A stretch of 64,000 nt of DNA from assembly GCA_026169195.1 (NCBI GenBank), contig JAPFEH010000046.1, positions 62,001-126,000 of the forward strand. Reading direction: 5' to 3'. Numbering within the stretch: position 1 is the stretch's first letter; each line of letters starts with the position of its first letter. This DNA is from Dysosmobacter sp. (GTDB taxonomy: Bacteria > Bacillota > Clostridia > Oscillospirales > Oscillospiraceae). The position numbers were made by a program, and so were the translations under genes. Positions 1 through 64,000 of this stretch are shown here, piece by piece. Below the pieces are notes generated by a model. It saw nothing but the letters and a program-made list of their open reading frames with translations. It did not search any database and was not told where the DNA came from.

Positions 1-2
1 TT

Positions 3-248
3 GACAAGGTGACGATTTTTAATGAGATGATGAAGCAGGAAATGACGCTTCAAATCGTGACGACTTTGCGGCAGGATGCATTGAAAGGCCTCATCAGCAA
101 GGAGTCTCCTGTCGGGAAGGCCCTGTTGGGGCGAAAGGTGGGAGAACGGGTGCAGGTAGAAGTCAACGCTGCCTTGCGGTATTTTGTGGAGATTCGTGCT
201 ATCGAAAAGGGGCAGGATGACGATTCTCTTGAAATCAGCAGCTATTGA
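3..248 (+). CDS. GreA/GreB-like C-terminal domain protein, 5' end outside window
   Basis: The open frame runs in from the left edge, so the start codon is not visible. The 82 visible residues match the FKBP-like C-terminal domain of transcript-cleavage factors: a VTI strand, then the ISKESPVGKALLGRKVGE signature typical of GreA, then a closing beta strand (YFVEIRAI). GreA binds the RNA polymerase secondary channel and rescues backtracked complexes, but that activity resides in the N-terminal coiled coil, which cannot be seen. A short acidic tail after the domain is unusual for housekeeping GreA, so a GreA-like paralogue is equally possible. The next gene starts 70 bp downstream. Confidence 0.7.
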   Translation, partial: DKVTIFNEMMKQEMTLQIVTTLRQDALKGLISKESPVGKALLGRKVGERVQVEVNAALRYFVEIRAIEKGQDDDSLEISSY

Positions 249-317
249 TGAATCTATGCAGCCAAAGCCCGCAGCCGTACAGAGAAACTGCGGCGGCAGA
301 AGAGGAGGGTGAGAGCC

Positions 318-1190
318 GTGCATCCGATTTGTGCAAAGAGTATCCTCTCTGCCGACAATGGCATGAACCTGTACCGGGGATGCACCCATGGCTGCATTTA
401 CTGTGATTCCCGCAGCACCTGCTATCAAATGGACCATCTCTTTGAAGATGTGGCAGTGAAGGTCAATGCCCCGGAACTGCTGGAAGCGGCGCTGCGGCGA
501 AAGCGGCAGCGGTGCATGATCGGGACCGGTTCTATGTGTGACCCCTATCTGCCGCTGGAAAGGGAACTGAAATTGACCAGACGGTGCTTGGAATTGATCG
601 ACCGGTACGATTTCGGCATTTCGATTTTGACCAAATCAGACCTGATTCTGCGGGATCTGGAGCTGCTCCGGCATATCAACCAAAAAACCCGTGTGGTGGT
701 CTGCACCACGCTTACAACGTATGATGAGGAGCTGTGCCGTGTTCTGGAACCCCATGCCTGTTCAACACGGCAGCGTTTTGAAATGCTGCGGACTATGCGG
801 GAGCAGGGGATCCACACCGGCGTATGGCTGTGCCCGATTTTGCCGTTCCTGAATGATACGGAGGAAAACCTGCATGGACTGCTGGAGTATTGCTTTGCAG
901 CAGGGGTGGAAGCCATCGTGAATTTTGGCTTTGGCGTCACGCTGCGGGATGGGAGCAGGCAGTATTTTTACCGGCAGCTGGATGCACAATTTCCCGGAAT
1001 GAAAAACCGGTACATGGAAGCATTTGGGGACCGCTACCAATGCACAAGCCCCAACCATCCCCGCCTGTGGGCACAGTTCCGGCAAGCCTGTGAGGCCCGC
1101 GGCGTGATCCGGGAACCGGAAAAAGCCATGCTATGGCTGCGAGAATTTCGAGATCAACGGACTGGAGAGCAGATGGCTCTCTTTTCATAA
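318..1190 (+). CDS. Radical SAM protein, SPL/Rv2578c-like family
   Basis: The 290-residue protein carries a CxxxCxxC cluster at C22, C26 and C29 (GCTHGCIYC), the signature for a 4Fe-4S centre that cleaves S-adenosylmethionine. The following GTGSMCDPY and TKSD segments resemble the spore-photolyase-like group of small radical SAM proteins. GTG at 318 is chosen because AGGAGG at 303-308 lies at good spacing; the in-frame GTG at 309 overlaps that site. The substrate is unknown. Photolyase activity is not claimed, because many members of this group are uncharacterised. It is followed 22 bp later by the ArsC/Spx-like gene and is probably co-transcribed with it. Confidence 0.85.
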   Translation: MHPICAKSILSADNGMNLYRGCTHGCIYCDSRSTCYQMDHLFEDVAVKVNAPELLEAALRRKRQRCMIGTGSMCDPYLPLERELKLTRRCLELIDRYDFGISILTKSDLILRDLELLRHINQKTRVVVCTTLTTYDEELCRVLEPHACSTRQRFEMLRTMREQGIHTGVWLCPILPFLNDTEENLHGLLEYCFAAGVEAIVNFGFGVTLRDGSRQYFYRQLDAQFPGMKNRYMEAFGDRYQCTSPNHPRLWAQFRQACEARGVIREPEKAMLWLREFRDQRTGEQMALFS

Positions 1191-1212
1191 AAAATCATGA
1201 GGAGGCGTTCTT

Positions 1213-1563
1213 ATGTTATTTCTCTGTTATCCCAAATGCACGACCTGCCAAAAGGCAAGGGCGTATCTGGATGCCCGCGGCATCGCCTATGATCTGCGGG
1301 ATATCAAGCTGGAGCATCCGTCCGCGGAGGAGCTGACAGAATGGTGGCGGAAAAGCGGTCTGCCGCTGAAGAAATTTTTCAATACCAGCGGCTTGCAGTA
1401 TAAAGCTCTGGGCCTGAAGGACCGGCTGCCGGCCATGACGGAGGAGGAGCAGCTTGCACTGCTGGCAACCGATGGAATGCTGGTCAAGCGTCCGCTCCTG
1501 ATCGGTGACGGGGTTGTGCTGACGGGGTTCCGTCAGGCGGAATGGGATGAAAAACTGAAATGA
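1213..1563 (+). CDS. ArsC/Spx-family thioredoxin-fold protein
   Basis: This 116-residue protein has the thioredoxin-like N terminus of the ArsC/Spx/YffB family with a redox pair C9-x-x-C12 in PKCTTC, then the family's DIK, a helix with LKKFFNTSG, and the late VKRPLLI segment. YffB-type members are glutathione- or thiol-dependent reductases and Spx-type members bind RNA polymerase. The RPLL segment and length favour an arsenate-reductase-like enzyme but do not prove arsenate as substrate. AGGAGG lies upstream of the ATG. Its stop overlaps the ATG of the dihydrouridine synthase (ATGA), suggesting translational coupling. Confidence 0.85.
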   Translation: MLFLCYPKCTTCQKARAYLDARGIAYDLRDIKLEHPSAEELTEWWRKSGLPLKKFFNTSGLQYKALGLKDRLPAMTEEEQLALLATDGMLVKRPLLIGDGVVLTGFRQAEWDEKLK

Positions 1564-2526
1564 TCCGGCAATTTGATCTGGCACCGCTGGATGGGATCAC
1601 CAAGGTGGTGTTCCGGCAGGTGTGGAGCCGCCATTTCGGCGGAGCAGACCGCTGTTTTATCCCGTTTTTTTCCCCTACGGATCAGCATGTCATGACCGCC
1701 CGGGACTTTCGGGAGCTGGACCCTGCCGCCAACAGGGGGATGTCTGCCATTCCGCAGATCATGAGCTGCAAGGCGCCGGACTTTTTATGGGCGTCGGAGG
1801 TGCTGGGAGATCTGGGATATCTGGAAGTGAACCTGAATTTGGGCTGTCCCTCGGGTACCGTGACCGCCAAGGGCAAGGGGGCAGGCTTCTTGGCAAGGCC
1901 GGAGGAGCTGGATCGCTTTTTTGAGGAGGTATTCTCAAAGGTGCGGCTGCCGGTGTCCGTGAAGACCAGACTTGGGATCAGCGACCCGTCAGAGTTCTCA
2001 AAACTGCTGGGGATCTACAACCGGTATCCCATTGCCTGCCTTACCATCCATGCCCGCGTGCAAAAGGAAAAATACCGGGGCCGTGTGCATTTGGAGACGT
2101 TTGGGGCGGCACTGGAGCAAAGCCGCAATCCGGTTTGCTATAACGGGGATCTGCGGACTGTGGCGGAGGTGCGGACACTGGAGGAACGGTTTCCGGAGCT
2201 GGAGACCGCCATGATCGGCCGCGGTGCGGTGGCAGATCCGGCGCTGCTGCGAAAGCTGCGGGGGCGGTCCGTCTGCCACACGGGAGGAATTACAGGATTT
2301 CACCAGAGACCTGTATCAGTCCTATCAGGCGTTTTATGGGCAGGTAGGGACAGCCGCCCAGCGAATGCGGGAGATCTGGTTCTATCTGATCCACCTGTTT
2401 GATGATGCGGAGCGGCTCAATAAAAGAATGCGCCGGTTCAAAAATCCGGGAGAATATGAAGCCGCGGAAGCGGCGATTTTTCAAGAGCTTCCCTTACGGC
2501 AGGAGGCACAGGGAGACCTGATTTGA
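1560..2526 (+). pseudogene. tRNA-dihydrouridine synthase (DUS), frameshifted
   Basis: DUS enzymes are FMN flavoproteins that reduce uridine to dihydrouridine in the tRNA D-loop. The N-terminal part has the TIM-barrel start (LAPLDGITKVVFR), the NLGCPSGTV motif with the catalytic Cys, VKTRLG, TIHAR and the FMN-binding IGRGAVADP. The frame is then lost: the real C-terminal sequence (DFTRDLYQSYQAFYG to the stop at 2526) lies in the +1 frame. Removing one G from the five-G run at 2260-2264 restores a continuous protein of about 321 residues reading LRGGPSATREELQ through the junction. The lesion is a single homopolymer base, so either a recent inactivation or a sequencing error could explain it. 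Translationally coupled to the upstream gene. Confidence 0.85.
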
Positions 2527-2591
2527 TCCTGCCGGACAGGTTCCATGAGAAGTTTGATGCAAAGAAACGGCTGATACGCTGAAACGAACTG

Positions 2592-2644
2592 CCCCCCATC
2601 TGTCAGACAGTATGATATACGATCTAACAGATGGGGGGATTTTT
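2592..2644 (+). terminator. 12-bp inverted repeat followed by T-run, after dus
   Basis: The arms at 2592-2603 and 2627-2638 (CCCCCCATCTGT and its complement) are perfect, separated by a 23-base loop and followed by ATTTTT. The orientation fits transcription termination after dus. The loop is long and the repeat directly abuts the IS remnant, so it could instead be part of the old element end. Confidence 0.5.
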
Positions 2645-2765
2645 ATGGCAAAGGGGACACGGAACAAACGAGACACGCCAGCGTTCAAAGAAAAGGCAGC
2701 AGGCCCCCTCACAGCAGAACATCAGCGGCTGCGTGCAGAGGCAGCCTGCCTGAAAAATTTGCAGA
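2645..2765 (+). pseudogene. IS3-type transposase OrfA remnant
   Basis: The frame starting at ATG 2645 reads like the first residues of an IS3-family helix-turn-helix OrfA (basic start, then TPAFKEK) and jumps directly to the coiled-coil end of the same protein (LTAEHQRLRAEAACLKNLQ). The central helix-turn-helix is missing, consistent with an internal deletion. No OrfB, DDE motif or clear terminal repeats follow; within a few bases the sequence becomes the 3' end of the opposite-strand anti-sigma gene. It is best read as a dead fragment. Family assignment is from remembered sequence pattern, not from a search. Confidence 0.6.
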
Positions 2766-3086
2766 TCACCCCAAATGAAAGCCTACAAAACAGTAAACTG
2801 CCAATAAAAATGCCGCAACAGTCAGGAGCGTGAATACAACACCGTTCAGAGCGGACTTGATCATTCCTTTTTTCCATCTCTTTGAAAGCTGTTTAATCTC
2901 ATGTGCTTCCGTAATATTCTGTTCCTTTTGGGAAATAATCGGGAACGTATCCATTGCCGCCAATTCATGGCGGCAATTTTCACAATGGGAAAGATGCTCC
3001 GCAATCATTGCTTTGCTATCATCACTGCATACCTCATCGTGGTACAGCGGAAGCAAATCTTTGATAATATCACAAGAAATATTCAT
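2766..3086 (-). CDS. Anti-sigma factor with zinc-finger (zf-HC2), possibly 3'-truncated
   Basis: The 106-residue protein begins with the ISCDIIKDLLPLYHDEVCS segment typical of zf-HC2 anti-sigma factors, followed by the zinc-binding H-x3-C-x2-C (HCENC) region and one membrane helix near the C terminus (VVFTLLTVAAFLLAVYCFVG). Such proteins hold a partner ECF sigma factor at the membrane until a signal releases it. ATG 3086 has AGGAGG before it and overlaps the sigma stop codon (ATGA). The protein ends four residues after the helix, whereas relatives usually carry an extracytoplasmic domain. The stop lies exactly where the IS remnant ends, so truncation by that element is plausible. The gene is richer in AT than its neighbours. 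Confidence 0.8.
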   Translation of the reverse strand: MNISCDIIKDLLPLYHDEVCSDDSKAMIAEHLSHCENCRHELAAMDTFPIISQKEQNITEAHEIKQLSKRWKKGMIKSALNGVVFTLLTVAAFLLAVYCFVGFHLG

Positions 3087-3565
3087 TTCATTTCCTCCTG
3101 TAATTGTTTTTTTGCTCTGTAAAATATCAGCCTTGCCCAACTGTCTGTTTTGCCAAACAATTCGCCTATTTGCGAAAACGGCAGCTCTCCAAATACTCTT
3201 AACGTAAACACTTCTCTATAAGGTTCTTTCAAAGCATGAAGAAAAGTATGTAATTGTTTTGATGTTTCTTTATCCAACAGTGAACGTTCAAGATCAGCGG
3301 AGAAATCTTGACATTCCCCATCTTCATTTGCTGTAAATCTGTGTTGCTTTTTTACAAAGGAAAAGTAGGTGTTCTTTGCTATTTGACAAAGCCAGACATA
3401 TAATTTGCAATCGCCATGAAAGCTGTCAATAGATCGCATGGCCTTGAAAAATGTTTCTTGCGTTACTTCCTCGGCAACGGCCTCATTTCTGCAAAGCGAC
3501 AGAGCATATTTATAAACATCAGAGAAGTATTCTGTATAAATTTTTCCAAAGTCCGGTGCATCCAC
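3083..3565 (-). CDS. ECF-type RNA polymerase sigma factor
   Basis: The 160-residue protein has the two-domain layout of extracytoplasmic-function sigma factors. Region 2 lies at about residues 10-75 (YFSDVYKYALSLC, AEEVTQETFFKA, helix with IAKNTYFSF). Region 4 lies at about residues 105-155 (EPYREVFTLRVFGELPFSQIGELFGKTDSWARLIFYRAKKQL), a helix-turn-helix that recognises the -35 element. GTG at 3565 is chosen because AGGAGGTGA sits immediately upstream. It is translationally coupled to the anti-sigma gene, so it is presumably held inactive by it. The target genes are not evident. The surrounding AT-richer composition suggests acquisition. Confidence 0.88.
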   Translation of the reverse strand: MDAPDFGKIYTEYFSDVYKYALSLCRNEAVAEEVTQETFFKAMRSIDSFHGDCKLYVWLCQIAKNTYFSFVKKQHRFTANEDGECQDFSADLERSLLDKETSKQLHTFLHALKEPYREVFTLRVFGELPFSQIGELFGKTDSWARLIFYRAKKQLQEEMK

Positions 3566-4022
3566 TTTCTCACCTCCTGTTCATCGATAAGACTTTCGAT
3601 TGGTTCATCCGTTTCAAAATTTTTTCTTCTGCTGTCCGTAGACTTTCTCCATTCTTCGGGGGTAGCCGGATTGCTGCAATCTTCGCAGCACTGTGCATAT
3701 GCGCACTGGCGCAATCATCATTTATATCGTTCTTCCCCGATTCTTGATCTATATAGCAGCGATCCGGTCAGCTATACGATCTCAGACAGACCGGTCTTGA
3801 GTATGGGGACTCCTATGTCAGACAAGGCATTTGAACAAATACCAGACGCACCAATTTGATTTTTCACTTGGATCGAGGCAAAGCGAAAGGACCTGCCGCC
3901 TGCTTTCCGCAGACAACAAGCCCTTTTGGCTGCTTGAATAATTTTTAACGCAAACGATTGTCTAATTTAGGGGGCATTTCAAAAAGTGTGTCTGGCGTTT
4001 TTTGACAGAGGAAATGCTGCAA
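3566..4022. other. Intergenic stretch without a supportable gene
   Basis: This 457-bp stretch lies upstream of the ECF sigma gene and downstream of the DUF296 gene. It must hold the sigma operon promoter, but I could not pick a convincing -35/-10 pair. Short open frames exist on both strands; none has a good ribosome site or recognisable domain. Its composition is mixed and, with the IS remnant nearby, it may contain decayed foreign DNA. Confidence 0.5.
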
Positions 4023-4442
4023 TCAAAATTTCAGCAGATTTAAGCCGACCTCCGGATCGAATGCCCGGTCTACGGTACCGGGAATGACGGTGACGACCAG
4101 TTCTCCGGTGGCGCTGATCACGGCGCGATTCAAATGCCCGCCGACCACATGACCGCTTTCGTCTCCGGCGCTCATGTGCAGATGGCAGTAATATTCGCCG
4201 TTCATGGTGCTGACGGTACCCGTCAGCGAGACGATCTCGTAGCAGCCCTGAAAGCGGTTGGATTGGTAGGTTTTCTCTGCCGGGCGAAAGACGCCGAGGG
4301 TCAGGTCGTTGACAGCGCCAAGCCCCTGAACGGTCGCCAGAGAAATATGCTCCTTGAGAGACAGCGCCTTGACCTGCTCCAGAACTTCCTCGCCGCGGTC
4401 CAACCGCACCAGATAGGTGTTTTCAAATTTTTGATATTCCAT
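4023..4442 (-). CDS. PPC-domain (DUF296) DNA-binding-like protein
   Basis: The 139-residue single-domain protein matches the bacterial PPC/DUF296 fold: an RLDRGEEVLEQVKAL start, then GLGAVNDLTLG, the GTVS-x-NGEYYCHLHMS block, and GGHL near the end. The conserved histidines (CHLHMS and GGHL) are those thought to bind metal in trimeric PPC proteins. In plants this domain partners AT-hook motifs, but bacterial stand-alone members have no established role. GGAGGG precedes the ATG, and a promoter (TTGCTT, 17 bp, TATTCT) lies at 4470-4498. It is a single-gene unit beyond the liv terminator. Confidence 0.85.
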   Translation of the reverse strand: MEYQKFENTYLVRLDRGEEVLEQVKALSLKEHISLATVQGLGAVNDLTLGVFRPAEKTYQSNRFQGCYEIVSLTGTVSTMNGEYYCHLHMSAGDESGHVVGGHLNRAVISATGELVVTVIPGTVDRAFDPEVGLNLLKF

Positions 4443-4469
4443 GTGAAAATCCCTCCTGTGTTTTTTTTC

Positions 4470-4498
4470 AGAATAACATGGCAGAAGCGGAAAAGCAA
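4470..4498 (-). promoter_or_regulatory. Sigma-A-type promoter for the PPC-domain gene
   Basis: Read on the minus strand, TTGCTT and TATTCT are separated by exactly 17 bases and end 28 bases before the ATG at 4442. Confidence 0.55.
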
Positions 4499-4523
4499 GA
4501 ATCGCATCCGGCAGCCCGCCGGA

Positions 4524-4567
4524 TCAAAAGCAGCGGTGAAAACGTCTGCGCTTTCACCGCTGCCAAA
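4524..4567 (-). terminator. Terminator of the liv operon
   Basis: The arms at 4530-4541 and 4552-4563 form a 12-bp stem (GCAGCGGTGAAA and complement). On the minus strand the stem is followed by TTTTG, just after the livF stop. A second small hairpin (4506-4523) follows it. Confidence 0.75.
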
Positions 4568-4574
4568 ATGCCGG

Positions 4575-5285
4575 TTATCCGCCAAGATAGGCTTTTTTGA
4601 TGGCGGGGCTTGCCAGCAGTTCCCTGCCGGTGCCGGAGGTGACAATTTTGCCTGTCTCCAGAACGTAGCCGCGGTCGGCGACACTCAACGCTGCGGCAGC
4701 ATTTTGTTCTACCAGCAAAATGGTCGTTCCGGCTTTGTGAAGGTTTTGAATGATCTCAAAAATCTGCTCCACCAGAATGGGGGCAAGCCCCATGGATGGC
4801 TCATCCAGCATCAGCAGCTTGGGATGACTCATCAGCGCGCGCCCCATAGCCAGCATCTGCTGTTCGCCGCCGGAGAGCGTTCCTGCGATCTGCTTCATGC
4901 GTTCTTTCAAACGGGGGAACAGCGCATAAATGGTGTCCAGATCCTGCGCGATGTTTTTTCCGGTTTGCGTATAAGCGCCCATTTCCAGATTCTCCTGAAC
5001 GGTCATCTGCAAAAAGACGCGGCGGCCTTCCGGAACCAGCGCCAGCCCCTTGGAAACGACTTTATGACAGGGAACCTTATCCAGCGGTTCCTCCAAAAAG
5101 GTGATGGAACCGGTGCGGCTGTGCAGCAGGCCGGAGATGGTATTGAGGGTGGTGGACTTTCCGGCGCCGTTGGCGCCGATCAGCGTCACGATCTCCCCCT
5201 CGTTTACCTCAAAGGAGACATCTTTGACGGCATGGATGCTGCCGTAATAGACGTTGATGTTATCGACTTTCAAAATGGATGCCAT
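4575..5285 (-). CDS. livF: Branched-chain amino-acid ABC transporter ATP-binding protein LivF
   Basis: One of two ATPases that power uptake of leucine, isoleucine and valine (or related ligands) at the cytoplasmic membrane. The 236-residue protein has Walker A at residues 37-44 (GANGAGKS), the ABC signature LSGGEQQM, Walker B LLMLDEPSMGLAP and the switch histidine region (VEQN, typical of LivF). ATG 5285 is preferred over the upstream in-frame codon because AGGAGG precedes it at normal spacing. It is the last gene of livKHMGF, four bases after livG. Substrate class follows from family; the exact ligand is not readable. Confidence 0.95.
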   Translation of the reverse strand: MASILKVDNINVYYGSIHAVKDVSFEVNEGEIVTLIGANGAGKSTTLNTISGLLHSRTGSITFLEEPLDKVPCHKVVSKGLALVPEGRRVFLQMTVQENLEMGAYTQTGKNIAQDLDTIYALFPRLKERMKQIAGTLSGGEQQMLAMGRALMSHPKLLMLDEPSMGLAPILVEQIFEIIQNLHKAGTTILLVEQNAAAALSVADRGYVLETGKIVTSGTGRELLASPAIKKAYLGG

Positions 5286-5289
5286 GTGC

Positions 5290-6123
5290 TCACGCCTCCT
5301 TCTGCTTGCCCAGATAGGCCTCAATGACCGCGGGGTTGGATTGGATGTCCTCAGGGGTCCCCTTGGCGATGATGCGACCGAAATTCAGCACGGCGATGCC
5401 TTCGCAGATGTTCATGACCAGATTCATGTCGTGCTCGATCAGCAAAATGGCGATTTGGAAGGTATCCCGGATGTTGCGGATGTTTTCCATCAACTCGGCG
5501 GTTTCAGAGGGGTTCATGCCGGCGGCCGGTTCATCCAGCAGCAGCAGACTGGGGTTAGTCGCCAAGGCACGGACGATCTCCAGACGGCGCTGTGCGCCAT
5601 AGGGAAGAGAGCCGGCCTTGGCGCCGGCGAGGTCGGCCATATTGAAAATGGACAGCAGCTCCATGGCCCGGTCATGGGCCACCCGTTCTTCTTTCCAGAA
5701 GCGGGGGAGACGGAAAATTCCGCTCCACATATTGTAGTGCATATGGGCGTCCATAGCCACGGTTACATTTTCTTCCACGGTCAGGTCGTTGAACAGACGG
5801 ATGTTCTGAAAGGTGCGGGCAATGCCGGCACGGTTGACCTGTGCGGTATTCATATTGTGCGTATCATTGCCGTCCAGCAGAATGGTGCCCTTCGTGGGCT
5901 GGTAAACTTTGGTCAGCAGGTTGAAAACCGTGGTTTTTCCGGCGCCGTTGGGGCCGATGAGGCCGGTGATCTCCGTGCGGCCGATCGCCATATTAAAACC
6001 TTCCACGGCAGCGAGACCTCCGAAGTTGATGCCCAGATTGATACACTCCAGAATGGGGCGTTTGTCAACATCCCGCTCCGTCAGCAGGTTGGGAGAGGGC
6101 ATGGGGACCAGTTTTGGAAACAT
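5290..6123 (-). CDS. livG: Branched-chain amino-acid ABC transporter ATP-binding protein LivG
   Basis: This is the second ATPase of the liv transporter (277 residues). It has Walker A GPNGAGKTT, the LivG-type ARTFQNIRLF Q-loop, the signature LPYGAQRRLEIVRAL, Walker B LLLLDEPAAGMNP and the IEHDM switch. LSYGxQRRLEIARAL is the usual form; here the Ser is Pro, a mild deviation that keeps the Tyr-Gly core. It has about 15 extra N-terminal residues before the ABC domain. It lies one base from livM and four from livF, consistent with a tightly packed operon. Confidence 0.95.
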   Translation of the reverse strand: MFPKLVPMPSPNLLTERDVDKRPILECINLGINFGGLAAVEGFNMAIGRTEITGLIGPNGAGKTTVFNLLTKVYQPTKGTILLDGNDTHNMNTAQVNRAGIARTFQNIRLFNDLTVEENVTVAMDAHMHYNMWSGIFRLPRFWKEERVAHDRAMELLSIFNMADLAGAKAGSLPYGAQRRLEIVRALATNPSLLLLDEPAAGMNPSETAELMENIRNIRDTFQIAILLIEHDMNLVMNICEGIAVLNFGRIIAKGTPEDIQSNPAVIEAYLGKQKEA

Positions 6124-6124
6124 A

Positions 6125-7195
6125 TCAGACAGCCTCCTTTCTGACGTGCTTGCGGGGTTTGAAACGGCTGAAGAATGTTTTGAGCGTGGGATTGTTGGTA
6201 GCCAGCATCACAAGGATCAGCACGATGGCGTATACCAGCATCCGGTAGTCGGAGAAGGCACGCAGCAGCTCCGGCAGGACGGTCAGAGCGGCGGCGGCGA
6301 TCAGGGACCCCCACAGGTTGCCCAGACCGCCCAAAACAACAAACACCAGAATCAGAATGGACGTGTTGAAGTTGAATTTGGTGGCCTGAAGGGAAGAGAA
6401 ATTGAGACCGTACAAAGCGCCGGCAGCGCCTGCCAGAGCAGCGGACGTCACAAAGGCCATCATTTTATACTTGGTAAGGTTGATGCCGACGCTTTCCGCG
6501 GCGATGGCGTTGTCCCGCAGTGCCATAATGGCGCGCCCTGCGCGGCTGTGCTTCAGATTCAACACAACAAACAGGGTTACCATCACCAGAAGGAAGCCGG
6601 CGGTAAAGGAGGAGATGATGGTCGTGCCGGTAGCACCCTGCGCTCCTTTGATGATGGCGATACCGCCTTCCTGCATACCAAGGTCGGCGACGGTTTTGCT
6701 GCCGGTGAGATTGAAGGCCACATGAAGGCCGTTGGCATCATAGCCCACCAGCAGGCAGTTGATCAAATCCTTGATGATCTCGCCGAAAGCCAGCGTGACA
6801 ATTGCCAGATAATCGCCCCGCAGGCGCAGGACGGGCGTGCCCACAATGATGCCGGCGATGGCGGCAGCGGCAGCGCCGATGACCATGGCCGCTGCCAGCC
6901 GCAGGGGCGCAGAGGGAATGACGGTTTGCAGGCTCATGGCGGCCACAACGCCGGAGAAGGCGCCCACGCTCATAAAGCCGGCGTGGCCCAGACTCAATTC
7001 TCCCAAAATGCCGACGGTCAGGTTCAGGGAGACCGCCATGGACATATAGCAGCAGATGGGCACCAGCTGACCGGTCAGGGAGCGGCTCAGGGAACCGTTG
7101 GAGCTGAGAAAGCTCATCACGGCAAACGCAATAATGACACCCAGATATGTCAGGAAGTCTGTACGGGTATGCTGCTTGATCGACAGTTTTTTCAT
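6125..7195 (-). CDS. livM: Branched-chain amino-acid ABC transporter permease LivM
   Basis: The 356-residue integral membrane protein has multiple hydrophobic segments and the LivM hallmark LSLGHAGFMSVGAFSGV, followed by LRLRGDYLAIVTLAFGEII, the cytoplasmic EAA-like loop that contacts the ATPase. ATG 7195 was chosen because GAGGTG precedes it; a longer open frame begins upstream without support. It pairs with LivH to form the channel. Located between livH (10 bp away) and livG. Confidence 0.95.
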   Translation of the reverse strand: MKKLSIKQHTRTDFLTYLGVIIAFAVMSFLSSNGSLSRSLTGQLVPICCYMSMAVSLNLTVGILGELSLGHAGFMSVGAFSGVVAAMSLQTVIPSAPLRLAAAMVIGAAAAAIAGIIVGTPVLRLRGDYLAIVTLAFGEIIKDLINCLLVGYDANGLHVAFNLTGSKTVADLGMQEGGIAIIKGAQGATGTTIISSFTAGFLLVMVTLFVVLNLKHSRAGRAIMALRDNAIAAESVGINLTKYKMMAFVTSAALAGAAGALYGLNFSSLQATKFNFNTSILILVFVVLGGLGNLWGSLIAAAALTVLPELLRAFSDYRMLVYAIVLILVMLATNNPTLKTFFSRFKPRKHVRKEAV

Positions 7196-7205
7196 AGCAC
7201 ACACC

Positions 7206-8108
7206 TCACACTTTCTCCGGGACATATTTGCCCAGCAGACCTGCGGGTTTCACCAGCAGGACAATGATCAGCACGGCGAATACGATGGTATTGGCCAGAT
7301 TGGTAGAGATGTAGGCCTTTGCCAGCGCTTCGATGATGCCCAGCAGCAGTCCGCCCAGAAAGGCGCCGGGAATGGAGCCGATCCCGCCGAAGACGGCGGC
7401 GGTAAAGGCCTTGATGCCGGGCATGGAGCCGGTAGTGGGCTGCAGCGTGGGATAGGAAGAGCACAGCAGCACACCGGCCACAGCAGCCAGCGCAGAACCA
7501 ATGGCAAAGGTGGTGGAGATGGTGGCGTTGACGTTGATGCCCATCAGCTGGGCGGCGCCCTTATCCTCGGAACAGGCGCGCATGGCTTTGCCCATTTTCG
7601 TTTTTCCGGTAAAGAGTGTCAGGGCGATCATGATTACAACACAAGAGGCCATGGTCAGCAATGAGATGTAGGAAATGGAGAGCTGACCGTGAAACAGCTG
7701 CAGAGCATTGACCTCGCCTTGTGCATTGGTCGCAGGAATCAGGGAAGGGTAGACCTTGGGGGCGGCTTTCCAGATCAGCAGAGCGGTGTTTTGCAGAAAG
7801 TAGCTGACGCCGATGGCGGTAATCAAAACCGCCAGAGAAGGAGCGCTGCGCAGGGGCTTGTAGGCAAGGCCTTCGATGACAATGCCCAGCACCGTGCAGA
7901 CCGCCATAGCCAGAATCAGTGCCAGCCATCCGGGCAGTCCTAAATAGCTGACGGCACAAAAGGAGATATAGCCGCCTACCATAATAACGTCGCCGTGGGC
8001 GAAGTTCAGCATTTTGGCAATGCCGTATACCATCGTGTAGCCAAGTGCGATGATGGCATAAACGCTTCCCAGACTGATGCCGCTGATGAGATAGGAGAGA
8101 AATTCCAT
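7206..8108 (-). CDS. livH: Branched-chain amino-acid ABC transporter permease LivH
   Basis: The 300-residue permease begins with the family's LISGISLGSVYAIIALGYTMVYGI segment (positions 7-30), has LNFAHGDVIMVGGY directly after, and the conserved PGIKAFTAAVFGGIGSIPGA loop near residue 225. ATG 8108 follows AGAGGTG. The 154 bp between livK and livH contain hairpins that may reduce read-through, which would set the permeases below the binding protein. Membrane partner of LivM. Confidence 0.95.
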   Translation of the reverse strand: MEFLSYLISGISLGSVYAIIALGYTMVYGIAKMLNFAHGDVIMVGGYISFCAVSYLGLPGWLALILAMAVCTVLGIVIEGLAYKPLRSAPSLAVLITAIGVSYFLQNTALLIWKAAPKVYPSLIPATNAQGEVNALQLFHGQLSISYISLLTMASCVVIMIALTLFTGKTKMGKAMRACSEDKGAAQLMGINVNATISTTFAIGSALAAVAGVLLCSSYPTLQPTTGSMPGIKAFTAAVFGGIGSIPGAFLGGLLLGIIEALAKAYISTNLANTIVFAVLIIVLLVKPAGLLGKYVPEKV

Positions 8109-8154
8109 AGGGACACACCTCTTTTTCTGTTTGTTTTCTCTCTTTCCATGGCAG

Positions 8155-8182
8155 AAAAACGGACAGAAACAGAATTCTGTCC
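8155..8182 (-). terminator. Possible attenuator between livK and livH
   Basis: On the minus strand a 7-bp stem (GGACAGA, 8-base loop, TCTGTCC) is followed directly by GTTTTT, the layout of a weak intrinsic terminator. It sits inside the operon, so partial termination is inferred. Confidence 0.5.
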
Positions 8183-8209
8183 CTGTTTCCGCCATAGAAC
8201 ACGGGGGGA

Positions 8210-8235
8210 CCGAAGGGGGCCGCAGCCCCCTTCGG
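8210..8235. other. Strong GC-rich hairpin downstream of livK
   Basis: A perfect 11-bp stem (CCGAAGGGGGC and complement) with a 4-base loop lies 27 bp after the livK stop. It lacks a T-run on the minus strand, so it is more likely an mRNA-stabilising or processing hairpin at the livK 3' end than a terminator by itself. Confidence 0.55.
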
Positions 8236-8262
8236 CAGAATCGTTTGGAGATGGGGTCTGGA

Positions 8263-9447
8263 TCAGGGAGTGACGTACAGGCCGTCCTTGATGACAAAGG
8301 CAGTGGGGGCCTTGGAAACCTCGCCATTGACGGACCAGGTCATGTCCTTGCCGGTCAGGCCGGAGTAAGTCAGTGTGGGCATCACGGGAACCAGAGCCTC
8401 GCAGATGTCGGTGGAGGACATATCAGAGGTGCAGCCGGCAGCTTCCAGAGCGGCCTTCATGATGTACACGCCGTCATAGGCGTCAGCGGCAAACTGGTTG
8501 GGAGTCACGCCGAACTGAGCCTCATAGGCTTCAACAAAGGACTTGTTTTCCTCCAGTGTAGCGGAGAAGGGGGTCAGCAGCATCAGCCCTTCGGCCAAAG
8601 AGGTATCAAAGCCTTCCAGCGTCAGGATGCCGTCCATACCGTCCACGCCGAAGAAGGTGGGAGCATAGTTCATGGCAGCGGCCTGTGTCAGAATGACGGA
8701 AGCGGGCTGATAGTAGATCGGCATGAAAACGGTGTTGGCGCCGGCGGCCTGTGCGGCAGTCAGCTGCACGGAAAAGTCGGTGGCGGTGTCATTGGTAAAG
8801 GTGCCCTCGTAGACAACGTCCAGTCCCTTGGCGCCGGCCTCGGCCACAAAGGTGTCCCGGATGCCCTGAGAATAGGAATCGTCGTTCCGGTAAATCACAG
8901 CGATTTTAGCGTCAGCCATGTTTTCCGCCATATAATCGGCGGAAGACACGCCCTGATTCGGGTCGGTGAAGCAGACCTGAAACACGTTGTCCTTGCCGGC
9001 GGTAACGTCAGCGGAAGAAGCAGAGGGGGTCAGCATAAAGGTGCGGTCGCTGCCGGCCTGTGCGGCAACAGCAACGGAAGGACCGGTGGTGGTGGGGCCG
9101 ACCATAACCTGCATGCCCCAGTCCATCAGATTGTTGTAGGCGTTGATGGAGGTTTCGCCGTCGTTAATGTCGTCCTCGGACTGAAGTTCGAACTTCACGG
9201 CGCTGTCACTGGCGTTGATCTCGTCAACGGCAATTTTGGCGCCGTTGGCTACGGCCTGCCCGTAGATCGCAGCATCACCGGTCAGAGGGCCGATGGTACC
9301 CAGCTTGAAAACGGCGCCTTCTGCACTGGGGGCGGAGGGCTGCTCGGCATTGCCGGGGGCGGGGGACTCTTCTTTGCCGCCGCCGCAGGCAGTCAGGCCA
9401 GCGACCATGACCAGAGTCATCATGAGTGCAAACAACTTCTTTTTCAT
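8263..9447 (-). CDS. livK: Branched-chain amino-acid substrate-binding lipoprotein LivK
   Basis: The 394-residue lipoprotein has a basic start (MKKKLF), a hydrophobic stretch and lipobox LTAC-GGG (Cys at about residue 21), then a Ser/Pro/Glu-rich linker. The periplasmic-binding-protein fold follows (FKLGTIGPLTGDAAIYG, later VGPTTTGPSVAVA and FAADAYDGVYIM), as in the Leu/Ile/Val-binding family. It captures ligand outside the membrane and delivers it to LivHM. ATG 9447 follows AAAGGAGA. It is the first gene of the liv unit. The family also binds amides and other amino acids, so ligand specificity is open. Confidence 0.93.
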   Translation of the reverse strand: MKKKLFALMMTLVMVAGLTACGGGKEESPAPGNAEQPSAPSAEGAVFKLGTIGPLTGDAAIYGQAVANGAKIAVDEINASDSAVKFELQSEDDINDGETSINAYNNLMDWGMQVMVGPTTTGPSVAVAAQAGSDRTFMLTPSASSADVTAGKDNVFQVCFTDPNQGVSSADYMAENMADAKIAVIYRNDDSYSQGIRDTFVAEAGAKGLDVVYEGTFTNDTATDFSVQLTAAQAAGANTVFMPIYYQPASVILTQAAAMNYAPTFFGVDGMDGILTLEGFDTSLAEGLMLLTPFSATLEENKSFVEAYEAQFGVTPNQFAADAYDGVYIMKAALEAAGCTSDMSSTDICEALVPVMPTLTYSGLTGKDMTWSVNGEVSKAPTAFVIKDGLYVTP

Positions 9448-9487
9448 CTGAATGTCTCCTTTGCAAAATAGAATGGAAAAATTATAC

Positions 9488-9521
9488 AAAAAAGCGGCTC
9501 CGCCATCAGCGGAGCCGCTTT
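9488..9521 (-). terminator. Terminator of the small membrane-protein gene
   Basis: A 13-bp stem (arms 9491-9503 and 9509-9521) with a 5-base loop is followed on the minus strand by TTTTTT. It lies seven bases after the stop at 9528 and before livK. Confidence 0.85.
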
Positions 9522-9527
9522 GCTGTA

Positions 9528-9809
9528 TCAAAACAGTGGTGCGGTTCTTCGCATTTTTGGCGTGTGAGGATTCTTCATGACCAGCAGTACCAGTACCAGA
9601 ATCGCTACTACCAGAATAGACAAGCGTACCAGCAGGAAGCGAATCAGGGCGCAAATAATAATGGACGCCATCAGAATGGCGTCCATAATCAGAGCAATAT
9701 GAGCAGACTGCATGGTAGCAGCCTGTGCGCAGGAAGAAGCGGCGTTCGCACAGGGAGCGGACGCACCGTGAGACATCATCTGTGTGTTGTACATGGACTT
9801 CATCATCAT
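9528..9809 (-). CDS. Small membrane protein of unknown function
   Basis: The 93-residue protein has a polar, Met/Ser/Cys/Ala-rich first third (with three cysteines at about residues 20-27) followed by two closely spaced hydrophobic helices (about 35-57 and 62-78) and a short basic tail. I do not recognise the family. Expression evidence is good: AAAGGAG before the ATG, a consensus promoter at 9857-9885 and a strong terminator just after the stop. It is therefore a separately transcribed single gene rather than a shadow. It lies immediately upstream of livK, but the terminator between them argues against a shared transcript. Confidence 0.6.
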   Translation of the reverse strand: MMMKSMYNTQMMSHGASAPCANAASSCAQAATMQSAHIALIMDAILMASIIICALIRFLLVRLSILVVAILVLVLLVMKNPHTPKMRRTAPLF

Positions 9810-9856
9810 GGCGTCTGGCTCCTTTCTGTGGGAAAACCCGTGTTTGATTGTTTTTT

Positions 9857-9885
9857 ATTCTAGCGGTTTAGTGTCGAAAAGTCAA
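9857..9885 (-). promoter_or_regulatory. Promoter of the small membrane-protein gene
   Basis: TTGACT and TAGAAT with a 17-base spacer on the minus strand, ending 47 bases before the ATG at 9809. Confidence 0.7.
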
Positions 9886-10083
9886 TCGTCAGTTTGACGG
9901 CGTAATGCACGGAAATGGGCTGTTAAAATGATAACTATTGTTCGTATTAAACAAAAAACTCCGGAAAACAGATTTTTCAGCAGTTTCGTTGTATGAAAAA
10001 AGAAGCAGACCGCGCAAGGAATCTTTTCCAAAAAACAACAGACAAAGGGGAGGAGACGCCAGTGCCCGCGGAAAAGAAACATC

Positions 10084-10121
10084 AAAAAATCTGCAAGATA
10101 TGTCTTAACATATCTTGCAGA
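10084..10121 (-). terminator. Terminator after the feo-associated small gene
   Basis: A perfect 14-bp stem with a 4-base loop (about 10090-10121) is followed on the minus strand by TTTTTTG. It lies 26 bases after the stop at 10147. Confidence 0.85.
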
Positions 10122-10146
10122 CGATGGCTGCCATCCGGCAGAAAAC

Positions 10147-10269
10147 TCAGGAACAGTGCTTGGTGCAGCGGGAACAATCACCGCCGCATCCGCCTTTGTG
10201 CCGGCGGCAGGATCGCAGGGCCAGCAGCAGCCAGCCTCCGATCAGCAACAAAATCAAAAGTTCCAACAT
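10147..10269 (-). CDS. FeoB-associated Cys-rich membrane protein
   Basis: This 40-residue gene was read directly from the minus strand: a single hydrophobic helix of about 15 residues (LELLILLLIGGWLLLAL), then a short basic, Cys-rich tail with cysteines spaced C-x(6)-C-x3-C-x2-C-x3-C and ending in HCS. This is the layout of the small FeoB-associated proteins found after feoB in Firmicutes, thought to assist ferrous-iron transport, although their mechanism is unproven. CGGAGG lies 6 bases before the ATG, and a strong terminator follows. It sits downstream of feoA, feoB and the SRPBCC gene on the same strand. Confidence 0.85.
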   Translation of the reverse strand: MLELLILLLIGGWLLLALRSCRRHKGGCGGDCSRCTKHCS

Positions 10270-10398
10270 AAAAACCTCCGGTTTCTATCACGACAGGTTG
10301 GTGCAATCAGGGAATACAGGTCTTGAGCAGACAGAGGTTCGGGTTCATTTTGGAAAATAACTGGACTTTGCGGTCGTATGGTAAGCAGCCATACAGGA

Positions 10399-10797
10399 TT
10401 ATGATTCCAAGGCTTTCTTTAAGTCCGAAATAAATCGTGTTTGCTGTCTCGTTAAGTAGGGTTTCATGAACGGTCTCATAAACCATTTTTTGGGAAAGAT
10501 CGTTTCTGTGAAGCTTACGGTTGTGCCGGCTCCTTCAGAAGTGAAAATACCGACCCAATGACCCGTTATATTCCTGTTTTCCATATCAAACTCCCATCGT
10601 TTATATGGATCTGCAGCCGTAACGGTAAATGTAGTGGCGTATCCTTCTTTTGTATACTCAATAAATTGTTTGTCATGGATCGTTTCTGTTTTGCTCAAAT
10701 CGCTTCGCCATGTACTGTATTGATCCACTGCTGAAACAATCTCCCAAACTTGTTCAACATCATGGTTGATGAATTCTTTTATATTGGAAGTTACCAT
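10399..10797 (-). CDS. SRPBCC (START/Bet v1-like) family protein
   Basis: The 132-residue protein has the Bet v1-like layout: NIKEFINHDVEQVWEIVSAVDQYSTWRSDLSKTE (first strand and helix with the Trp-x-Ser/Asp turn), central strands with EFDMENRNITGHWVGIF, and a long C-terminal helix. Such proteins bind hydrophobic ligands in a deep cavity; no ligand can be assigned. ATG 10797 has an AGG about ten bases upstream; a TTG at 10815 is possible. It lies between feoB and the Cys-rich feo gene on the same strand, but a large hairpin (10871-10906) separates it from feoB. It is richer in AT than feoB. Confidence 0.75.
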   Translation of the reverse strand: MVTSNIKEFINHDVEQVWEIVSAVDQYSTWRSDLSKTETIHDKQFIEYTKEGYATTFTVTAADPYKRWEFDMENRNITGHWVGIFTSEGAGTTVSFTETIFPKKWFMRPFMKPYLTRQQTRFISDLKKALES

Positions 10798-10870
10798 GTC
10801 GGCACGACCTTTCAAATCGGATGAGGGGATGAACTGTTCAGCTGACGGGATCGTCTTGAAGGAATGTTCC

Positions 10871-10906
10871 GTGAGCGCGCAGCGCGTTTTACTGCTGCGC
10901 GCTCAC
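10871..10906 (-). terminator. GC-rich hairpin after feoB
   Basis: A 13-bp stem (GTGAGCGCGCAGC and complement) with a 10-base loop lies about 20 bases beyond the feoB stop. There is no T-run, so termination efficiency is uncertain. Confidence 0.45.
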
Positions 10907-10926
10907 AGATTGCCCGGTCTGCTTGA

Positions 10927-12933
10927 TTAGAAGAGCAGCAGGGCTGCATGATATACCAGAAAGGCTGCGACCCACGCCACAACGCATTGGCTGGCTGCTA
11001 CACCGGCAGCCTTCCAGCCGGAACCAAGCTCCCGCTTGACAGCGGAAATCGCGGCAACGCAGGGAGTATACAGCAGGGTAAAGGTCAGGAAGCTGACGGC
11101 GGTGACCGGAGTGAACAAGGTTCCGAGAGCGGCTGCGGACACGTCGGTTCCGGCTCCGGTCAGGATGCCCAGCGTGGAAATGACGGATTCCTTGGCAATG
11201 AAACCGGTGATAAGGGCGGTGGAAACGCGCCAGTCACCAAAGCCCAGCGGGAGGAACAGGGGGGCGACCAAAGCGCCCACCGTGGCCAAAAGACTGTCAG
11301 AGCTGTCGGTTACCAGATTGAGCCGGGTATCAAAGGTCTGAAGGAACCAGACGATGATCGTGGCCACGAAGATGATGGTGAAGGCACGGGTCAAAAAGTC
11401 CTTGGCTTTATCCCAGCACAGCTGCCCTACGCTGCGGGCAGAAGGAAACCGGTAGTTCGGAAGTTCCATGACAAAGGGAACGGGATTTCCGCGGAAGGCG
11501 GTAGCGCCCAAGATCTTGGCGGCCAGAATTCCCACCAGAATGCCGCCGAAGTACAGGGCGATCATCACCAAAGCTGCATGCTTAGGGAAAAAGGCGGCGG
11601 AGAAGACACCGTAAATGGGGATTTTGGCAGAACAGCTCATAAAGGGCGTCAGCAAAATGGTCATCCGCCGGTCCCGCTCGGAAGCCAGCGTTCTGGTTGC
11701 CATAATGGCAGGGACTGAGCAGCCGAAACCGATCAGCAGCGGTACGATGCTGCGGCCGGAAAGGCCGATCTTTCGCAGCAGCTGATCCATGAAAAAGGCC
11801 ACCCGCGCCATGTATCCGGTATCTTCCAGAATGGAGAGGAAGAAAAACAGCACCACGATGATGGGGAGAAAACTCAGTACGCTGCCGACGCCGGCAAAGA
11901 TTCCGTCGATCACCAGACTGTGAACCACCGGATTCAGACCATAGGCAGTCAAAGCGGTATCCACCGCTGCGGTCAAGGCGTCAATGCCGACTGCCAGAAG
12001 ATCGGATAAAAACTTTCCGATGACATTGAAGGTCAGATAGAAAATCGCCAGCATGATAGCGAAAAACAGCGGCAGAGCTAAATATTGATTGGTGACGATC
12101 CGGTCAATGGCCTCGCTGCGGGCATGTTCTTTGGACTCCCGGCATTTGACCACCGTATTGCGGCAAATACCCTCAATGAAGTCGTACCGCATATCGGCCA
12201 GCGCGGCATTGCGGTCCATCCCGTGTTCAGCTTCCATTTCCTGAACACTGTGTTCCACCAGCTCCAGTTCGTTTTGATCCAGCTTCAGACGCCGGCAGAT
12301 GTCTTCGTCCCCTTCAATGAGCTTGGTAGCGGCAAAGCGCACCGGAAGTCCGGCGCTTTCTGCATGATCTTCGATCTGGTGCACCACTGCGTGGATGCAG
12401 CGGTGGACCGGACCGGGCGCACAAAAGTCGTATACCGATGGATAAGCCTTGGATTTTGCAGTGGCTTCTGCTACCCGGATCAATTCGTCCACACCCTGAT
12501 TCTTCACGGCGGAGATGGGAACCACCGGAATTCCCAGAGATCGGGACATTGCTTTGACATCAATGGTACCGCCGTTGGCAGAAACTTCATCCATCATGTT
12601 CAGCGCCAATACCATGGGAATCCGCATTTCCATCAGCTGCAGCGTCAGATAGAGGTTTCGCTCAATGTTCGTGGCGTCCACGATGTTGATGATGCCGTCC
12701 GGCTTTTGACCGATGATAAAATCCCGGGTGACGATCTCTTCGGGAGTGTAGGGGCGGATCGAGTAGATTCCGGGCAGATCTACCACCTGACAGTCTTTCA
12801 GGCTGCGAATAGCGCCGGACTTCTGATCCACGGTTACGCCGGGGAAGTTGCCCACGTGCTGATTGGAGCCGGTGAGCTGATTAAAAAGCGTGGTCTTTCC
12901 GCAGTTCTGATTGCCGACCAGAGCAAAGATCAT
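10927..12933 (-). CDS. feoB: Ferrous iron transport protein B
   Basis: FeoB is the inner-membrane Fe(II) transporter with an N-terminal GTPase. The 668-residue protein shows G1 at residues 7-15 (GNQNCGKTT), G2/G3 (GVTVDQKSG, DLPGIYSI), G4 NMMDE, then the helical spacer and the Gate-containing membrane domain with GFGCSVPAIMATRTL and SCSAKIPIYGVF. Its length is close to the usual 650-700. The ATG overlaps the feoA stop (ATGA), indicating coupling. Regulation is probably through the metal-responsive-looking site before feoA. Confidence 0.97.
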   Translation of the reverse strand: MIFALVGNQNCGKTTLFNQLTGSNQHVGNFPGVTVDQKSGAIRSLKDCQVVDLPGIYSIRPYTPEEIVTRDFIIGQKPDGIINIVDATNIERNLYLTLQLMEMRIPMVLALNMMDEVSANGGTIDVKAMSRSLGIPVVPISAVKNQGVDELIRVAEATAKSKAYPSVYDFCAPGPVHRCIHAVVHQIEDHAESAGLPVRFAATKLIEGDEDICRRLKLDQNELELVEHSVQEMEAEHGMDRNAALADMRYDFIEGICRNTVVKCRESKEHARSEAIDRIVTNQYLALPLFFAIMLAIFYLTFNVIGKFLSDLLAVGIDALTAAVDTALTAYGLNPVVHSLVIDGIFAGVGSVLSFLPIIVVLFFFLSILEDTGYMARVAFFMDQLLRKIGLSGRSIVPLLIGFGCSVPAIMATRTLASERDRRMTILLTPFMSCSAKIPIYGVFSAAFFPKHAALVMIALYFGGILVGILAAKILGATAFRGNPVPFVMELPNYRFPSARSVGQLCWDKAKDFLTRAFTIIFVATIIVWFLQTFDTRLNLVTDSSDSLLATVGALVAPLFLPLGFGDWRVSTALITGFIAKESVISTLGILTGAGTDVSAAALGTLFTPVTAVSFLTFTLLYTPCVAAISAVKRELGSGWKAAGVAASQCVVAWVAAFLVYHAALLLF

Positions 12934-13160
12934 CGTGCCTTCACCTCCACGGAGATGTTCCGGGCGTCCTCTTTCCGCAGAGACAATGCATACCCCCGGA
13001 CACGCAATTCCAGAGGATCTCCCAGCGGCGCGGTTTTTTCTATGCGGACAGCGGTTTTGGGGATCAGCCCCATATCCAGCAGCCGGCAGCGAAGGGCACC
13101 TTCGCCGCCTACTGCGGTGATCACGGCCTCTTGACCGATGGGTAATGTATCTAATGTCAT
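12930..13160 (-). CDS. feoA: Ferrous iron transport protein A
   Basis: The 76-residue SH3-like protein starts LDTLPIGQEAVITAVGGEGALRCRLLDMGLIPKTAVRIEKTAPLGDPLELRVRGYALSLR in pattern, the full FeoA domain with the RLLDMG and RGYALSLR signatures. FeoA binds FeoB and is required for Fe(II) uptake. ATG 13160 follows AGGAGG with 8-base spacing. It is the first gene of the feo unit; the promoter and palindromic elements lie directly upstream. Confidence 0.95.
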   Translation of the reverse strand: MTLDTLPIGQEAVITAVGGEGALRCRLLDMGLIPKTAVRIEKTAPLGDPLELRVRGYALSLRKEDARNISVEVKAR

Positions 13161-13177
13161 GTTGATAGCCTCCTGAA

Positions 13178-13217
13178 GTTAGCTTCTTCTAACTATGAAG
13201 AGTTTACCACGGCTAAC
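13178..13217 (-). promoter_or_regulatory. Candidate DtxR/IdeR-like operator before feoA
   Basis: GTTAGC-TTCTT-CTAAC at 13178-13193 is an imperfect inverted repeat around the predicted start of transcription, and a further GGCTAAC half-site (13211-13217) lies between -35 and -10. GTTAG/CTAAC half-sites resemble DtxR-family iron boxes. This is a pattern match only. Confidence 0.45.
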
Positions 13218-13229
13218 TCCATCCGTCAA
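13201..13229 (-). promoter_or_regulatory. Promoter of feoAB
   Basis: On the minus strand TTGACG and TAAACT are 17 bases apart; the region overlaps the candidate iron box. Confidence 0.65.
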
Positions 13230-13400
13230 ACACAAATCTGGCAGAAAGTTGTAGAAAAAACGCAGACCATATTGTATAAGACAGAGAGAAGGGGAATTTC
13301 CCTGTTTCGGTGGGCGGTATCGTTTCTCCCGCAGAAAAGGAAAGGGGAGCTGCGCCGTCAGGAAATGAATGTGCCGGAGGAAATCCGGTACGATGGCATG
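13230..13400. other. Intergenic, no gene seen
   Basis: The 358-bp gap between feoA and the Sel1 gene holds the feo promoter at one end and the Sel1 terminator at the other. The part between (13230-13400) contains only short frames without support. Confidence 0.5.
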
Positions 13401-13441
13401 AAAAAACCGCCCCCTGATGCGGCCGAACCGGCATCAGGGGG
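13401..13441 (-). terminator. Terminator of the Sel1-repeat gene
   Basis: An 11-bp stem (arms 13410-13420 and 13431-13441, CCCCCTGATGC and complement) is followed on the minus strand by CGG and TTTTTT. Confidence 0.85.
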
Positions 13442-13518
13442 TGGTGATGAACGATGATCGTTTCTGCTTATGCAGAAATCGAGGGGACAGGGCTGAAATC
13501 TGCAAGAACGGCAGGGGG

Positions 13519-15861
13519 TCACTTGCGTCCAAAGAGTGTTTTGAAAAAGGATTTTTTGCTTTTTTGCAAACGGGAAACGGCTTCTGCCGCGCCGGAAAAG
13601 CCGGCTTCCTCTGCTGACCGGTACAGCGCCAGTGCCCGCTGAAGATCCTGCGGCGTTCCGGTTCCGTGCTCGCAGCACCAGGCCAGATGATAGCAGGCGC
13701 GGGGATCATGCTGCTCTGCGGATTTTTCATACCATCGGACGGCCGCGCTCCAATCCTGTGCCACGCCAACGCCAATCTCATAAAGGTAACCCAGATTGCA
13801 GGCGGCGGTTCGATCGCCGCTTTCCGCGGCCTGCTGATACAAAGCTGCCGCTTTTTCAGGGTCTTTCGGAATCCCGTAGCCAAATTCGAAGCAGACCCCC
13901 AGATTGCACTGGGCACGGGGATAGCCTGCATCAGCAGATTTTTCATACCAGTATGCAGCCTGCCCCCAATCCTGCGGCAGCCCGCGTCCGGACTCATAAA
14001 GATAACCGAGATTACACTGCCCTGCGGGATCGCCCTGTTCCGCCGCCTGCCGGTACAGAGCCGCTGCTTTTTCCAGATCCTGCTCCACGCCTTCACCGTA
14101 CTCGTAGCAGACGCCAAGATTGCATTGAGCAGGGGGGTAACCGGCTTCTGCGGACTGTGTATACCAACGAACGGCATCGGTCCAGCTTTGCGGGATACCG
14201 CAGCCCCGCTTGCTGCAAACGCCCATGCAAAACATCCCGCGGGGATCGTGCTGCTCCGCCGCCTTCCGGTACCACCGGACTGCGGTCTCCGGGTCTGCTG
14301 CTACGCCTTTTCCGTACTCGTAACACCATGCGAGGTTGCATTGGGCGCGGGGCATTCCCTGTTCTGCGGCAGCGCGGTACCAGCGGACGGCCTCTTCCCA
14401 GCTTTGCGGCACGCCCGCTCCGGTCTCATAAAGATAGCCGAGATTGCACTGGCCTGCCGGATTTCCCCGTTCCGCCGCGCAGCGGTAGAGTGAGGCTGCG
14501 GTTTCCATGCTTTTGGCGACACCTTCGCCCCGCTCATAGCAAACGCCCAGATCACACATGGCCGCCGCGGAGCCTGCGTCAGCCGCCTTTTGATACCACC
14601 GGCAGGCTTCCGCGGCATCCTGCGCCACCCCAAGACCGTAGTCATAGGCGTGAGCCACGCAGAAAAGCCCTCTGGAGTCGCCCTGCTCTGCGGCGCGGCG
14701 GTACCAGAAAAGGGCGTCCTTATAGCTCTGCTCCACGCCCTTGCCGTGCTCATAACACCATGCGAGGTTGCATTGGGCGCGGGATGCCCCCTGTTCGGCT
14801 GCGATCCGGTACCACCGGACGGCTTCCTCCCAGCTTTGTTCAACACCCTCTCCGCTTTCATATAAAAAACCAAGGCAGCAGGCAGCGTCTTCCTCACCCT
14901 GCTCCGCTGCTTTCCGATACCATTCCGCAGCCGCGGTCTGGTCCTGCGGAACACCGCGGCCCCGTTCGCAGCATAATCCCATGCAAAGCTGCCCGCGGGG
15001 ATAGCCCTGCTGCGCGGCTGCCAGATAGAGCTCCGCTGCGGCACGGTCATCCTGCACGACCCCTTTTCCGTATTCGTAGCACCATGCCAGATTGCATTGG
15101 GCGCGGGCCAGTCCCTGCTCTGCGGCGGCGCGGTACCAACGGACGGCCTCCTCCCAGCTTTGCTCCACGCCTTGACCGGATTCATAGCAAAAACCAAGGC
15201 AGCACTGGCCGGAGGCGTTGTTTCCCTCGGCGCCTGCGCGGTACCATTTGACGGCCTGCTCCAGATCCTGCGGCACACCGGTTCCGAATTCCAGACAGCG
15301 GCCCAGCTCCGTTTGCGCAGAGGGATAGCCCAGCCAAGCGGCGGAGCGGTACCATTTCGCCGCTTCTTCCGGGTCGGCCTCCACGCCGTCTCCCCGCTGA
15401 TAGCATTCGCCCAGCAAAAACTGCGCACGTGGGAAGCCCTGTGCGGCTCCTTTGCGGAAGCATTCCAGTGCTTTGGAACTGTCTTTTTCCACACCAATCC
15501 CGCAGAGGAAGCAGTAACCCAGATTGGTCAGTGCAGGTATGTATTCCTGCGCAGCCGCACCGGCATACAGCAGCGCGGCCTGTCGGGGATCTGCCTGCAC
15601 GCCGACGCCTGCTTCCAGACACCAGCCAAGATTGGTCTGTCCCAAGGGGTCCCCCAGAGCTGCCGCCTGCTGGTAACAGGCCAGCGCGTCTGTCTCCCGC
15701 CGGTCCTCCACGGCCTGATCGCCCAGACAGACCCAGTTGGAGGCGGTCAGTTCCTCGCTGCTCAGGGAATAAAAAAACGTTCCGCCGCAGCGCGGGCAGG
15801 TGTCCGGTTCTGTCTCGGCTGCAAACCCGCAGTCGGGGTTTTCACAGCAATAATAGTCCAT
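13519..15861 (-). CDS. Large Sel1-like repeat protein with N-terminal zinc ribbon
   Basis: The 780-residue protein starts with a zinc-ribbon-like segment (C5 C6, C11, then CPRC at 22-25) and then carries about 19 full Sel1-like repeats of 36 residues from roughly residue 58 to 745, plus a partial last unit. The repeat consensus is WYRAAAEQG-x3-AQCNLGxCYExGxGVxQD-x2-EA. Sel1 repeats form alpha-solenoids that scaffold protein-protein contacts; no partner can be named. Blocks of three or four repeats are nearly identical, indicating recent internal duplication. Most units carry two fixed cysteines (QCNLGxC), unusually many for a solenoid. There is no signal peptide. It starts 12 bp after the TtcA-like gene, likely in one transcript. 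Confidence 0.92.
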   Translation of the reverse strand: MDYYCCENPDCGFAAETEPDTCPRCGGTFFYSLSSEELTASNWVCLGDQAVEDRRETDALACYQQAAALGDPLGQTNLGWCLEAGVGVQADPRQAALLYAGAAAQEYIPALTNLGYCFLCGIGVEKDSSKALECFRKGAAQGFPRAQFLLGECYQRGDGVEADPEEAAKWYRSAAWLGYPSAQTELGRCLEFGTGVPQDLEQAVKWYRAGAEGNNASGQCCLGFCYESGQGVEQSWEEAVRWYRAAAEQGLARAQCNLAWCYEYGKGVVQDDRAAAELYLAAAQQGYPRGQLCMGLCCERGRGVPQDQTAAAEWYRKAAEQGEEDAACCLGFLYESGEGVEQSWEEAVRWYRIAAEQGASRAQCNLAWCYEHGKGVEQSYKDALFWYRRAAEQGDSRGLFCVAHAYDYGLGVAQDAAEACRWYQKAADAGSAAAMCDLGVCYERGEGVAKSMETAASLYRCAAERGNPAGQCNLGYLYETGAGVPQSWEEAVRWYRAAAEQGMPRAQCNLAWCYEYGKGVAADPETAVRWYRKAAEQHDPRGMFCMGVCSKRGCGIPQSWTDAVRWYTQSAEAGYPPAQCNLGVCYEYGEGVEQDLEKAAALYRQAAEQGDPAGQCNLGYLYESGRGLPQDWGQAAYWYEKSADAGYPRAQCNLGVCFEFGYGIPKDPEKAAALYQQAAESGDRTAACNLGYLYEIGVGVAQDWSAAVRWYEKSAEQHDPRACYHLAWCCEHGTGTPQDLQRALALYRSAEEAGFSGAAEAVSRLQKSKKSFFKTLFGRK

Positions 15862-15873
15862 GCTTTGCTCCTG

Positions 15874-16743
15874 TCAACCGTCCTCCGGCAGAAAACCGGA
15901 GTCATCGTGGTAAAACTCCAGAAAAGAGTGGGCTTTTCCCCGGTATTTGAAACCGGGGAACGTGTCCAGCTGGACGCCGTGAACAGCCCTGAAGATGCTC
16001 TTTTCGATGTTGGGATTGGTTTTTTTCAATTCCCGCAGCAAAAGCTTCATCTCCTGACGCTTGCTTTCACCGATCCCGTCGCCGGAAGCGTCCCGCGCTT
16101 CTGTAAAGCGGCAGGCGCATTGCAGAAACCGCAGTTCATTATAGTTTCTCCAAGCGATGATGGCGTCCTCATGGACGCAGTAAAGGGGGCGGATCAGCTC
16201 CATACCGGGGAAATTTTTGCTGTGGAGCTTGGGGGGCATGGTCTGGACCTGCGCACCGTAAAAAAGCCCCAGCAAGGTGGTTTCGATCACGTCGGAGAGA
16301 TGGTGCCCCAGCGCAATTTTATTACAGCCCAGTTCCTGCGCCTTGGCGTAAAGACATCCCCGCCGCATCCGGGCGCAGAGGTAACAGGGGTTCTTGTCCA
16401 CCTGTACGGTGACATCAAAAATGTCACTTTCAAAAATGGTGACAGGGATTCCCAGCCGGCGGGTGTTCTCTTCAATGAGTGCCCGGTTTTCCGGATTGTA
16501 GCCGGGGTCCATCACCAGAAAGGTCAGCGAGAAGGGATGTTCGGTATGCTTTTGCAGCTCCTGCATGAGCTTGGCCAGCACCATGGAATCTTTTCCGCCG
16601 GAGATACACACGGCGATATGGTCTCCGGGGGATACCAGCTCATACCGCTTTACAGCGGCAATGAACGGGTTCCAGAGAGATTTTCGGTAAGTTTTGATGA
16701 GACTGCGCTCGGCAATCTCCTGTGGGGAAAGTACACGAGACAT
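15874..16743 (-). CDS. TtcA/TilS-type PP-loop ATPase, probable tRNA 2-thiolation protein
   Basis: The 289-residue protein has the PP-loop SGGKDS (about residues 47-52), which adenylates a tRNA base, the CYLCARMRRGC cysteine set in the middle (CxxC as in TtcA-like proteins, which bind a 4Fe-4S cluster) and GHHLSDVIETTLLGLFYGA, the TtcA-type histidine motif. TtcA makes 2-thiocytidine at tRNA position 32. The Clostridial subgroup is not fully characterised, so the exact base is inference. GGAGG precedes the ATG. It lies between cls and the Sel1 gene on the same strand. Confidence 0.85.
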   Translation of the reverse strand: MSRVLSPQEIAERSLIKTYRKSLWNPFIAAVKRYELVSPGDHIAVCISGGKDSMVLAKLMQELQKHTEHPFSLTFLVMDPGYNPENRALIEENTRRLGIPVTIFESDIFDVTVQVDKNPCYLCARMRRGCLYAKAQELGCNKIALGHHLSDVIETTLLGLFYGAQVQTMPPKLHSKNFPGMELIRPLYCVHEDAIIAWRNYNELRFLQCACRFTEARDASGDGIGESKRQEMKLLLRELKKTNPNIEKSIFRAVHGVQLDTFPGFKYRGKAHSFLEFYHDDSGFLPEDG

Positions 16744-16824
16744 GAAAACCTCCGGGGAATCAAAGTAATGGGAGTATAGACGAGAGGGACAGCGGGTTGC
16801 TTTGGCAGTGCGGAAAGGAAAGGG

Positions 16825-18381
16825 TCAAAGCCAGATGGCGCCGAGCCGCAGCAGGGAGGATGCCATTCGCCGCAGCCAAGGCCGCTGCTGCCACTCTGCC
16901 ATGGTATAAGGAGCGCTTTCAGACATGATGGCATCCATGTCTTCCAGCAGTTCCTCGACCACCGGCATTTGATACATCAAAACGCCGCACTCATAATGAA
17001 GCTGGAAGGTGCGGTAATCCATGTTGGTGCTGCCCACCAGCGCGACCTCACGGTCTACCAGAACGCTTTTTGCGTGAAGGAAGCCGGGGGTGTATTTATA
17101 GATTTTTACGCCATGGGCAAGCAGCTGCCCCCAATAGGTTTCTGCGACCATGTAGGCGTATTTTTTGTCCGGTACTGCCGGAACCAGCAGACGCACATCA
17201 ACGCCGGCATCTGCGGCGATGCAAAGTGCCTGCTGCATGGATTCCTCCACAGCATAATAAGGCGTTGTGATATACAGCATGTGCTCAGCGGAGGCGATCA
17301 GCTGTAAATAAGTCTCTTCAATGGGATTGTCCGGATTATTCAGCGGCCCGTCTGCAAAGGGCTGGCAAAAGCCCGGACACTCCGGCGCCTCCTGTCTGGA
17401 ACGGTAATAGTCATCCTCGTTGGCAAAGGTCCGTCCAAGCATCTTCCACATCTGCATGAACTGGACCGCCAAGCCCCAGGCGCCTTCGCCCTCAATGCGG
17501 ACGCCGCTGTCTTTCCAGTGACCGAAGCGGACAAAGAGATTGGCGTATTCGTCTGCGATATTGATGCCGCCGGTATAGGCGATCCGGCCGTCGATCACGG
17601 TGATTTTTCTGTGATCCCGATAGTTGAAGTAGATCCGGTTGACATAGCGGTGGACAGGGTTGAAAACGCCTACCTCAATGCCTGCGTTTTGGATGGTTTG
17701 CAGTGTGTCATCTGTCAGGCGGGTCAAATTGCCGAAGTCGTCAAAAATCAGATAAATTTCCACACCGGCGGCAGCGCGTTCCCGCAGTACCTGAAAGATC
17801 CGGTCCCAGATCTGCCCTTCTGCCAGAATATAATATTCCATGAAAATGGAGTGCTCTGCCGTTTTCAAATGGCGGATCAGATCATCGAAAAAATCCGCGC
17901 CGTCACCAAAATACCGGGCTGTGGTATTCCGATAGACAGGAAATCCCTTTTTTTGCAGATAAGAAGCCAGACGTCCCCAAGGCTGAGACTGGCGGCGCAG
18001 ACGGGAGAGATTGACTTCGCTGGCCATTTTCTGGCTTTCCCGCAGGGGGATGGGGGGGACCTTTCGCAGACTCAGCTGCTTTGCCTGATGGGTGCCGCCC
18101 CACAGGCAGAAGAGGATCATGCCGGCGACCGGAAGAACCATCAGCAGACACATCCATGCCAGCTTATAGCTGGGACTTCCGGTGCGTTGATAGACCCGGA
18201 TGGCCACCAGTGCGCCGGCCAGTTCCAAAAGGCCATACACATAGCTGGCTTTTTCCTGCAAAAAGTAGGTCAGGAGCAGTGTTGTGACGATTTGGGCCAA
18301 AACCGTCAGTGCGCACATGGATAAGCTGGTGGCGGCGGAGATTTTCCGCTCGATCCGCTCCGGTGGCATCTTGTTCCGCAC
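16825..18381 (-). CDS. cls: Cardiolipin synthase (phospholipase D superfamily)
   Basis: The enzyme joins two phosphatidylglycerol molecules into cardiolipin at the membrane. The 518-residue protein has two or three N-terminal membrane helices (about 20-40, 45-63, 75-95) and two HxKx4D motifs: HRKITVID in the first PLD domain and HAKSVLVD in the second, each followed by the usual G-x2-GGxN or GSTNxD segment. Length and layout fit bacterial Cls. GTG 18381 is preceded by AAAGGGTGAGG. It heads a possible cls-ttcA-sel1 unit (81 bp and 12 bp gaps). Confidence 0.95.
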   Translation of the reverse strand: MRNKMPPERIERKISAATSLSMCALTVLAQIVTTLLLTYFLQEKASYVYGLLELAGALVAIRVYQRTGSPSYKLAWMCLLMVLPVAGMILFCLWGGTHQAKQLSLRKVPPIPLRESQKMASEVNLSRLRRQSQPWGRLASYLQKKGFPVYRNTTARYFGDGADFFDDLIRHLKTAEHSIFMEYYILAEGQIWDRIFQVLRERAAAGVEIYLIFDDFGNLTRLTDDTLQTIQNAGIEVGVFNPVHRYVNRIYFNYRDHRKITVIDGRIAYTGGINIADEYANLFVRFGHWKDSGVRIEGEGAWGLAVQFMQMWKMLGRTFANEDDYYRSRQEAPECPGFCQPFADGPLNNPDNPIEETYLQLIASAEHMLYITTPYYAVEESMQQALCIAADAGVDVRLLVPAVPDKKYAYMVAETYWGQLLAHGVKIYKYTPGFLHAKSVLVDREVALVGSTNMDYRTFQLHYECGVLMYQMPVVEELLEDMDAIMSESAPYTMAEWQQRPWLRRMASSLLRLGAIWL

Positions 18382-18540
18382 AGTGCCTCACCCTTTCTGT
18401 CTTGATTTTGGCAAATAGCGCACAAGGATGGATGATAAAGTAATATTATACACAGATTCTGCCGAACCTGCAACCTTGGGCTGAAAGACGCGCTTTTTAC
18501 TTTGAAAAACCGGAAAAGAGTATCGTTTTTGTATGCGGAT

Positions 18541-19716
18541 TCACCGGTTTGACGAGGCGTTTTTTCCGCCGCGCCGGCGCAGGCTGCTCCATTTTTTCTC
18601 GGATTCCTCCTGAATTCCTTCCAGCATCATTTTCAAATTGCTCTTGAATAGCATACTGAAAAATTCCAGAAGCCCGTCTCTGGTTTCCTGATCCAGCGTT
18701 TTCATAGCTTTGATCATGGCGATCCCGGATTTCAAACCATCCTCCCGCAAGTCTGTGAGTGTCACAGCGCCGGAGGCGGTCAGCACGTCGGACATGGCGC
18801 TGACAAAGCTCTCCCTCTGGGCTGCGCTCAGACCGCGAATCCACTGACGCAGGGCCTGATCGCTTAAAAGAGCCTGACGGGTCACCTGCCGGAGGGTGAT
18901 AAAGCGGTCTCCCAATACCTGCCATGAAAAGCCGTCGTGCTGTAAAAGCCCCAGCTGATCGCTGTCTACAACGGTATAATCCTCTCCATGCTCTAACAGC
19001 ATTCCCACAACGGAGGATTTTGGAACAATGGAAAGGATGCGGTCTGCGACCCGCTGATACTCCGGACTGTCCAGCAGATCTTCGTGAAAGCCGGGGCCGT
19101 CATTGGACCAGACGGCGATCATGCGCTTTTGAAGATTGGGAGGGCTGAACACGCTGGCATATACCGCCAGATTGCCGCCCTTGGAATGTCCTCCCAACCG
19201 CAGCTTTTTTCGGGGAAACCGTTTCGCCACGGCTGCTGTATACGCAACAGCCAGCTTTTGCGCGGGGACCTCCGGCATACAGGCCAGCTCCAGATCCTCC
19301 CGCCAACCCGCCAGCGTATCATCGGTGCCGCGAAAAGCGCAGTACACGGCATGGTCGCCGGTCTCAATGGTCAGCGCCGCGAACTGTTCCCCTTTGACCA
19401 CATCCAGATGACTGGTAAAACAACTGAGCTTCATGGAACCGAAGCGGATGGAACCGGCCATTTTCCGAAGCATATCGGGAATGGCGTCCGGAATCAGAAC
19501 CCCCATATCAATGGGTTCCCCGTCGGGGAAGCGGGAGAAAAAGCACTCTGCCGCATCTCTGAGGGCGATACCGGAGCCGTGCGCAACGTCCGGAACGATG
19601 CCTGTGAAATCCACATAAGACAGCTCGGACAAAATCAGATTGTCCACTTCGTTGAACGGCGCGCATTGAAGAGACAGATCGCCTCTCCAATCCAGATAGT
19701 CCAGCAGATTTCCCAT
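18541..19716 (-). CDS. Mbeg1-like (DUF2974) alpha/beta-hydrolase
   Basis: The 391-residue protein starts GNLLDYLDWRGDLSL, the usual beginning of Mbeg1-like proteins, and has a lipase-type nucleophile elbow G-H-S-K-G (LGGHSKGGNLAVYA) about residue 160, preceded by AFRGTDDTLAGWREDL as in class-3-lipase-like folds. A late ESFVSAMSDVL region and a basic tail complete it. The substrate is unknown; a lipid or ester hydrolase is inferred. ATG 19716 is chosen because AGGAGG lies 7 bases before it; the ATG at 19722 overlaps the ribosome site. Confidence 0.82.
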   Translation of the reverse strand: MGNLLDYLDWRGDLSLQCAPFNEVDNLILSELSYVDFTGIVPDVAHGSGIALRDAAECFFSRFPDGEPIDMGVLIPDAIPDMLRKMAGSIRFGSMKLSCFTSHLDVVKGEQFAALTIETGDHAVYCAFRGTDDTLAGWREDLELACMPEVPAQKLAVAYTAAVAKRFPRKKLRLGGHSKGGNLAVYASVFSPPNLQKRMIAVWSNDGPGFHEDLLDSPEYQRVADRILSIVPKSSVVGMLLEHGEDYTVVDSDQLGLLQHDGFSWQVLGDRFITLRQVTRQALLSDQALRQWIRGLSAAQRESFVSAMSDVLTASGAVTLTDLREDGLKSGIAMIKAMKTLDQETRDGLLEFFSMLFKSNLKMMLEGIQEESEKKWSSLRRRGGKNASSNR

Positions 19717-19753
19717 GAACATTCCTCCTGTGGTGACGGTGTTTTCAGCAGTT

Positions 19754-19782
19754 ATTATATCCGGAATTCCGGTCGGGAACAA
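19754..19782 (-). promoter_or_regulatory. Promoter of the Mbeg1-like gene with palindrome in spacer
   Basis: Minus-strand TTGTTC and TATAAT are 17 bases apart. The spacer contains a perfect 12-bp palindrome CCGGAATTCCGG (19761-19772), a possible operator. Confidence 0.6.
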
Positions 19783-19860
19783 GTGCTGCGGCAAAATTGG
19801 CAGTCATTTTAAGAAGCTTCCGCTCATAGGATGTTCCATCACAACCGAGAGGTGGACAAC

Positions 19861-20454
19861 ATGACGACACTGAATCAAAATGACGTGCTGCTGGAGGGGC
19901 GTCCGACCGGGGAAGCAATCTACTCCCATGAAAATCACGGAATCCGCTTTTTCCGGTTCTTTTTGGGAGTTCCAAGGCTCTCCGGAACACCGGATACACT
20001 TCCGGTGATCGTTCCTGAGACAATGCTGGGCTGTCTGGACGGAGTTTCTCCGCTTTATGTCCGTGGTCAGCTCCGCTCTTACAATAACCGGAGCGGTGTG
20101 GGAAATAAGCTGGTGCTCGCGGTCTATGCTGCGGAGATCCGTCCGGGCATGGGAGAGGCCTGCAATCAGATCTTATTGACGGGTACCTTGTGCAAGCCGC
20201 CCGTTTTTCGGAGAACGCCGTTGGGCCGCAGTATCTGCGATTTGATGCTGGCAGTACCCCGGAGATATGGCAGGGCAGACTATCTTCCCGTCATTGCATG
20301 GGGCCAGCTGGCGGTGGAAGTCAGCAGCCTGTGCGTGGGAGACCGCCTCTCCATGGAAGGCAGGGTCCAAAGCCGTATTTACCATAAGGTCACAGACAGC
20401 GGCACGGAAGAGCGGACTGCTTATGAAGTTTCCATGATGCACCTGCTGTCCTGA
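19861..20454 (+). CDS. SSB-like protein with two OB-fold halves
   Basis: The 197-residue protein ends with a recognisable single-strand-binding-type OB fold (NQILLTGTLCKPPVFRRTPLGRSICDLMLAVPR..YLPVIAWGQLA..LCVGDRLSMEGRVQSR). The first half repeats the pattern more loosely (LEGRPTGEAIYSHENHGIRFFRFFLGVPR..DTLPVIVPE..YVRGQLRS). It lacks the acidic DDDIPF-type tail that recruits partners in housekeeping SSB. This two-domain form occurs in Clostridia beside the normal SSB; its role is not established. ATG 19861 follows GAGAGGTGG. It is transcribed divergently from the Mbeg1-like gene. Confidence 0.75.
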   Translation: MTTLNQNDVLLEGRPTGEAIYSHENHGIRFFRFFLGVPRLSGTPDTLPVIVPETMLGCLDGVSPLYVRGQLRSYNNRSGVGNKLVLAVYAAEIRPGMGEACNQILLTGTLCKPPVFRRTPLGRSICDLMLAVPRRYGRADYLPVIAWGQLAVEVSSLCVGDRLSMEGRVQSRIYHKVTDSGTEERTAYEVSMMHLLS

Positions 20455-20480
20455 GTCCGTATGTTGATGATTGAAAAGGA

Positions 20481-20519
20481 CAGCACCTGCGCACATATGG
20501 CGGCGCAGGTGCTGTTTTT
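20481..20519 (+). terminator. Terminator of the SSB-like gene
   Basis: A 12-bp stem (arms 20481-20492 and 20503-20514, CAGCACCTGCGC and complement) is followed by TTTTT. It may also end the converging minus-strand Nudix transcript. Confidence 0.85.
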
Positions 20520-20527
20520 CAACCGTA

Positions 20528-21037
20528 TTAAAATCCGAAGCGGTTCCGCATTTCAAATAAGAAACAGAGAAAGCTTCTGGGATAGGGGAGGAGGACCCCC
20601 TCCTCTTCCATAGACAGTATTTCTTCCAGCGTTACCCAGCGCACCTGACGGACTTCTTCCGGCTGCAATGTGAGACAGGAAGTGTCAAAATCCTGCGTCA
20701 CAATGTAGAAATCATCAAAACCGCCGTCAAAATTCACGGTTACCACAGGACGCTGCCCCGATAGATCCAAAGAAAGCCCAAGCTCTTCCAAGGTCTCCCG
20801 TTCCGCGGCATGGCGGCTGGTTTCTCCGGCCTCAACGCCGCCGCCTACGGATACATCCCACAATTCCGGCCAGACGGCCTTTTGGGAGGCGCGCTGCTGG
20901 ATCAGGAGCTGTCCCCGGCGGTTGAAGATGCAGACATGGATCACGATGCGGTACTCTCCCGGAACGTTCTTTTCACGGCGTTCCGCCGTGCGGCCCAGAG
21001 GGCTCCGGTCTTCCGTATAAAGATCAACCAGTTCCAT
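20528..21037 (-). CDS. Nudix hydrolase, isopentenyl-diphosphate-isomerase-like group
   Basis: The 169-residue protein contains the Nudix box as GGGVEAGETSRHAAERETLEELGL (G-x5-E-x7-REUxEExGU, with Arg/Glu in the metal-binding core) and the ELVDLYTEDRSPLGRTAERRE start shared with the YfcD/IDI-like Nudix group. The likely activity is hydrolysis of a nucleoside diphosphate derivative; substrate unknown. ATG 21037 is used because GGAGG lies 8 bases upstream. It overlaps or abuts the DUF6472 gene, so it probably ends the selenium-cluster transcript. Confidence 0.88.
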   Translation of the reverse strand: MELVDLYTEDRSPLGRTAERREKNVPGEYRIVIHVCIFNRRGQLLIQQRASQKAVWPELWDVSVGGGVEAGETSRHAAERETLEELGLSLDLSGQRPVVTVNFDGGFDDFYIVTQDFDTSCLTLQPEEVRQVRWVTLEEILSMEEEGVLLPYPRSFLCFLFEMRNRFGF

Positions 21038-21039
21038 GC

Positions 21040-21213
21040 TCACTGCCTCCGTGCTGTCCGGTAATCGTCCCCCCGCCGGTAAAAGGGGCAGGCGTTGTTG
21101 ACACCCCGCAAAAACCGTTCCATTTCATCTTCATCCAGATCCATGGTGCAGCAGTAAGCGTCCAGCTCTTCATCATAATCGTAGTATACACATTCCTCGC
21201 AGTTTGCAGCCAA
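21040..21213 (-). CDS. Small Cys-rich DUF6472-like protein
   Basis: The protein has about 57 residues with an N-terminal CEECVYYDYDEELDAYCC segment, an LDEDEMERFL helix and a final NNACPFY motif: two Cys pairs that could bind zinc, plus acidic residues. Short proteins of this type are common in Clostridia and have no known function. The likely start is TTG 21213 because GAGGTG precedes it at 6 bases; GTG 21222 is in frame but overlaps that site. It sits between DUF3343 and Nudix genes. Confidence 0.7.
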   Translation of the reverse strand: MAANCEECVYYDYDEELDAYCCTMDLDEDEMERFLRGVNNACPFYRRGDDYRTARRQ

Positions 21214-21227
21214 GCTTATCACCTCGT

Positions 21228-21464
21228 TTATAACAGGACAGCATAGATGCCGTCGATCATCAGATGCTGTGCCATGACCAGATCTTCCAGTGCGCCTTCC
21301 GCCTCAGACGGCGCTGACCAGCACAGGCCGCAGCCGGCGCTGATCGTCCGCGGAATCGGGATAAGGCGACCGGGCAGACCGGATTCCTTACAAAGACGTT
21401 CCATTTCCATGGCGGCAGCTGTGGTGCGGAAGGTCACGACGCACCGGACTTCTTTCTGCCGCAT
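21228..21464 (-). CDS. DUF3343 protein (putative Se/S-metabolism accessory), copy 1
   Basis: The 78-residue protein has the DUF3343 pattern: VVTFRTTAAAMEMERLCKESGLPGRLIPIPRTISAGCGLCWSAP, a ferredoxin-like fold with a conserved SAGCG cysteine, then a short helix. The family occurs mainly beside selenium genes, where it may handle an electron-acceptor or persulfide; no function is proven. ATG 21464 with GGAGG upstream overlaps the end of the aminotransferase gene, so it is in the same transcript. A related copy is at 34504-34740. Confidence 0.85.
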   Translation of the reverse strand: MRQKEVRCVVTFRTTAAAMEMERLCKESGLPGRLIPIPRTISAGCGLCWSAPSEAEGALEDLVMAQHLMIDGIYAVLL

Positions 21465-21465
21465 C

Positions 21466-22605
21466 TTAAACCTCCGTGGCCAGAATGCGGATGGCTTCCG
21501 CTGCCTGATCCGTTTCCGCCTCCGTATTGGCCCAGGACCAGGAAAACCGCACGGCGCCCTGCTCTTCGGTACCCAGAGCCCGATGCATCCGTGGGGCGCA
21601 GTGTGCGCCGGGCCGGACGGCGATCCCGAATCGTTCGGCAAGCTCGTCCGCCACGGTACCGGAATCATAGGTCCCGATATTCAGCGCCACCACAGGGGCC
21701 CGCCATTCCGTTGTGAAATCGCCGTAAACCGTGATGCCGGGGATCTGGTGCACCGCTTGGTAAAAGCGGCGGGCAAGCGCCATTTCATGAGAGCGGATGA
21801 GATCCATTCCAGTGGTTTCCAAAAAGTCCAGTGCCGCGCCGAGACCTGCCAGTCCATGGCTGTTGAGCGTTCCGGCCTCCAGTCTGGCAGGATAGTCGGC
21901 AGGCTGGGTTTCCAGATAGCTTTGGACGCCGGTGCCGCCCACGGCAAAGGGGCGGATCTCCACGCCCTCACGGATGCAAAGACCGCCTGTGCCCTGCGGG
22001 CCCAGAAGACTTTTGTGGCCGGTAAAGCAGACCACATCGATCTGCTGCGCCTCCATGTCAATGGGGAAGACGCCTGCGGTCTGGGAAGCGTCCAGAATCA
22101 GCAGCAGCCCGTGGGCGCGGCAGAATGTGCCGATCCAACCGATGTCCGTCAAATCGCCGGTCAGGTTGGAGGCATGGGTACAGACGACCGCTTTGGTATT
22201 GGGCCGCAGCAAATGTTCAAACTCTTCATATTGAAGCTGTCCCTGCCGGTTCGCCTGAACAAAATCCAGTCCCATACCCTGTTGGTGCAGGCGGTACAGC
22301 GGGCGCAGAACGGAATTGTGCTCCCGATCGGTAGAGATCACGTGGTCCTCCGGTCCCAGCAGGCCGTTGATGGCGATGTTCAAGGCGAGGGTCGAATTGG
22401 GGGTGAAGCACACATGATCCGCCCGTTTTGCGTGAAAAAGCCGGGCGACCTGTTCCCGCACGGAGAATACAGCCCGGGCAGACGCCAGCGCCTGTGCATG
22501 GGCGCCGCGGCCGCAATTGCCCCAAGACATCATGGCGTCAGTCATGGCCTCTACCACACCGGGGGGCTTCGGGCGGGTAGTGGCTGCATTATCCAGATAG
22601 ATCAT
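21466..22605 (-). CDS. EF2568-type class V aminotransferase / cysteine desulfurase
   Basis: The 379-residue PLP enzyme carries the Schiff-base lysine in FTGHKSLLGPQGTGGL and the catalytic Cys loop in RPGAHCAPRMHRALGT. It begins MIYLDNAATTRPKPPGVVEAM, the desulfurase start. The group (EF2568-like) consistently sits beside selD and yedF in genomes with selenium-dependent molybdenum hydroxylases, and probably provides or transfers selenium/sulfur from selenocysteine or cysteine. ATG overlaps the yedF stop (ATGA). It is not the housekeeping IscS or SufS. Confidence 0.88.
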   Translation of the reverse strand: MIYLDNAATTRPKPPGVVEAMTDAMMSWGNCGRGAHAQALASARAVFSVREQVARLFHAKRADHVCFTPNSTLALNIAINGLLGPEDHVISTDREHNSVLRPLYRLHQQGMGLDFVQANRQGQLQYEEFEHLLRPNTKAVVCTHASNLTGDLTDIGWIGTFCRAHGLLLILDASQTAGVFPIDMEAQQIDVVCFTGHKSLLGPQGTGGLCIREGVEIRPFAVGGTGVQSYLETQPADYPARLEAGTLNSHGLAGLGAALDFLETTGMDLIRSHEMALARRFYQAVHQIPGITVYGDFTTEWRAPVVALNIGTYDSGTVADELAERFGIAVRPGAHCAPRMHRALGTEEQGAVRFSWSWANTEAETDQAAEAIRILATEV

Positions 22606-23219
22606 GGCTTGATCAGCGTGCCGGCGCCTGCCAGCTTTTCCACAATGGTATACATATTCGTGGCGGTGCCGACTTCCAGCTGCTCGGTCAGGTGATAAAA
22701 GTTCAGGCAGGTGCCGCAGGTGAGGATCTCAACACCCTGCGCTTCCATCTTTTTCAGATCCTCCAGACAGTCAGAGCCTTGTGTGGTCAGTTTTGCGCCG
22801 CCGTTATAAAAGAGAAGCGTTTTCGGCAGCTGCGGCAGCTGACCTACCGCGAACAGGAAGCCCTTCATCAAAGCACGGCCGAGCTCTTCGCTGCCGCGTC
22901 CCATGACGTCGCTGTCGACAGCGACCACCAGCTCGCCGCGGCAGTCGGGGGCACAGGCGAGGGCAGGTTCCTCTGCCGGAATGATTCCCACCGGCTCCGG
23001 AACGTCCATCAGGACTGCGAAAACACCCGGTCCCCGTTTTTCTGCACGGGCGGTCAGATGGTGTCCGGAAGCCATACGGGTCAGGTTCTGCACGGCGATT
23101 TCATTGTCGATCAGGACTTCCAGCGTTCCCGCTTCTGTCATGGAACGCAGAGCATGGGTGGCTTTCACCACCGGAATGGGGCACTGTTCCCCGATGGCGT
23201 TGACGGTGATCGTTGCCAT
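22602..23219 (-). CDS. yedF: Selenium-metabolism protein YedF
   Basis: The 205-residue protein fuses an N-terminal TusA-like domain (NAIGEQCPIPVVKATHAL, residues 1-70, Cys in the CPIP motif that carries a persulfide or selenide) to a DsrE-like C-terminal domain with GTCLNFY and FYNGGAKL. This two-domain form is the TIGR03527 YedF family. Its role in selenium trafficking is inferred from genomic co-occurrence with SelD. ATG 23219 has AGGAGG upstream. It lies 48 bp after selD and overlaps the aminotransferase. Confidence 0.92.
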   Translation of the reverse strand: MATITVNAIGEQCPIPVVKATHALRSMTEAGTLEVLIDNEIAVQNLTRMASGHHLTARAEKRGPGVFAVLMDVPEPVGIIPAEEPALACAPDCRGELVVAVDSDVMGRGSEELGRALMKGFLFAVGQLPQLPKTLLFYNGGAKLTTQGSDCLEDLKKMEAQGVEILTCGTCLNFYHLTEQLEVGTATNMYTIVEKLAGAGTLIKP

Positions 23220-23267
23220 TTTGTGCAACCTCCTTGTTTGTGTCAATGTATTTGCATGGAGCGGTGT

Positions 23268-24305
23268 TCAGCGAAGGAAAATCCGTTTGCCGCCCTGATA
23301 AGGCCGCACCGTGCCGATCCGCTGCGCGCTGGGCACGCAGTGCTGCAGCTCCAAAAACAGCGCGTCTGCGTCTGCCGGATCCACCGCCATCAGCAGACCG
23401 CCTGCTGTTTGAGGATCATAGAGCAGGTCCTGTCTGGCAAGCTCTGTGTTTCCGGCATCGACGCTGTCCTCCGCAAAAGTCCGGTTGCGGTACATTCCCT
23501 CCGGAAGAATGCCCATGCGGGCCAGCTCCAGTGCCTCCGGAATCATCGCAACCTCGTCCACATACAGCTCTGCTTCCACATCGCTGCCCTGCGCCATCTC
23601 CAGCATATGGCCCAGCATACCGAAGCCCGTCACATCCGTACAGGCGTGGATCCGGTATTTTACCATGGCGTCCCTAGCTGCCTTGTTGAGCGTGGTCATC
23701 AGCTTCAGCGCAAGAGCCATGCCGTCCTCGGTGACCATATCCGCTTTGGCGGCCGTGGTGAGAACCCCGATCCCAAGCGGCTTTGTAAAGAGAAGAATGT
23801 CCCCGGGCTTGGCGCCGGAGTTGGTCAGGATCCGGTCCGGATGAACAAAGCCTGTTACAGCAAGACCGTACTTGGGCTCGTCATCCAGAATGCTGTGACC
23901 GCCGGTAATAAGAGCGCCGGCTTCATATACCTTATCATAGCCGCCCCGCAGCAGCTGGTGGACAACGTCTCCGGGCATATCTGCCGGAACAGCCATGATG
24001 TTCAAACACAGCTTCGGCTCGCCGCCCATGGCGTAAACATCGCTCAGGGCATTGGTGGCTGCAATTTGACCGAATACGTAGGGATCGTCTGCAATGGGAG
24101 GGAAAAAGTCCACGGTCTGTACCAGAGCAAGGTCCTCAGAAACCTGATAAACGCTGGCGTCGTCGCTTTTATCGAATCCCACCAGCAGATTGGGATCTTG
24201 ATGGACCTGAATCCCGTCCAGCAGCTGGGCCAGTACACCGGCCCCGACCTTGGCGCCGCATCCGGCGCACTTGGCAAGTTTTGTCAGCTTTACTTCATTT
24301 TCCAT
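23268..24305 (-). CDS. selD: Selenide, water dikinase SelD (Cys form)
   Basis: SelD makes selenophosphate from selenide and ATP, the selenium donor for Sec-tRNA, 2-selenouridine or the labile selenium cofactor. The 345-residue protein begins LTKLAKCAGCGAK; the pair corresponding to E. coli C17 and K20 is C-G-A-K, so the active-site residue is Cys, not Sec, and no in-frame TGA is needed. Later features include TVDFFPP, TNALSDVYAMGG and the TGGHSI and DPQTAGGLL motifs. It overlaps the GNAT gene by 11 bp. No selA or selB is nearby. Confidence 0.95.
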   Translation of the reverse strand: MENEVKLTKLAKCAGCGAKVGAGVLAQLLDGIQVHQDPNLLVGFDKSDDASVYQVSEDLALVQTVDFFPPIADDPYVFGQIAATNALSDVYAMGGEPKLCLNIMAVPADMPGDVVHQLLRGGYDKVYEAGALITGGHSILDDEPKYGLAVTGFVHPDRILTNSGAKPGDILLFTKPLGIGVLTTAAKADMVTEDGMALALKLMTTLNKAARDAMVKYRIHACTDVTGFGMLGHMLEMAQGSDVEAELYVDEVAMIPEALELARMGILPEGMYRNRTFAEDSVDAGNTELARQDLLYDPQTAGGLLMAVDPADADALFLELQHCVPSAQRIGTVRPYQGGKRIFLR

Positions 24306-24750
24306 CTGTGTCCGCCTCTCTTCGTAAATAAATCATATCCCGCAGCAAGAGCCCCTCTTCCCAGATGGGATGGTCATAGTGCTCAGTGAAGAAATTCCGG
24401 ACCCTGCGGACCGGATGAAAGCCGCAGGCGCGGTAAAAGGCCAGTGTGCCCGGCACCTCGCCGGTTCCCAGCTCTACGGCATCCTCTGCATACATCCCGC
24501 AGACGGCCAACAGCAGCTTCCTGCCGATTCCGTGCCGCTGGCGGGCAGGCGCAACCGCCAGATTTTTCACTTCCACCACATGGGGAGATGTCCGCAGCAC
24601 CACGCAGACCGCCAGAGTCTCTCCTGCTTCCTCGCAGACATAAAGGGTCCCGCGCTCCAGATACCGTGCGATCATGTCTTCCTGTTCGTCGCCCAGCAGC
24701 AGGAGGGGAAGATAGTCCCATTGATTGGATGAAATTTGACGAATCACCAT
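24295..24750 (-). CDS. GNAT-family acetyltransferase
   Basis: The 151-residue protein shows the GNAT fold: VKNLAVAPARQRHGIGRKLLLAV (motif A with the R-x2-G-x-G acetyl-CoA pyrophosphate loop) and LGTGEVPGTLAFYRACGFHPVRR (motif B). The substrate is unknown. It starts one base before the yqeB stop and overlaps selD by 11 bp, so it is translated from the same message. GNAT proteins recur in such selenium loci, but no role in selenium handling is established. Confidence 0.88.
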   Translation of the reverse strand: MVIRQISSNQWDYLPLLLLGDEQEDMIARYLERGTLYVCEEAGETLAVCVVLRTSPHVVEVKNLAVAPARQRHGIGRKLLLAVCGMYAEDAVELGTGEVPGTLAFYRACGFHPVRRVRNFFTEHYDHPIWEEGLLLRDMIYLRREADTDGK

Positions 24751-24751
24751 A

Positions 24752-25549
24752 TCAGCAGTTTTCCAGTGCGCCGCTCAGATTCAGAAGGGCCTCCAGTACG
24801 CCGCCGCCTACCGCCAGAGCTTTATCACTGGCACAGCTGCAGTGGGCGGCATCACAGCGGGGATCGATGTCGCCGGCTTTCATGTTTTTGTGAACCGGAG
24901 TTCCGTCTGCAAGAATTCCGCGCAGGATTCCGTCCAGTGTACAGACCATGGGGACGCCATTGACATCGGCGGCGATGTCTCCCTGCCGAACCTGTGTTCC
25001 GATTTCCAGTTTTTGGTGGAAAATCCCGTCGGCAGGGGCGCGCAGCACCCGTTCGCCGGAAAAACCGCCGATAAGACCGGGAATGCCGGTATTCGGCAAG
25101 GCAGCCCCATGGTAGAGGACTCTGCCCAGATAATGGCCCCGCATGGTTTCTACGACCGCGTGGCAGTCGGAACCGGCGGAGAATCCGGGACCGACGCCGA
25201 TGACCACCGGTGCGTCCGTGATGCGGGTCCCCAGATTTTCTTTTGCCAAAATGGCATCTACGACACCGTCAGGACGCAGGGTGTGCAGACATGCGCCCTC
25301 CGGATCGGCCAATACGGGAATGCAGCCTTCCGCCAACACATTCAGCGCCTGCTCCGGCGTTTGGGCGTATTTGGCGGTCACATCCTCCACGGTTGCTTCC
25401 CCGTGCACAATGGCTTGGGAAAAACAGACCGTTCTGCGGATGGCGGTAGGCTTGGGGAGATCGGTCATGACGACCTGCATCCGGGCACGATGCAGCCGCA
25501 GAGCGATTCCGGTGGCGATGTCACCGGCGCCTCGAATCACAATCAGCAT
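24752..25549 (-). CDS. yqeB: Selenium-dependent molybdenum hydroxylase system protein YqeB
   Basis: The 265-residue protein has an N-terminal Rossmann-like start (VIRGAGDIATGIALRLHRARMQVVMTDLP), then VIGVGPGFSAGSDCHAVVETMRGHYLGRV and a biotin/lipoyl-like beta barrel (RVLRAPADGIFHQKLEIGTQVRQGD). This matches the YqeB/EF2563 family (TIGR03309) of uncharacterised proteins tied to selenium-containing xanthine dehydrogenase-type enzymes. It may process or deliver the labile selenium ligand (inference). The ATG lies within the end of yqeC (7-bp overlap), so they are coupled. Confidence 0.9.
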   Translation of the reverse strand: MLIVIRGAGDIATGIALRLHRARMQVVMTDLPKPTAIRRTVCFSQAIVHGEATVEDVTAKYAQTPEQALNVLAEGCIPVLADPEGACLHTLRPDGVVDAILAKENLGTRITDAPVVIGVGPGFSAGSDCHAVVETMRGHYLGRVLYHGAALPNTGIPGLIGGFSGERVLRAPADGIFHQKLEIGTQVRQGDIAADVNGVPMVCTLDGILRGILADGTPVHKNMKAGDIDPRCDAAHCSCASDKALAVGGGVLEALLNLSGALENC

Positions 25550-26208
25550 ATCCAATATGTTCCTTTCTGTAAACTTCCAGCCACGACCGGCGTTTCCAAC
25601 AGGGAGGCGAAATGCTTTGCAGAATGGAAATGGCACGGGCTGTCGATCTGATTGAGAAAAACGCGGTCATGCAGGGCCTCGGTCCGCAAAACTGCGGCCT
25701 CCCGCTCCGGAGTGACGGGGTCTGAAAAGGCTGCATTTGCCAGCGCGGCATACCGTTCCGGCCGGTGAGCGGCGTCTTGGATGGCTTGCCCGAATCCGGA
25801 GGCCCCCACCACACAAATGGTCTGCCGGGCAGCGGGCGGGATCACCGGTTCGTGAGGCGCATGGGCTTTCATGGGGCGGCCTGCCGAACCGTCCGCTTCC
25901 ACCAGAACATAGTCGAACCATTCTGCAAGGAGCGGCAAGGGCAGCGGCGGAGACGTCAGCTTCCCGCCTGCATCGGGCACCGGCTGTCCGGCACACAGCA
26001 GGCGGCACTGCTGCCGCAGCTGTTCCAGCGCTTCCGCGCTTTCCGCGCATGGAATTCCGGTAAACGGGAAAAATTTAGTTGTTGTACAAAGCAGGACCCG
26101 ATGGTCCTGTGCCAGTTCTTCTCCCAGTGTCCGCAGCAGTGTTGTCTTTCCGCCGCCGCCAATGACCGCTGTGATTCCCGGGCGGATCTCCAGCAATTCT
26201 GCCAGCAT
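25543..26208 (-). CDS. yqeC: Selenium-dependent hydroxylase accessory protein YqeC
   Basis: The 221-residue P-loop protein carries GGGGKTT (about residues 15-21), then TTTKFFP, DYVLVEADGSAGRPMKAHAPHEPVIP (the family's highly conserved metal/nucleotide segment) and VVGASGFG. This is the YqeC family (TIGR03172). Its ATPase/GTPase-like fold suggests energy-dependent cofactor insertion, but the reaction is unknown. ATG 26208 follows AAGGAG. It is the first gene of the selenium transcript running yqeC-yqeB-GNAT-selD-yedF-aminotransferase-DUF3343-DUF6472-Nudix. Confidence 0.9.
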   Translation of the reverse strand: MLAELLEIRPGITAVIGGGGKTTLLRTLGEELAQDHRVLLCTTTKFFPFTGIPCAESAEALEQLRQQCRLLCAGQPVPDAGGKLTSPPLPLPLLAEWFDYVLVEADGSAGRPMKAHAPHEPVIPPAARQTICVVGASGFGQAIQDAAHRPERYAALANAAFSDPVTPEREAAVLRTEALHDRVFLNQIDSPCHFHSAKHFASLLETPVVAGSLQKGTYWIC

Positions 26209-26370
26209 GGTCTGCGCACTCCTTTCGTTGTCTTTTTCATAGAATAACACCGGAGGCTTGAGCCGTCAAGACTTGCCGGCTGAAAGGCCGCTGTTCCCAA
26301 TTCCGACAGCTGCAGGGTTTTACATATCCGGCTGCGGAGAAGATCTGCCCCGATTTTTTTTAAAAATGAC

Positions 26371-26399
26371 TTGAAATAAAAAACGAAAGCGTGTAATAT
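26371..26399 (+). promoter_or_regulatory. Promoter of the hemolysin III gene
   Basis: TTGAAA and TAATAT are 17 bases apart, in an AT-rich stretch 54 bases before the ATG at 26453. Confidence 0.65.
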
Positions 26400-26452
26400 A
26401 ATATTAAAAACCATATTATGAAATATAGAGATTCCGACAAGGAGACTGCGTA

Positions 26453-27157
26453 ATGGAAGCTGTTCAGACAAGAAGAAAAGAATGCCGCGCCAGAGCACGG
26501 TCCATCCGGCGGGCGCAGATGCGGCTGAGGAATGAACCGCCTGTATTGACGCTGGGGGAGGAGATCTTTAACGCTGTCAGCCATGGGCTGGGGGCATTGC
26601 TGGCAGTGGCGGCCATGGTATTGCTGCTGGTGCGGTCCCGCACAGGGCTGGAGATCATGGCTTCGTGCTTTTACGGGATCAGCATGGTGCTGATGATGTG
26701 CATGAGCGGCCTTTACCACGCCTTGCCGAGCGGTTCTTCCGCCAAGCGCGTGTGCAGGCGGTTTGACTATACCTCGATTTATCTGCTGATCGGCGGGACC
26801 TTTGCACCGATTTTTCTGATCTATCTGGGCGGAGTTCCGGGCGTGGTGCTGTTTTGCCTGCAATGGGCTGTGATTCTGACCGGTGTGAGCCTGATCGTTG
26901 TATTCGGTCCGGGCCGCTGGCGTCCGCTGCATTTTACCCTGTATTTTCTGCTGGGCTGGAGCGGCCTGCTGTTTCTGCCGACCTTCTATCAGCATAACCG
27001 GATTCTGCTGTGGTTTATTTTGGCAGGCGGCTTGGTATACACGCTGGGAATGATCCCGTTTGCCCGCAACCGGAAATGGGACCACTGTATTTGGCACTTG
27101 TTTGTACTGGCTGCGGCCGCTCTGCATTGGATCGGCATTTTTACGCAGCTTTATTAA
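26453..27157 (+). CDS. Hemolysin III / TrhA-type (PAQR) membrane protein
   Basis: The 234-residue protein has seven hydrophobic segments and the PAQR/HlyIII residues: EEIFNAVSHGLGALLA (E and SHG), MSGLYHALP (S-x3-H), RRFDYTSIYLLIGGTFAPI (D) and the final H-x3-W-HLFVL-type pair. These His/Asp/Ser residues coordinate zinc in the family. Function in bacteria is membrane-fluidity control or unknown; the hemolysin name is historical. ATG follows AAGGAGA at 7 bases. The extended N terminus (about 35 residues, strongly basic) is unusual. Confidence 0.88.
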   Translation: MEAVQTRRKECRARARSIRRAQMRLRNEPPVLTLGEEIFNAVSHGLGALLAVAAMVLLLVRSRTGLEIMASCFYGISMVLMMCMSGLYHALPSGSSAKRVCRRFDYTSIYLLIGGTFAPIFLIYLGGVPGVVLFCLQWAVILTGVSLIVVFGPGRWRPLHFTLYFLLGWSGLLFLPTFYQHNRILLWFILAGGLVYTLGMIPFARNRKWDHCIWHLFVLAAAALHWIGIFTQLY

Positions 27158-27170
27158 GGAGCGTTCAAAC

Positions 27171-27206
27171 AAAAAAGGCGGCTGTTGCAGAACAGCCGCC
27201 TTTTTT
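27171..27206. terminator. Bidirectional terminator between hemolysin III gene and upp
   Basis: A perfect 16-bp stem with a 4-base loop has A-runs and T-runs on either side (AAAAAAGGCGGC and complement), so it can terminate both converging genes. Confidence 0.9.
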
Positions 27207-27237
27207 CAGAATGGGTTCTCGCATCAGGAGAGAACGG

Positions 27238-27870
27238 TTATTTTGTACCGAAGATCCGGTCGCCGGCGTCGCCGAGTCCCGGAACGATATAACCGTTTTC
27301 GTTCAGATGATCGTCCACAGCGCCGCAGTAGATGTTGACGTCAGGATGAGAGGTCTGGATGCGTTCGATGCCTTCGGGAGCCGCCAGCAGCACCATCAGT
27401 TTGATGTTGGTGCAGCCGCGCTTTTTCATTTCCGTAATGGCGGCTTCCGCGCTGCCGCCGGTTGCCAGCATGGGGTCCACGATCAAAATGTCCCGCTCGG
27501 CAATGTCCTTGGGCATTTTGCAGAAATATACGTGCGGCTCCAGCGTTTCCTCATCCCGGAACATCCCGATGTGGCCGACGCGGGCGCCGGGGACCATTTG
27601 CAGCACGCCGTCCACCAGACCGAGGCCTGCCCGCAGAATGGGGACGACGGCAAACTTTTTGCCCTTCAAGGTGGGAGCAGTGGTGGTGCAGATGGGGGTT
27701 TCCACTTCCTTGGTCGTCAGGGGCAGATCCCGGGTGGCCTCATAGGTGATCAGCATGCCGATCTCAGAGACGATCTCCCGGAAGTCCTTGACGCTGGTGT
27801 TTTTATCCCGCAGGATGGTCATTTTGTGCGCCACCAGAGGATGGTCCATAACATGTACTTTTCCGCTCAT
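27238..27870 (-). CDS. upp: Uracil phosphoribosyltransferase
   Basis: Upp salvages uracil to UMP with PRPP. The 210-residue protein has the family's [18 protein letters not shown] start, the [12 protein letters not shown] substrate segment and the PRPP loop [14 protein letters not shown], ending with [13 protein letters not shown]. Length equals the usual 208-210 residues. It is the last gene after tsaE and tsaB on the minus strand, 43 bp from tsaB, and ends at the bidirectional terminator. Confidence 0.98.
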
Positions 27871-27913
27871 AATTGTTTCTCCTTTGTATGGTATGTGGAA
27901 TTAAATAAAAAGA

Positions 27914-28624
27914 TCAACAGGATGAAAGACCGGAGGGGGGCTGCCGCAGGCGGTCTGCCTGAGCAGGACGGAGGTACACCGGCTCCAGTGCCTGCGCACT
28001 GACCAGTCCGCCCGCTGCCGCGAGAGACTCGGCTTCCAAGGCTACGCTCATGGCGTTTTGTATCCGCAGATGGGGCGGAGCCAGACGGCAGGAAATGCCG
28101 GCATCCGTCAAAAAGCGGTGGCACAATCCGGCGCCGTCGCCCACCACCAGCTTGCGGCGGGGATCGCCCCGCAGCTCTTCAGCCAGTTCTTCCAGAGAAA
28201 CGGCCCGATCAGGGGTTTGCCGGACAAGGCAGCCGTCCGCTGCATCAAAAAGGGCGTTGTAGATCTGTTGACGGCGGGCATCCATAGCGCAGATCACAAG
28301 GCCGTCAAAAAACGAGACGTTCCGGGCCATGGCAGCCAGCGTGGAGACCCCTGCAACCGGTTTTTCCAGTGCAAAGGCAAGCCCCTTGGCGGCGGAGACA
28401 CCGATCCGGATTCCGGTAAAGGAGCCCGGGCCGGCGGCTACGGCAATGGCGTCCAGATCCTTGGCGGCAAGGCCGGTGTTTTTTAAGATGTGTTCCACAA
28501 TGGGCATCAGTGTACGGCTGTGGGTCAGTCCGGTATCCTGATATCCGGCGCAGAGGATTCTGCCGTCCTCGGAGACGGCAGCGGAAACCGCTTTGGCAGA
28601 GGTCTCCAGAGCCAGTATTTTCAT
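27914..28624 (-). CDS. tsaB: tRNA t6A biosynthesis protein TsaB
   Basis: TsaB is a scaffold partner of TsaD in formation of N6-threonylcarbamoyladenosine at tRNA position 37. The 236-residue ASKHA-fold protein begins ILALETSAKAVSAAV, has GLTHSRTLMP, and AGPGSFTGIRIGVSAAKGLAF, the diagnostic loop. The C-terminal tail ends with PVYLRP. ATG overlaps the tsaE stop (ATGA). TsaD is not in the window. Confidence 0.95.
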   Translation of the reverse strand: MKILALETSAKAVSAAVSEDGRILCAGYQDTGLTHSRTLMPIVEHILKNTGLAAKDLDAIAVAAGPGSFTGIRIGVSAAKGLAFALEKPVAGVSTLAAMARNVSFFDGLVICAMDARRQQIYNALFDAADGCLVRQTPDRAVSLEELAEELRGDPRRKLVVGDGAGLCHRFLTDAGISCRLAPPHLRIQNAMSVALEAESLAAAGGLVSAQALEPVYLRPAQADRLRQPPSGLSSC

Positions 28625-29052
28625 GGAAGTTCGACTCCTTCAATGGTAATGGTACGCCATAGATCATGGTCTCCGCAGCGGGAGATGGTGACAAAAATGG
28701 TGCCGGCAGGCATGGCGCCGTCTACCTGTTCGCTCCACTCCACGGCGCAGATACCGCCCCGATCCAGATAATCCTCCCAGCCGATGTCGAACAGGGCGTT
28801 TGCATCCGCAAGGCGGTACATATCAAAATGGAAGAGGGGCAGACGACCGCCTTCATACTCGTTGACAATGGTAAATGTGGGACTGGTGACCCGTCCGGGA
28901 TACCCCAGACCTTTGGCAAGCCCTCTTGTAAAAGCGGTTTTGCCCATACCGAGGCCGCCCTGATATGCCACTACAGAGCCGGGCGACAGCACGGCGGAGA
29001 GGCGCTGCCCAAGCATCTCGGTTTCCTGTTCGTTATGGGAAAGATATTCCAC
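28621..29052 (-). CDS. tsaE: tRNA t6A biosynthesis ATPase TsaE
   Basis: The 143-residue P-loop ATPase has GGLGMGKTAFTRGLAKGL (Walker A), then VTSPTFTIVNEYEGGRLPLFHFDMYRL, the family's SPTFTLV segment, and AVEWSEQVDGAMP near the end. TsaE resets the TsaBD complex during t6A synthesis. GTG 29052 is chosen since AGGAGG lies 9 bases before it; the upstream TTG lacks one. It is translated together with tsaB and transcribed divergently from rodA. Confidence 0.94.
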   Translation of the reverse strand: MEYLSHNEQETEMLGQRLSAVLSPGSVVAYQGGLGMGKTAFTRGLAKGLGYPGRVTSPTFTIVNEYEGGRLPLFHFDMYRLADANALFDIGWEDYLDRGGICAVEWSEQVDGAMPAGTIFVTISRCGDHDLWRTITIEGVELP

Positions 29053-29156
29053 AGCGGGAGCCCTCCTGTTTTCAAGCAAAACTTTGCGGTATCGGACGAC
29101 ATCGCATCAAGCGCCGGTTTGGCGCAAATATCCAGCCGCCCGCAGGCGCTGAGAAC

Positions 29157-29185
29157 AGTATATCATAGTTTGAACGGAGTGTAAA
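29157..29185 (-). promoter_or_regulatory. Promoter of tsaE-tsaB-upp
   Basis: Minus-strand TTTACA and TATACT are 17 bases apart; its -35 lies 16 bases from that of the divergent rodA promoter. Confidence 0.65.
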
Positions 29186-29201
29186 AACAATTTTACTGCC
29201 G

Positions 29202-29230
29202 TTTACACATCTTTTTTTGTGTGGTATACT
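29202..29230 (+). promoter_or_regulatory. Promoter of rodA
   Basis: TTTACA and TATACT are 17 bases apart, ending 42 bases before the ATG at 29272. It mirrors the divergent promoter with identical hexamers. Confidence 0.7.
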
Positions 29231-29271
29231 TGATAAGCTGAAATTTTAGCCATTTGAGGAGAGAATGACCC

Positions 29272-30465
29272 ATGCTGAACCGATTAAAAGGCACTCTGGC
29301 GGACTTTTTCCAGCAGGCCGATCTGATGCTGCTGTCGCTTTGCTGCGCTGCCACCATATTCGGCATGGTGCTGATCGCCAGTGCCACCCATTACATGGGG
29401 GCGGCCAAGATGCTTCGTTATGTGGGCGTTCAGGGCGTGGCCATGTGTCTTGGGATCTGCGCCTATATTTTTATTTCCATGGTTGATCTGGAGATCGTCA
29501 TGAAAAAATGGAAATGGCTGGCTATCTTTAATGTGGTGTTCATTGGCCTGCTGAGGACGCCGCTCGGTCGGGGAAAAGGAGGAAATCTGGCTTGGCTGAA
29601 GTTCCCGGGGATCCCGTTTCAGATCGGGCCGGCCGAGGTCGTGAAGATCACTTTTGTTCTGCTGCTGGCCAAGCAGATCGCGTGGCTGCGGGAGGAAAAA
29701 CGGGATCTGCGGTCGTTCCGTTCCGCTTCTCTGGTGGCAGGGCATACACTGGCGCTGATGGGCTGGTATGTATTGATCTCCAGTGACATGGGCAATGCGC
29801 TGACCTTCTTTTTCATCTTTGTCGCCATGGCGTTTGCGGCAGGGTTTGCCCTGCGGTGGTTCGTGCTGCTGTTTTCCGCTATGGGGGGACTGATCGGCGG
29901 CGCGCTGCTGCTGGATCAGGTGCCTGCGTCCATGAACCATATGCTGGAGCGGCTCAAGGTGCTTTTTGACCACAGCTATGACAGTCTGGGTGTGGGGTGG
30001 CAGCAAAGCCGCAGCCTGCTGGCAATCGGCTCCGGGGGACTGTTCGGTCAAGGCTATATGAACGGGACGCAGACGCAGAGCAGCTTTCCCCAGTCGCTGC
30101 CGGAGCGGTGGACAGACCTGATTTTTGCCGTTTGCGGAGAGGAACTGGGCTTGGTGGGAAGCTTGGCTGTGATTTTGCTGCTGGCCGCCATCATTGCCCG
30201 TGTGCTGCTGGTGGCCCGGAACGCGGAGACCAATTTCCACTGCTATGTCTGTGTGGGTGTGGCGGCAATGCTGATGTATCAGACCATCATCAACATCGGA
30301 ATGTGCCTGTTTGTGATGCCCACGATTGGCGTTACGCTGCCCTTTTTCAGCTATGGAGGCTCCTCTCTTCTGACCATGTTTGCCGCCATGGGGGTGGTCT
30401 CCGGTATCAAAAAACGCTCTCCGGTCATGCGGAGACCGGGACGGCCGATCCGCAATGCGCTGTAA
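29272..30465 (+). CDS. rodA: Rod-shape-determining protein RodA (SEDS family)
   Basis: SEDS proteins are peptidoglycan glycosyltransferases that polymerise lipid II with a class B PBP during elongation. The 397-residue protein has about ten membrane segments and the family motifs NLAWLKFPGIPFQIGPAEVVKI, SSDMGNALTFFF, SLPERWTDLIFAVCGEELG and the final PTIGVTLPFFSYGGSSLL. It is shorter than most FtsW and lacks a division-cluster context, so RodA is preferred. TGAGGAGAG is the ribosome site. Confidence 0.92.
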   Translation: MLNRLKGTLADFFQQADLMLLSLCCAATIFGMVLIASATHYMGAAKMLRYVGVQGVAMCLGICAYIFISMVDLEIVMKKWKWLAIFNVVFIGLLRTPLGRGKGGNLAWLKFPGIPFQIGPAEVVKITFVLLLAKQIAWLREEKRDLRSFRSASLVAGHTLALMGWYVLISSDMGNALTFFFIFVAMAFAAGFALRWFVLLFSAMGGLIGGALLLDQVPASMNHMLERLKVLFDHSYDSLGVGWQQSRSLLAIGSGGLFGQGYMNGTQTQSSFPQSLPERWTDLIFAVCGEELGLVGSLAVILLLAAIIARVLLVARNAETNFHCYVCVGVAAMLMYQTIINIGMCLFVMPTIGVTLPFFSYGGSSLLTMFAAMGVVSGIKKRSPVMRRPGRPIRNAL

Positions 30466-30478
30466 AACCGATGAATGA

Positions 30479-30517
30479 AAAAACCGGCAAAAAGCCTTTG
30501 TGCTTTTTGCCGGTTTT
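30479..30517 (+). terminator. Terminator of rodA
   Basis: A 15-bp stem (arms 30481-30495 and 30502-30516) is followed by T residues. Confidence 0.85.
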
Positions 30518-30581
30518 GCATAATCCGGAGAGAAAGGAAAAGAATAGTCCTGTAATTTCTACGATACAGGAGGGTATTGCC

Positions 30582-31568
30582 TTGAAACAATCATCCGTAA
30601 CACGCGGTACGGCATTGGCGCTAGCGGCGGCGGTGTTGCTGGGTACCGGCGCGTCGGCTTTTTTTCAGAAACAGCAGACTGTGGAAGAACCGGAGGAGGG
30701 AGCGCCGCTGGTTCGGGATCTGGAGATCACCACTTATCGGGAGATCCCCTGCGAAAGCCGGTTTCAGGCCAGTGACAGCGAGGGGGATGACCTGACATTT
30801 TCCATTCTGCGGGAGCCGAAAAAGGGAAGCGTTGTCATCGACGGTGTGAATTTCACCTATACGCCCGATCAAGGGAAAACCGGCGGAGACAGCTTCACCT
30901 ATACGGCTGCGGACAGTGCCGGGCACGTTTCGCAGCCTGCTACCGTGACCGTCACCATTGATAAGATCCGTTCGGGCGTCACCTATGCCGATACCGGAGC
31001 GTGTAAGGCAGCGGCGGCAGCCCAACGGCTGGCAGAGGAGGGCGTGTTCACCGGTGTCAGGATCGGGGAACAGTATTACTTTGAGCCGGAACGTCAGGTT
31101 TCCCGCGGAGAGTTTCTGGCAATGGTGCTGGAAGCCTGCGGCCGGGAAACGACGGAGGTCACCATAACGGGGTTCTGCGATGACGAGGCCATTCCCGCTT
31201 GGGCCAAATCGTATGCCGCTGCCGGTGTAGCAGACGGCATCGTGCGGGGAAAGGCAACCGCGGACGGGGCGGCGTTTCGGGCAGAAGATCCGGTTACGTT
31301 CAATGAAGCTGCCACTGTGCTGGACAGGGTACTGGATCTCAACGATGTGGATCTGGATGTATGGTACGGGGATCGAACAGCGGTGCCCTCATGGGCTGCG
31401 CAGGCAGTTGGCAACATGGAGGCGGTCCAAGTGTTGGCGGCGGGAAGCTTCGGCAGTGCGGATATGTGCCGGCAGGTGTCCCGGGCGGATGCGGCGAATA
31501 TGCTCTGCGCCGTCATGACGCTGCTGGAGCGTGAAGACTCCGGCGGCGGAAACGGGCTGTTTTCCTGA
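30582..31568 (+). CDS. Secreted cadherin/Ig-like and SLH-domain surface protein
   Basis: The 328-residue protein starts at TTG 30582 after AGGAGG and has a signal-like N terminus (basic start, ALALAAAVLLGTGASA) followed by a cadherin-like Ig domain (about residues 35-125: SDSEGDDLTFSILREPKKGSV, then FTYTPDQGKTGGDSFTYTAADSAG, and VTVTI). The C-terminal part (about 135-320) holds SLH-type units with RGEFLAMVLEACG, WAKSYAAAGVADGIV and ADAANMLCAVM. SLH domains anchor to secondary wall polymers, so a cell-wall-bound role is likely. It sits between strong terminators and is transcribed alone. Confidence 0.82.
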   Translation: MKQSSVTRGTALALAAAVLLGTGASAFFQKQQTVEEPEEGAPLVRDLEITTYREIPCESRFQASDSEGDDLTFSILREPKKGSVVIDGVNFTYTPDQGKTGGDSFTYTAADSAGHVSQPATVTVTIDKIRSGVTYADTGACKAAAAAQRLAEEGVFTGVRIGEQYYFEPERQVSRGEFLAMVLEACGRETTEVTITGFCDDEAIPAWAKSYAAAGVADGIVRGKATADGAAFRAEDPVTFNEAATVLDRVLDLNDVDLDVWYGDRTAVPSWAAQAVGNMEAVQVLAAGSFGSADMCRQVSRADAANMLCAVMTLLEREDSGGGNGLFS

Positions 31569-31620
31569 CGGAACGCTGTCCTCGTAAGGCGGAAAAAGTC
31601 GGGCTTCTTGTGAAAGCAGG

Positions 31621-31659
31621 CAGCGGGAAACAGGCGATTTGCCTGTTTCCCGCTGTTTT
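31621..31659 (+). terminator. Terminator of the SLH-protein gene
   Basis: A 15-bp stem (arms 31621-31635 and 31641-31655) with a 5-base loop is followed by a short T-run. It also lies just past the converging lipoprotein gene stop. Confidence 0.75.
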
Positions 31660-31669
31660 GGGGTGCGGG

Positions 31670-32971
31670 TCATGCCACGGCTGCCAGCAGAACGGACTGC
31701 TGTTCCGGATAAAATTCCTCCAGAGCGGATTGGAATGTCTTGGGGTCAGATGCCTGCTGGCGCTTCAGCTGTTCGCCGATGAATTCCGCATACCGGCCGT
31801 AGGAGGTAAGATAGAACGCCATCATGCTCCGGTCCCGCTCCGCCTGTTCGTCCCCGACAGCAACCGCCTCCAGAGCCGATTGAAGCGGCGGCCACCAGTC
31901 CGAGCCGTACTGTGTCCGGCCCAGCACGCCCCATGTATCGGGCCGGAAGGCGGACAGCAGCTCCAGCAGCGCCCCGTCCTCTACGGTGCGGTCATTCAGC
32001 AGAGCAGGGATCACCTCCGCCAGCTTTTGGTTGGTTTCAAAATAATCTGTATCCGGCGCGTCACAGATCTGATAGGCGGCGTCTTCTGTGCAGGGGCGTC
32101 CGTACCAGCCTTCCTGTTCCACAAAATCCTTGGCTGCCCCCAGCGGCGTCAGCAGCTCCGGCCGTTGTCCGGCGTCACACTCCGCCTGCCGGGCGGCATA
32201 AACCTCCGCCGCAGGCAGGTCTCCCGATGGGAAGATGGGATAAGGGGTTCCGTACAGATCATAGAACCGCTCGACACACCAGATTCCACCGTCTCCCTGC
32301 TTTGCCGGCTGGGAAAGGACCAGAGTATCAAATTCCCGCTTGGAACCGTCGAAGCCGTAGTAGGGGTAGTATTGAATGTAGACATGGCTGCCGTCATAGG
32401 TAAAGGGACGGGAGAAAAAAGCGCTGTCGCTGTACGGCGTCAGTCCGTTGCGCTCTGTGAAGTCTGCGCAGACCTGATCGCCCAGTGCCTGAAGGCTCTC
32501 CCACTGCTTCCAGTCCGCACTTTCTATGTCGATGCGGTCCTCTTCACGGAAAAACCGCACGTCAGTCGGCGTGATTTTGGCGTAATAGCGGGTGCCGTCA
32601 GTGGCAAAGGGGGTGGTGCCGCCGATTTGGGATTGAAGGTTTCTCTCCAGCGCAGTTTGGTCCAGAACGGAGATGCCGAAGAGAAATCCAAAGCCTTCTC
32701 TGCTGCCGAGGACCTTCTCCGCCGCCTCCGCAGAGGCTTTTTCATAGACCTGCAGCAGCGGAACATGATGGGGGTCCTCCTCAACAAAGTCGGTTTCGAT
32801 CAAAAGCAGATGCTGATATGCGTCCGGAATTTCAAAGGTCAGATGATCGAGATCTGTTGGCGCTCCGGCGTTCTGCGCCGGTGACGCTGATTCATCAGAC
32901 GCTTGGAGGGTACAGCCTGCCGCCAGTGCCAGCAGTCCTGCGAAAATCAGGACGGTCAGAACTTTTTTCAT
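31670..32971 (-). CDS. Uncharacterised lipoprotein
   Basis: The 433-residue protein has a clear lipoprotein signal (MKKVLTVLIFAGLLALAAGC, Cys 20) and a short Ser/Ala-rich linker. The rest is soluble with many aromatic residues and no recognised domain: an N-terminal part with EIPDAYQHLLLIETDF and a C-terminal helical part (residues about 310-430) including SMMAFYLTSYGRYAEFIGE. It is a single gene between terminators, anchored outside the cytoplasmic membrane. Function unknown. Confidence 0.8.
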   Translation of the reverse strand: MKKVLTVLIFAGLLALAAGCTLQASDESASPAQNAGAPTDLDHLTFEIPDAYQHLLLIETDFVEEDPHHVPLLQVYEKASAEAAEKVLGSREGFGFLFGISVLDQTALERNLQSQIGGTTPFATDGTRYYAKITPTDVRFFREEDRIDIESADWKQWESLQALGDQVCADFTERNGLTPYSDSAFFSRPFTYDGSHVYIQYYPYYGFDGSKREFDTLVLSQPAKQGDGGIWCVERFYDLYGTPYPIFPSGDLPAAEVYAARQAECDAGQRPELLTPLGAAKDFVEQEGWYGRPCTEDAAYQICDAPDTDYFETNQKLAEVIPALLNDRTVEDGALLELLSAFRPDTWGVLGRTQYGSDWWPPLQSALEAVAVGDEQAERDRSMMAFYLTSYGRYAEFIGEQLKRQQASDPKTFQSALEEFYPEQQSVLLAAVA

Positions 32972-33069
32972 GGTTCACACTCCTTCCCTGTATCAATCGT
33001 TATCTTCATCATAATCACGGCGGTTTGAGATGACAACCACAAACCGCCAACAAATAGGAACAAATTGAT

Positions 33070-33112
33070 AACAGCCCTCCGGACGTTTTATAAAACGTCC
33101 GGAGGGCTGTTC
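33070..33112. terminator. Long palindrome downstream of tusA
   Basis: Nearly the whole 43 bp are self-complementary (AACAGCCCTCCGGACG and complement, closing on TTTTATAAAA). It follows the tusA stop on the minus strand. The T-run is weak, so a terminator is likely but not certain. Confidence 0.65.
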
Positions 33113-33135
33113 AGCGTGTCGAAAAAATGGTTTTG

Positions 33136-33339
33136 TTACTTTTTCAGTACCAATTTGAAATCCGGTCCATCTTCCGTGACGGATACGGCATATCCGTTGG
33201 AAGTGGCCAGCCGTGTGATATTTTCCACGGCAACTTTGGCGTCTGCCAGCACTTCCAGACTGGATGGGGCGTCCTTCTGGATCGCTTTTTGTACCATCAC
33301 CACGGGAATGGGACAGGATAAACCTCTTGTGTCAATCAT
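33136..33339 (-). CDS. TusA-like sulfur/selenium carrier protein
   Basis: The 67-residue single-domain protein has IDTRGLSCPIPVVMVQKAI, the TusA motif with the persulfide-carrying Cys in SCPIP, then the two-strand/helix core ending VTEDGPDFKLVLKK. In YedE-linked loci this type is thought to pass selenium or sulfur to the membrane transporter or from it. Its ATG overlaps the yedE stop (4-bp overlap), so they are coupled. Confidence 0.9.
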   Translation of the reverse strand: MIDTRGLSCPIPVVMVQKAIQKDAPSSLEVLADAKVAVENITRLATSNGYAVSVTEDGPDFKLVLKK

Positions 33340-34442
33340 GATGCAGCCTCCTTTGCAGGTAAATGGGTGATAGAAATTACTGCCAGAACAACCAGCCCTG
33401 CCACCACGGCAACCATACCGGCAGGAGAGGTGCCGCCTACTTGATAGACGCCGTCTACAACGCTGTCCGGATTGCCGGCGATGGCAAAGTTGTGGGCAAT
33501 GGCAGCGCCCGCTATCATACCCAGCACAGTAACAGCGGAATCACCGTTGCCCTCGCCTGCCAGAATCAGCTGCCGCAGAGGGCAGCCGCCCAGCAGAATG
33601 GAGCCCCAGCCGGCCAAAGCCATGCCAAGGAAGGACCAGAGATGCTGGGTGTGGGCCACGGGCTGAGACAGCATACCAAGGTGGTAGTTGCCAAGCACAA
33701 GGTTGCCGATGGTAATGGTGATCCAGATGGCCAGAAATCCGGAGAGCAGCGTGAAATCCCGCAGCATAAAGGCATCCCGCAGACCGCCGGCCATACACAG
33801 GCGGCTGCGCTGAGCCAGAATGCCGACCACGCCGCCGGCAATGAGAGAGATCAACCAGAAAGCCCGCATGGAACCCGGCCCTTCTTCGGAGAACTTCAGC
33901 AGCTGCGGGGCAGCTACCAGCAGGATCAGCAGAACCATCATGATACCGGGCAGCATCATCCCCTCGCTGGTTCTGACGGGATAGGCGCGGCCCAGAGAGA
34001 AGCCCTTTTTCAAGAAAACAACGCCGACAAGGATTCCGGCCAAAAAGCCCAGCAGGGCGATGACTGCCGTCAGATCGCCGCCGCCCAGACGAATGACCAT
34101 CCGCAGCGGACAGCCCAGAAACACCAGAGCGCCCATCATCACAAACACGCCCAAAATGAAACGGACGGCAGGGGAGGAACCGGATTTGGCGCGAAATTCT
34201 TTGGCAGCCAGTGCGGCAGCCATAGCGCCAAGGACGATTCCGATGATCTCCGGACGGATGTACTGGACCTTGCCTGCGCTGTGGAGCCCCAGAGCACCGG
34301 CGATGTCCCGTTCAAAGCATGCGATACAAAATCCCATGTTTTTGGGGTTGCCGGCGGCTGTGAGGATCAGGGAGGCAATGCCGACGACAATGCCGGTCAG
34401 TATGACAGGTCCATATTGTTTCAGCCAGCTTCGTTCTTTCAT
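33336..34442 (-). CDS. yedE: YedE-family putative selenium transporter
   Basis: The 368-residue membrane protein belongs to the YeeE/YedE (TsuA-like) family: about nine helices, conserved Cys in GFCIACFERDIAG and two repeats containing FLGCPLRMVIRLGGGD and LLGGCPLRQLILAGEGNGD, where Cys residues line the conduit for thiosulfate- or selenium-type ions. The association with tusA and DUF3343 fits the selenium subgroup (TIGR04112). ATG 34442 follows AGGAG. It is the middle gene of the DUF3343-yedE-tusA unit. Confidence 0.9.
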   Translation of the reverse strand: MKERSWLKQYGPVILTGIVVGIASLILTAAGNPKNMGFCIACFERDIAGALGLHSAGKVQYIRPEIIGIVLGAMAAALAAKEFRAKSGSSPAVRFILGVFVMMGALVFLGCPLRMVIRLGGGDLTAVIALLGFLAGILVGVVFLKKGFSLGRAYPVRTSEGMMLPGIMMVLLILLVAAPQLLKFSEEGPGSMRAFWLISLIAGGVVGILAQRSRLCMAGGLRDAFMLRDFTLLSGFLAIWITITIGNLVLGNYHLGMLSQPVAHTQHLWSFLGMALAGWGSILLGGCPLRQLILAGEGNGDSAVTVLGMIAGAAIAHNFAIAGNPDSVVDGVYQVGGTSPAGMVAVVAGLVVLAVISITHLPAKEAAS

Positions 34443-34503
34443 CTTCCACACTCCTAAAACCAATCTTTCCGAATATGCGTTTGAAAATGCCGGTGCCAAA
34501 AAA

Positions 34504-34740
34504 TCAGAGCAGCAGCTCATGGTAACCTGCTGTTTCGACAGCGTGCTGCGACAACAGGGCTTCCACAGCCTCCCGCAAAGCTGCGGGAGCTGACCATGCC
34601 AGACCGCAGTCGGAGGTCAGCTGACGGGGAACAGAGATCAGCTTACCCTCCAGTCCTGCCTGACGGCACAGCCGTTCCGTAGCGATGGCTTCCGCTGTGG
34701 TATGGAATGAGATCACAAGACGCAGCTCTTTTTTTCGCAC
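34504..34740 (-). CDS. DUF3343 protein, copy 2
   Basis: This is a 78-residue relative of the DUF3343 gene at 21228, sharing the LVISFHTTAEAIATERLCRQAGLEGKLISVPRQLTSDCGLAWSAP pattern; the Cys lies in SDCGLAW rather than SAGCGLCW. GTG 34740 has AAGGAG upstream. It is the first gene of the yedE unit, 61 bp from yedE, behind its own promoter. Two copies in two selenium loci argue for a role tied to the selenium carrier rather than a chance neighbour. Confidence 0.85.
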   Translation of the reverse strand: MRKKELRLVISFHTTAEAIATERLCRQAGLEGKLISVPRQLTSDCGLAWSAPAALREAVEALLSQHAVETAGYHELLL

Positions 34741-34776
34741 GAGGACAGCTCCTTTTCATATCGTTATTCTTTTGAT

Positions 34777-34805
34777 AGAATAGCATGGACGGACGGAAAT
34801 GTCGA
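34777..34805 (-). promoter_or_regulatory. Promoter of the DUF3343-yedE-tusA unit
   Basis: Minus-strand TCGACA and TATTCT are 17 bases apart; the -35 is a weak match. Confidence 0.5.
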
Positions 34806-34874
34806 GATCTGTTTTGAGAATCACGCTGTATCGGGGGCATGAAAGGGGCTGCTTCCGGGTGGAAAGCGGCCCCT

Positions 34875-35276
34875 TCAGTGTCCGGATACTGAGAATTGGT
34901 TTTGACAGTTCAACCGTTCATGTTCATCGCTAACGCGTTCGGTTACTGTTACGCTTAAAATCTCATAAGTCGATGGTCCATACCAATGGACACAATCAAT
35001 TTCTACCGCGTCTCCGTCCGAAATACGCGCGCCATCATTCATTTCTGAAGTATCTGTAATCAGGAAATCGATTGATCCATCCTGTTCGGTGTTTACACGG
35101 AGATAGCAATTTCCATTTTCTTCAATTTGCGTTTCAACAATACCAGAATATATTTTCCGTATAAATCCTCCATCGTCCTCTGCAGGTTCAGATGAGCACC
35201 CGGAAAAAATAGATGCACAAACAAATGCCATGACAATACATAGCAGCTTTCTTATATTGAGATCAACTTTTTTCAT
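34875..35276 (-). CDS. Small lipoprotein of unknown function
   Basis: The 133-residue protein has a lipobox (SIFSGC, Cys at about 27) after a basic start and one hydrophobic stretch, then a compact beta-rich domain (RKIYSGIVETQIEENGNCYLRVN, DFLITDTSEMNDGARISDGDAVEIDC) of OB-like pattern. It is AT-richer than its neighbours and has an awkward ribosome site (AAGGAG 13 bases upstream of the ATG), suggesting horizontal origin. No family recognised. Confidence 0.65.
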   Translation of the reverse strand: MKKVDLNIRKLLCIVMAFVCASIFSGCSSEPAEDDGGFIRKIYSGIVETQIEENGNCYLRVNTEQDGSIDFLITDTSEMNDGARISDGDAVEIDCVHWYGPSTYEILSVTVTERVSDEHERLNCQNQFSVSGH

Positions 35277-35473
35277 AATGCACGATTGTCTCCTTATCAT
35301 GGTGTTTTGCTGATATAGACGGAAATTCTGCCCGACATTTTCGTGCTTTTTCATAGTCTTATATCCCCTGAATTTACTTTATCATATCTTTCTGCTGTAA
35401 TCAACGCATAGTGAAATTGACGAAGTTATTATCCGTCACTCCAAACGTAGAAAGGGAGGCTGAAAATCCGACC

Positions 35474-35502
35474 TTGAAAAGAACGGACTTGTCTGGTATA
35501 GT
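35474..35502 (+). promoter_or_regulatory. Promoter of the smc operon
   Basis: TTGAAA and TATAGT are 17 bases apart, 40 bases before the GTG at 35542. Confidence 0.65.
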
Positions 35503-35541
35503 ATTCTAGTTAAAGTATATTGATTGGCAAGAGGTGACGCT

Positions 35542-38500
35542 GTGTACCTGAAAGCACTGGAAATTCAGGGGTTCAAAGCCTTCCCTGACAAAACGGTCTT
35601 GAATTTTTCGGAGGATATCACCGCTGTAGTGGGGCCGAACGGCTCCGGAAAGTCCAATATTTCCGATGCGCTCCGCTGGGTCATGGGTGAACAGAGCGCC
35701 AAGGCCCTGCGGGGCGCCAAAATGGAAGATGTGATTTTCAGCGGTACGGCAAAGCGGCCGCCGGTCGGATTTGCGCAGGTAACGCTGGTGATTGATAACA
35801 CGGAACACATTTTCCCGAACATGGAGGAAAATGAGGTTTCTGTTACCCGGCGCTACTACCGAAGCGGAGAGAGCGAATACTACATCAACCGCCAGTCTGT
35901 CCGGCTTAAGGATGTGACGGAGCTGTTCATGGATACGGGACTGGGCCGCGAAGGGTATTCCATGATCGGTCAGGGAAAGATCGATGAGATCCTCTCGGCC
36001 AAAAGCGGAGAACGGCGGGAAATTTTTGAGGAAGCTGCCGGGATCTCCAAGTTTCGCCATCGCAAGGAGGAGGCCGAGCGGAAACTGGAGCGGACAGACG
36101 AAAATCTGGTTCGCATCAATGACAAGATCGCGGAACTGGAACTGCAGGTGGAACCCCTGCGGGAACAGTCTGAGCGGGCAAAGAAATATTTGATCCTTCG
36201 GGATGAGCTGCGGATTTTGGAAATTTCCGTATGGCTGGAACATCTGGATCAGCTGAAAATGGAAGCCAGAAAGCTGGAAATGGATCTGCGGACAACGGAG
36301 GCCCAGCGGGATGAAACCAAACGCGCACTGGACACGCTTTATGCAGAAGATGAACGGTTCAGCACACAGATGCGTGAAAAGGACATGGAGGCGGAACGGC
36401 TGCGGACAGAAGCCGGAACGCTGGACGGGCAGGTAAAAGAACAGGAATCCTCCGTGGCGGTGCTGGAAAGTACGATTCTTCATAATCAGGAAAATATCAG
36501 CCGGGCACGCCGGGAACTGGAGGAGACGGACATCCGTGCCGGCGGCTTGGAGCAGCAGGCGGCAGAGCAGGAGGCTCGCGCCGCAGACATGGAGCATCGG
36601 CTCTCGGAACTCAAAACCGTGCTGGATACGCTGCTGGAGCGGGCTCATGAGGCTGCCCGACAGGCGGGAGGAGCGCAGTCTCAGGCGGAGGCGCTGCGGG
36701 CGCAGGAGGCGATTGCCGTGGCTTCCGCTGCGGATTTGCGGGCAGAGCTTGCCGCCGCGGCAGCAGAACAGGAGCAGCTGCTCCGCCGGAAGGAGACGGT
36801 GGAAAACAGCCGGACTGCCGCAAAGCAGCAGCTGTCCGATCTCAAGCAGAAGGTCGGTACTGCCCGCCGTGCGTTGGAGGATGCGCGGGAGGAAGCCGGA
36901 GCCGCAGCCAATATCATTGCAGGATATACCATTCGTATGGCAGAGCGGGAGAAAAAAGCCGCCGCCGCAGCAGACCGGCGGGTAACATGCACCATGGAGG
37001 CCGGTGCTCTGGAAAGCCGCATCCGCCTGTTGACAGAGATGGAAAAAGAGTATGAGGGCTTTTCCAAGGCGGTCAGACAGGTTTGCCAGAGCAAAGAGGA
37101 GCTGCGGGGGATCCACGGCCCTGTAGCCGGTCTGCTCAAAACAGAACAGACATACAGCCTTGCCATCGAAGTTGCGCTGGGATCAGGGCTTCAAAACATT
37201 GTGGTAGATCGGGAAGAGGATGCCAAGGCCGCCATCGGCTTCCTCAAGCGGCGGGACGGCGGCCGCGCCACCTTTTTGCCGCTGACGGCCATCCGGGGGG
37301 CGGAATTGCGGCAGCCCGGCGTGGAGAAAGAGACCGGATTTGTCGGCCTTGCATCCCGTCTGGTGGAGTTTGACGAACGGTACCGGAATATTTTTGATTC
37401 CCTGCTGGGGCGGACGGTGATCGTGGAGGATCTGGACTGCGGCATTGCCATGGCACGGAAGTATCACAATGCATTCCGAATCGTGACGCTGGACGGTCAG
37501 GTCATCAACCGCGGCGGTTCCATGACCGGCGGCTCCGCAAGCCGCAGCGCCGGCGTTTTGAGCCGCGCTGCTGAATTGAAGACCCTGAGCGCCCGCGCCG
37601 CTGCCACGCGGGAGCAGCTGGCAAAAGCCCAGAGGGAAGAGGAGGCCGCGGCGAGAGATCTGGCAGCGGCCCGGTATGAACTGGAGACGGCTGAGGCCCA
37701 ACGCCGGCAGGCGGAAGACGAGGTTCTGCGTCTGGAAGGAACCAAAAACCATCTGGAAAGCCTGCTGCGGTCACTGGAAGAGACGATGGAAGAGCTGGAG
37801 GGAGAGCTTACCAGCCTGACAGATGGGCTTTCCGCCAATCAGATGCGTGCCGGTGAACGGGAGCAGGCTGTGGAAGCGCAGGAGCGTCTGGCTGCCGAGC
37901 TGCGCATGAAGGCGGAAGCGAGCCTTACGGGACAGTCGGAATTATTGGCGAGATCCGGAGAATTGACAGAAGAGATCTCCGGCAAAAAAGCGGATCTGGC
38001 AGCTCTTTCGGCACAACGGGATGCGGCGCTCCGGCGGGCTGCTGATTTGCGGCAGCTGGCGGCAGATCTGACCGGCGATCGGGGACAGAGAGAGGAAATC
38101 GTCCGGTCTTATCAGAAAAACATGGATGACGCCGCAGCGGAGATCGCGCAGCGGAAAGCGGTGCTGGCGGAGCTGGCGCAGCAGGGACAGCGCTTTCAAG
38201 AGCGCCTGACCGCGCTGAACCGCGAAAAGCTGGAACTGGAGGCACAGCGTACTGCCCGCAGCAGGCAGGGGCAGGAGATGAATGAGACGCTGCTGAATCT
38301 GGAGCGGGCGGTCAGCCGTCTGGATCAGAAGAAAGCCACCGGGGCCATGGAGGAAAAACAGATTCTGGACCGCTTGTGGGAAGATTATGAGCTGAGCCAT
38401 TCCGATGCCACGGCTCTGCGGATCGGATTGGAGAGCATCCCGAAAGCCGCCCGCCGCATTGGAGAGCTGAAGCGGGATATCAAGGCGCTTGGCACCATCA

Positions 38501-39108
38501 ATATCGGCGCCATTGAGGAATTTGAGCGGGTCAACGGACGGTATACCTATCTGACAGAACAGCGCAACGATGTGCAGGAAGCCAAAGAGGAGCTGGGCGG
38601 GATCATCGAAGAGATCACCGGACAGATGACTGCTATTTTTACCGAGCAGTTCCGGTTGATTAATGAGAGCTTCCAAACGACCTTTACCGATCTGTTCGGC
38701 GGCGGAGTGGCTCAGTTGGAACTGGAGGATGAGGCGGATGTTTTGGGCTGCGGGATCGAGATCAAGGCCCAGCCGCCGGGGAAGACCCTCAAAACAATTT
38801 CCCTGCTTTCCGGCGGAGAGAAAGCGTTTGTGGCTATTGCACTGTACTTTGCCATTTTGAAAGTCCATCCCACGCCCTTTTGCGTGATGGATGAGGTGGA
38901 GGCGGCCTTGGACGAGCCGAATGTAGTCCGGGTGGCCCGCTATATGCGGACGCTGGCAGGAAAGACGCAGTTCATTGTCATCACGCATCGCCGGGGAACC
39001 ATGGAGGAGGCCGATGTGCTCTATGGCGTCACTATGCAGGAGCAGGGGGTCAGTAAGATTTTGACGATCAATTTGAATGATCTGTCAAAGGAACTGGAGA
39101 TCCAATAA
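35542..39108 (+). CDS. smc: Chromosome partition protein SMC
   Basis: SMC is the ATPase core of the condensin-like ScpAB complex, which compacts and resolves the chromosome. The 1188-residue protein has Walker A at residues 31-39 (GPNGSGKSN), long coiled coils (about 165-500 and 670-1010), a hinge at about 510-665 (VAGLLKTEQTYSLAIEVALGSGLQNIVV and the GGSMTGGSA turn), the signature LSGGEKAFVAIALY and Walker B FCVMDEVEAALDE. GTG 35542 gives the usual YLKALEIQGFKAFPDKT start and has AGAGGTG before it. It heads the transcript that includes ftsY. Confidence 0.97.
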   Translation: MYLKALEIQGFKAFPDKTVLNFSEDITAVVGPNGSGKSNISDALRWVMGEQSAKALRGAKMEDVIFSGTAKRPPVGFAQVTLVIDNTEHIFPNMEENEVSVTRRYYRSGESEYYINRQSVRLKDVTELFMDTGLGREGYSMIGQGKIDEILSAKSGERREIFEEAAGISKFRHRKEEAERKLERTDENLVRINDKIAELELQVEPLREQSERAKKYLILRDELRILEISVWLEHLDQLKMEARKLEMDLRTTEAQRDETKRALDTLYAEDERFSTQMREKDMEAERLRTEAGTLDGQVKEQESSVAVLESTILHNQENISRARRELEETDIRAGGLEQQAAEQEARAADMEHRLSELKTVLDTLLERAHEAARQAGGAQSQAEALRAQEAIAVASAADLRAELAAAAAEQEQLLRRKETVENSRTAAKQQLSDLKQKVGTARRALEDAREEAGAAANIIAGYTIRMAEREKKAAAAADRRVTCTMEAGALESRIRLLTEMEKEYEGFSKAVRQVCQSKEELRGIHGPVAGLLKTEQTYSLAIEVALGSGLQNIVVDREEDAKAAIGFLKRRDGGRATFLPLTAIRGAELRQPGVEKETGFVGLASRLVEFDERYRNIFDSLLGRTVIVEDLDCGIAMARKYHNAFRIVTLDGQVINRGGSMTGGSASRSAGVLSRAAELKTLSARAAATREQLAKAQREEEAAARDLAAARYELETAEAQRRQAEDEVLRLEGTKNHLESLLRSLEETMEELEGELTSLTDGLSANQMRAGEREQAVEAQERLAAELRMKAEASLTGQSELLARSGELTEEISGKKADLAALSAQRDAALRRAADLRQLAADLTGDRGQREEIVRSYQKNMDDAAAEIAQRKAVLAELAQQGQRFQERLTALNREKLELEAQRTARSRQGQEMNETLLNLERAVSRLDQKKATGAMEEKQILDRLWEDYELSHSDATALRIGLESIPKAARRIGELKRDIKALGTINIGAIEEFERVNGRYTYLTEQRNDVQEAKEELGGIIEEITGQMTAIFTEQFRLINESFQTTFTDLFGGGVAQLELEDEADVLGCGIEIKAQPPGKTLKTISLLSGGEKAFVAIALYFAILKVHPTPFCVMDEVEAALDEPNVVRVARYMRTLAGKTQFIVITHRRGTMEEADVLYGVTMQEQGVSKILTINLNDLSKELEIQ

Positions 39109-39182
39109 CATGGGCGGCACTGCCGCACAGAAACCGGAATACCCGGAATCGTTTGGCGGCTGCCGGCAGAAGGAGAGAAGAT

Positions 39183-40055
39183 ATGGGCTTTTTTGATAAG
39201 CTGAAAAAAATTACTACAAACCTGTTCTCCAGCTTCACGGAGGCGGACGAGGCCTTCTTTGAAGAACTTGAGGAAACCCTGATTCTGGCGGATCTGGGGA
39301 TGGACACGGCACTGGAGGCGGTAGAAAAACTGCGTGCCCGCGTCCGCAAGGAAAAGCTCCGGGATCAGGAGGAGGTTCGGGCAGCTCTGCGGGATATTCT
39401 GGTGGAGGAGATCAGCGTAGAGGATACGGCTCTGGATCTTTCGACCACGCCCAGTGTTGTCCTCTTCATCGGGGTCAACGGCGTGGGTAAGACCACCTCA
39501 ATCGGAAAGCTGGGGTATCAGCTGAGAAAACAGGGAAAACGCGTGCTGTTCTGCGCTGCGGATACCTTCCGGGCTGCGGCTGCCGACCAGCTGGAGATCT
39601 GGTCGGAGCGGGCCGGATGTGAGCTGGTGCGTCAGCACGAGGGCGCCGATCCCGGCGCGGTCCTGTTCGATGCGCTGCAGGCTGCCAAAGCCCGCAATGT
39701 GGACGTGGTGCTGTGTGATACGGCGGGGCGTCTTCATAACAAAGCCAATCTCATGGCCGAGCTTTCCAAGCTCAGCAAGATCATTGACAGGGAATGCCCC
39801 GGCGCCGCACGGGAGACGTTGCTGGTGCTGGATGCCACCACCGGACAAAACGGACTCATTCAGGCCAAGCAGTTTCAGGAGGCTGCCGGCCTTACCGGCA
39901 TTGTTTTGACCAAGCTGGATGGGACCGCCAAAGGCGGCATCGTGATTGCCATTGCCCGGGAACTGGGCGTGCCTGTGAAGCTGGCCGGTGTGGGCGAGGG
40001 ATTGGAAGACCTCCGGCCTTTTGACGCAAGGAGTTATGTAGAGGCCATTATCTGA
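39183..40055 (+). CDS. ftsY: Signal recognition particle receptor FtsY
   Basis: FtsY is the SRP GTPase receptor that docks ribosomes to the translocon. The 290-residue protein has a short helical N domain ([15 protein letters not shown]) and the G domain with G1 GVNGVGKTT (97-105), [21 protein letters not shown], and [10 protein letters not shown]. It lacks the long acidic A domain of E. coli FtsY, as is usual in Firmicutes. ATG 39183 follows AAGGAGAG. Classic smc-ftsY neighbourhood (74-bp gap). Confidence 0.97.
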
Positions 40056-40201
40056 ACATGGACGGAAGCGCAGGCTGTTTCTGAACAGAGGCTAAGGAAA
40101 TCTCTGCCGGATTTTTGTGGAACCATGCGATGATGAGCGGGCAATGCAGGTCGTTCAGCCTGTCCTGCGAAATACTTGAGATAAAAAGAGGAACATCAAC
40201 G

Positions 40202-40924
40202 ATGACGAGACAAGACGGACGGGCGTATGACGAGCTGCGCCCCATTCAAATTACCACCGATTTCGTGAAGTTTGCCGAAGGCAGCTGCCTGATTCAGTGC
40301 GGAAACACGATGGTGCTCTGCTGCGCCAGCGTGGAGGAGCGCACCCCGCCCCATGTGCCGGATGGGGAAGGATGGGTCACTGCCGAGTATTCCATGCTGC
40401 CCCGGGCGAATCGGGAGCGCAGCAAGCGGGACGTGTCCAAGCTGAAGCTCAGCCCCCGCAGCGCGGAGATCCAGCGGCTGGTGGGACGCAGCCTCCGGGC
40501 AGCGGTGGATCTGAAGGCGCTGGGGGAGCGCACCATCACCGTTGACTGCGATGTGCTGCAAGGTGACGGCGGTACCCGAACGGCCTCTGTTACCGGCGGA
40601 TTTATCGCGCTGGCGCTGGCCTGCCGGAAGCTGGTGGAGCGCGGTGATCTGACCGCCAGCCCGATCCGGCACTGCGTGACCGGCGTCTCTGCCGGAATCG
40701 TGGGGGAGCAGGCCATGCTGGATCTGCAGTATTATGAAGACAGCAGTGCGCAGGTGGACCTGAACTGTGTGATGAACGAGTTGGGGGAAATCATTGAACT
40801 GCAGGGGACCGGCGAGGGACGGGCCTTTACACTGGCAGAGCAGCAGGAACTGGTGCGTCTGTGCGACAAAGGAAACCGGGAATTGCGGGCGATTCAGGAG
40901 AAACGATTGGGAGGAATGTTCTGA
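40202..40924 (+). CDS. rph: Ribonuclease PH
   Basis: RNase PH removes 3' nucleotides from pre-tRNA using phosphate. The 240-residue protein has the full pattern: DGRAYDELRPIQITTDF, GWVTAEYSMLPRANRER, RLVGRSLRAAVDL, DVLQGDGGTRTASVTG, and the end QGTGEGRAFTLAEQ. ATG 40202 is used because it begins the family's TRQDGR start and has GAGG upstream. It overlaps the rdgB start (TGATG), so they are coupled. Confidence 0.97.
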   Translation: MTRQDGRAYDELRPIQITTDFVKFAEGSCLIQCGNTMVLCCASVEERTPPHVPDGEGWVTAEYSMLPRANRERSKRDVSKLKLSPRSAEIQRLVGRSLRAAVDLKALGERTITVDCDVLQGDGGTRTASVTGGFIALALACRKLVERGDLTASPIRHCVTGVSAGIVGEQAMLDLQYYEDSSAQVDLNCVMNELGEIIELQGTGEGRAFTLAEQQELVRLCDKGNRELRAIQEKRLGGMF

Positions 40925-41520
40925 TGGCTGAAAAATTTGTGCTTGCCACCCATAATCCGGGTAAACTGAAAGAAATGCGTGCCATTTTGAGCGGGATCGG
41001 CTTAGAGGTAGTCAGTCCCGGAGAACTGGGGATCACCGTGGACGTGGAGGAAACAGGGACGACCTTTGCGGAAAATGCCATGCTGAAGGCAAAAGCCATC
41101 TGCGAGGCAGCTGGACTGCCTGCGATTGCGGATGATTCCGGTCTTTGTGTGGATGCCCTCAATGGCGGCCCCGGCGTATACTCTGCCCGCTATGGCGGCG
41201 AGGGGCTGGATGATCGGGGACGCTACCTGCTGCTGCTGGAGAATATGCGCGGGCAGACGACCCGTGCGGCACATTTTACCTGCTCCATAGCCTGCGCGTT
41301 TCCCAACGGCGATACACTCACTGCGGAGGGACGCTGCGACGGTGCCATTGCGTTTGCACCCATGGGAGATGGCGGATTCGGCTACAATCCTGTGTTTCTG
41401 GTGCCTGAAAAGGGAAAGACCTTTGCACAGATGACGCTGGAAGAGCGCGCTGCAATCTCGCACCGGGGCAGGGCTTTGGCGGCATTTGCGGAAAAGCTGG
41501 AAACTTATTTCAAGAAATAA
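40924..41520 (+). CDS. rdgB: XTP/dITP pyrophosphatase (RdgB/HAM1)
   Basis: This house-cleaning enzyme hydrolyses non-canonical purine nucleotides. The 198-residue protein has VLATHNPGKLKEMRAIL at the start, ETGTTFAENAMLKAKA, ADDSGLCVDALNGGPGVYSARYGGEG, GGFGYNPVFLVPE and FAQMTLEERAAISHRGRAL: all HAM1 family blocks. The rph-rdgB pair is common in Firmicutes; the genes overlap by a TGATG. Confidence 0.97.
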   Translation: MAEKFVLATHNPGKLKEMRAILSGIGLEVVSPGELGITVDVEETGTTFAENAMLKAKAICEAAGLPAIADDSGLCVDALNGGPGVYSARYGGEGLDDRGRYLLLLENMRGQTTRAAHFTCSIACAFPNGDTLTAEGRCDGAIAFAPMGDGGFGYNPVFLVPEKGKTFAQMTLEERAAISHRGRALAAFAEKLETYFKK

Positions 41521-41574
41521 ACGTCTTTCTTAAAAAGGAATGAAACTGGAGAGACCGGATAAAAGGAGTCACAC

Positions 41575-41907
41575 ATGGAATTAACAAGCAAGCAAAGAGC
41601 GCAGCTGCGGGGAATGGCCAACAGCATCGACACCATTTTGCAGGTGGGAAAGGACGGCATTGGTGAAAATCTCATCAAGCAGGCCAACGATGCGTTGGAA
41701 GCCCGGGAACTGATCAAGGGAAAAGTTCTGGATAATAATATTGAATATGATGCGCGGCGGGCGGCGGAGGAGCTGGCCAAGGCGACCCGCAGTGAGGTGG
41801 TTCAGGTGATCGGCACCAAGTTTGTGCTGTACCGTGAGACGCATGCAAAGCCGAAGGAAAAGCGGATCGAGCTGGTGAAACCGGGGAAAAAGAAGGCGGC
41901 AAAATGA
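41575..41907 (+). CDS. yhbY: CRM-domain RNA-binding protein YhbY
   Basis: The 110-residue protein is a single CRM/YhbY domain: LTSKQRAQLRGMANSIDTILQVGKDGI, LIKGKVLDN, and VQVIGTKFVLYRET. It carries a longer-than-usual basic tail (KPKEKRIELVKPGKKKAAK). YhbY associates with the 50S subunit in assembly. AAGGAG lies upstream. The end of the gene overlaps the nadD start by 4 bp. Confidence 0.93.
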   Translation: MELTSKQRAQLRGMANSIDTILQVGKDGIGENLIKQANDALEARELIKGKVLDNNIEYDARRAAEELAKATRSEVVQVIGTKFVLYRETHAKPKEKRIELVKPGKKKAAK

Positions 41908-43109
41908 AGGTCGGCATTTATGGCGGCACCTTCAATCCGCCGCATCTGGGACACCTTGCGGCGGCCCGTGCGGCATTCCGGATGCTGGAACTGGAGGAAC
42001 TGTGGCTGATTCCGGCAGGGATCCCGCCTCATAAGCCCCTTCCGAAAGGGTCCCCGACGCCGGAACAGCGGCTGGAAATGACCCGTCTGGCGGGCGAGGC
42101 GCTGGAGCTTGGCAATCAAGTAAAAGTGCTTGACATTGAGATTGATAAAGAGGGAAAGGCATACACGGCAGATACCTTGTCGGAGCTGAAAGCCCGTTAT
42201 CCCCAGCATGAGTTCTGGATTTTGATGGGAACGGATATGTTTTTGTCATTCCAGAGCTGGAGAGAGCCGGAAAAGGTGCTTTCCCTTGCGGGGATCGCTG
42301 CGTTTGGCCGGACGGAAGAAGAACCGGAAACCCTGTTTGCGGCACAGCGAAATGAATTGGAGCATACCTATCCCGGCTGCCGGCTGGTGACCTTGACGAT
42401 CCCGGATGTGGTAGAGATCTCTTCCACGGAGCTGCGTGAGAAACTGGCCGCGGGAGCCGGCGGCGAACTGCTGCCCCCTGCGGTGTACGGCTATATTCTG
42501 CGGGAGGGGCTGTACCGTACCGGCGCGGAGCTGAAGCATCTTTCTTTGGAGCAGCTGCGGCCTGTGGCCTTGAGTTTCCTTCGGCATAAGCGGATCGCCC
42601 ATGTATTGGGGACGGAGCAGGAGGCGGTTCGTCTGGCACAGCGGTACGGCGTGGACGAAGGGAAAGCCCGCCGTGCGGCGCTGCTTCATGACTGTACCAA
42701 AAAGCTGGATATGGAGGAGCAGCTGGCTTTGTGCGCAAGGTACGGGATTCGGCTGGACGAGCTGGAACAAAAGGCGCTGAAGCTGCTGCACGCAAAAACC
42801 GGCGCTGCCATTGCCAAAGACGTCTTTGGGATGGACGATGAGATCTGCCGGGCCATCTGGTACCACACCACCGGTCATGCAGGAATGACACCGCTGGAAA
42901 AGGTGATTTATCTGGCAGATTATATAGAACCCACCCGGGATTTTCCGGGGGTGAATGATCTGCGGAAGATATGCTATGAAGACTTGGATCAGGGCCTGCT
43001 GATGGGACTGGAGATGACCATCTCGGAAATGACGGCGATGGGAAATCCGGTGCATCATGCTACTATGGATGCGCGGGACGCGCTGAAAGGACAGAAAGAA
43101 CGTGGCTAA
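41904..43109 (+). CDS. nadD: NadD-YqeK fusion: nicotinate-nucleotide adenylyltransferase plus HD-domain Ap4A hydrolase-like domain
   Basis: The 401-residue protein joins two normally separate neighbours. Residues 1-200 are NadD, which makes deamido-NAD: GIYGGTFNPPHLGHLAAAR (nucleotidyltransferase HxGH), LIPAGIPPHKP, WILMGTDMF and the ISSTELREK loop. Residues about 225-395 are a YqeK-type HD hydrolase: H-RIAHVLGT, LLHDCTKKLD (HD), WYHTTGHAGM and YLADYIEPTRDF. YqeK proteins hydrolyse Ap4A. Overlaps yhbY and the LCP gene. Confidence 0.95.
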   Translation: MKVGIYGGTFNPPHLGHLAAARAAFRMLELEELWLIPAGIPPHKPLPKGSPTPEQRLEMTRLAGEALELGNQVKVLDIEIDKEGKAYTADTLSELKARYPQHEFWILMGTDMFLSFQSWREPEKVLSLAGIAAFGRTEEEPETLFAAQRNELEHTYPGCRLVTLTIPDVVEISSTELREKLAAGAGGELLPPAVYGYILREGLYRTGAELKHLSLEQLRPVALSFLRHKRIAHVLGTEQEAVRLAQRYGVDEGKARRAALLHDCTKKLDMEEQLALCARYGIRLDELEQKALKLLHAKTGAAIAKDVFGMDDEICRAIWYHTTGHAGMTPLEKVIYLADYIEPTRDFPGVNDLRKICYEDLDQGLLMGLEMTISEMTAMGNPVHHATMDARDALKGQKERG

Positions 43110-44652
43110 AGAGACAGGAAAGCGCATGATGGGTGGAACGTCAGGAGGAAAAAAGCACAAGCGGAGCAGCAGGCTGTCATGGCAGCAAAAGGGATTGCTG
43201 GCGGTGGCTGTCTGTCTGGCAGTGGCGCTGACGGGAGTTTTGGCATGGAAGAGCCTGTTTGTCCGTCCGGATGTCGAGAATCCGAAAGTCCCCGGAAAAG
43301 AGCAGAATGGCGGACAGGAGGAGGTCATTGACTACGGAAACGGTGTCCGTCCCCGCGCAGAGGGACAGCGCAAAAGTCAGGATTATTACACGGTTTTGAT
43401 TTTGGGGCGGGATACAGGGGGCGGCGGAAACACAGATACGATGCTGCTTGCCAGCTACGATGTGACCAATCAGAAGGCGGCCGTGATGTCGATTCCCAGA
43501 GATACCATGGTAAACGTCAGCTGGGATGTGAAGAAGATCAACTCTGTTTACAATTCCTATGGCGGCGGTGACAAAGGGATTCAGCACCTTTATAAAGAAA
43601 TCTCTCAGCTGGTAGGCTTTGAGCCGGATTATCAAGTCGTTGTAGAGTGGGAGGCCGTAGGCAAGCTGGTGGACGCCATCGGCGGCGTATACTTTGATGT
43701 TCCCTATGACATGGATTACCATGACCCCTATCAGGATCTGGTGATCGAGCAGGCCAAGGGCTACCGCCTGCTCAGCGGTGATGATGCCATGCAGGTGATC
43801 CGCTGGCGGAAGAACGATCCCGGCAGTCCTTACGGCTACCATAACGGCATCGGCGACAGCGGCCGTATGGAGGTGCAGCAGAATTTCCTGAAAGCCGTCA
43901 TTCAGCAGCTGATGAAGCCTTCCAATGTTTTGAACATCGGAAAGATCTCCAAGGTCTTTCAGGAGTGTGTGGAGACAGACTTGAGTTTTCAGGAGATCCT
44001 GTGGTTTGGCAAAGCGGCGGTTTCCGGCGGTCTCAGTGTAGAGAATGTGGAATTTCTTACCATGCCCTACAAGGGAGCCTCCGCATGGAGCCGGAGCTAT
44101 CATCAAAATCTGTCTTATGTTGTTCCCATTGCCGGCCAGCTGCTGGACATTGTCAACAATAAACTCAGCCCCTACTCGGAGGTGTTCACTCTCAGTGATC
44201 TGGACATTATGTCTGTGAATGCTGATGGAAGCCTCAGCTCCACCAGCGGGCACGTAGAGGATCAAAAAGCAGCCGTACCGCCGGTGAAGCCCTCAAAGCC
44301 CGCGGAGCCTGAGACACCTCCGGCAGATGAAAATGGAGTGCCTGTTGATCCGGAGACCGGCGAGCAGCTGCCCGCAGATCCCAACGGCCCCATCGTAGTA
44401 GACCCGGAGACTGGAGAGACGCAGGAGCCGGGCACAGTGCCGCCGGAAGCGACGGATCCCGGGATCACCGATCCGGGGACAACGCCCCCTGAGACCGGAG
44501 ACGCCGGCACAACACCGCCGGCGGAAGGCGGAGATTCCGGCGCGGAGCCTGCGGTCCCGCCGGTGGAACCCGGTGAGACAGAAACACCCGATCCTCCCGA
44601 AACGGCGGATGGATCTGATTTTATCATTGTGGAGCCGCAGCCTGCGGCCTGA
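43102..44652 (+). CDS. LytR-CpsA-Psr (LCP) family cell-wall polymer ligase
   Basis: LCP enzymes transfer undecaprenyl-linked wall polymers to peptidoglycan. The 516-residue protein starts at GTG 43102, has a basic N terminus, one membrane helix (about 31-49) and an extracellular LCP domain (about 90-345) with DTMLLASYDVTNQKAAVMSIPRDTMVN, KINSVYNSYGGGDKG, GGVYFDVPYDMDYHDPY and RWRKNDP. The C-terminal 130 residues are a low-complexity Pro/Glu/Thr/Gly tail, possibly a wall-spanning linker. Located between nadD and rsfS. Confidence 0.93.
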   Translation: MAKETGKRMMGGTSGGKKHKRSSRLSWQQKGLLAVAVCLAVALTGVLAWKSLFVRPDVENPKVPGKEQNGGQEEVIDYGNGVRPRAEGQRKSQDYYTVLILGRDTGGGGNTDTMLLASYDVTNQKAAVMSIPRDTMVNVSWDVKKINSVYNSYGGGDKGIQHLYKEISQLVGFEPDYQVVVEWEAVGKLVDAIGGVYFDVPYDMDYHDPYQDLVIEQAKGYRLLSGDDAMQVIRWRKNDPGSPYGYHNGIGDSGRMEVQQNFLKAVIQQLMKPSNVLNIGKISKVFQECVETDLSFQEILWFGKAAVSGGLSVENVEFLTMPYKGASAWSRSYHQNLSYVVPIAGQLLDIVNNKLSPYSEVFTLSDLDIMSVNADGSLSSTSGHVEDQKAAVPPVKPSKPAEPETPPADENGVPVDPETGEQLPADPNGPIVVDPETGETQEPGTVPPEATDPGITDPGTTPPETGDAGTTPPAEGGDSGAEPAVPPVEPGETETPDPPETADGSDFIIVEPQPAA

Positions 44653-44667
44653 GGAAAGGAAACGAAT

Positions 44668-45030
44668 ATGACACCGAAAGAATTAGCCATTATTGCAGCC
44701 AAGGCGCTGGACGAGAAGAAGGGAAAAGAGATCGCAGCCATTGAGGTAACCGAGCAGACCACGCTGGCAGATTATTTTGTGATTGCCACAGGCAGCTCCA
44801 ATACCCAGATCAATGCGCTGTGCGGCTCCGTTGAAAAGGCCATGGAAGAGCAGGGGGGAGAAAAGCCCCTGCGCCGGGAAGGATATCGGGACGGCACTTG
44901 GGTTCTGCTGGATTACGGATGCGTGGTGGTCCATGTGTTCTCTGCGGAGGCACGGGAGTTCTACTCTCTGGAACGCCTGTGGCATGACGGAAAGCCTGTG
45001 GACCTGAGCGGCGTCCTGACGGCAGACTGA
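44668..45030 (+). CDS. rsfS: Ribosomal silencing factor RsfS
   Basis: RsfS binds ribosomal protein L14 and blocks subunit joining under starvation. The 120-residue protein carries the family core: IAAKALDEKKGKEIAAIEVTEQTTLADYFVIATGSSNTQINALC, GYRDGTWVLLDYGCVVVHVFSAEAREFYSLERLW. GAGGAAAGG precedes the ATG. It is the last gene of the smc-to-rsfS transcript. Confidence 0.96.
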   Translation: MTPKELAIIAAKALDEKKGKEIAAIEVTEQTTLADYFVIATGSSNTQINALCGSVEKAMEEQGGEKPLRREGYRDGTWVLLDYGCVVVHVFSAEAREFYSLERLWHDGKPVDLSGVLTAD

Positions 45031-45039
45031 TTCGCACGC

Positions 45040-45074
45040 AAAAGCCCCATGGCTGGCAGTCGTGGGGCTTTTTT
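45040..45074 (+). terminator. Terminator of the smc-rsfS operon
   Basis: A 10-bp stem (AAAAGCCCCA and complement) with a 13-base loop is followed by six T residues. Confidence 0.85.
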
Positions 45075-45174
45075 GCAGAATGATCGCACCTCAACCGGAA
45101 GTTGCGGGATAGTTGGTGGGCGCAACTGCTCTTTTTTGCTATGGTTAGGGCACCAACATACAGGAGGTAACAAG

Positions 45175-45525
45175 ATGCAGATAAGTGTAGTCATGGCGTC
45201 GATTGTCCTTTTGGGACAGCTGGCAGTTTTTGCAGGCGGAATCTATGTGGTGGTCCTGATCGTCAGAGCCTTGCGGAAATATCTGCGGTCCGGTGAAGTG
45301 CGGAAGGAGAAGGCACAGACCTGCCGGTCTCTGGGGGAAGCGCTGAAAGCGCACCGGATCCGCTGCAAGATGACGCAGGAGTTTGTGGCGGAGGCCTTGG
45401 GCGTCAGCCGGCAGGCGGTGAGCAAATGGGAAACGGGAAGCGCAGATCCCAGTACCGCCAATTTGATTGCGCTGGCAAAGCTGTTCGGCGTTTCTCCGGA
45501 GGAACTGCTGCGGGAGGCTGTGTAA
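45175..45525 (+). CDS. XRE-family helix-turn-helix protein with N-terminal membrane helix
   Basis: The 116-residue protein has a hydrophobic segment (about residues 5-32: MASIVLLGQLAVFAGGIYVVVLIV), then an XRE helix-turn-helix (about 53-108: LGEALKAHRIRCKMTQEFVAEALGVSRQAVSKWETGSADPSTANLIALAKLFGVSPEELL). A membrane-tethered transcription factor is suggested. ATG 45175 is chosen because CAGGAGGTAA lies 8 bases upstream; an earlier frame opening has no support. It is a single gene before the leuS leader. Confidence 0.85.
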   Translation: MQISVVMASIVLLGQLAVFAGGIYVVVLIVRALRKYLRSGEVRKEKAQTCRSLGEALKAHRIRCKMTQEFVAEALGVSRQAVSKWETGSADPSTANLIALAKLFGVSPEELLREAV

Positions 45526-45554
45526 CAGGCCGGGCAGAATCTGGCGCGCACCTC

Positions 45555-45583
45555 TTGACAAACCGTTCAAATCCCGTTAGAAT
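45555..45583 (+). promoter_or_regulatory. Promoter of the leuS T-box transcript
   Basis: TTGACA and TAGAAT are 17 bases apart, directly upstream of the T-box leader. Confidence 0.85.
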
Positions 45584-45589
45584 GAGGAA

Positions 45590-45820
45590 CAATGACTTGG
45601 ATGGGAAGAAAACCCGGATATTCCGCCTGAAGAGAGCCGGCGGCTGGTGTGAGCCGGTGGGGGTGCCGTGGGATACTGGTCCCGGAGTCTTTCGCCTGAA
45701 CCAAAAGTAGGGCGGAACGGCTGGCCCCGTTATCGGCTGTGAGGGCTGTAACCAAACAGCTGAAGCAGGGTGGTACCGCGTTTCCAACGCCCCTGACCGG
45801 ACATCGGTCAGGGGCGTTTT
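45590..45820 (+). promoter_or_regulatory. T-box riboswitch leader of leuS
   Basis: The T-box sequence AGGGTGGTACCGCG is present at 45767-45780, followed by a 14-bp terminator stem (arms 45786-45799 and 45805-45818, AACGCCCCTGACCG and complement) with a T-run. Uncharged leucyl-tRNA is expected to pair with the T-box and block that terminator, raising leuS expression. The upstream part folds in several stems; CTG at 45676-45678 is a possible leucine specifier, not proved. Confidence 0.9.
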
Positions 45821-45853
45821 ATTTTATGGATCACATCCGAAAGGGAGAACGAT

Positions 45854-48280
45854 ATGAAGTACGATTTTACCGCCATTGAGAAAAAGTGGCAGCAGAAATG
45901 GCTGGAGGAAAAGCCTTTTGCCGCTGTCACAGGAGACAAGACCCGTGAGAAGTTTTTCGGCCTGATCGAGTTCCCGTATCCTTCTGCACAGGGACTCCAT
46001 GTGGGACATGCCCGTCCCTTTACCGCCATGGATATCATCTGCCGCAAAAAGCGGATGCAGGGCTACAACGTGCTGTTCCCCATGGGCTATGACGCCTTCG
46101 GCCTGCCTACGGAGAACTTTGCCATCAAGAACCATATTCACCCCGCGAAGGTGACCCATGACAATGTTTCCAACTTCCGCAAGCAGCTGCAGATGCTGGG
46201 CTATTCCTTTGACTGGGACCGGGAGGTCAACACCACGGATCCCGACTATTACAAGTGGACCCAGTGGATCTTTTTGCAGATGTTCAAGAAGGGACTGGCC
46301 TATAAGGCCTCCATGCCGGTCAACTGGTGTACCAGCTGCAAGATCGTCCTTGCCAACGAGGAAGTGGTGGACGGCGTCTGCGAGCGCTGCGGCGGAGAGG
46401 TCATCCGGAAGGAAAAGAGCCAGTGGATGCTGGCCATCACCAAATATGCCGACCGTCTGATCGACGATCTGGAGGACGTGGACTTCATCGATCGGGTCAA
46501 GACCCAGCAGCGCAACTGGATCGGCCGCAGCGAGGGCACGGAGGTGGACTTTACCGCCACCAACGGCGACAAGCTGACGGTCTATACCACCCGCTGCGAC
46601 ACGCTGTTCGGCGTGACCTATATGGTCATCTCTCCGGAGCATCCCTATCTGGATCAATGGAAGGATCAGATCCGGAACTGGGATGCGGTGTCCGCCTATC
46701 GGGAGGAGGCTGCCCACAAGTCTGATTTTGAGCGGGGAGAGCTGAACAAGGAGAAGACCGGCGTCCGTCTGGAGGGCATTGAAGGTATCAACCCCGCCAG
46801 CGGCAAGCACGTTCCCCTGTTCGTCTCCGACTATGTACTGATGGGATACGGCACGGGCATCGTCATGGGCGTGCCCGGACATGACCAGCGTGACTGGGAG
46901 TTTGCAACCAAGTTCGGTCTGCCCATTGTCGAGGTGGTTCAGGGCGGCGATATTACCAAGGCGGCATTTACGCTGAAGGACGACACCGGAATCATGGTAA
47001 ACTCCGGCTTCCTCAACGGCATGACCGTGAAAGAGGCCATTCCGGCTATGAAGAAGTGGGTCACGGAGCAGGGGATCGGTCATCCCAAGACCAACTTCAA
47101 GCTGCGGGACTGGGTGTTCAGCCGCCAGCGGTACTGGGGCGAGCCGATCCCGCTGGTGAATTGTCCCAAGTGCGGCTGGGTCCCCCTGCCGGAGTCTGAG
47201 CTGCCGCTGCTGCTGCCGGAGGTGGACAGCTATGAAGTTACGGATACCGGCGAATCTCCGCTCAGCAAAATGACAGACTGGGTCAATACCACCTGCCCCC
47301 AGTGCGGCGGGCCCGCCAAGCGGGAAACGGACACCATGCCTCAGTGGGCCGGTTCCAGCTGGTATTTCCTGCGGTATATGGACCCCCACAACGATCAGGA
47401 ACTGGCATCCAGAGAGGCGCTGGAATACTGGTCTCCCGTGGACTGGTACAACGGCGGCATGGAGCACACGACACTGCATCTGCTGTACAGCCGCTTCTGG
47501 CACAAATTCCTGTATGACATCGGCGTGGTGCCCACCAAGGAGCCTTATGCCAAACGTACCAGCCATGGTATGATTCTGGGCGAGGGCGGAGAAAAGATGT
47601 CCAAGTCCCGGGGCAACGTCGTGAACCCCAATGACATTGTGGCGCAGTATGGCGCGGATACGATGCGTCTTTATATCATGTTCGTGGGCGACTTTGAGCA
47701 GGCTGCCACATGGTCTACCGAGGCGGTCAAGGGCTCCAAGCGGTTTTTGGACCGTGTGTGGAATCTGGCGGAAGGCGCGGCGGAAAGCTATGACCTGACG
47801 CCGGAAAATCAGCCCATCATCCACAAGACCATTAAGAAGGTCACGGACGATATTGACAGCCTGAAGATGAACACGGCCATCGCTGCCATGATGACCATGG
47901 TAAATGAGCTGAGCGCCAACGGCGTTACCCGCGGGGATATGAAGGACGTTCTGCTGCTGCTGAATCCCTTTGCACCCCATATGACGGAGGAACTTTGGGA
48001 GACGCTGGGATTTGCCGCGCAGACCGGCGCGATGTGCTGTCAGGCACAGTGGCCGGTGTATGATGAGAGTAAGACCGTAGCCAGCACCGTGAATATGGCG
48101 GTTCAAGTAAACGGCAAACTCAAAGGCACGATCACGATGCCGGCGGACAGCGAGGAAGCCGCGGTGGTAGAGGCTGCCAAGGAAGTGGATAAGGTCGCCA
48201 AGGCAATGGAGGGGATGCAGGTGGTCAAGACCATTCTGGTCAAGAACCGTCTGGTCAACCTGATCGTGAAGCCCCAGTGA
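45854..48280 (+). CDS. leuS: Leucyl-tRNA synthetase
   Basis: LeuRS charges tRNA-Leu and edits mischarged products. The 808-residue class I synthetase has the HIGH box as GLHVGHARP, the insertion with CP1 editing features ([21 protein letters not shown]), the second HIGH-region segment [10 protein letters not shown] and zinc-like [17 protein letters not shown] and KMSKS in [15 protein letters not shown]. Start ATG follows AAAGGGAGAAC. It is controlled by the T-box leader immediately upstream. Confidence 0.98.
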
Positions 48281-48331
48281 GCATTCAGAACCGGCGCACA
48301 GCCGGAAAGCAAAGAAAATCAAAAAAATCCC

Positions 48332-48360
48332 TTGACAATGATAGAAAACATACGTATAAT
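48332..48360 (+). promoter_or_regulatory. Promoter of rpsU
   Basis: TTGACA and TATAAT are exactly 17 bases apart: a perfect sigma-A promoter, as expected for a highly expressed ribosomal-protein gene. Confidence 0.9.
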
Positions 48361-48444
48361 ATCGTTGTTAACGCCATAGAATTCAGTTATGGCCCTTAAA
48401 GTATCCTGGAGATAGCCGGATACCTCGGAGGGAGGGAAATATAG

Positions 48445-48627
48445 ATGTCTGAGATCCATGTTAAGGACGGCGAGTCCATCGACAGCGCACTGAAGCGTTT
48501 TAAGCGCAGCTGTGCCAAGGCCGGCGTGATTGCTGAGGTCCGCAAGAGAGAACATTATGAGAGCCCCAGCGTGAAGCGGCGCAAGAAGTCTGAGGCTGCT
48601 CGCAAGAACAAGAAGCGTTTTTATTGA
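48445..48627 (+). CDS. rpsU: 30S ribosomal protein S21
   Basis: The 60-residue protein matches bacterial S21: [53 protein letters not shown], with a strongly basic C terminus that contacts 16S rRNA near the anti-Shine-Dalgarno region. GGAGGG precedes the ATG. The 84-base leader between the promoter and the gene holds two small hairpins. It is transcribed alone, between leuS and a strong terminator. Confidence 0.97.
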
Positions 48628-48630
48628 TGC

Positions 48631-48668
48631 AAAAAGATGCTGCACCCGTTTGGGTGCAGCATCTTTTT
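48631..48668. terminator. Bidirectional terminator after rpsU
   Basis: A perfect 17-bp stem with a 4-base loop (AAAAAGATGCTGCACCC and complement) ends in T residues on both strands; the minus-strand gene's stop overlaps its edge. Confidence 0.9.
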
Positions 48669-49434
48669 ACAGGATTCGGAACAAATCCCCGGCAATGTCC
48701 TGAATTTCCGGCCACATGAAAAATGCCGCGGAAAGTCCCAGCGAGGTACCGATGCGAAGCTTTTGGGCAATGGTTCCGGCATCGTCGAAGAGGACAAAGT
48801 GCGTTTCTCCGCTGTGGCTGTATGTGAAATAGCGGGCGCAGAGATCGGGGGAGAAAAATACAGTAGGGGATTCCCGCTCTCTGAGCCGGGCGAGCGTTTC
48901 CCGACTCAGGGGAGTTCCCTCACCGGAGCGGGCGGGCAGGCGAAAGTCCATCCGCAGCCGCTGTACGTCCAGTCCCAGATGTCCGGCGCCGCTGCGGCGT
49001 ATTTCTTCCTGAAGGCGTTCCGTGAAGTTTCCGCCGGACATGGCGGTGCACAAAAGGATCACAGCCTGCTGACCGGCCTCACGGCAGGATTCCGGCAGAT
49101 AGAGGGTTTTGCGGCTTGCGTTGAGGGCGGTCCCCAAGCGGCGGGCGAAGGCCAGACGGTCAGAGCGGAGCGGCTCTTCAAAATCCAGTAAGGCTCCGGA
49201 ATAGCCGCGGCGCCCGCATTCTCGCAGCACTGCTGCGCAAAGGGCGTCGGGATCATCAATGCGGGGGGCATCCCGGTCGCTGACAGACAGCAGCCCGCCA
49301 CGGCTTTGCAGCAGGAGATTCTGCCGCAGTAAGGTGGAATCCGGCCCAATGCGGTAAGCCACATGAACCGGTGTGCCGCGGAATTTGGACGCGGCTTGGG
49401 CATCCTCTGGTGTAACAGCCAAAAACAGGTGCAA
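48667..49434 (-). CDS. Putative GH18-like TIM-barrel protein
   Basis: The 255-residue protein has no signal peptide. It shows weak resemblance to the glycoside hydrolase 18 (YaaH-type) core: YSGALLDFEEP resembles the DxxDxDxE catalytic strand with some acidic residues missing, and the end HFVLFDDAGTIAQKLRIGTSLGLSAAFFMWPEI matches the last strand-helix unit. A degenerate hydrolase or a spore-coat protein are both possible. It starts at TTG 49434 with GAGAGG close by, but the start is uncertain. Function unproven. Confidence 0.6.
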   Translation of the reverse strand: MHLFLAVTPEDAQAASKFRGTPVHVAYRIGPDSTLLRQNLLLQSRGGLLSVSDRDAPRIDDPDALCAAVLRECGRRGYSGALLDFEEPLRSDRLAFARRLGTALNASRKTLYLPESCREAGQQAVILLCTAMSGGNFTERLQEEIRRSGAGHLGLDVQRLRMDFRLPARSGEGTPLSRETLARLRERESPTVFFSPDLCARYFTYSHSGETHFVLFDDAGTIAQKLRIGTSLGLSAAFFMWPEIQDIAGDLFRIL

Positions 49435-49447
49435 GTACCTCTCCCCC

Positions 49448-49476
49448 TTGTGTGAACCGCCGAATGGTGATATACT
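49448..49476 (+). promoter_or_regulatory. Promoter of yqeG
   Basis: TTGTGT and TATACT are 17 bases apart, 33 bases before the ATG at 49510. Confidence 0.6.
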
Positions 49477-49509
49477 GTTTTTATCCTTTATGCAGATGAG
49501 GAGTTATGT

Positions 49510-50043
49510 ATGTCATATTCACTGATCCCGAACCGGGTGATGGAGCAATACGCGGATTTGACCCCGGCTTATTTGCGGGAAAGGGGGATCACGCTGCTGC
49601 TGAGCGATCTTGACTTTACACTGGCGGCAAAAAGCACGCGCCGGCCGGATCAGTCCCTGCGGGACTGGATCTCTGCGCTGGAAGCGGAAGGGATCGCCTT
49701 TATGATCGTTTCCAACAACCGCTCAGGCAAACGGGTTACAGAGTTCTGCGCAGATTTGGGAGTTCCTTATCAGGGTCATGCGGGAAAGCCGTCTCCACGG
49801 GGACTGGTGGCTGCCATGGCACGGGCCGGACGGGAACCGGCGCAAACCGCCATGCTGGGAGACAAGCTGCTGACAGACGTGCTGGCTGCCAATCGGGCCG
49901 GAGTTCTGGCGCTGATGGTGGAGCCGGTTGGCGGCGCTGTGACCTTCTGGCAGAAGGTGCTGCACGCGATGCAGGCGCCCTTCAAAGCGGCCTGCCGCCG
50001 GCGTGAAGGCAGAAAGTCGGGAAAAAAACCAACAAATGGTTGA
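49510..50043 (+). CDS. yqeG: YqeG-family HAD phosphatase
   Basis: The 177-residue protein has the HAD motif I as LLLSDLDFTLAAK (DxDxT, Asp nucleophile), motif II IVSNNRSGKRV and motif III/IV GKPSPRGLVAAM with AMLGDKLLTDVLAANRAG. This is the YqeG family (HAD IIIA); substrates are unknown, with a phosphatidylglycerophosphate-phosphatase-like role suggested for relatives. The usual N-terminal LIPNRVM start is present. It is followed by the efp promoter. Confidence 0.88.
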   Translation: MSYSLIPNRVMEQYADLTPAYLRERGITLLLSDLDFTLAAKSTRRPDQSLRDWISALEAEGIAFMIVSNNRSGKRVTEFCADLGVPYQGHAGKPSPRGLVAAMARAGREPAQTAMLGDKLLTDVLAANRAGVLALMVEPVGGAVTFWQKVLHAMQAPFKAACRRREGRKSGKKPTNG

Positions 50044-50050
50044 AAAATAC

Positions 50051-50079
50051 TTGCAATAGCGGACAACATAGGATAAAAT
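50051..50079 (+). promoter_or_regulatory. Promoter of efp
   Basis: TTGCAA and TAAAAT are 17 bases apart, about 90 bases before the efp ATG. Confidence 0.65.
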
Positions 50080-50167
50080 ATCATAGGTATTTTATTAAAA
50101 GAAAGAACATAGAGAAAATGTCCTTCCCCGGTCGTTTTCTCGGAAGATTTGTGAGGAGGAAAAAACT

Positions 50168-50737
50168 ATGCCTACCATTACTGCCGGTGATTTCCGGAAG
50201 GGTATGATTTTTGAGATGGAAGGAAAGCCCATGGTGGTTGTGGACTTCCAGCATGTCAAGCCCGGCAAGGGTGCCGCTTTCGTGCGTACCAAGTACAAGA
50301 ACGTCATCACCGGGACCATCCGTGAAGAGTCCTTCAACCCCACTGCCAAGTTTGAGCAGGGTTCTGTGGAGCGCAAGAGCGCGGAGTACAGCTACAACGA
50401 CGGCGACCTGTATTATTTCATGGACCCCGAGACCTTCGATATGGTCCCTCTGAACGCAGATGTTCTGGGTGATGCCTTCCAGTTCATCAAGGAGAACACC
50501 CTGTGCACCCTGCTGAGCTATAAGGGCAGCGTCTTTACCGTGGAGGCTCCCAACTTTGTGGAGCTGGAGGTCACGGAGACCGAGCCCGGCGTCAAGGGCG
50601 ACACCGCCACCAACGTTACCAAGAACGCCACGCTGGAGACCGGCGCTGTGATTCGTGTGCCCCTGTTCATCAATGAGGGCGAGAAGATCCAGATCGATAC
50701 CCGTACGGGCGAGTATCTGGGCCGTGTGAAGGAGTAA
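50168..50737 (+). CDS. efp: Elongation factor P
   Basis: EF-P relieves ribosome stalling at polyproline. The 189-residue three-domain protein has a tip lysine at K34 within [10 protein letters not shown], the KOW-like N domain, then two OB domains ([10 protein letters not shown]; ending [17 protein letters not shown]). Length fits the family. AGGAGGAAAAA precedes the ATG. Nearby polyproline-rich proteins, such as the LCP tail, would be natural clients. Confidence 0.97.
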
Positions 50738-50742
50738 GCTTC

Positions 50743-50766
50743 AAAGGGGGGCCTTGTCCCCCCCTT
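50743..50766 (+). terminator. Probable terminator of efp
   Basis: A GGGGGG/CCCCCC stem with a 6-base loop directly after efp; the T-run is poor. Confidence 0.5.
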
Positions 50767-50836
50767 CCGTTCATTTGTTTCGCGTGGATCACTATTTCAT
50801 GGTTTGCTGCATTTGCGCAAAGAAAGGAGCATTACG

Positions 50837-51277
50837 ATGGAGATCATGGAGAAGGTTGCCTATCTGAAGGGCTTGGCCGAGGGAATGGAGCTGGACACCG
50901 GTAAGAAGGAGGGCAAGCTGCTCTCTGCGATCATCGACCTGCTGGAGGACATCGCTCTGGAGATTGAAGACATTGAGGACGAGCAGGCTGAACTGTCCGA
51001 AGGTTTGGATGCGGTCAGCGATGATCTGGAGGATGTTGAGGACCTGATTTTCGGGGACGATGATGAAGATGAGGACGAGTACGAGGAAGACGAGCTGGAT
51101 GAGGATGAGGATTGCTATGCAACGACCTGCCCCACCTGCGAGGAAACCATCTACTTTGACGAGTCGATTCTGGAAGACGGCGAGGTTATCTGCCCCAATT
51201 GCGGCGAAAAGCTGGAGTTTGATATGACCAGTCTGGAGGAAGAAGAAACCTCCGAGGAAAGCTTCGACGAGGAGTAA
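50837..51277 (+). CDS. CD1247-N-domain-like acidic protein with zinc ribbon
   Basis: The 146-residue protein starts with EKVAYLKGLAEGMELDTGKKEGKLLSAIIDLLEDIALEIEDIEDEQAEL, a coiled-coil-like domain seen in many Clostridia, then an almost pure Asp/Glu stretch (about residues 70-92) and a C-terminal zinc ribbon (CPTC and CPNC). ATG 50837 follows AAAGGAG. The role is unknown; the layout suggests a nucleic-acid- or RNA-polymerase-related regulator, which is inference. Confidence 0.78.
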   Translation: MEIMEKVAYLKGLAEGMELDTGKKEGKLLSAIIDLLEDIALEIEDIEDEQAELSEGLDAVSDDLEDVEDLIFGDDDEDEDEYEEDELDEDEDCYATTCPTCEETIYFDESILEDGEVICPNCGEKLEFDMTSLEEEETSEESFDEE

Positions 51278-51283
51278 TTTTTT

Positions 51284-51321
51284 AAAAAGACAGCCCGGTG
51301 CGTCAAGCACCGGGCTGTTTG
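51284..51321. terminator. Bidirectional terminator between the CD1247-like gene and coaW
   Basis: A 12-bp stem (ACAGCCCGGTGC and complement) with a 5-base loop is flanked by A/T runs on both sides. Confidence 0.85.
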
Positions 51322-51342
51322 CTTATGGAAAAAACGTCTTGC

Positions 51343-52173
51343 TTACTTGCTGCGCAGGCTGCACAAGCCTGCTCCAATGGCGGTTGCGAAGGTTGCGTTT
51401 TCCGGAATGATATAGTGAATGCCATACAGGTTTTCAAAGTTTTCAAAATTGGGACGGACCTGATCCAGTGTGGTCATGGATCCGGTCAGTACAACGGTTT
51501 TGGTATTGCAGCACTGGCAGGCCAGCACCGTCATGGTGCCGATTGCCTGAAGAACCAGATTGACCGCGCCGGCAGCCAGATCGGCGGAGGTGGCGTCTTC
51601 TGCCAGATTTCCGAAGTTGGCGGCAGTCAGCGTCGGGTCCAGAGTTGCGGCGGGGTTGCAGGTAATATCGGCAATGGTGAGATCCACATGGGAGAGATCG
51701 CCCTCCTGCGCCAGTTTTTTGATTTGACCGAAGCGTTCCATGCCTACCAGCTTGCGGCATAAGCCGCCCAATGTGCCGCCGCCGATGCCGCTGCCGCACA
51801 GGTGCCGCACAGTGCCGCTTTCTTCGGCCCACATAAAAGCGGTTCCGGTACCCATGGTCACGACCACAGCAGAGGATTGACCGGAGAGCGCCAGCGCGCC
51901 GGCGCCGCTGGCGGAAAACTCGTCTACCCGGCAGGTAGGGAGGCCGTATATGTCGCCATCGATATAGCTGGCGCCTACGCCGGTCAGTACCACGCGGCGC
52001 ACATCACCAAGATTTAAATGGTTGCTGGTGAGATAGTTGCCCAGTGCGCCATACAGGCTGGTGACCTGATCTTCCGCCCGAACCCGCAGCATGGAGATCA
52101 CGCTGCCATCCGTCCGCAGCCCGACCACCTTGGTCGTAGACCCTCCAATATCAATTCCCAAAATCACATCCAT
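51343..52173 (-). CDS. coaW: Type II pantothenate kinase
   Basis: PanK makes 4'-phosphopantothenate for CoA. The 276-residue ASKHA-fold protein has GIDIGGSTTKVVGL (phosphate 1), VLTGVGASYI, EFSASGAGALAL, VTMGTGTAFM (phosphate 2), GIGGGTLGGL, and VVLTGSMTT. This is the type II (CoaW/Staph-like) pattern rather than CoaA or CoaX. ATG 52173 follows AAAGGATG. It is transcribed convergently with the CD1247-like gene. Confidence 0.88.
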   Translation of the reverse strand: MDVILGIDIGGSTTKVVGLRTDGSVISMLRVRAEDQVTSLYGALGNYLTSNHLNLGDVRRVVLTGVGASYIDGDIYGLPTCRVDEFSASGAGALALSGQSSAVVVTMGTGTAFMWAEESGTVRHLCGSGIGGGTLGGLCRKLVGMERFGQIKKLAQEGDLSHVDLTIADITCNPAATLDPTLTAANFGNLAEDATSADLAAGAVNLVLQAIGTMTVLACQCCNTKTVVLTGSMTTLDQVRPNFENFENLYGIHYIIPENATFATAIGAGLCSLRSK

Positions 52174-52290
52174 GATTGAATCATCCTTTCTGACAGCGGT
52201 CGACCCGCCGGACAATCTCCATGATAGGGGAGAGCAGCCGCCTTGTCAACCTGAAATTGACAAAAATTTGACATGATTGCCATAAAACGT

Positions 52291-52319
52291 TTGCTTTTCT
52301 CGGAGAACATGCGTATAAT
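52291..52319 (+). promoter_or_regulatory. Promoter of pncB
   Basis: TTGCTT and TATAAT are 17 bases apart, 30 bases before the ATG at 52350. Confidence 0.75.
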
Positions 52320-52349
52320 CAAAGTCATCAAAAGAACCAGAGGTGCAAT

Positions 52350-53798
52350 ATGAATACGGAACAGAAGCGGAACATGACCATGCTCTGTGACTTCTATGAG
52401 CTGACCATGGGAAATGGATATTTTCAAGCGGGATATCAGGACCGTGTCACGTACTTTGACGTGTTTTTTCGGGATGTACCGGATAAGGGCGGATTTGCCA
52501 TCTGCGCGGGGCTGGATCAGTTGATTGACTATATCCAAAACCTCCATTTTGATGAAGAGGATATCGCATATCTGCGCAGTAAAAAGCTGTTCTCTGAAGC
52601 TTTTTTGACATATCTGCGGAATTTCCGATTCACCGGAGATATCTGGGCCATACCGGAGGGAACGCCTATTTTCCCGCGGGAACCGGTGGTGACCGTCCGT
52701 GCCAAGGCCATTGAGGCACAGCTGATTGAAACATTTTTGCTGTTGACAATCAATCACCAGAGCCTAATTGCGACCAAAGCCAACCGGATCGTTCGGGCGG
52801 CACAGGGGCGGACCGTGCTGGAGTTCGGCTCGCGCCGGGCGCAGGGAACCGACGGGGCCATTTCCGGTGCGCGCGCGGCCTATATCGGGGGCTGCAAGGG
52901 GACGGCCTGCACGATTTCCGACCAGCTCTTCGGTGTGCCTGCCGGCGGCACCATGGCGCATTCCTGGGTGCAGATGTTTGACAGCCAGTATGAGGCGTTT
53001 AAAACCTACTGCGAGATTTACCCAACCAATGCCACCTTGCTGGTCGATACCTATAATGTCCTCAAATCCGGTGTTCCCGATGCAATTCGGGCGTTTAACG
53101 AGGTTTTGAAGCCCCTCGGGATCAAGAAGTGCGGCATCCGGCTGGACTCCGGCGACATTGCCTATCTCAGCCGGGAAGCCCGAAAGATGCTGGATGAGGC
53201 GGGATGGACGGAATGCCAGATCTCTGCATCCAATGCGCTGGATGAATACCTCATTCAAGATTTGCTCCAGCAGGGGGCCAAAGTGGATCTGTTCGGCGTG
53301 GGTGAGCGGATGATTACGGCCAGCAGCCAGCCGGTATTCGGCGGTGTTTATAAGCTGGCGGCTGTGGAGGATGCGCAGGGAACGATCATCCCAAAAATCA
53401 AGGTCAGCGAAAATATCGATAAAATCACAAATCCTCACTTCAAGAAAGTGTTCCGGATTTTTGACAAGGCTACCGGAAAAGCGGAGGCGGACTATATCAC
53501 AGTCTGGGATGAGACTGTGGATGAGTCAAAGCCTTTGGAGCTGTTTGATCCCCGTGCCACGTGGAAGCGCAAGACCTATACCGGATTTGAAGCCAAGCCC
53601 TTGCAGGTGCAGGTGTTCCGGGGCGGAGAGCTGGTCTATCGTCAGCCGTCCCTGCAGGAGATCCAGAGCTATTGCGCTCAGCAGGTGGATACGTTGTGGG
53701 ACGAAGTAAAACGGTTTGAAAATCCCCATAACTATTATGTGGATCTGAGCCAGAAGCTGTGGGATATCAAGCAGGACCTGCTGCGGCAGAGCAGATAA
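52350..53798 (+). CDS. pncB: Nicotinate phosphoribosyltransferase
   Basis: The enzyme converts nicotinate plus PRPP (with ATP) to nicotinate mononucleotide, the substrate of NadD. The 482-residue protein has LCDFYELTMGNGYFQAG at the start, FGSRRAQGTDGAISGARAAYIGG, GTMAHSWVQMF, VDTYNVLKSGVPDA, RLDSGDIAYLSREARKML and FGVGERMITASSQPVFGGVYKL. Together with nadD at 41.9 kb it supplies the NAD salvage route. It is a single gene with strong promoter and terminator. Confidence 0.96.
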   Translation: MNTEQKRNMTMLCDFYELTMGNGYFQAGYQDRVTYFDVFFRDVPDKGGFAICAGLDQLIDYIQNLHFDEEDIAYLRSKKLFSEAFLTYLRNFRFTGDIWAIPEGTPIFPREPVVTVRAKAIEAQLIETFLLLTINHQSLIATKANRIVRAAQGRTVLEFGSRRAQGTDGAISGARAAYIGGCKGTACTISDQLFGVPAGGTMAHSWVQMFDSQYEAFKTYCEIYPTNATLLVDTYNVLKSGVPDAIRAFNEVLKPLGIKKCGIRLDSGDIAYLSREARKMLDEAGWTECQISASNALDEYLIQDLLQQGAKVDLFGVGERMITASSQPVFGGVYKLAAVEDAQGTIIPKIKVSENIDKITNPHFKKVFRIFDKATGKAEADYITVWDETVDESKPLELFDPRATWKRKTYTGFEAKPLQVQVFRGGELVYRQPSLQEIQSYCAQQVDTLWDEVKRFENPHNYYVDLSQKLWDIKQDLLRQSR

Positions 53799-53814
53799 CA
53801 TAGCCTAATATGGA

Positions 53815-53881
53815 AGGGCGCACAGCACAGTGCTGTGCGCCCTGAAAAAAATCCCCTGATGAAATCATCAGGGGATTTTTG
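53815..53881 (+). terminator. Double hairpin terminator of pncB, also facing the BMP gene
   Basis: Two hairpins follow pncB: a GC-rich one at about 53815-53843 and one with A-run and T-run (ATCCCCTGATG and complement, 53844-53880). The second can also terminate the converging binding-protein gene. Confidence 0.85.
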
Positions 53882-53898
53882 CGGGTTTAAGAGGGAAA

Positions 53899-55146
53899 TC
53901 AGCCGTAGGCTTCGTCCAGCAGGGTGATTCCGTCGATCCGCAGATCGAAGTAGGGAGCGGAACGATACTCGGACTCGTGGAAGTAACCGTCGGCAATGAC
54001 CTCGGTGTCGGGGGTGTAATTGGCGTCGGAATCCACATCAGCCTGATAGCTGTCCATTGCCTTGCCGTCTACGGTGAAGGCAGCGGTATCGAAGACATGC
54101 AGAGAGCCGTCTTCCAGCTTGGCGGTAGCTTCAGCGATGGCCTCGGCGGTGCCCTCGGCAACGGCCTTCTCATTCAGGTCCGTGAGCACCACGGAGCCGG
54201 TAGCCAGAGTGCCGGTCCAGTCGGCGTCAATGGCTTCACCCTTCATAGCGGCAGAAATGGCGTATTCATAATAGGGCGTCCAGTCGATGCGGGAAGAGAC
54301 GAGATAGGTGTTGGGGCAGGCGGATTCCGTAGAGCCATTGTAGGAAACATTGGGAACGCCGGCCAGCTCACAGGCAGTCGGAGCACCCATGGAGTCCGCA
54401 TGCTGGCTGATGATCTTGCAGCCGTTGTTGATGAGTTTCTGTGCGCCTTCCTTCTCGGCCGTCTCATCGTACCAGGAGCCGGTGAAGGTGACTTCCATGG
54501 TAGCAGTGGGGCAGACGGAACGGGCGCCCAGGAAGAAGGAGGTATAGCCGGAAACCACCTCAGCGTAAGTAAAGGCGCCGACATAACCGATCTTGGCTTC
54601 CTCCGCGGAGAATTCGCCGGCAGCGATCATCTCGTTGAGCTTCATACCGGCGGCGATACCAGCCAGATAGCGGCCCTCATAGATGGAGGCGAAGGCGTTG
54701 TGGTAGTTATCCAGACCCTCTGTGTGAGCCTTGACGCCGGTGGAATGGCAGAACTGGACATCAGGGAACTCCTTGGCTGCCTGAATCATATAGTCCTCAT
54801 GACCGAAGCTGTCTGCGAAGATGATGTTGCAGCCATCGTCAGCCAGTTCGGCGGCGGTGTCATAGCACTCCTGTCCCTCGGGAACATTGGTCTTGAATAC
54901 ATAGTTGGTGATGCCCAGATTTTCGCAGGCAGCCTTGGCGCCGTTGATGAAATTCAGGTCATAGGTGGAGTTTTCGTCGTGCAGGAAAATGAAACCGACC
55001 TTGATGTCAGATGCGGGATCCGCTGCGGGCTCCTGTGTGTCAGCGGGCTTCTCGGCATCGGCGGGAGCCTCATCTTTCTTTCCGCCGCAGGCGGCCAGAC
55101 TCAAAGACAGGACCAAAGCGAGAAGCAGTGCAAGGAACTTCTTCAT
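53899..55146 (-). CDS. BMP-family (Med/PnrA-like) substrate-binding lipoprotein
   Basis: The 415-residue lipoprotein has MKKFLALLLALVLSLSLAAC (lipobox LAAC, Cys about 20) and a Asp/Glu/Pro-rich linker, then the BMP (basic membrane protein) fold: IKVGFIFLHDENSTYDLNFINGAKAAC, FADSFGHEDYMIQAAKEFPDVQFCHSTG, RYLAGIAAGMKL and AKIGYVGAFTYAEVVSGYTSFFLGARSV. BMP proteins bind nucleosides/purines for ABC import. The cognate permease and ATPase are not in the window. It lies next to arcC, so a purine ligand is attractive but only inferred. ATG 55146 follows AAGGAGG. Confidence 0.9.
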   Translation of the reverse strand: MKKFLALLLALVLSLSLAACGGKKDEAPADAEKPADTQEPAADPASDIKVGFIFLHDENSTYDLNFINGAKAACENLGITNYVFKTNVPEGQECYDTAAELADDGCNIIFADSFGHEDYMIQAAKEFPDVQFCHSTGVKAHTEGLDNYHNAFASIYEGRYLAGIAAGMKLNEMIAAGEFSAEEAKIGYVGAFTYAEVVSGYTSFFLGARSVCPTATMEVTFTGSWYDETAEKEGAQKLINNGCKIISQHADSMGAPTACELAGVPNVSYNGSTESACPNTYLVSSRIDWTPYYEYAISAAMKGEAIDADWTGTLATGSVVLTDLNEKAVAEGTAEAIAEATAKLEDGSLHVFDTAAFTVDGKAMDSYQADVDSDANYTPDTEVIADGYFHESEYRSAPYFDLRIDGITLLDEAYG

Positions 55147-55204
55147 TCTGTTTTCCTCCTTCAAAAAATAAAATTAGGCCATGGAATGACCTTCTTCTAA
55201 TGTC

Positions 55205-55233
55205 ATCATACAAGGTTGACCCTGAAAATTCAA
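55205..55233 (-). promoter_or_regulatory. Promoter of the BMP-protein gene
   Basis: Minus-strand TTGAAT and TATGAT are 17 bases apart, 59 bases before the ATG. The -10 is the same as that of the ygeY promoter. Confidence 0.65.
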
Positions 55234-55327
55234 CTGGAATTTTACATTTTTGTAATAAAATTCAATGGAAATTCAGGTTTCTTACTTACGTAATTTATCA
55301 AAACGCACGAAAGAGAAAATAAACAAC

Positions 55328-55358
55328 AAAAAGGGGAGTGGTATTACCACTCCCCTTT
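55328..55358 (-). terminator. Terminator of the ygeY-ygeW-arcC transcript
   Basis: A 13-bp stem (AAAGGGGAGTGGT and complement) is followed on the minus strand by T residues, about 30 bases after the arcC stop. Confidence 0.85.
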
Positions 55359-55389
55359 GTAAAAACAAACAGGTCGACCTTTTGCGGAT

Positions 55390-56331
55390 TTACAGGGTGA
55401 TCGAAGTTCCGGTTTTCCCGGAAATCCCGTCTCTGGCTTTTTCCAGCAGAGTAATGAGTGCTGAACGTCCGGGCTTGCTTTCGGCGAATTGTACGGCTGC
55501 CTGCACCTTGGGCAGCATGGAGCCGGGGGCGAATTGCCCCTCTGCCATATAGCTCCGGGCCTGCTCGGGCGTCAGGGTGTCCAGCCAGCTTTGATTCGGC
55601 TTACCGAAGTTGATGGCGACCTTTTCCACGGCGGTCAGAATCACCAGACAGTCGGCATCCAGCTGCTGGGCCAGCACACAGGAGGCAAAGTCCTTGTCAA
55701 CCACAGCCGCAGCGCCTTTGAGGTGATGCCTCTCTGTGGCGAATACGGGAATCCCGCCGCCGCCGCAGGCAATGACCACCAATCCGGCATCCACCATATC
55801 GCGGATGGATTCGATCTCCACAATAGATTGGGGACGGGGAGAGGCCACCACACGGCGGTATCCGCGGCCGGCGTCCTCAATCACCTGATATCCGCGCTCT
55901 GCAACCATCTTGTCAGCCTCAGCCTTGGTCATAAAGGAGCCGATGGGCTTGGTGGGATTCAGAAAGGCGGGATCGTCCGGATCTACCTGCACCTGCGTCA
56001 GCACGGTGGAGACGCCTTTGTGAATACCGCGGTCCAGCAATTCTTCCCGAAGGGAGTTTTGCAGGTCATAACCGATATAGCCCTGACTCATGGCAACACA
56101 TACAGATAAAGGACAGGGGATATATTTTTCCGGGTCGGAACGGGTCAGTTCAGCCATGGCGGTCTGGATCATCCCCACCTGAGGTCCGTTGCCATGGGCG
56201 ATGACGACCTCATGGCCTGCTTCAATCAAGTCGGCGATGGCCTTGGCGGTTTCCCTGACGGCGGTCATCTGTTCGGGAAGATTATTGCCCAAGGCGTTGC
56301 CGCCCAAGGCAATGACGATACGTTTACCCAT
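55390..56331 (-). CDS. arcC: Carbamate kinase
   Basis: The enzyme transfers phosphate from carbamoyl phosphate to ADP, giving ATP, ammonia and CO2. The 313-residue protein shows VIALGGNALGNN, VIAHGNGPQVGMI, CVAMSQGYIGYDLQ, KPIGSFMTKAEAD, ACGGGGIPV and DKDFASCVLAQQLDAD, LTAVEKVAINFGKPNQ: the full carbamate-kinase pattern. As the last gene of the unit after ygeW it would harvest energy from the carbamoyl phosphate made there. A weak hairpin before it (56396-56431) may lower its expression. Confidence 0.95.
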   Translation of the reverse strand: MGKRIVIALGGNALGNNLPEQMTAVRETAKAIADLIEAGHEVVIAHGNGPQVGMIQTAMAELTRSDPEKYIPCPLSVCVAMSQGYIGYDLQNSLREELLDRGIHKGVSTVLTQVQVDPDDPAFLNPTKPIGSFMTKAEADKMVAERGYQVIEDAGRGYRRVVASPRPQSIVEIESIRDMVDAGLVVIACGGGGIPVFATERHHLKGAAAVVDKDFASCVLAQQLDADCLVILTAVEKVAINFGKPNQSWLDTLTPEQARSYMAEGQFAPGSMLPKVQAAVQFAESKPGRSALITLLEKARDGISGKTGTSITL

Positions 56332-56395
56332 GATGAAATACCTCGCAGATTTGTAGTGAGTGGAAAAATGTGCAGATGGTTTCTATAAAGAATGG

Positions 56396-56431
56396 AAAAT
56401 CCGCCTGAGACGCAGAACACATATCAGGCGG
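56396..56431 (-). terminator. Weak hairpin between ygeW and arcC
   Basis: CCGCCTGA and its complement (56401-56408, 56424-56431) flank a 15-base loop and are followed on the minus strand by ATTTTC. Partial termination or a processing site is possible. Confidence 0.4.
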
Positions 56432-56466
56432 ACGATCCATTTCAGCGTAAATTGTCGGTGGCTGGA

Positions 56467-57666
56467 TTATTTCGCAAACTCGCGCTTGGCGGCACGCTCC
56501 TCCAGTGCTTTCAGCGTAGCCTGCGGATCCTTGCATTTGGCAAGGAAAATCATAGCGGCGATGATATAGGGCTTGAAGGAAGCCTCTTTATACAAGGGGG
56601 TGCGGTAACGGTCAAATACGGAAGCATCCACTTCGCCGCTTTCACAGGAAACACCAGTGATATCTGCGGGCAGGCAGTGCAGGTACAAGGCCTTGCCATC
56701 CTTGGTCTTGGCCATCATCTCTTCCGTGCAGGCCCAGTCCTTGTGCTGGGCGTTCTGCGCCAGCAGCTCCTTTTCCAGAGCGTTGATGCCATCGGAATCT
56801 CCCTTGGCATAAAGGTCGGTGCGCTTTTCCATGGCGGCGAAAGGAGCCCAGCTCTTGGGATAGACGATATCGGCATCCTGAAATGCCGCTTCCATGGAGT
56901 TGGTCTTGGTGAAGGAACCGCCGGAGGCGGCAGCGTTCTTTCTGGCGACCTCTTCCACCTCAGGCATGACCTCATAGCCTTCGGGATGGGCCAGCACCAC
57001 GTCCATGCCGAACCGGGTCATCAGGCCGATGACGCCCTGAGGAACAGAAAGGGGCTTGCCGTAGGAAGGGGAATAGGCCCAAGTCATGGCAACCTTCTTG
57101 CCCTTCAGGTTCTCCACGCCGCCGAACTCATGGATGATGTGCAGCATATCCGCCATACACTGGGTAGGATGGTCAATGTCGCACTGCAGGTTGACCAGAG
57201 TGGGCTTCTGCTCCAGAACGCCGTTCTGATTGCCCTCCGTCACAGCATCTACGACCTCGTGCATGTATTTGTTGCCCTTGCCGATATACATATCGTCCCG
57301 GATGCCGATGACATCAGCCATGAAGGAGATCATGTTGGCAGTTTCACGGACGGTCTCACCATGGGCGATCTGGCTTTTTCCCTCGTCCAGATCCTGAACC
57401 TCCAGACCCAGCAGATTGCAGGCGGAGGCAAAAGAGAACCGGGTACGGGTGGAGTTGTCCCGGAACAGGGAAATGCCAAGACCGGATTCGAAAATTTTCG
57501 TAGAGATGTTATTTTCCCGCATATAGCGCAGGGCATCCGCCACGGTGAAGACGGCTTCGATCTCGTCATCTGTCTTTTCCCAAGTCAGGAAAAAATCGCC
57601 GTTGTACATTTCCTTGAAATTCAGGGCATTGAGTTTGTCAATATACATCTGCAAAGTTTTATCCAT
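56467..57666 (-). CDS. ygeW: Knotted carbamoyltransferase YgeW
   Basis: YgeW belongs to the ornithine/aspartate carbamoyltransferase superfamily; its substrate is not firmly known, and it acts in purine/ureide breakdown neighbourhoods. The 399-residue protein has the carbamoyl-phosphate loop FRDNSTRTRFSFASA (STRTR), GKSQIAHGETVRETA, HPTQCMADMLHI, and HCLPADITG. It lacks the ornithine-type SMG signature and has the longer YgeW middle region. AAAGGAGAAC precedes the ATG. It is the middle gene between ygeY (52 bp) and arcC (135 bp). Confidence 0.93.
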   Translation of the reverse strand: MDKTLQMYIDKLNALNFKEMYNGDFFLTWEKTDDEIEAVFTVADALRYMRENNISTKIFESGLGISLFRDNSTRTRFSFASACNLLGLEVQDLDEGKSQIAHGETVRETANMISFMADVIGIRDDMYIGKGNKYMHEVVDAVTEGNQNGVLEQKPTLVNLQCDIDHPTQCMADMLHIIHEFGGVENLKGKKVAMTWAYSPSYGKPLSVPQGVIGLMTRFGMDVVLAHPEGYEVMPEVEEVARKNAAASGGSFTKTNSMEAAFQDADIVYPKSWAPFAAMEKRTDLYAKGDSDGINALEKELLAQNAQHKDWACTEEMMAKTKDGKALYLHCLPADITGVSCESGEVDASVFDRYRTPLYKEASFKPYIIAAMIFLAKCKDPQATLKALEERAAKREFAK

Positions 57667-57718
57667 TGTTTCGTTCTCCTTTATCTCTGAATGGTATCCG
57701 TATCAGGCGCTTCGGGTA

Positions 57719-59131
57719 TTACTGGATGTTGTTGCTGGTCAGGCTCTGGCGGAATTCCGTTGCATCTTCCGTTTTGTTTTCCGGCTTATACAGTCCCGGA
57801 ACCGCGGCGTACAGTGCGGCACAGGTGACCAGATCCTGTTTCCAAGTGATCTCGTTGGGTGCATGGGCCTGAGATTCGGCGCCGGGGCCAAAGCCTACGC
57901 AGGGGATGCCGTAACGTCCCTGAATGGACACGCAGTTGGTGGAGAAGGTCCATTTATCGGTCAGAGGACGGCCTTCGCGCAGGTGCATGGCATCCTTTTT
58001 CGGGTCGGCGTCGGCGTGGCCGATGCGCTTGTCACCCCACAGAGCGTGGTGGGCATCCACCAGAGCCTGCACATGAGCGGCGCTTTCCTTGTTGATCCAA
58101 GTGGGGAAGAAGCACTCTGTTTCATAGACGGTGCCGGTCCATGCGGGCCGGTCATACATGTACATACTGACCTTCACATCATCGCGATATTTCTGGACAG
58201 AGGGCAGCTCTTCGATTTCTTTCAGGCAGGAATCCCATGTCTCTCCGGCGGTCATGCGGCGGTCGATGGAGATGGAGCAGCTGTCTGCCACGGCGCAGCG
58301 GGAGGGAGAGGTGTAAAAGATCTGGGAGGTGGTGCAGGTGCCGCGGCCGAGGAACTGCGCGTCCTCGTAATGTTGGGGATTGAACTCGGGATTCAGCATT
58401 TTGACAAGTCCCTTGACCTTGTTGGAGGGACCGTCCCCGTTCTCGTTCAGAGCACGGACGTCCTGAAGGATGTCTGCCATCTTATAGATGGCGTTGTCGC
58501 CGCGTTCGGGAGCGGAACCATGGCAGGAGATTCCCTTCACGTCCACACGGATCTCCATGCGGCCCCGATGACCGCGGTAGATGCCGCCGTCGGTGGGTTC
58601 GGTGGAGATGACAAACTCGATTTTGCTGCGGGCGTCCTCGGGGCCGTGGAAGTACTGATTGACGATGTACTGCCAGCACATGCCGTCGCAGTCCTCTTCC
58701 TGAACGGAGCCGACTACCATGATTTTGTAGCCATCGGGGATCAAGCCCAGATCCTTCATGATCTTGGCACCGTAGACGGCGGAGGCCATGCCGCCTTCCT
58801 GATCGGAACCGCCGCGGCCGAAAATGATGTCGTCGGTTTCATATCCGGTATAGGGATCGGCTTCCCAGTTGCTGATGTTGCCGATGCCGACGGTGTCGAT
58901 GTGGGAATCAATGGCGATGATCTTTTCACCTTCGCCCATCCATCCGATCACATTGCCCAGACCGTCGATCTCCACTTTGTCGTAACCAAGCTTTTCCATT
59001 TCGGCCTTGATGCACATGACGACCTCCTTTTCCTCGCAGCTTTCGCTGGGGTGGGAGATCATATCCCGCAGGAACCGGGACATGTCAGCTTGATAGCCTC
59101 TGGCTGCCTGTTTGATCGCTTCAAAATCCAT
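57719..59131 (-). CDS. ygeY: YgeY-family M20 metallopeptidase/amidohydrolase
   Basis: The 470-residue M20 enzyme has [11 protein letters not shown] (first metal ligand), [31 protein letters not shown] (catalytic Glu pair), [15 protein letters not shown] and [22 protein letters not shown] (dimerisation domain). YgeY-type enzymes (TIGR03526, selenium-linked hydrolase) probably cleave an amide of a small nitrogen compound. ATG 59131 is chosen because GGAGG lies 8 bases upstream; the TTG in frame overlaps it. First gene of the minus-strand unit; the promoter and operator lie upstream. Confidence 0.93.
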
Positions 59132-59161
59132 ACCGTCATCCTCCGTCAAATATGATGTATA

Positions 59162-59187
59162 AGGGGTAAATCACACTCTCTACCCCT
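59162..59187. promoter_or_regulatory. Candidate operator (inverted repeat) at the ygeY promoter
   Basis: AGGGGTA at 59162-59168 is repeated in inverted form (TACCCCT) at 59181-59187, 12 bases apart, immediately downstream of the minus-strand -10 element. The size fits a dimeric repressor site. The co-located YheO-type regulator is the obvious candidate; not shown. Confidence 0.5.
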
Positions 59188-59215
59188 ATCATAGCACAAG
59201 AATTCCAGTTGTCAA
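59188..59215 (-). promoter_or_regulatory. Promoter of ygeY-ygeW-arcC
   Basis: Minus-strand TTGACA and TATGAT are 16 bases apart, adjacent to the inverted repeat. Confidence 0.75.
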
Positions 59216-59255
59216 ACAAAAAATTAGAAAACCAAAAAAACTTTTTGAAAAACGG

Positions 59256-59283
59256 TTGATTTCTATAAAAAATATGGTATGAT
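59256..59283 (+). promoter_or_regulatory. Promoter of the regulator and PLP-enzyme genes
   Basis: TTGATT and TATGAT are 16 bases apart, mirroring the divergent ygeY promoter. Confidence 0.6.
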
Positions 59284-59306
59284 AGGGATGGTAGATTAGA
59301 ACGTTT

Positions 59307-59987
59307 TTGAAAAAACCGGAAGAAAAGGAGGAACTGCCTACGGAAAGCGGAAAGTTAGAAATGCTGCGGCAGGTGGCAAACGGCATCGCAGCGCAGTTTG
59401 GGACCAACTGCGAGGTGGTGGTCCATGACCTGAGCCGTAATCCGGACCACTCCATTGTGCATATAGTGAACGGTCATGTCTCCGGCCGTAAAGTGGGGGA
59501 CGGGGCTTCCAATGTGGTCATGGAACAGCTGGAGACCAATGATCCGGAGCCGCGGGACCATCTGTGCTATCTGATGAAAACGCCGGATGGGAAGATCTTG
59601 AAATCTTCCACGGTTTATATCCGGAACGGGAAGGGGAAGGTCTCTGCCATTCTGGCGATCAATTATGACATTTCCAAATTGATGATGGTGGAAAGCGCCG
59701 TGCGGGAGCTGATCTCCACGCCGGAGCCTCAGCAGTCGGAGCCGGAAAAGATCGTGAACATCAACGATCTGCTGGAGGATCTGATCCAGCAGTCGGTTGC
59801 GCTGGTGGGAAAGCCGGTGGCTTTGATGAATAAGGATGACAAAGTGAAAGCCATCCAGTTCTTGAGTCAGAACGGTGCGTTTCTGGTCACCAAGTCCGGT
59901 GATAAGATTGCAAAATACTTTGGAATTTCCAAGTATACATTATATTCTTATATTGATATCAAACAGCAGGAGGGAAAAGCCACATGA
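59307..59987 (+). CDS. YheO-type PAS/HTH transcriptional regulator
   Basis: The roughly 215-residue protein has a PAS-like sensing domain (EMLRQVANGIAAQFGTNCEVVVHDLSRNPDHSIVHIVNGHVSGRKVGD, then DHLCYLMKTPDGKILKSSTVYIRNGKGKVSAILAINYDIS) and a C-terminal HTH (KAIQFLSQNGAFLVTKSGDKIAKYFGISKYTLYSYID). These belong to the YheO/DauR-like family, which regulates amino-acid or related catabolism. The start is uncertain: the only strong ribosome site (AAGGAGG at 59325-59331) points to ACG 59340 or the far ATG 59361, while TTG 59307 lacks one. The stop overlaps the next ATG. Confidence 0.85.
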   Translation: MKKPEEKEELPTESGKLEMLRQVANGIAAQFGTNCEVVVHDLSRNPDHSIVHIVNGHVSGRKVGDGASNVVMEQLETNDPEPRDHLCYLMKTPDGKILKSSTVYIRNGKGKVSAILAINYDISKLMMVESAVRELISTPEPQQSEPEKIVNINDLLEDLIQQSVALVGKPVALMNKDDKVKAIQFLSQNGAFLVTKSGDKIAKYFGISKYTLYSYIDIKQQEGKAT

Positions 59988-61459
59988 TTGATTTGACTAT
60001 CCATCAAGAGGGATTGGCGCACAATCTGAAAAAAGCAAAGGAAAACGGCATTATCATCCCTACCATCCGGCAGATGCAGCATCCTGAGACGATTCCGGAA
60101 AAGATTCAGGAACGGCTGAAAACCGTCGGGCTGTGGGATGTGGACCCGCTGAACCTGTTCCGCATTACATGGAAAAACGAGCCGAAGGAATCCGGCGGAC
60201 TGTTTCAGGCGGTCCCCAATTACATCGAACTGCCCTCTGTGCTGACAGGCGTGCCCTGCCGCATCATCGCCATGGTGGGCAAGTGGTTCCCCACCGGCTG
60301 CCACAAGGTGGGGGCGTCGTTTGGCTGTCTGGCGCCCAGACTGGTAACGGGACAGTTTGACGTTGACAAGCACAAGGCCGTGTGGCCCTCCACCGGAAAC
60401 TACTGCCGCGGAGGCGCGTTCAACTCCCGTCTGCTGGGGGCGCAGGGAGTGGCGATCCTGCCGGCGGAGATGAGCCGGGAACGGTTCGACTGGCTCCATG
60501 AGATCGGGGCGGAAGTCATTGCGACGCCGGGATGCGAATCGAATGTCAAAGAGATCTTTGATAAGACCAATGAATTGAAGCAGGACCCTCTGTACATGAT
60601 TTTCAATCAGTTTGAGGAGATGGGCAATCCCCTTTGGCATTATAACGTGACCGGCAATGCGCTGGCTGATGTATTTGAAGCGGTCAAACGCCCCGGAGAC
60701 CGCTTTGCCGCCGCCGCCTTCACGTCCGGTTCTGCCGGAACCATGTCCACCGGAGACCGGCTCAAGGAGCTTTATCCGCACTTGAAGCTGGGCGTAGGCG
60801 AGGCGCTCCAGTGCCCCACCATTTTGAACAACGGCTTTGGCGGACACCGGATCGAAGGGATCGGCGATAAACATATTCCGTGGATCCATAATGTGAAAAA
60901 TACCGATATGGCCATTGCCATTGACGATGAGGATTCCCAGCGGCTGCTGCGGCTGTTCAATACGCCGGAAGGAAAGGACTATTTGCTGCATACGCTGAAG
61001 CTGGAGCCTGAATTGGTGGAAAAACTCAGCTGGCTGGGAATTTCGGGCATCGCCAACGTGCTCTGCTGCATCAAGATGGCGAAATACTACGAACTGACAG
61101 AGCGGGACGTGGTTGGAACGGTGCTGACAGATTCCGCTTCCATGTACGGCAGCCGCATTGCGGAGCTGAATGAACAGTACGGAGCATACAACATGAACGA
61201 GGCGGTGCTGGACCATCACCTGCATATGCTCGGACTGAAAACGGACAGCATGATGGAGCTGACCTATATGGATCGCAAACGGGTCCACAACCTGAAATAT
61301 TATACTTGGGTGGAGCAGCAGGGAAAGACTTCCGAGGAGCTGAACGCCCTGTGGTATGACACGGAAGGCACATGGGATGCCGTTCACGCGCAGGCTGAGG
61401 AACTGGATGAGCTCATCAATGCCTTTAATGAGGAAACCGGCGTACTGAAAAATCTGTAA
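59984..61459 (+). CDS. Fold-type-II PLP-dependent enzyme of unassigned activity
   Basis: The 491-residue protein belongs to the tryptophan-synthase-beta/cysteine-synthase superfamily. It has the Schiff-base lysine at about K108 in PTGCHKVGASFG, the asparagine loop in STGNYCRGGA, and the phosphate-binding segment TSGSAGTMSTGDR, then a distinct C-terminal region (about 380-490) with DSASMYGSRIAELNEQYG. It is longer than E. coli YgeX (about 400 residues) and lacks its typical sequence, so it is not a simple diaminopropionate ammonia-lyase. Homologues are often annotated only as a PLP-dependent protein subunit beta. It follows the regulator with a 4-bp overlap. Confidence 0.85.
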   Translation: MIDLTIHQEGLAHNLKKAKENGIIIPTIRQMQHPETIPEKIQERLKTVGLWDVDPLNLFRITWKNEPKESGGLFQAVPNYIELPSVLTGVPCRIIAMVGKWFPTGCHKVGASFGCLAPRLVTGQFDVDKHKAVWPSTGNYCRGGAFNSRLLGAQGVAILPAEMSRERFDWLHEIGAEVIATPGCESNVKEIFDKTNELKQDPLYMIFNQFEEMGNPLWHYNVTGNALADVFEAVKRPGDRFAAAAFTSGSAGTMSTGDRLKELYPHLKLGVGEALQCPTILNNGFGGHRIEGIGDKHIPWIHNVKNTDMAIAIDDEDSQRLLRLFNTPEGKDYLLHTLKLEPELVEKLSWLGISGIANVLCCIKMAKYYELTERDVVGTVLTDSASMYGSRIAELNEQYGAYNMNEAVLDHHLHMLGLKTDSMMELTYMDRKRVHNLKYYTWVEQQGKTSEELNALWYDTEGTWDAVHAQAEELDELINAFNEETGVLKNL

Positions 61460-61525
61460 AGGAAATTCACATCACAGGAAAACGCGGGGTGGACGTGGGT
61501 CTGCCCTGCGGGATCGGGGGACTGC

Positions 61526-62767
61526 ATGAAACATGTTCTGTATGGCAGGTGTGTCAGGTGCGGAAAGACTTATGAAGCTGTACCGGATCTGACCACTTGT
61601 GAATGCGGCGGCATTCTGGAGATCACGTATGATTATGACTACATCAAAACGCGGTTGACCAAGGAAACGCTGGCAGGCAGGTCCGACCGGACCATGTGGC
61701 GGTATCGGGAACTGCTTCCGGTGGAAGAAACCACAGAGCTGCCGCCTTTGCGGGTGGGAGGAAGCCCCTTGTATGAGGAGCCGCGTCTGGCAAAGCATCT
61801 GGGATTGAAAAAACTCTGGGTCAAGGATGACGGACAGAATCCAACCGCATCCTTGAAGGACCGGGCAAGCGCCATGGCAGTGGCCAAGGCGCGGGAGGCG
61901 GGGGCACGGGTGATCGCCTGCTCCTCCACCGGAAATGCAGCCAGCTCTCTGGCGGGCAATGCGGCGGCGGCAGGGCTGTCAACGTATATTTTCGTGCCTT
62001 CCCGTGCGCCGAAGGGCAAGGTGGCGCAGCTGATGACCTTCGGCGCCACAGTGATTTCCGTTCAGGGAAATTATGAGGAGACCTTTGCGCTCAGCAAGGC
62101 GGCCATTGACCGGTGGGGCTGGTACAACCGGAATGCTGCCATCAATCCCTATCTGTCGGAAGGGAAAAAGACGGTTTCTTTGGAAATTATGGAACAGCTC
62201 CGCTGGGAGGTTCCGGATTACATTGCCATCAGCGTGGGGGATGGATGCACCATTGCCGGATTGTGGAAGGGCTTGAAGGACTTCTATGCAATTGGACTGA
62301 TCGACTGGCTTCCCCGCCTGATCTCAGTGCAGGCAGAGGGGTGCTGCCCGCTGAACCGGGCCATTGCGGAGGATCGTCCGTGGTATCCCATGGAGGAAAA
62401 TACGCTGGCGGATTCCATTGCCGTGGGGGTGCCCAGAAATGCGGACAAAGCGCTGATGGCAATTCGGGAGTCCAACGGGCTGGTGGTCAACGTTTCCGAT
62501 GAAGAGATCATGGCAGCCCAGAAGCTGCTGGGCATGACCTGCGGCGTGTTCGGCGAGCCGGCAGGCGTTGCGGGTACGGCGGGCGTCAGAAAGCTGTGTG
62601 AGCAGGGCGTTCTGGGCGGGCAGGATACGGTGGTCAGTGTAGTGACAGGCAACGGCCTGAAGGATGTGGCAAATGCCATTAGGGCCTGCGGCGAGCCGAT
62701 CTCCATCCCAAGCGATATGGAGCTGCTGATCAAAGCCTTTCAGGAAAAGGGCATTGCGGCGGACTGA
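61526..62767 (+). CDS. Threonine-synthase-family PLP enzyme
   Basis: The 413-residue fold-type-II enzyme has an N-terminal zinc-ribbon-like part (C9-x2-C12, C25-x-C27), the lysine in QNPTASLKDRAS (about K111), SSTGNAASSLAGNAAAAG, ISVGDGCTIAGLWKG, and VVSVVTGNGLKDV near the end. Threonine synthase turns phosphohomoserine into threonine. The position directly after another PLP enzyme in a purine-degradation locus suggests a lyase or replacement role in that pathway instead; either remains possible. The two genes are 66 bp apart. Confidence 0.85.
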   Translation: MKHVLYGRCVRCGKTYEAVPDLTTCECGGILEITYDYDYIKTRLTKETLAGRSDRTMWRYRELLPVEETTELPPLRVGGSPLYEEPRLAKHLGLKKLWVKDDGQNPTASLKDRASAMAVAKAREAGARVIACSSTGNAASSLAGNAAAAGLSTYIFVPSRAPKGKVAQLMTFGATVISVQGNYEETFALSKAAIDRWGWYNRNAAINPYLSEGKKTVSLEIMEQLRWEVPDYIAISVGDGCTIAGLWKGLKDFYAIGLIDWLPRLISVQAEGCCPLNRAIAEDRPWYPMEENTLADSIAVGVPRNADKALMAIRESNGLVVNVSDEEIMAAQKLLGMTCGVFGEPAGVAGTAGVRKLCEQGVLGGQDTVVSVVTGNGLKDVANAIRACGEPISIPSDMELLIKAFQEKGIAAD

Positions 62768-62785
62768 GGATTTGTGATAATATGA

Positions 62786-62819
62786 AACCGGGCGGTTTAC
62801 CGCCCGGTTCATTTTTTTT
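62786..62819 (+). terminator. Terminator of the PLP-enzyme unit
   Basis: An 11-bp stem (AACCGGGCGGT and complement) is followed by eight T residues. Confidence 0.9.
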
Positions 62820-62835
62820 GAAGAAGGATGAGAAG

Positions 62836-64000
62836 ATGAAACGACGAATTTCTGCGTGGCTGCTGGCTTTGATTCTGGCAGCGCTGTCTGTTCTGCCGGT
62901 TCAGGCGGCGGAAAGGGGAGAGACCGTTACGGTCCTGTTTACCCATGATCTGCATTCTCATTTTCTGCCGCAGCCGGCAGAGGGCGGGGGAGAGAGCGGC
63001 GGATATGCCCGCCTGAAAACCGCCATTGATCGGGAGCGGGCGGCGCATCCCGACGCGCTGGTGCTGGATGGCGGAGATTTCTCGATCGGTTCTTTGATCC
63101 AGACGCTGTATACCACACAGGCCGCCGAGCTGCGGACCATGGGTGCCATGGGATATGATGCAGCCACCATTGGGAATCATGAATTTGACCATACGGGAAG
63201 CGGCTTTGCGAAAATGCTGAATGCGGCGGCGGAGAGCGGGGATCCGGTTCCGGTCCTGCTGCAGGCCAACTATGCACCGGCGCAGGACAACCCGGAGCGG
63301 GATGCGATCCTGAACGCGATGGAGAACTACGGCGTGAGAGAAACCATGATTCTGGAACGGGGAGGCGTGACCTTCGGGATCTTCGGATTGATGGGGATGG
63401 ACGCCGATGCGTGCGCGCCAACGTCCGGATTTCTGCTGGAAGATGCGGTAAAGACGGCGGAGAGCTGCGTAGAACAGCTGCGGGCACAGGGGGCGGAGGT
63501 CATCATCTGCCTCTCCCATGCCGGTACCGGGGAGAGTCTGGAGGTTTCGGAGGATGAAGCGCTGGCTGAAGCGGTCGATGGCATTGACCTGATCATCTCC
63601 GGTCATACCCACAGCACGTTGGAAGAACCCCTGCGGGTCAATCAGACTTACATTGTGTCCGCCGGACCTTACTGTGAAAATCTCGGCTCTATCACGCTGG
63701 AAAGGTCTCCGGATGGGGGATGGGCGCTGCAGGACTATCGTCTTGTTCCGATTGATGAAACGCTGCCTTCCCATCAGGAGACCGCAGCCATGATCGAGGG
63801 CTGGAAGACGGCGGTGGGAGAAACCTATTTGAACCGCTATGGTATGACGTACGATCAGGTTTTGACTGCGGCGAAGTTTGACTTGAACATGCCGGCTTCC
63901 GGCGTACAGCAGGGCAGCAATCTGGGAGATCTGGTGGCAGATGCATTCCTTTGGGCGGCGGAATCACTGGCGGAAGATGTACCGGAGGGGCGCACGGTCA
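62836..64000 (+). CDS. Secreted 5'-nucleotidase/2',3'-cyclic phosphodiesterase family protein (3' end outside window)
   Basis: The frame stays open to the right edge (at least 388 residues). It has a signal peptide (KRRISAWLLALILAALSVLPVQAA), a calcineurin-type metal centre with THDLHSHF, LDGGDF, GNHEFD, LSHAGTG and SGHTHSTL, and the beginning of the C-terminal 5'-nucleotidase domain (NMPASGVQQGSNLGDLVADAF). Such enzymes degrade extracellular nucleotides to nucleosides, which fits purine use nearby, although a separate transcript is likely because a strong terminator lies before it. AAGGATG precedes ATG 62836. Confidence 0.9.
   Translation, partial: MKRRISAWLLALILAALSVLPVQAAERGETVTVLFTHDLHSHFLPQPAEGGGESGGYARLKTAIDRERAAHPDALVLDGGDFSIGSLIQTLYTTQAAELRTMGAMGYDAATIGNHEFDHTGSGFAKMLNAAAESGDPVPVLLQANYAPAQDNPERDAILNAMENYGVRETMILERGGVTFGIFGLMGMDADACAPTSGFLLEDAVKTAESCVEQLRAQGAEVIICLSHAGTGESLEVSEDEALAEAVDGIDLIISGHTHSTLEEPLRVNQTYIVSAGPYCENLGSITLERSPDGGWALQDYRLVPIDETLPSHQETAAMIEGWKTAVGETYLNRYGMTYDQVLTAAKFDLNMPASGVQQGSNLGDLVADAFLWAAESLAEDVPEGRTV

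What the first reader, a model, noticed from the sequence alone, without database searches (positions are those of the whole stretch)
53899..62767. Probable purine/urate-type fermentation module with a divergent, regulator-controlled core
The sequence shows a BMP-type (nucleoside-like) binding lipoprotein, arcC, ygeW and ygeY on the minus strand, and a YheO-type regulator plus two PLP enzymes on the plus strand, divided by facing promoters. YgeW and YgeY families and carbamate kinase are known from anaerobic purine and urate breakdown loci in E. coli and gut anaerobes. Combined with the two selenium loci, the organism plausibly uses a selenium-dependent hydroxylase and ferments the products to carbamoyl phosphate and ATP. 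The exact pathway and substrate are inference.
Basis: partly seen in the sequence, partly recalled or inferred. Interest (0 to 1): 0.85.

Follow-up and report, generated by a model that had tools for sequence, protein, structure and literature searches.

The report
Urate-fermentation genes with alternative last enzymes
A bacterium related to gut Oscillospiraceae carries a regulated set of genes for fermenting uric acid without oxygen, and beside it lies a pair of uncharacterised vitamin-B6 enzymes that, across its relatives, seem to stand in for the last enzyme of the known pathway.

Summary
Observation confirmed: bmp, arcC, ygeW and ygeY on the minus strand face a YheO-type regulator and two PALP-fold PLP enzymes (PALP1, PALP2). 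Interpretation supported by gene content: the same genome encodes XdhABC, a selenium-dependent xanthine dehydrogenase, YgfK, SsnA, HyuA and, 1.7 kb before the window, YgeX. This is the gene set of the reductive uric acid pathway published in 2025, scattered over the assembly.

Beyond that stands the PLP pair. Neither enzyme is YgeX, cysteine synthase or the housekeeping threonine synthase. In 50 genomes with PALP1 beside ygeW, SsnA is found in 48, PALP2 in 47, but YgeX in only 11; all 39 genomes without YgeX have PALP2, and the three without PALP2 have YgeX. I propose that PALP2, probably with PALP1, can replace YgeX in breaking down 2,3-diaminopropionate. The reaction is inferred. A published survey scored YgeX by the Pfam domain PF00291, which PALP1 and PALP2 share, so it would not separate them. 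In the window's genome YgeX and the pair coexist, so here the pair is an addition. Ordinary as a urate locus; a new variant at its last step.

The parts
53899..55164 (-). BMP-family (PnrA-like) substrate-binding lipoprotein; the next genes on its far side are pncB and a pantothenate kinase, not ABC transporter partners
   Evidence: PF02608 97.8 bits; neighbours; ABC partners beside bmp in many relatives
55390..56331 (-). arcC, carbamate kinase (carbamoyl phosphate + ADP to ATP)
   Evidence: TIGR00746 374.3 bits, cut-off 358.25
56467..57666 (-). ygeW, knotted carbamoyltransferase
   Evidence: TIGR03316 803.1 bits, cut-off 500
57719..59149 (-). ygeY, M20-type hydrolase; the likely start is an internal ATG six codons further in
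   Evidence: PRK13004 607.3 bits, cut-off 321
59188..59283 (.). Divergent promoter region: minus-strand promoter (-35 59210-59215, -10 59188-59193), A/T-rich element between, possible plus-strand promoter 59256-59283
   Evidence: minus-strand site 11-12 of 12 in 27 of 35 regions, 0 of 175 shuffles; plus-strand site not clearly above shuffles
59307..59987 (+). YheO-type transcription regulator (PAS_6 + HTH_22); true start not settled
   Evidence: PF08348 132.9 bits, PF13309 70.8 bits; ORF family in 47 of 81 loci
59984..61459 (+). PALP1: 491-aa PLP enzyme, distant from cysteine synthase and cystathionine beta-synthase; overlaps the regulator by 4 bases
   Evidence: cysK 81.8 bits, cut-off 350.95; best PDB profile hits CBS/CysK, E about 1e-19; K108, S136-T137-G138-N139, T382-D383-S384 and F210 invariant, Q209 at least 90%, in 43 sequences
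61526..62767 (+). PALP2: 413-aa threonine-synthase-like PLP enzyme with four invariant N-terminal cysteines
   Evidence: PRK08197 314 bits, cut-off 303; TIGR00260 220.4, cut-off 167.1; C9, C12, C25, C27, K111, A205, L210, D239 invariant in 41 sequences
24752..26250 (-). yqeB and yqeC, selenium-dependent molybdenum cofactor accessory genes
   Evidence: TIGR03309 351.4 bits, TIGR03172 131.4 bits
33336..34520 (-). YedE-family putative selenium transporter
   Evidence: TIGR04112 491.7 bits, cut-off 200

Best explanation
The locus is the downstream half of the anaerobic reductive uric acid pathway. HyuA, encoded elsewhere, delivers 2,3-diureidopropionate; YgeW removes one ureido group as carbamoyl phosphate, ArcC turns that into ATP, and YgeY hydrolyses the other ureido group, leaving 2,3-diaminopropionate. 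These steps are in print for homologues and inferred here. The PLP pair PALP1-PALP2, on the facing transcript behind a YheO-type regulator, is an alternative end of the pathway. PALP2 (threonine-synthase-like, with changed residues at the positions I recall as phosphate-binding), probably with PALP1 (cysteine-synthase-like, so expected to form an aminoacrylate from a beta-substituted alanine), breaks down 2,3-diaminopropionate in place of YgeX. In this genome YgeX is also present, so the pair is an addition; in many relatives it is the only candidate found. The order of action of PALP1 and PALP2, and their product (pyruvate or serine), are not known.
For: Genome: XdhABC, Se-dependent XDH, YgfK, SsnA, HyuA, YgeX. 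SsnA and YgeW in the same 19 of 295 genomes. SsnA+ genomes without PALP1: 8 of 8 have YgeX; SsnA+ genomes lacking YgeX: 2 of 19, both with PALP1 and PALP2 in one stretch with ssnA, ygfK, hyuA, ygeY and ygeW. In the 50 genomes whose fetched locus holds PALP1 and ygeW: SsnA 48 (46 over cut-off, 2 partial), YgeX 11, PALP2 47; all 39 without YgeX have PALP2, 38 of these have SsnA, and the 3 without PALP2 have YgeX. YgeX hits separate cleanly: lowest over cut-off 490.5 bits, next 94.3. YgeX state changes at least 6 times on the PALP1 tree of 51 rows. Oscillibacter valericigenes Sjm18-20, titled a complete genome (L075, G309), has SsnA, YgeW, PALP1, PALP2 and no YgeX over the cut-off. Chemistry: PMC12507026 (parts 1-2 of 7 and passages), PMC12990295 (part 1 of 2).
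Against: No activity data. YgeX coexists with both PALP1 and PALP2 in the window's genome and in 8 of the 50, and with PALP1 alone in 3, so the pair is not a plain substitute. PALP1-PALP2 also occur with no ORF of the urate families in the fetched flanks (L104, L108, L119). In Flavonifractor and kin the pair lies beside another hyuA, apart from the urate cluster that holds YgeX. PALP1 occurs in G251 and G294, which lack SsnA, YgeW and YgeX, with no PALP2 in the 18 kb fetched. In mostly Lachnospiraceae loci PALP1 sits with serC, often serA and DUF1015, in some beside YgeX, hinting at another job. The 50 genomes were chosen by PALP1 and ygeW among the 80 best matches and are mostly MAGs, so absence of YgeX in any one may be incompleteness. 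PALP2 was not searched in the 295-genome survey.
Confidence: 0.5

Rival explanations
1. The PLP pair serves a neighbouring reaction (for example diverting diaminopropionate or a ureido amino acid to serine or another amino acid), and in genomes without YgeX the diaminopropionate step is done by an unrelated or general dehydratase.
For: PALP1 with serC, serA and DUF1015 in loci some of which also hold ygeX; coexistence with YgeX in the window genome and 8 of 50 genomes; PALP1-PALP2 away from urate families; general PALP dehydratase-like hits exist in many of the YgeX-less genomes.
Against: It does not by itself predict that all 39 YgeX-less genomes keep PALP2 while only YgeX+ genomes lack it.
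Confidence: 0.33
2. PALP1 and PALP2 are ordinary biosynthetic cysteine-synthase and threonine-synthase paralogues that happen to be co-located with the urate genes.
For: Automatic models name PALP2 threonine synthase (PRK08197 314 bits, TIGR00260 220 bits) and PALP1 hits cysteine synthase weakly.
Against: A separate long-type threonine synthase lies on C27; positions S155, R160, N188 of the Thermus enzyme are A, L, D in 41 of 41 PALP2 (their role is recalled); PALP1 is far below every cysteine synthase cut-off.
Confidence: 0.1
3. The locus as a whole serves a substrate other than urate, such as an allantoin- or hydantoin-like compound, and shares enzymes with the urate route.
For: BMP-type binding protein rather than a urate permease at the locus; the genome has a further molybdenum hydroxylase cluster.
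Against: SsnA and YgeW occur in the same 19 of 295 genomes, and stretches with ssnA, ygfK, hyuA, ygeY and ygeW together exist.
Confidence: 0.07

Closest known systems
Reductive uric acid degradation cluster of Escherichia coli (xdhD-ygfM, ygfK, ssnA, hyuA, ygeW, yqeA, ygeY, ygeX)
   Same: YgeW, YgeY, carbamate kinase, SsnA, YgfK, HyuA and YgeX all found in the genome
   Different: Genes lie on several contigs; a YheO-type regulator faces ygeY, where E. coli has the sigma-54 activator gene ygeV next to ygeW; extra PALP1-PALP2 pair; TIGR03313 (XdhD type) not reached by the two Mo subunits tested
Clostridioides difficile variant (UacX for YgfK, UacY for YgeW; PMC12507026)
   Same: Enzyme swaps within one pathway skeleton
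   Different: Here YgfK and YgeW are kept and, in relatives, the proposed swap is at the YgeX step, which that paper gives as conserved in C. difficile
Diaminopropionate ammonia-lyase YgeX (TIGR03528, PRK08206)
   Same: PALP fold family; proposed shared substrate
   Different: PALP1 and PALP2 each align with under 30 bits to the genome's own YgeX
Threonine synthase (2zsj, 6cgq, 1uim, 2d1f)
   Same: PALP2 aligns over about 340 residues, best E 2.8e-85 by profile
   Different: S155, R160, N188 (Thermus) are A, L, D in 41 of 41; separate threonine synthase present
Cysteine synthase / cystathionine beta-synthase
   Same: PALP1 shares the middle part, within residues 84-330
   Different: About 160 further C-terminal residues outside the match; scores far below any family cut-off

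Membership tests
Knotted carbamoyltransferase YgeW | TIGR03316 score over 500 bits | tested here: met
   803.1 bits
YgeY hydrolase | PRK13004 score over 321 bits | tested here: met
   607.3 bits
Carbamate kinase | TIGR00746 score over 358.25 bits | tested here: met
   374.3 bits
YheO-type regulator | PAS_6 and HTH_22 domains | tested here: met
   132.9 and 70.8 bits
Reductive urate pathway (genome level) | SsnA present | tested here: met
   TIGR03314 536 bits, cut-off 455.5
Reductive urate pathway (genome level) | YgfK (or UacX) present | tested here: met
   984-aa ORF next to ssnA; only its N-terminal 467 aa were scored: TIGR03315 positions 1-465, 678.1 bits, under the whole-protein cut-off 835.3
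Reductive urate pathway (genome level) | HyuA present | tested here: met
   TIGR02033 564.9 bits, cut-off 393.25
Reductive urate pathway (genome level) | XdhD-type urate reductase | tested here: inconclusive
   XdhABC and Se_dep_XDH TIGR03311 (1317.3 bits) present; TIGR03313 reached 399.5 and 191.1 of 1101.9 bits; the C34 hydroxylase was not scored. PMC12507026 gives C. difficile XdhD low homology to that of E. coli.
Reductive urate pathway (genome level) | YgeX present | tested here: met
   TIGR03528 630.4 bits, cut-off 532.25, at C88:59145-60341
Reductive urate pathway (genome level) | Uric acid consumed anaerobically | not testable with these tools
   no culture
Diaminopropionate ammonia-lyase (for PALP1 or PALP2) | PRK08206 score over 276 bits | tested here: not met
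   PALP2 42.4 bits; PALP1 not among hits at E 0.001
Threonine synthase (for PALP2) | Family models PRK08197 and TIGR00260 | tested here: met
   314 over 303 and 220.4 over 167.1 bits
Threonine synthase (for PALP2) | Residues S155, R160, N188 (Thermus numbering; phosphate-binding role recalled, not from a call) | tested here: not met
   A205, L210, D239 in 41 of 41 sequences
Cysteine synthase (for PALP1) | cysK or cysKM model cut-off | tested here: not met
   81.8 of 350.95 and 80.7 of 344.15 bits

The most novel reading that the evidence does not exclude
PALP1 is a beta-replacement enzyme that turns 2,3-diaminopropionate into serine or O-phosphoserine instead of eliminating both amino groups, and the carbon of urate then either enters 3-phosphoglycerate backwards through SerC and SerA (Lachnospiraceae-type loci) or is finished by PALP2; the pair would be a new, energy- or carbon-saving branch of purine fermentation.
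Probability: 0.12. Interest if true: 0.75.

Novelty: new variant of a known kind. Interest (0 to 1): 0.5.

Why it matters
Anaerobic urate breakdown by gut bacteria has been linked in print to blood urate and gout, and its enzymes were worked out only recently. If PALP2 with PALP1 replaces YgeX, then surveys that use YgeX as a marker miss many Oscillospiraceae and Ruminococcus genomes, and surveys that count any PF00291 protein as YgeX hide a second chemistry. The finding names two proteins, gives genomes in which the question is clean (no YgeX found, pair present), and makes the test a simple enzyme assay.

Tried and rejected
A shared operator between this locus and other urate genes of the genome was sought: a consensus of the element between the divergent promoters (exact in the window) has no match with fewer than 12 mismatches in the five fetched stretches that hold ssnA, hyuA, ygeX, xdhABC and the C34 cluster. 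Exact palindromes in 51 regions beside ygeY were sparse (best in 9 of 51, and that one is a run of A and T). Literature searches without a useful hit: DUF1015 with serine kinase (no paper), threonine synthase phosphate residues, diaminopropionate ammonia-lyase catalytic residues, YheO with D-amino acids (no paper). A description of the PALP pair in urate metabolism was looked for and not seen in the listings or in the papers opened; only open-licence papers are held, and the papers of Liu et al. and Kasahara et al. that these cite were not read. The in-frame stop reported in a molybdenum hydroxylase was considered as a broken gene and set aside: it lies between two ORFs that look like separate large and medium subunits (the precedent is recalled). 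That PALP2 is the only threonine synthase of the genome was rejected.
Full report
WHAT IS THERE. The window is G000:C88:62001-126000 of a 2.37 Mb, 90-contig genome. I call the two enzymes PALP1 (59984-61459) and PALP2 (61526-62767). The selenium genes in the window are YqeC/YqeB and a YedE-type transporter.

IS IT A URATE LOCUS? The rest of the genome says yes at the level of genes. SsnA is at C46:3224-4546, a 984-aa YgfK beside it (only its N-terminal 467 aa were scored), HyuA at C46:29955-31310, YgeX at C88:59145-60341, about 1.7 kb before the window. XdhC, XdhB, XdhA, a selenium-dependent xanthine dehydrogenase and a MocA-like protein lie together on C13. Li et al. 2025 (PMC12507026; parts 1 and 2 of 7 and passages read) report with E. 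coli and C. difficile enzymes that urate is reduced to yanthine, opened by YgfK, SsnA and HyuA to 2,3-diureidopropionate, and cleaved by YgeW and YgeY to 2,3-diaminopropionate, which YgeX splits to pyruvate and ammonia. Percudani (PMC12990295, part 1 of 2 read) notes that the order of the two ureido cleavages is disputed. In 295 genomes of the order, SsnA and YgeW occur in the same 19 genomes, so YgeW is a good marker of this pathway here. Which enzyme reduces urate in this genome is open: no tested Mo subunit reached the E. coli-type XdhD model.

THE PLP PAIR. PALP1 matches cysteine synthase models with 82 bits or less against cut-offs near 350; its best solved relatives are cysteine synthase and cystathionine beta-synthase, over its middle part. 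The family is highly conserved (mean column identity 82% over 43 sequences), with K108, an STGN loop and a TDS motif invariant; assigning these to PLP binding is by analogy and recalled. PALP2 passes threonine synthase models, but the genome has a separate long-type threonine synthase. At the positions of S155, R160 and N188 of Thermus threonine synthase, which I recall as phosphate-binding, 41 of 41 aligned PALP2 have A, L and D. Neither protein aligns with the genome's own YgeX beyond 30 bits.

CONTEXT ACROSS GENOMES. ORF families in these 80 plus the window (81 loci, many cut by contig ends) are: PALP2 63, ygeY 53, ygeW 51, yheO 47, arcC 41, ABC ATPases 37, bmp 31, two permeases 25 and 20, an amidohydrolase family 20, hyuA 18, ygfK 12, serC 10, DUF1015 7, serA 6, ygeX 5. 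The clusters are loose: the ATPase family took in ATPases with other neighbours (L104, L107, L122), the amidohydrolases include a guanine-deaminase-like protein, and the ygfK family seems to include NADPH-glutamate-synthase-type subunits in L053 and L056, judged by their neighbour. Only one or a few members of some families were put through a family search; the rest of the labels rest on clustering and my reading. The commonest layout is permeases-ABC-bmp-arcC-ygeW-ygeY facing yheO-PALP1-PALP2, in some loci with hyuA-ygfK-amidohydrolase beyond. Mostly Lachnospiraceae loci have PALP1 with serC, often serA and DUF1015, and in L068-L070 ygeX. Flavonifractor and kin have PALP1-PALP2 with another hyuA, apart from their urate cluster.

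YgeX AND THE PAIR. In the order survey (the same 295 genomes each time) PALP1 is in 14, YgeX in 21, SsnA in 19. Of the 19 SsnA genomes, 11 have PALP1 and 8 do not; all 8 without PALP1 have YgeX, and the only 2 without YgeX (G071, G257) have PALP1 and PALP2 in one stretch with ssnA, ygfK, hyuA, ygeY and ygeW (arcC was not detected in that of G071). PALP1 is in 3 of the 276 genomes without SsnA. PALP2 was not searched in this survey. In the 50 genomes whose locus holds both PALP1 and ygeW (all such loci among the 80), SsnA is found in 48 (46 over cut-off, 2 partial), YgeX in 11, PALP2 in 47. The 39 without YgeX all have PALP2; 38 of them have SsnA. The 3 without PALP2 all have YgeX. If the genomes were independent, the chance that all three PALP2-less genomes fall among the 11 with YgeX is 165/19600, about 0.008 (my arithmetic). 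They are not independent, but YgeX presence changes at least six times on the PALP1 tree. One YgeX-less genome, Oscillibacter valericigenes Sjm18-20, is titled a complete genome.

READING. The simplest account is that PALP2, probably with PALP1, can do the last step of the pathway. PALP1's likeness to beta-replacement enzymes fits a beta-substituted alanine such as diaminopropionate. Against it stand coexistence with YgeX in the window's genome and 8 of 50, occurrences away from urate genes, and the serC-serA linkage. Li et al. coloured YgeX in their network by PF00291; PALP1 and PALP2 also match PF00291, so that analysis would not have told them apart.

REGULATION. The ygeY-side promoter and an A/T-rich element between the two transcripts recur in relatives; the plus-strand promoter is not supported by consensus scores. 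I take the element as the likely operator of the YheO-type regulator; this is inference. It was not found in the fetched stretches with the other urate genes of this genome.

VERDICT. Observation confirmed, interpretation supported by gene content, last-step variant proposed with moderate confidence. As a urate locus it is a member of a known kind; the PLP pair makes it a variant.

Noticed in passing
L025 (G000:C34:1-18000), 7424-15686: A cluster that looks like nicotinate fermentation: hydroxymethylglutarate-dehydrogenase-like gene, FAD, Fe-S and two separate molybdenum subunits, aconitase-like large and small subunits and a B12-type mutase. Named by eye and recall from the translations, not by a family search.
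   Followed up: partly
window 53899-55164: The BMP lipoprotein has no ABC ATPase or permease gene next to it, unlike in many related loci. Whether they lie elsewhere in the genome was not searched.
   Followed up: partly
L062, L064, L066, L068, L069, L070, L074, L100, L117, L054: PALP1 with serC (10 of 81 loci), serA in 6, DUF1015 in 7; in mostly Lachnospiraceae genomes.
   Followed up: partly
L115, L120, L124, L125, L126, L127: Flavonifractor and kin: PALP1-PALP2-small ORF-hyuA-mocA-like module without ygeW or ygeY in the flanks; a xanthine-dehydrogenase-like ORF in L115 and L120, yqeB-like ORF in L124-L127 (labels by clustering and eye; hyuA of L115). Substrate unknown.
   Followed up: partly
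L122:10001-12585: PALP1 without PALP2 in the fetched stretch, directly followed by an alanine racemase family gene (PF01168, PF00842).
   Followed up: no
L107:7020-12739: PALP1-PALP2 shortly downstream of an ethanolamine ammonia-lyase large-subunit gene (PF06751).
   Followed up: no
L102:3137-4414: A guanine-deaminase-like gene (TIGR02967, 351.6 bits, under the cut-off 375.4) between bmp and arcC, fitting purine use.
   Followed up: partly
L020:4918-6300: A sodium/amino acid carrier (TIGR00835, 463.9 bits) diverges from ssnA-ygfK in the window's genome.
   Followed up: no
window 45589-45797: T-box leader (RF00230, 106.4 bits) in front of an ORF at 45854 that looks like a leucyl-tRNA synthetase by eye.
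   Followed up: no
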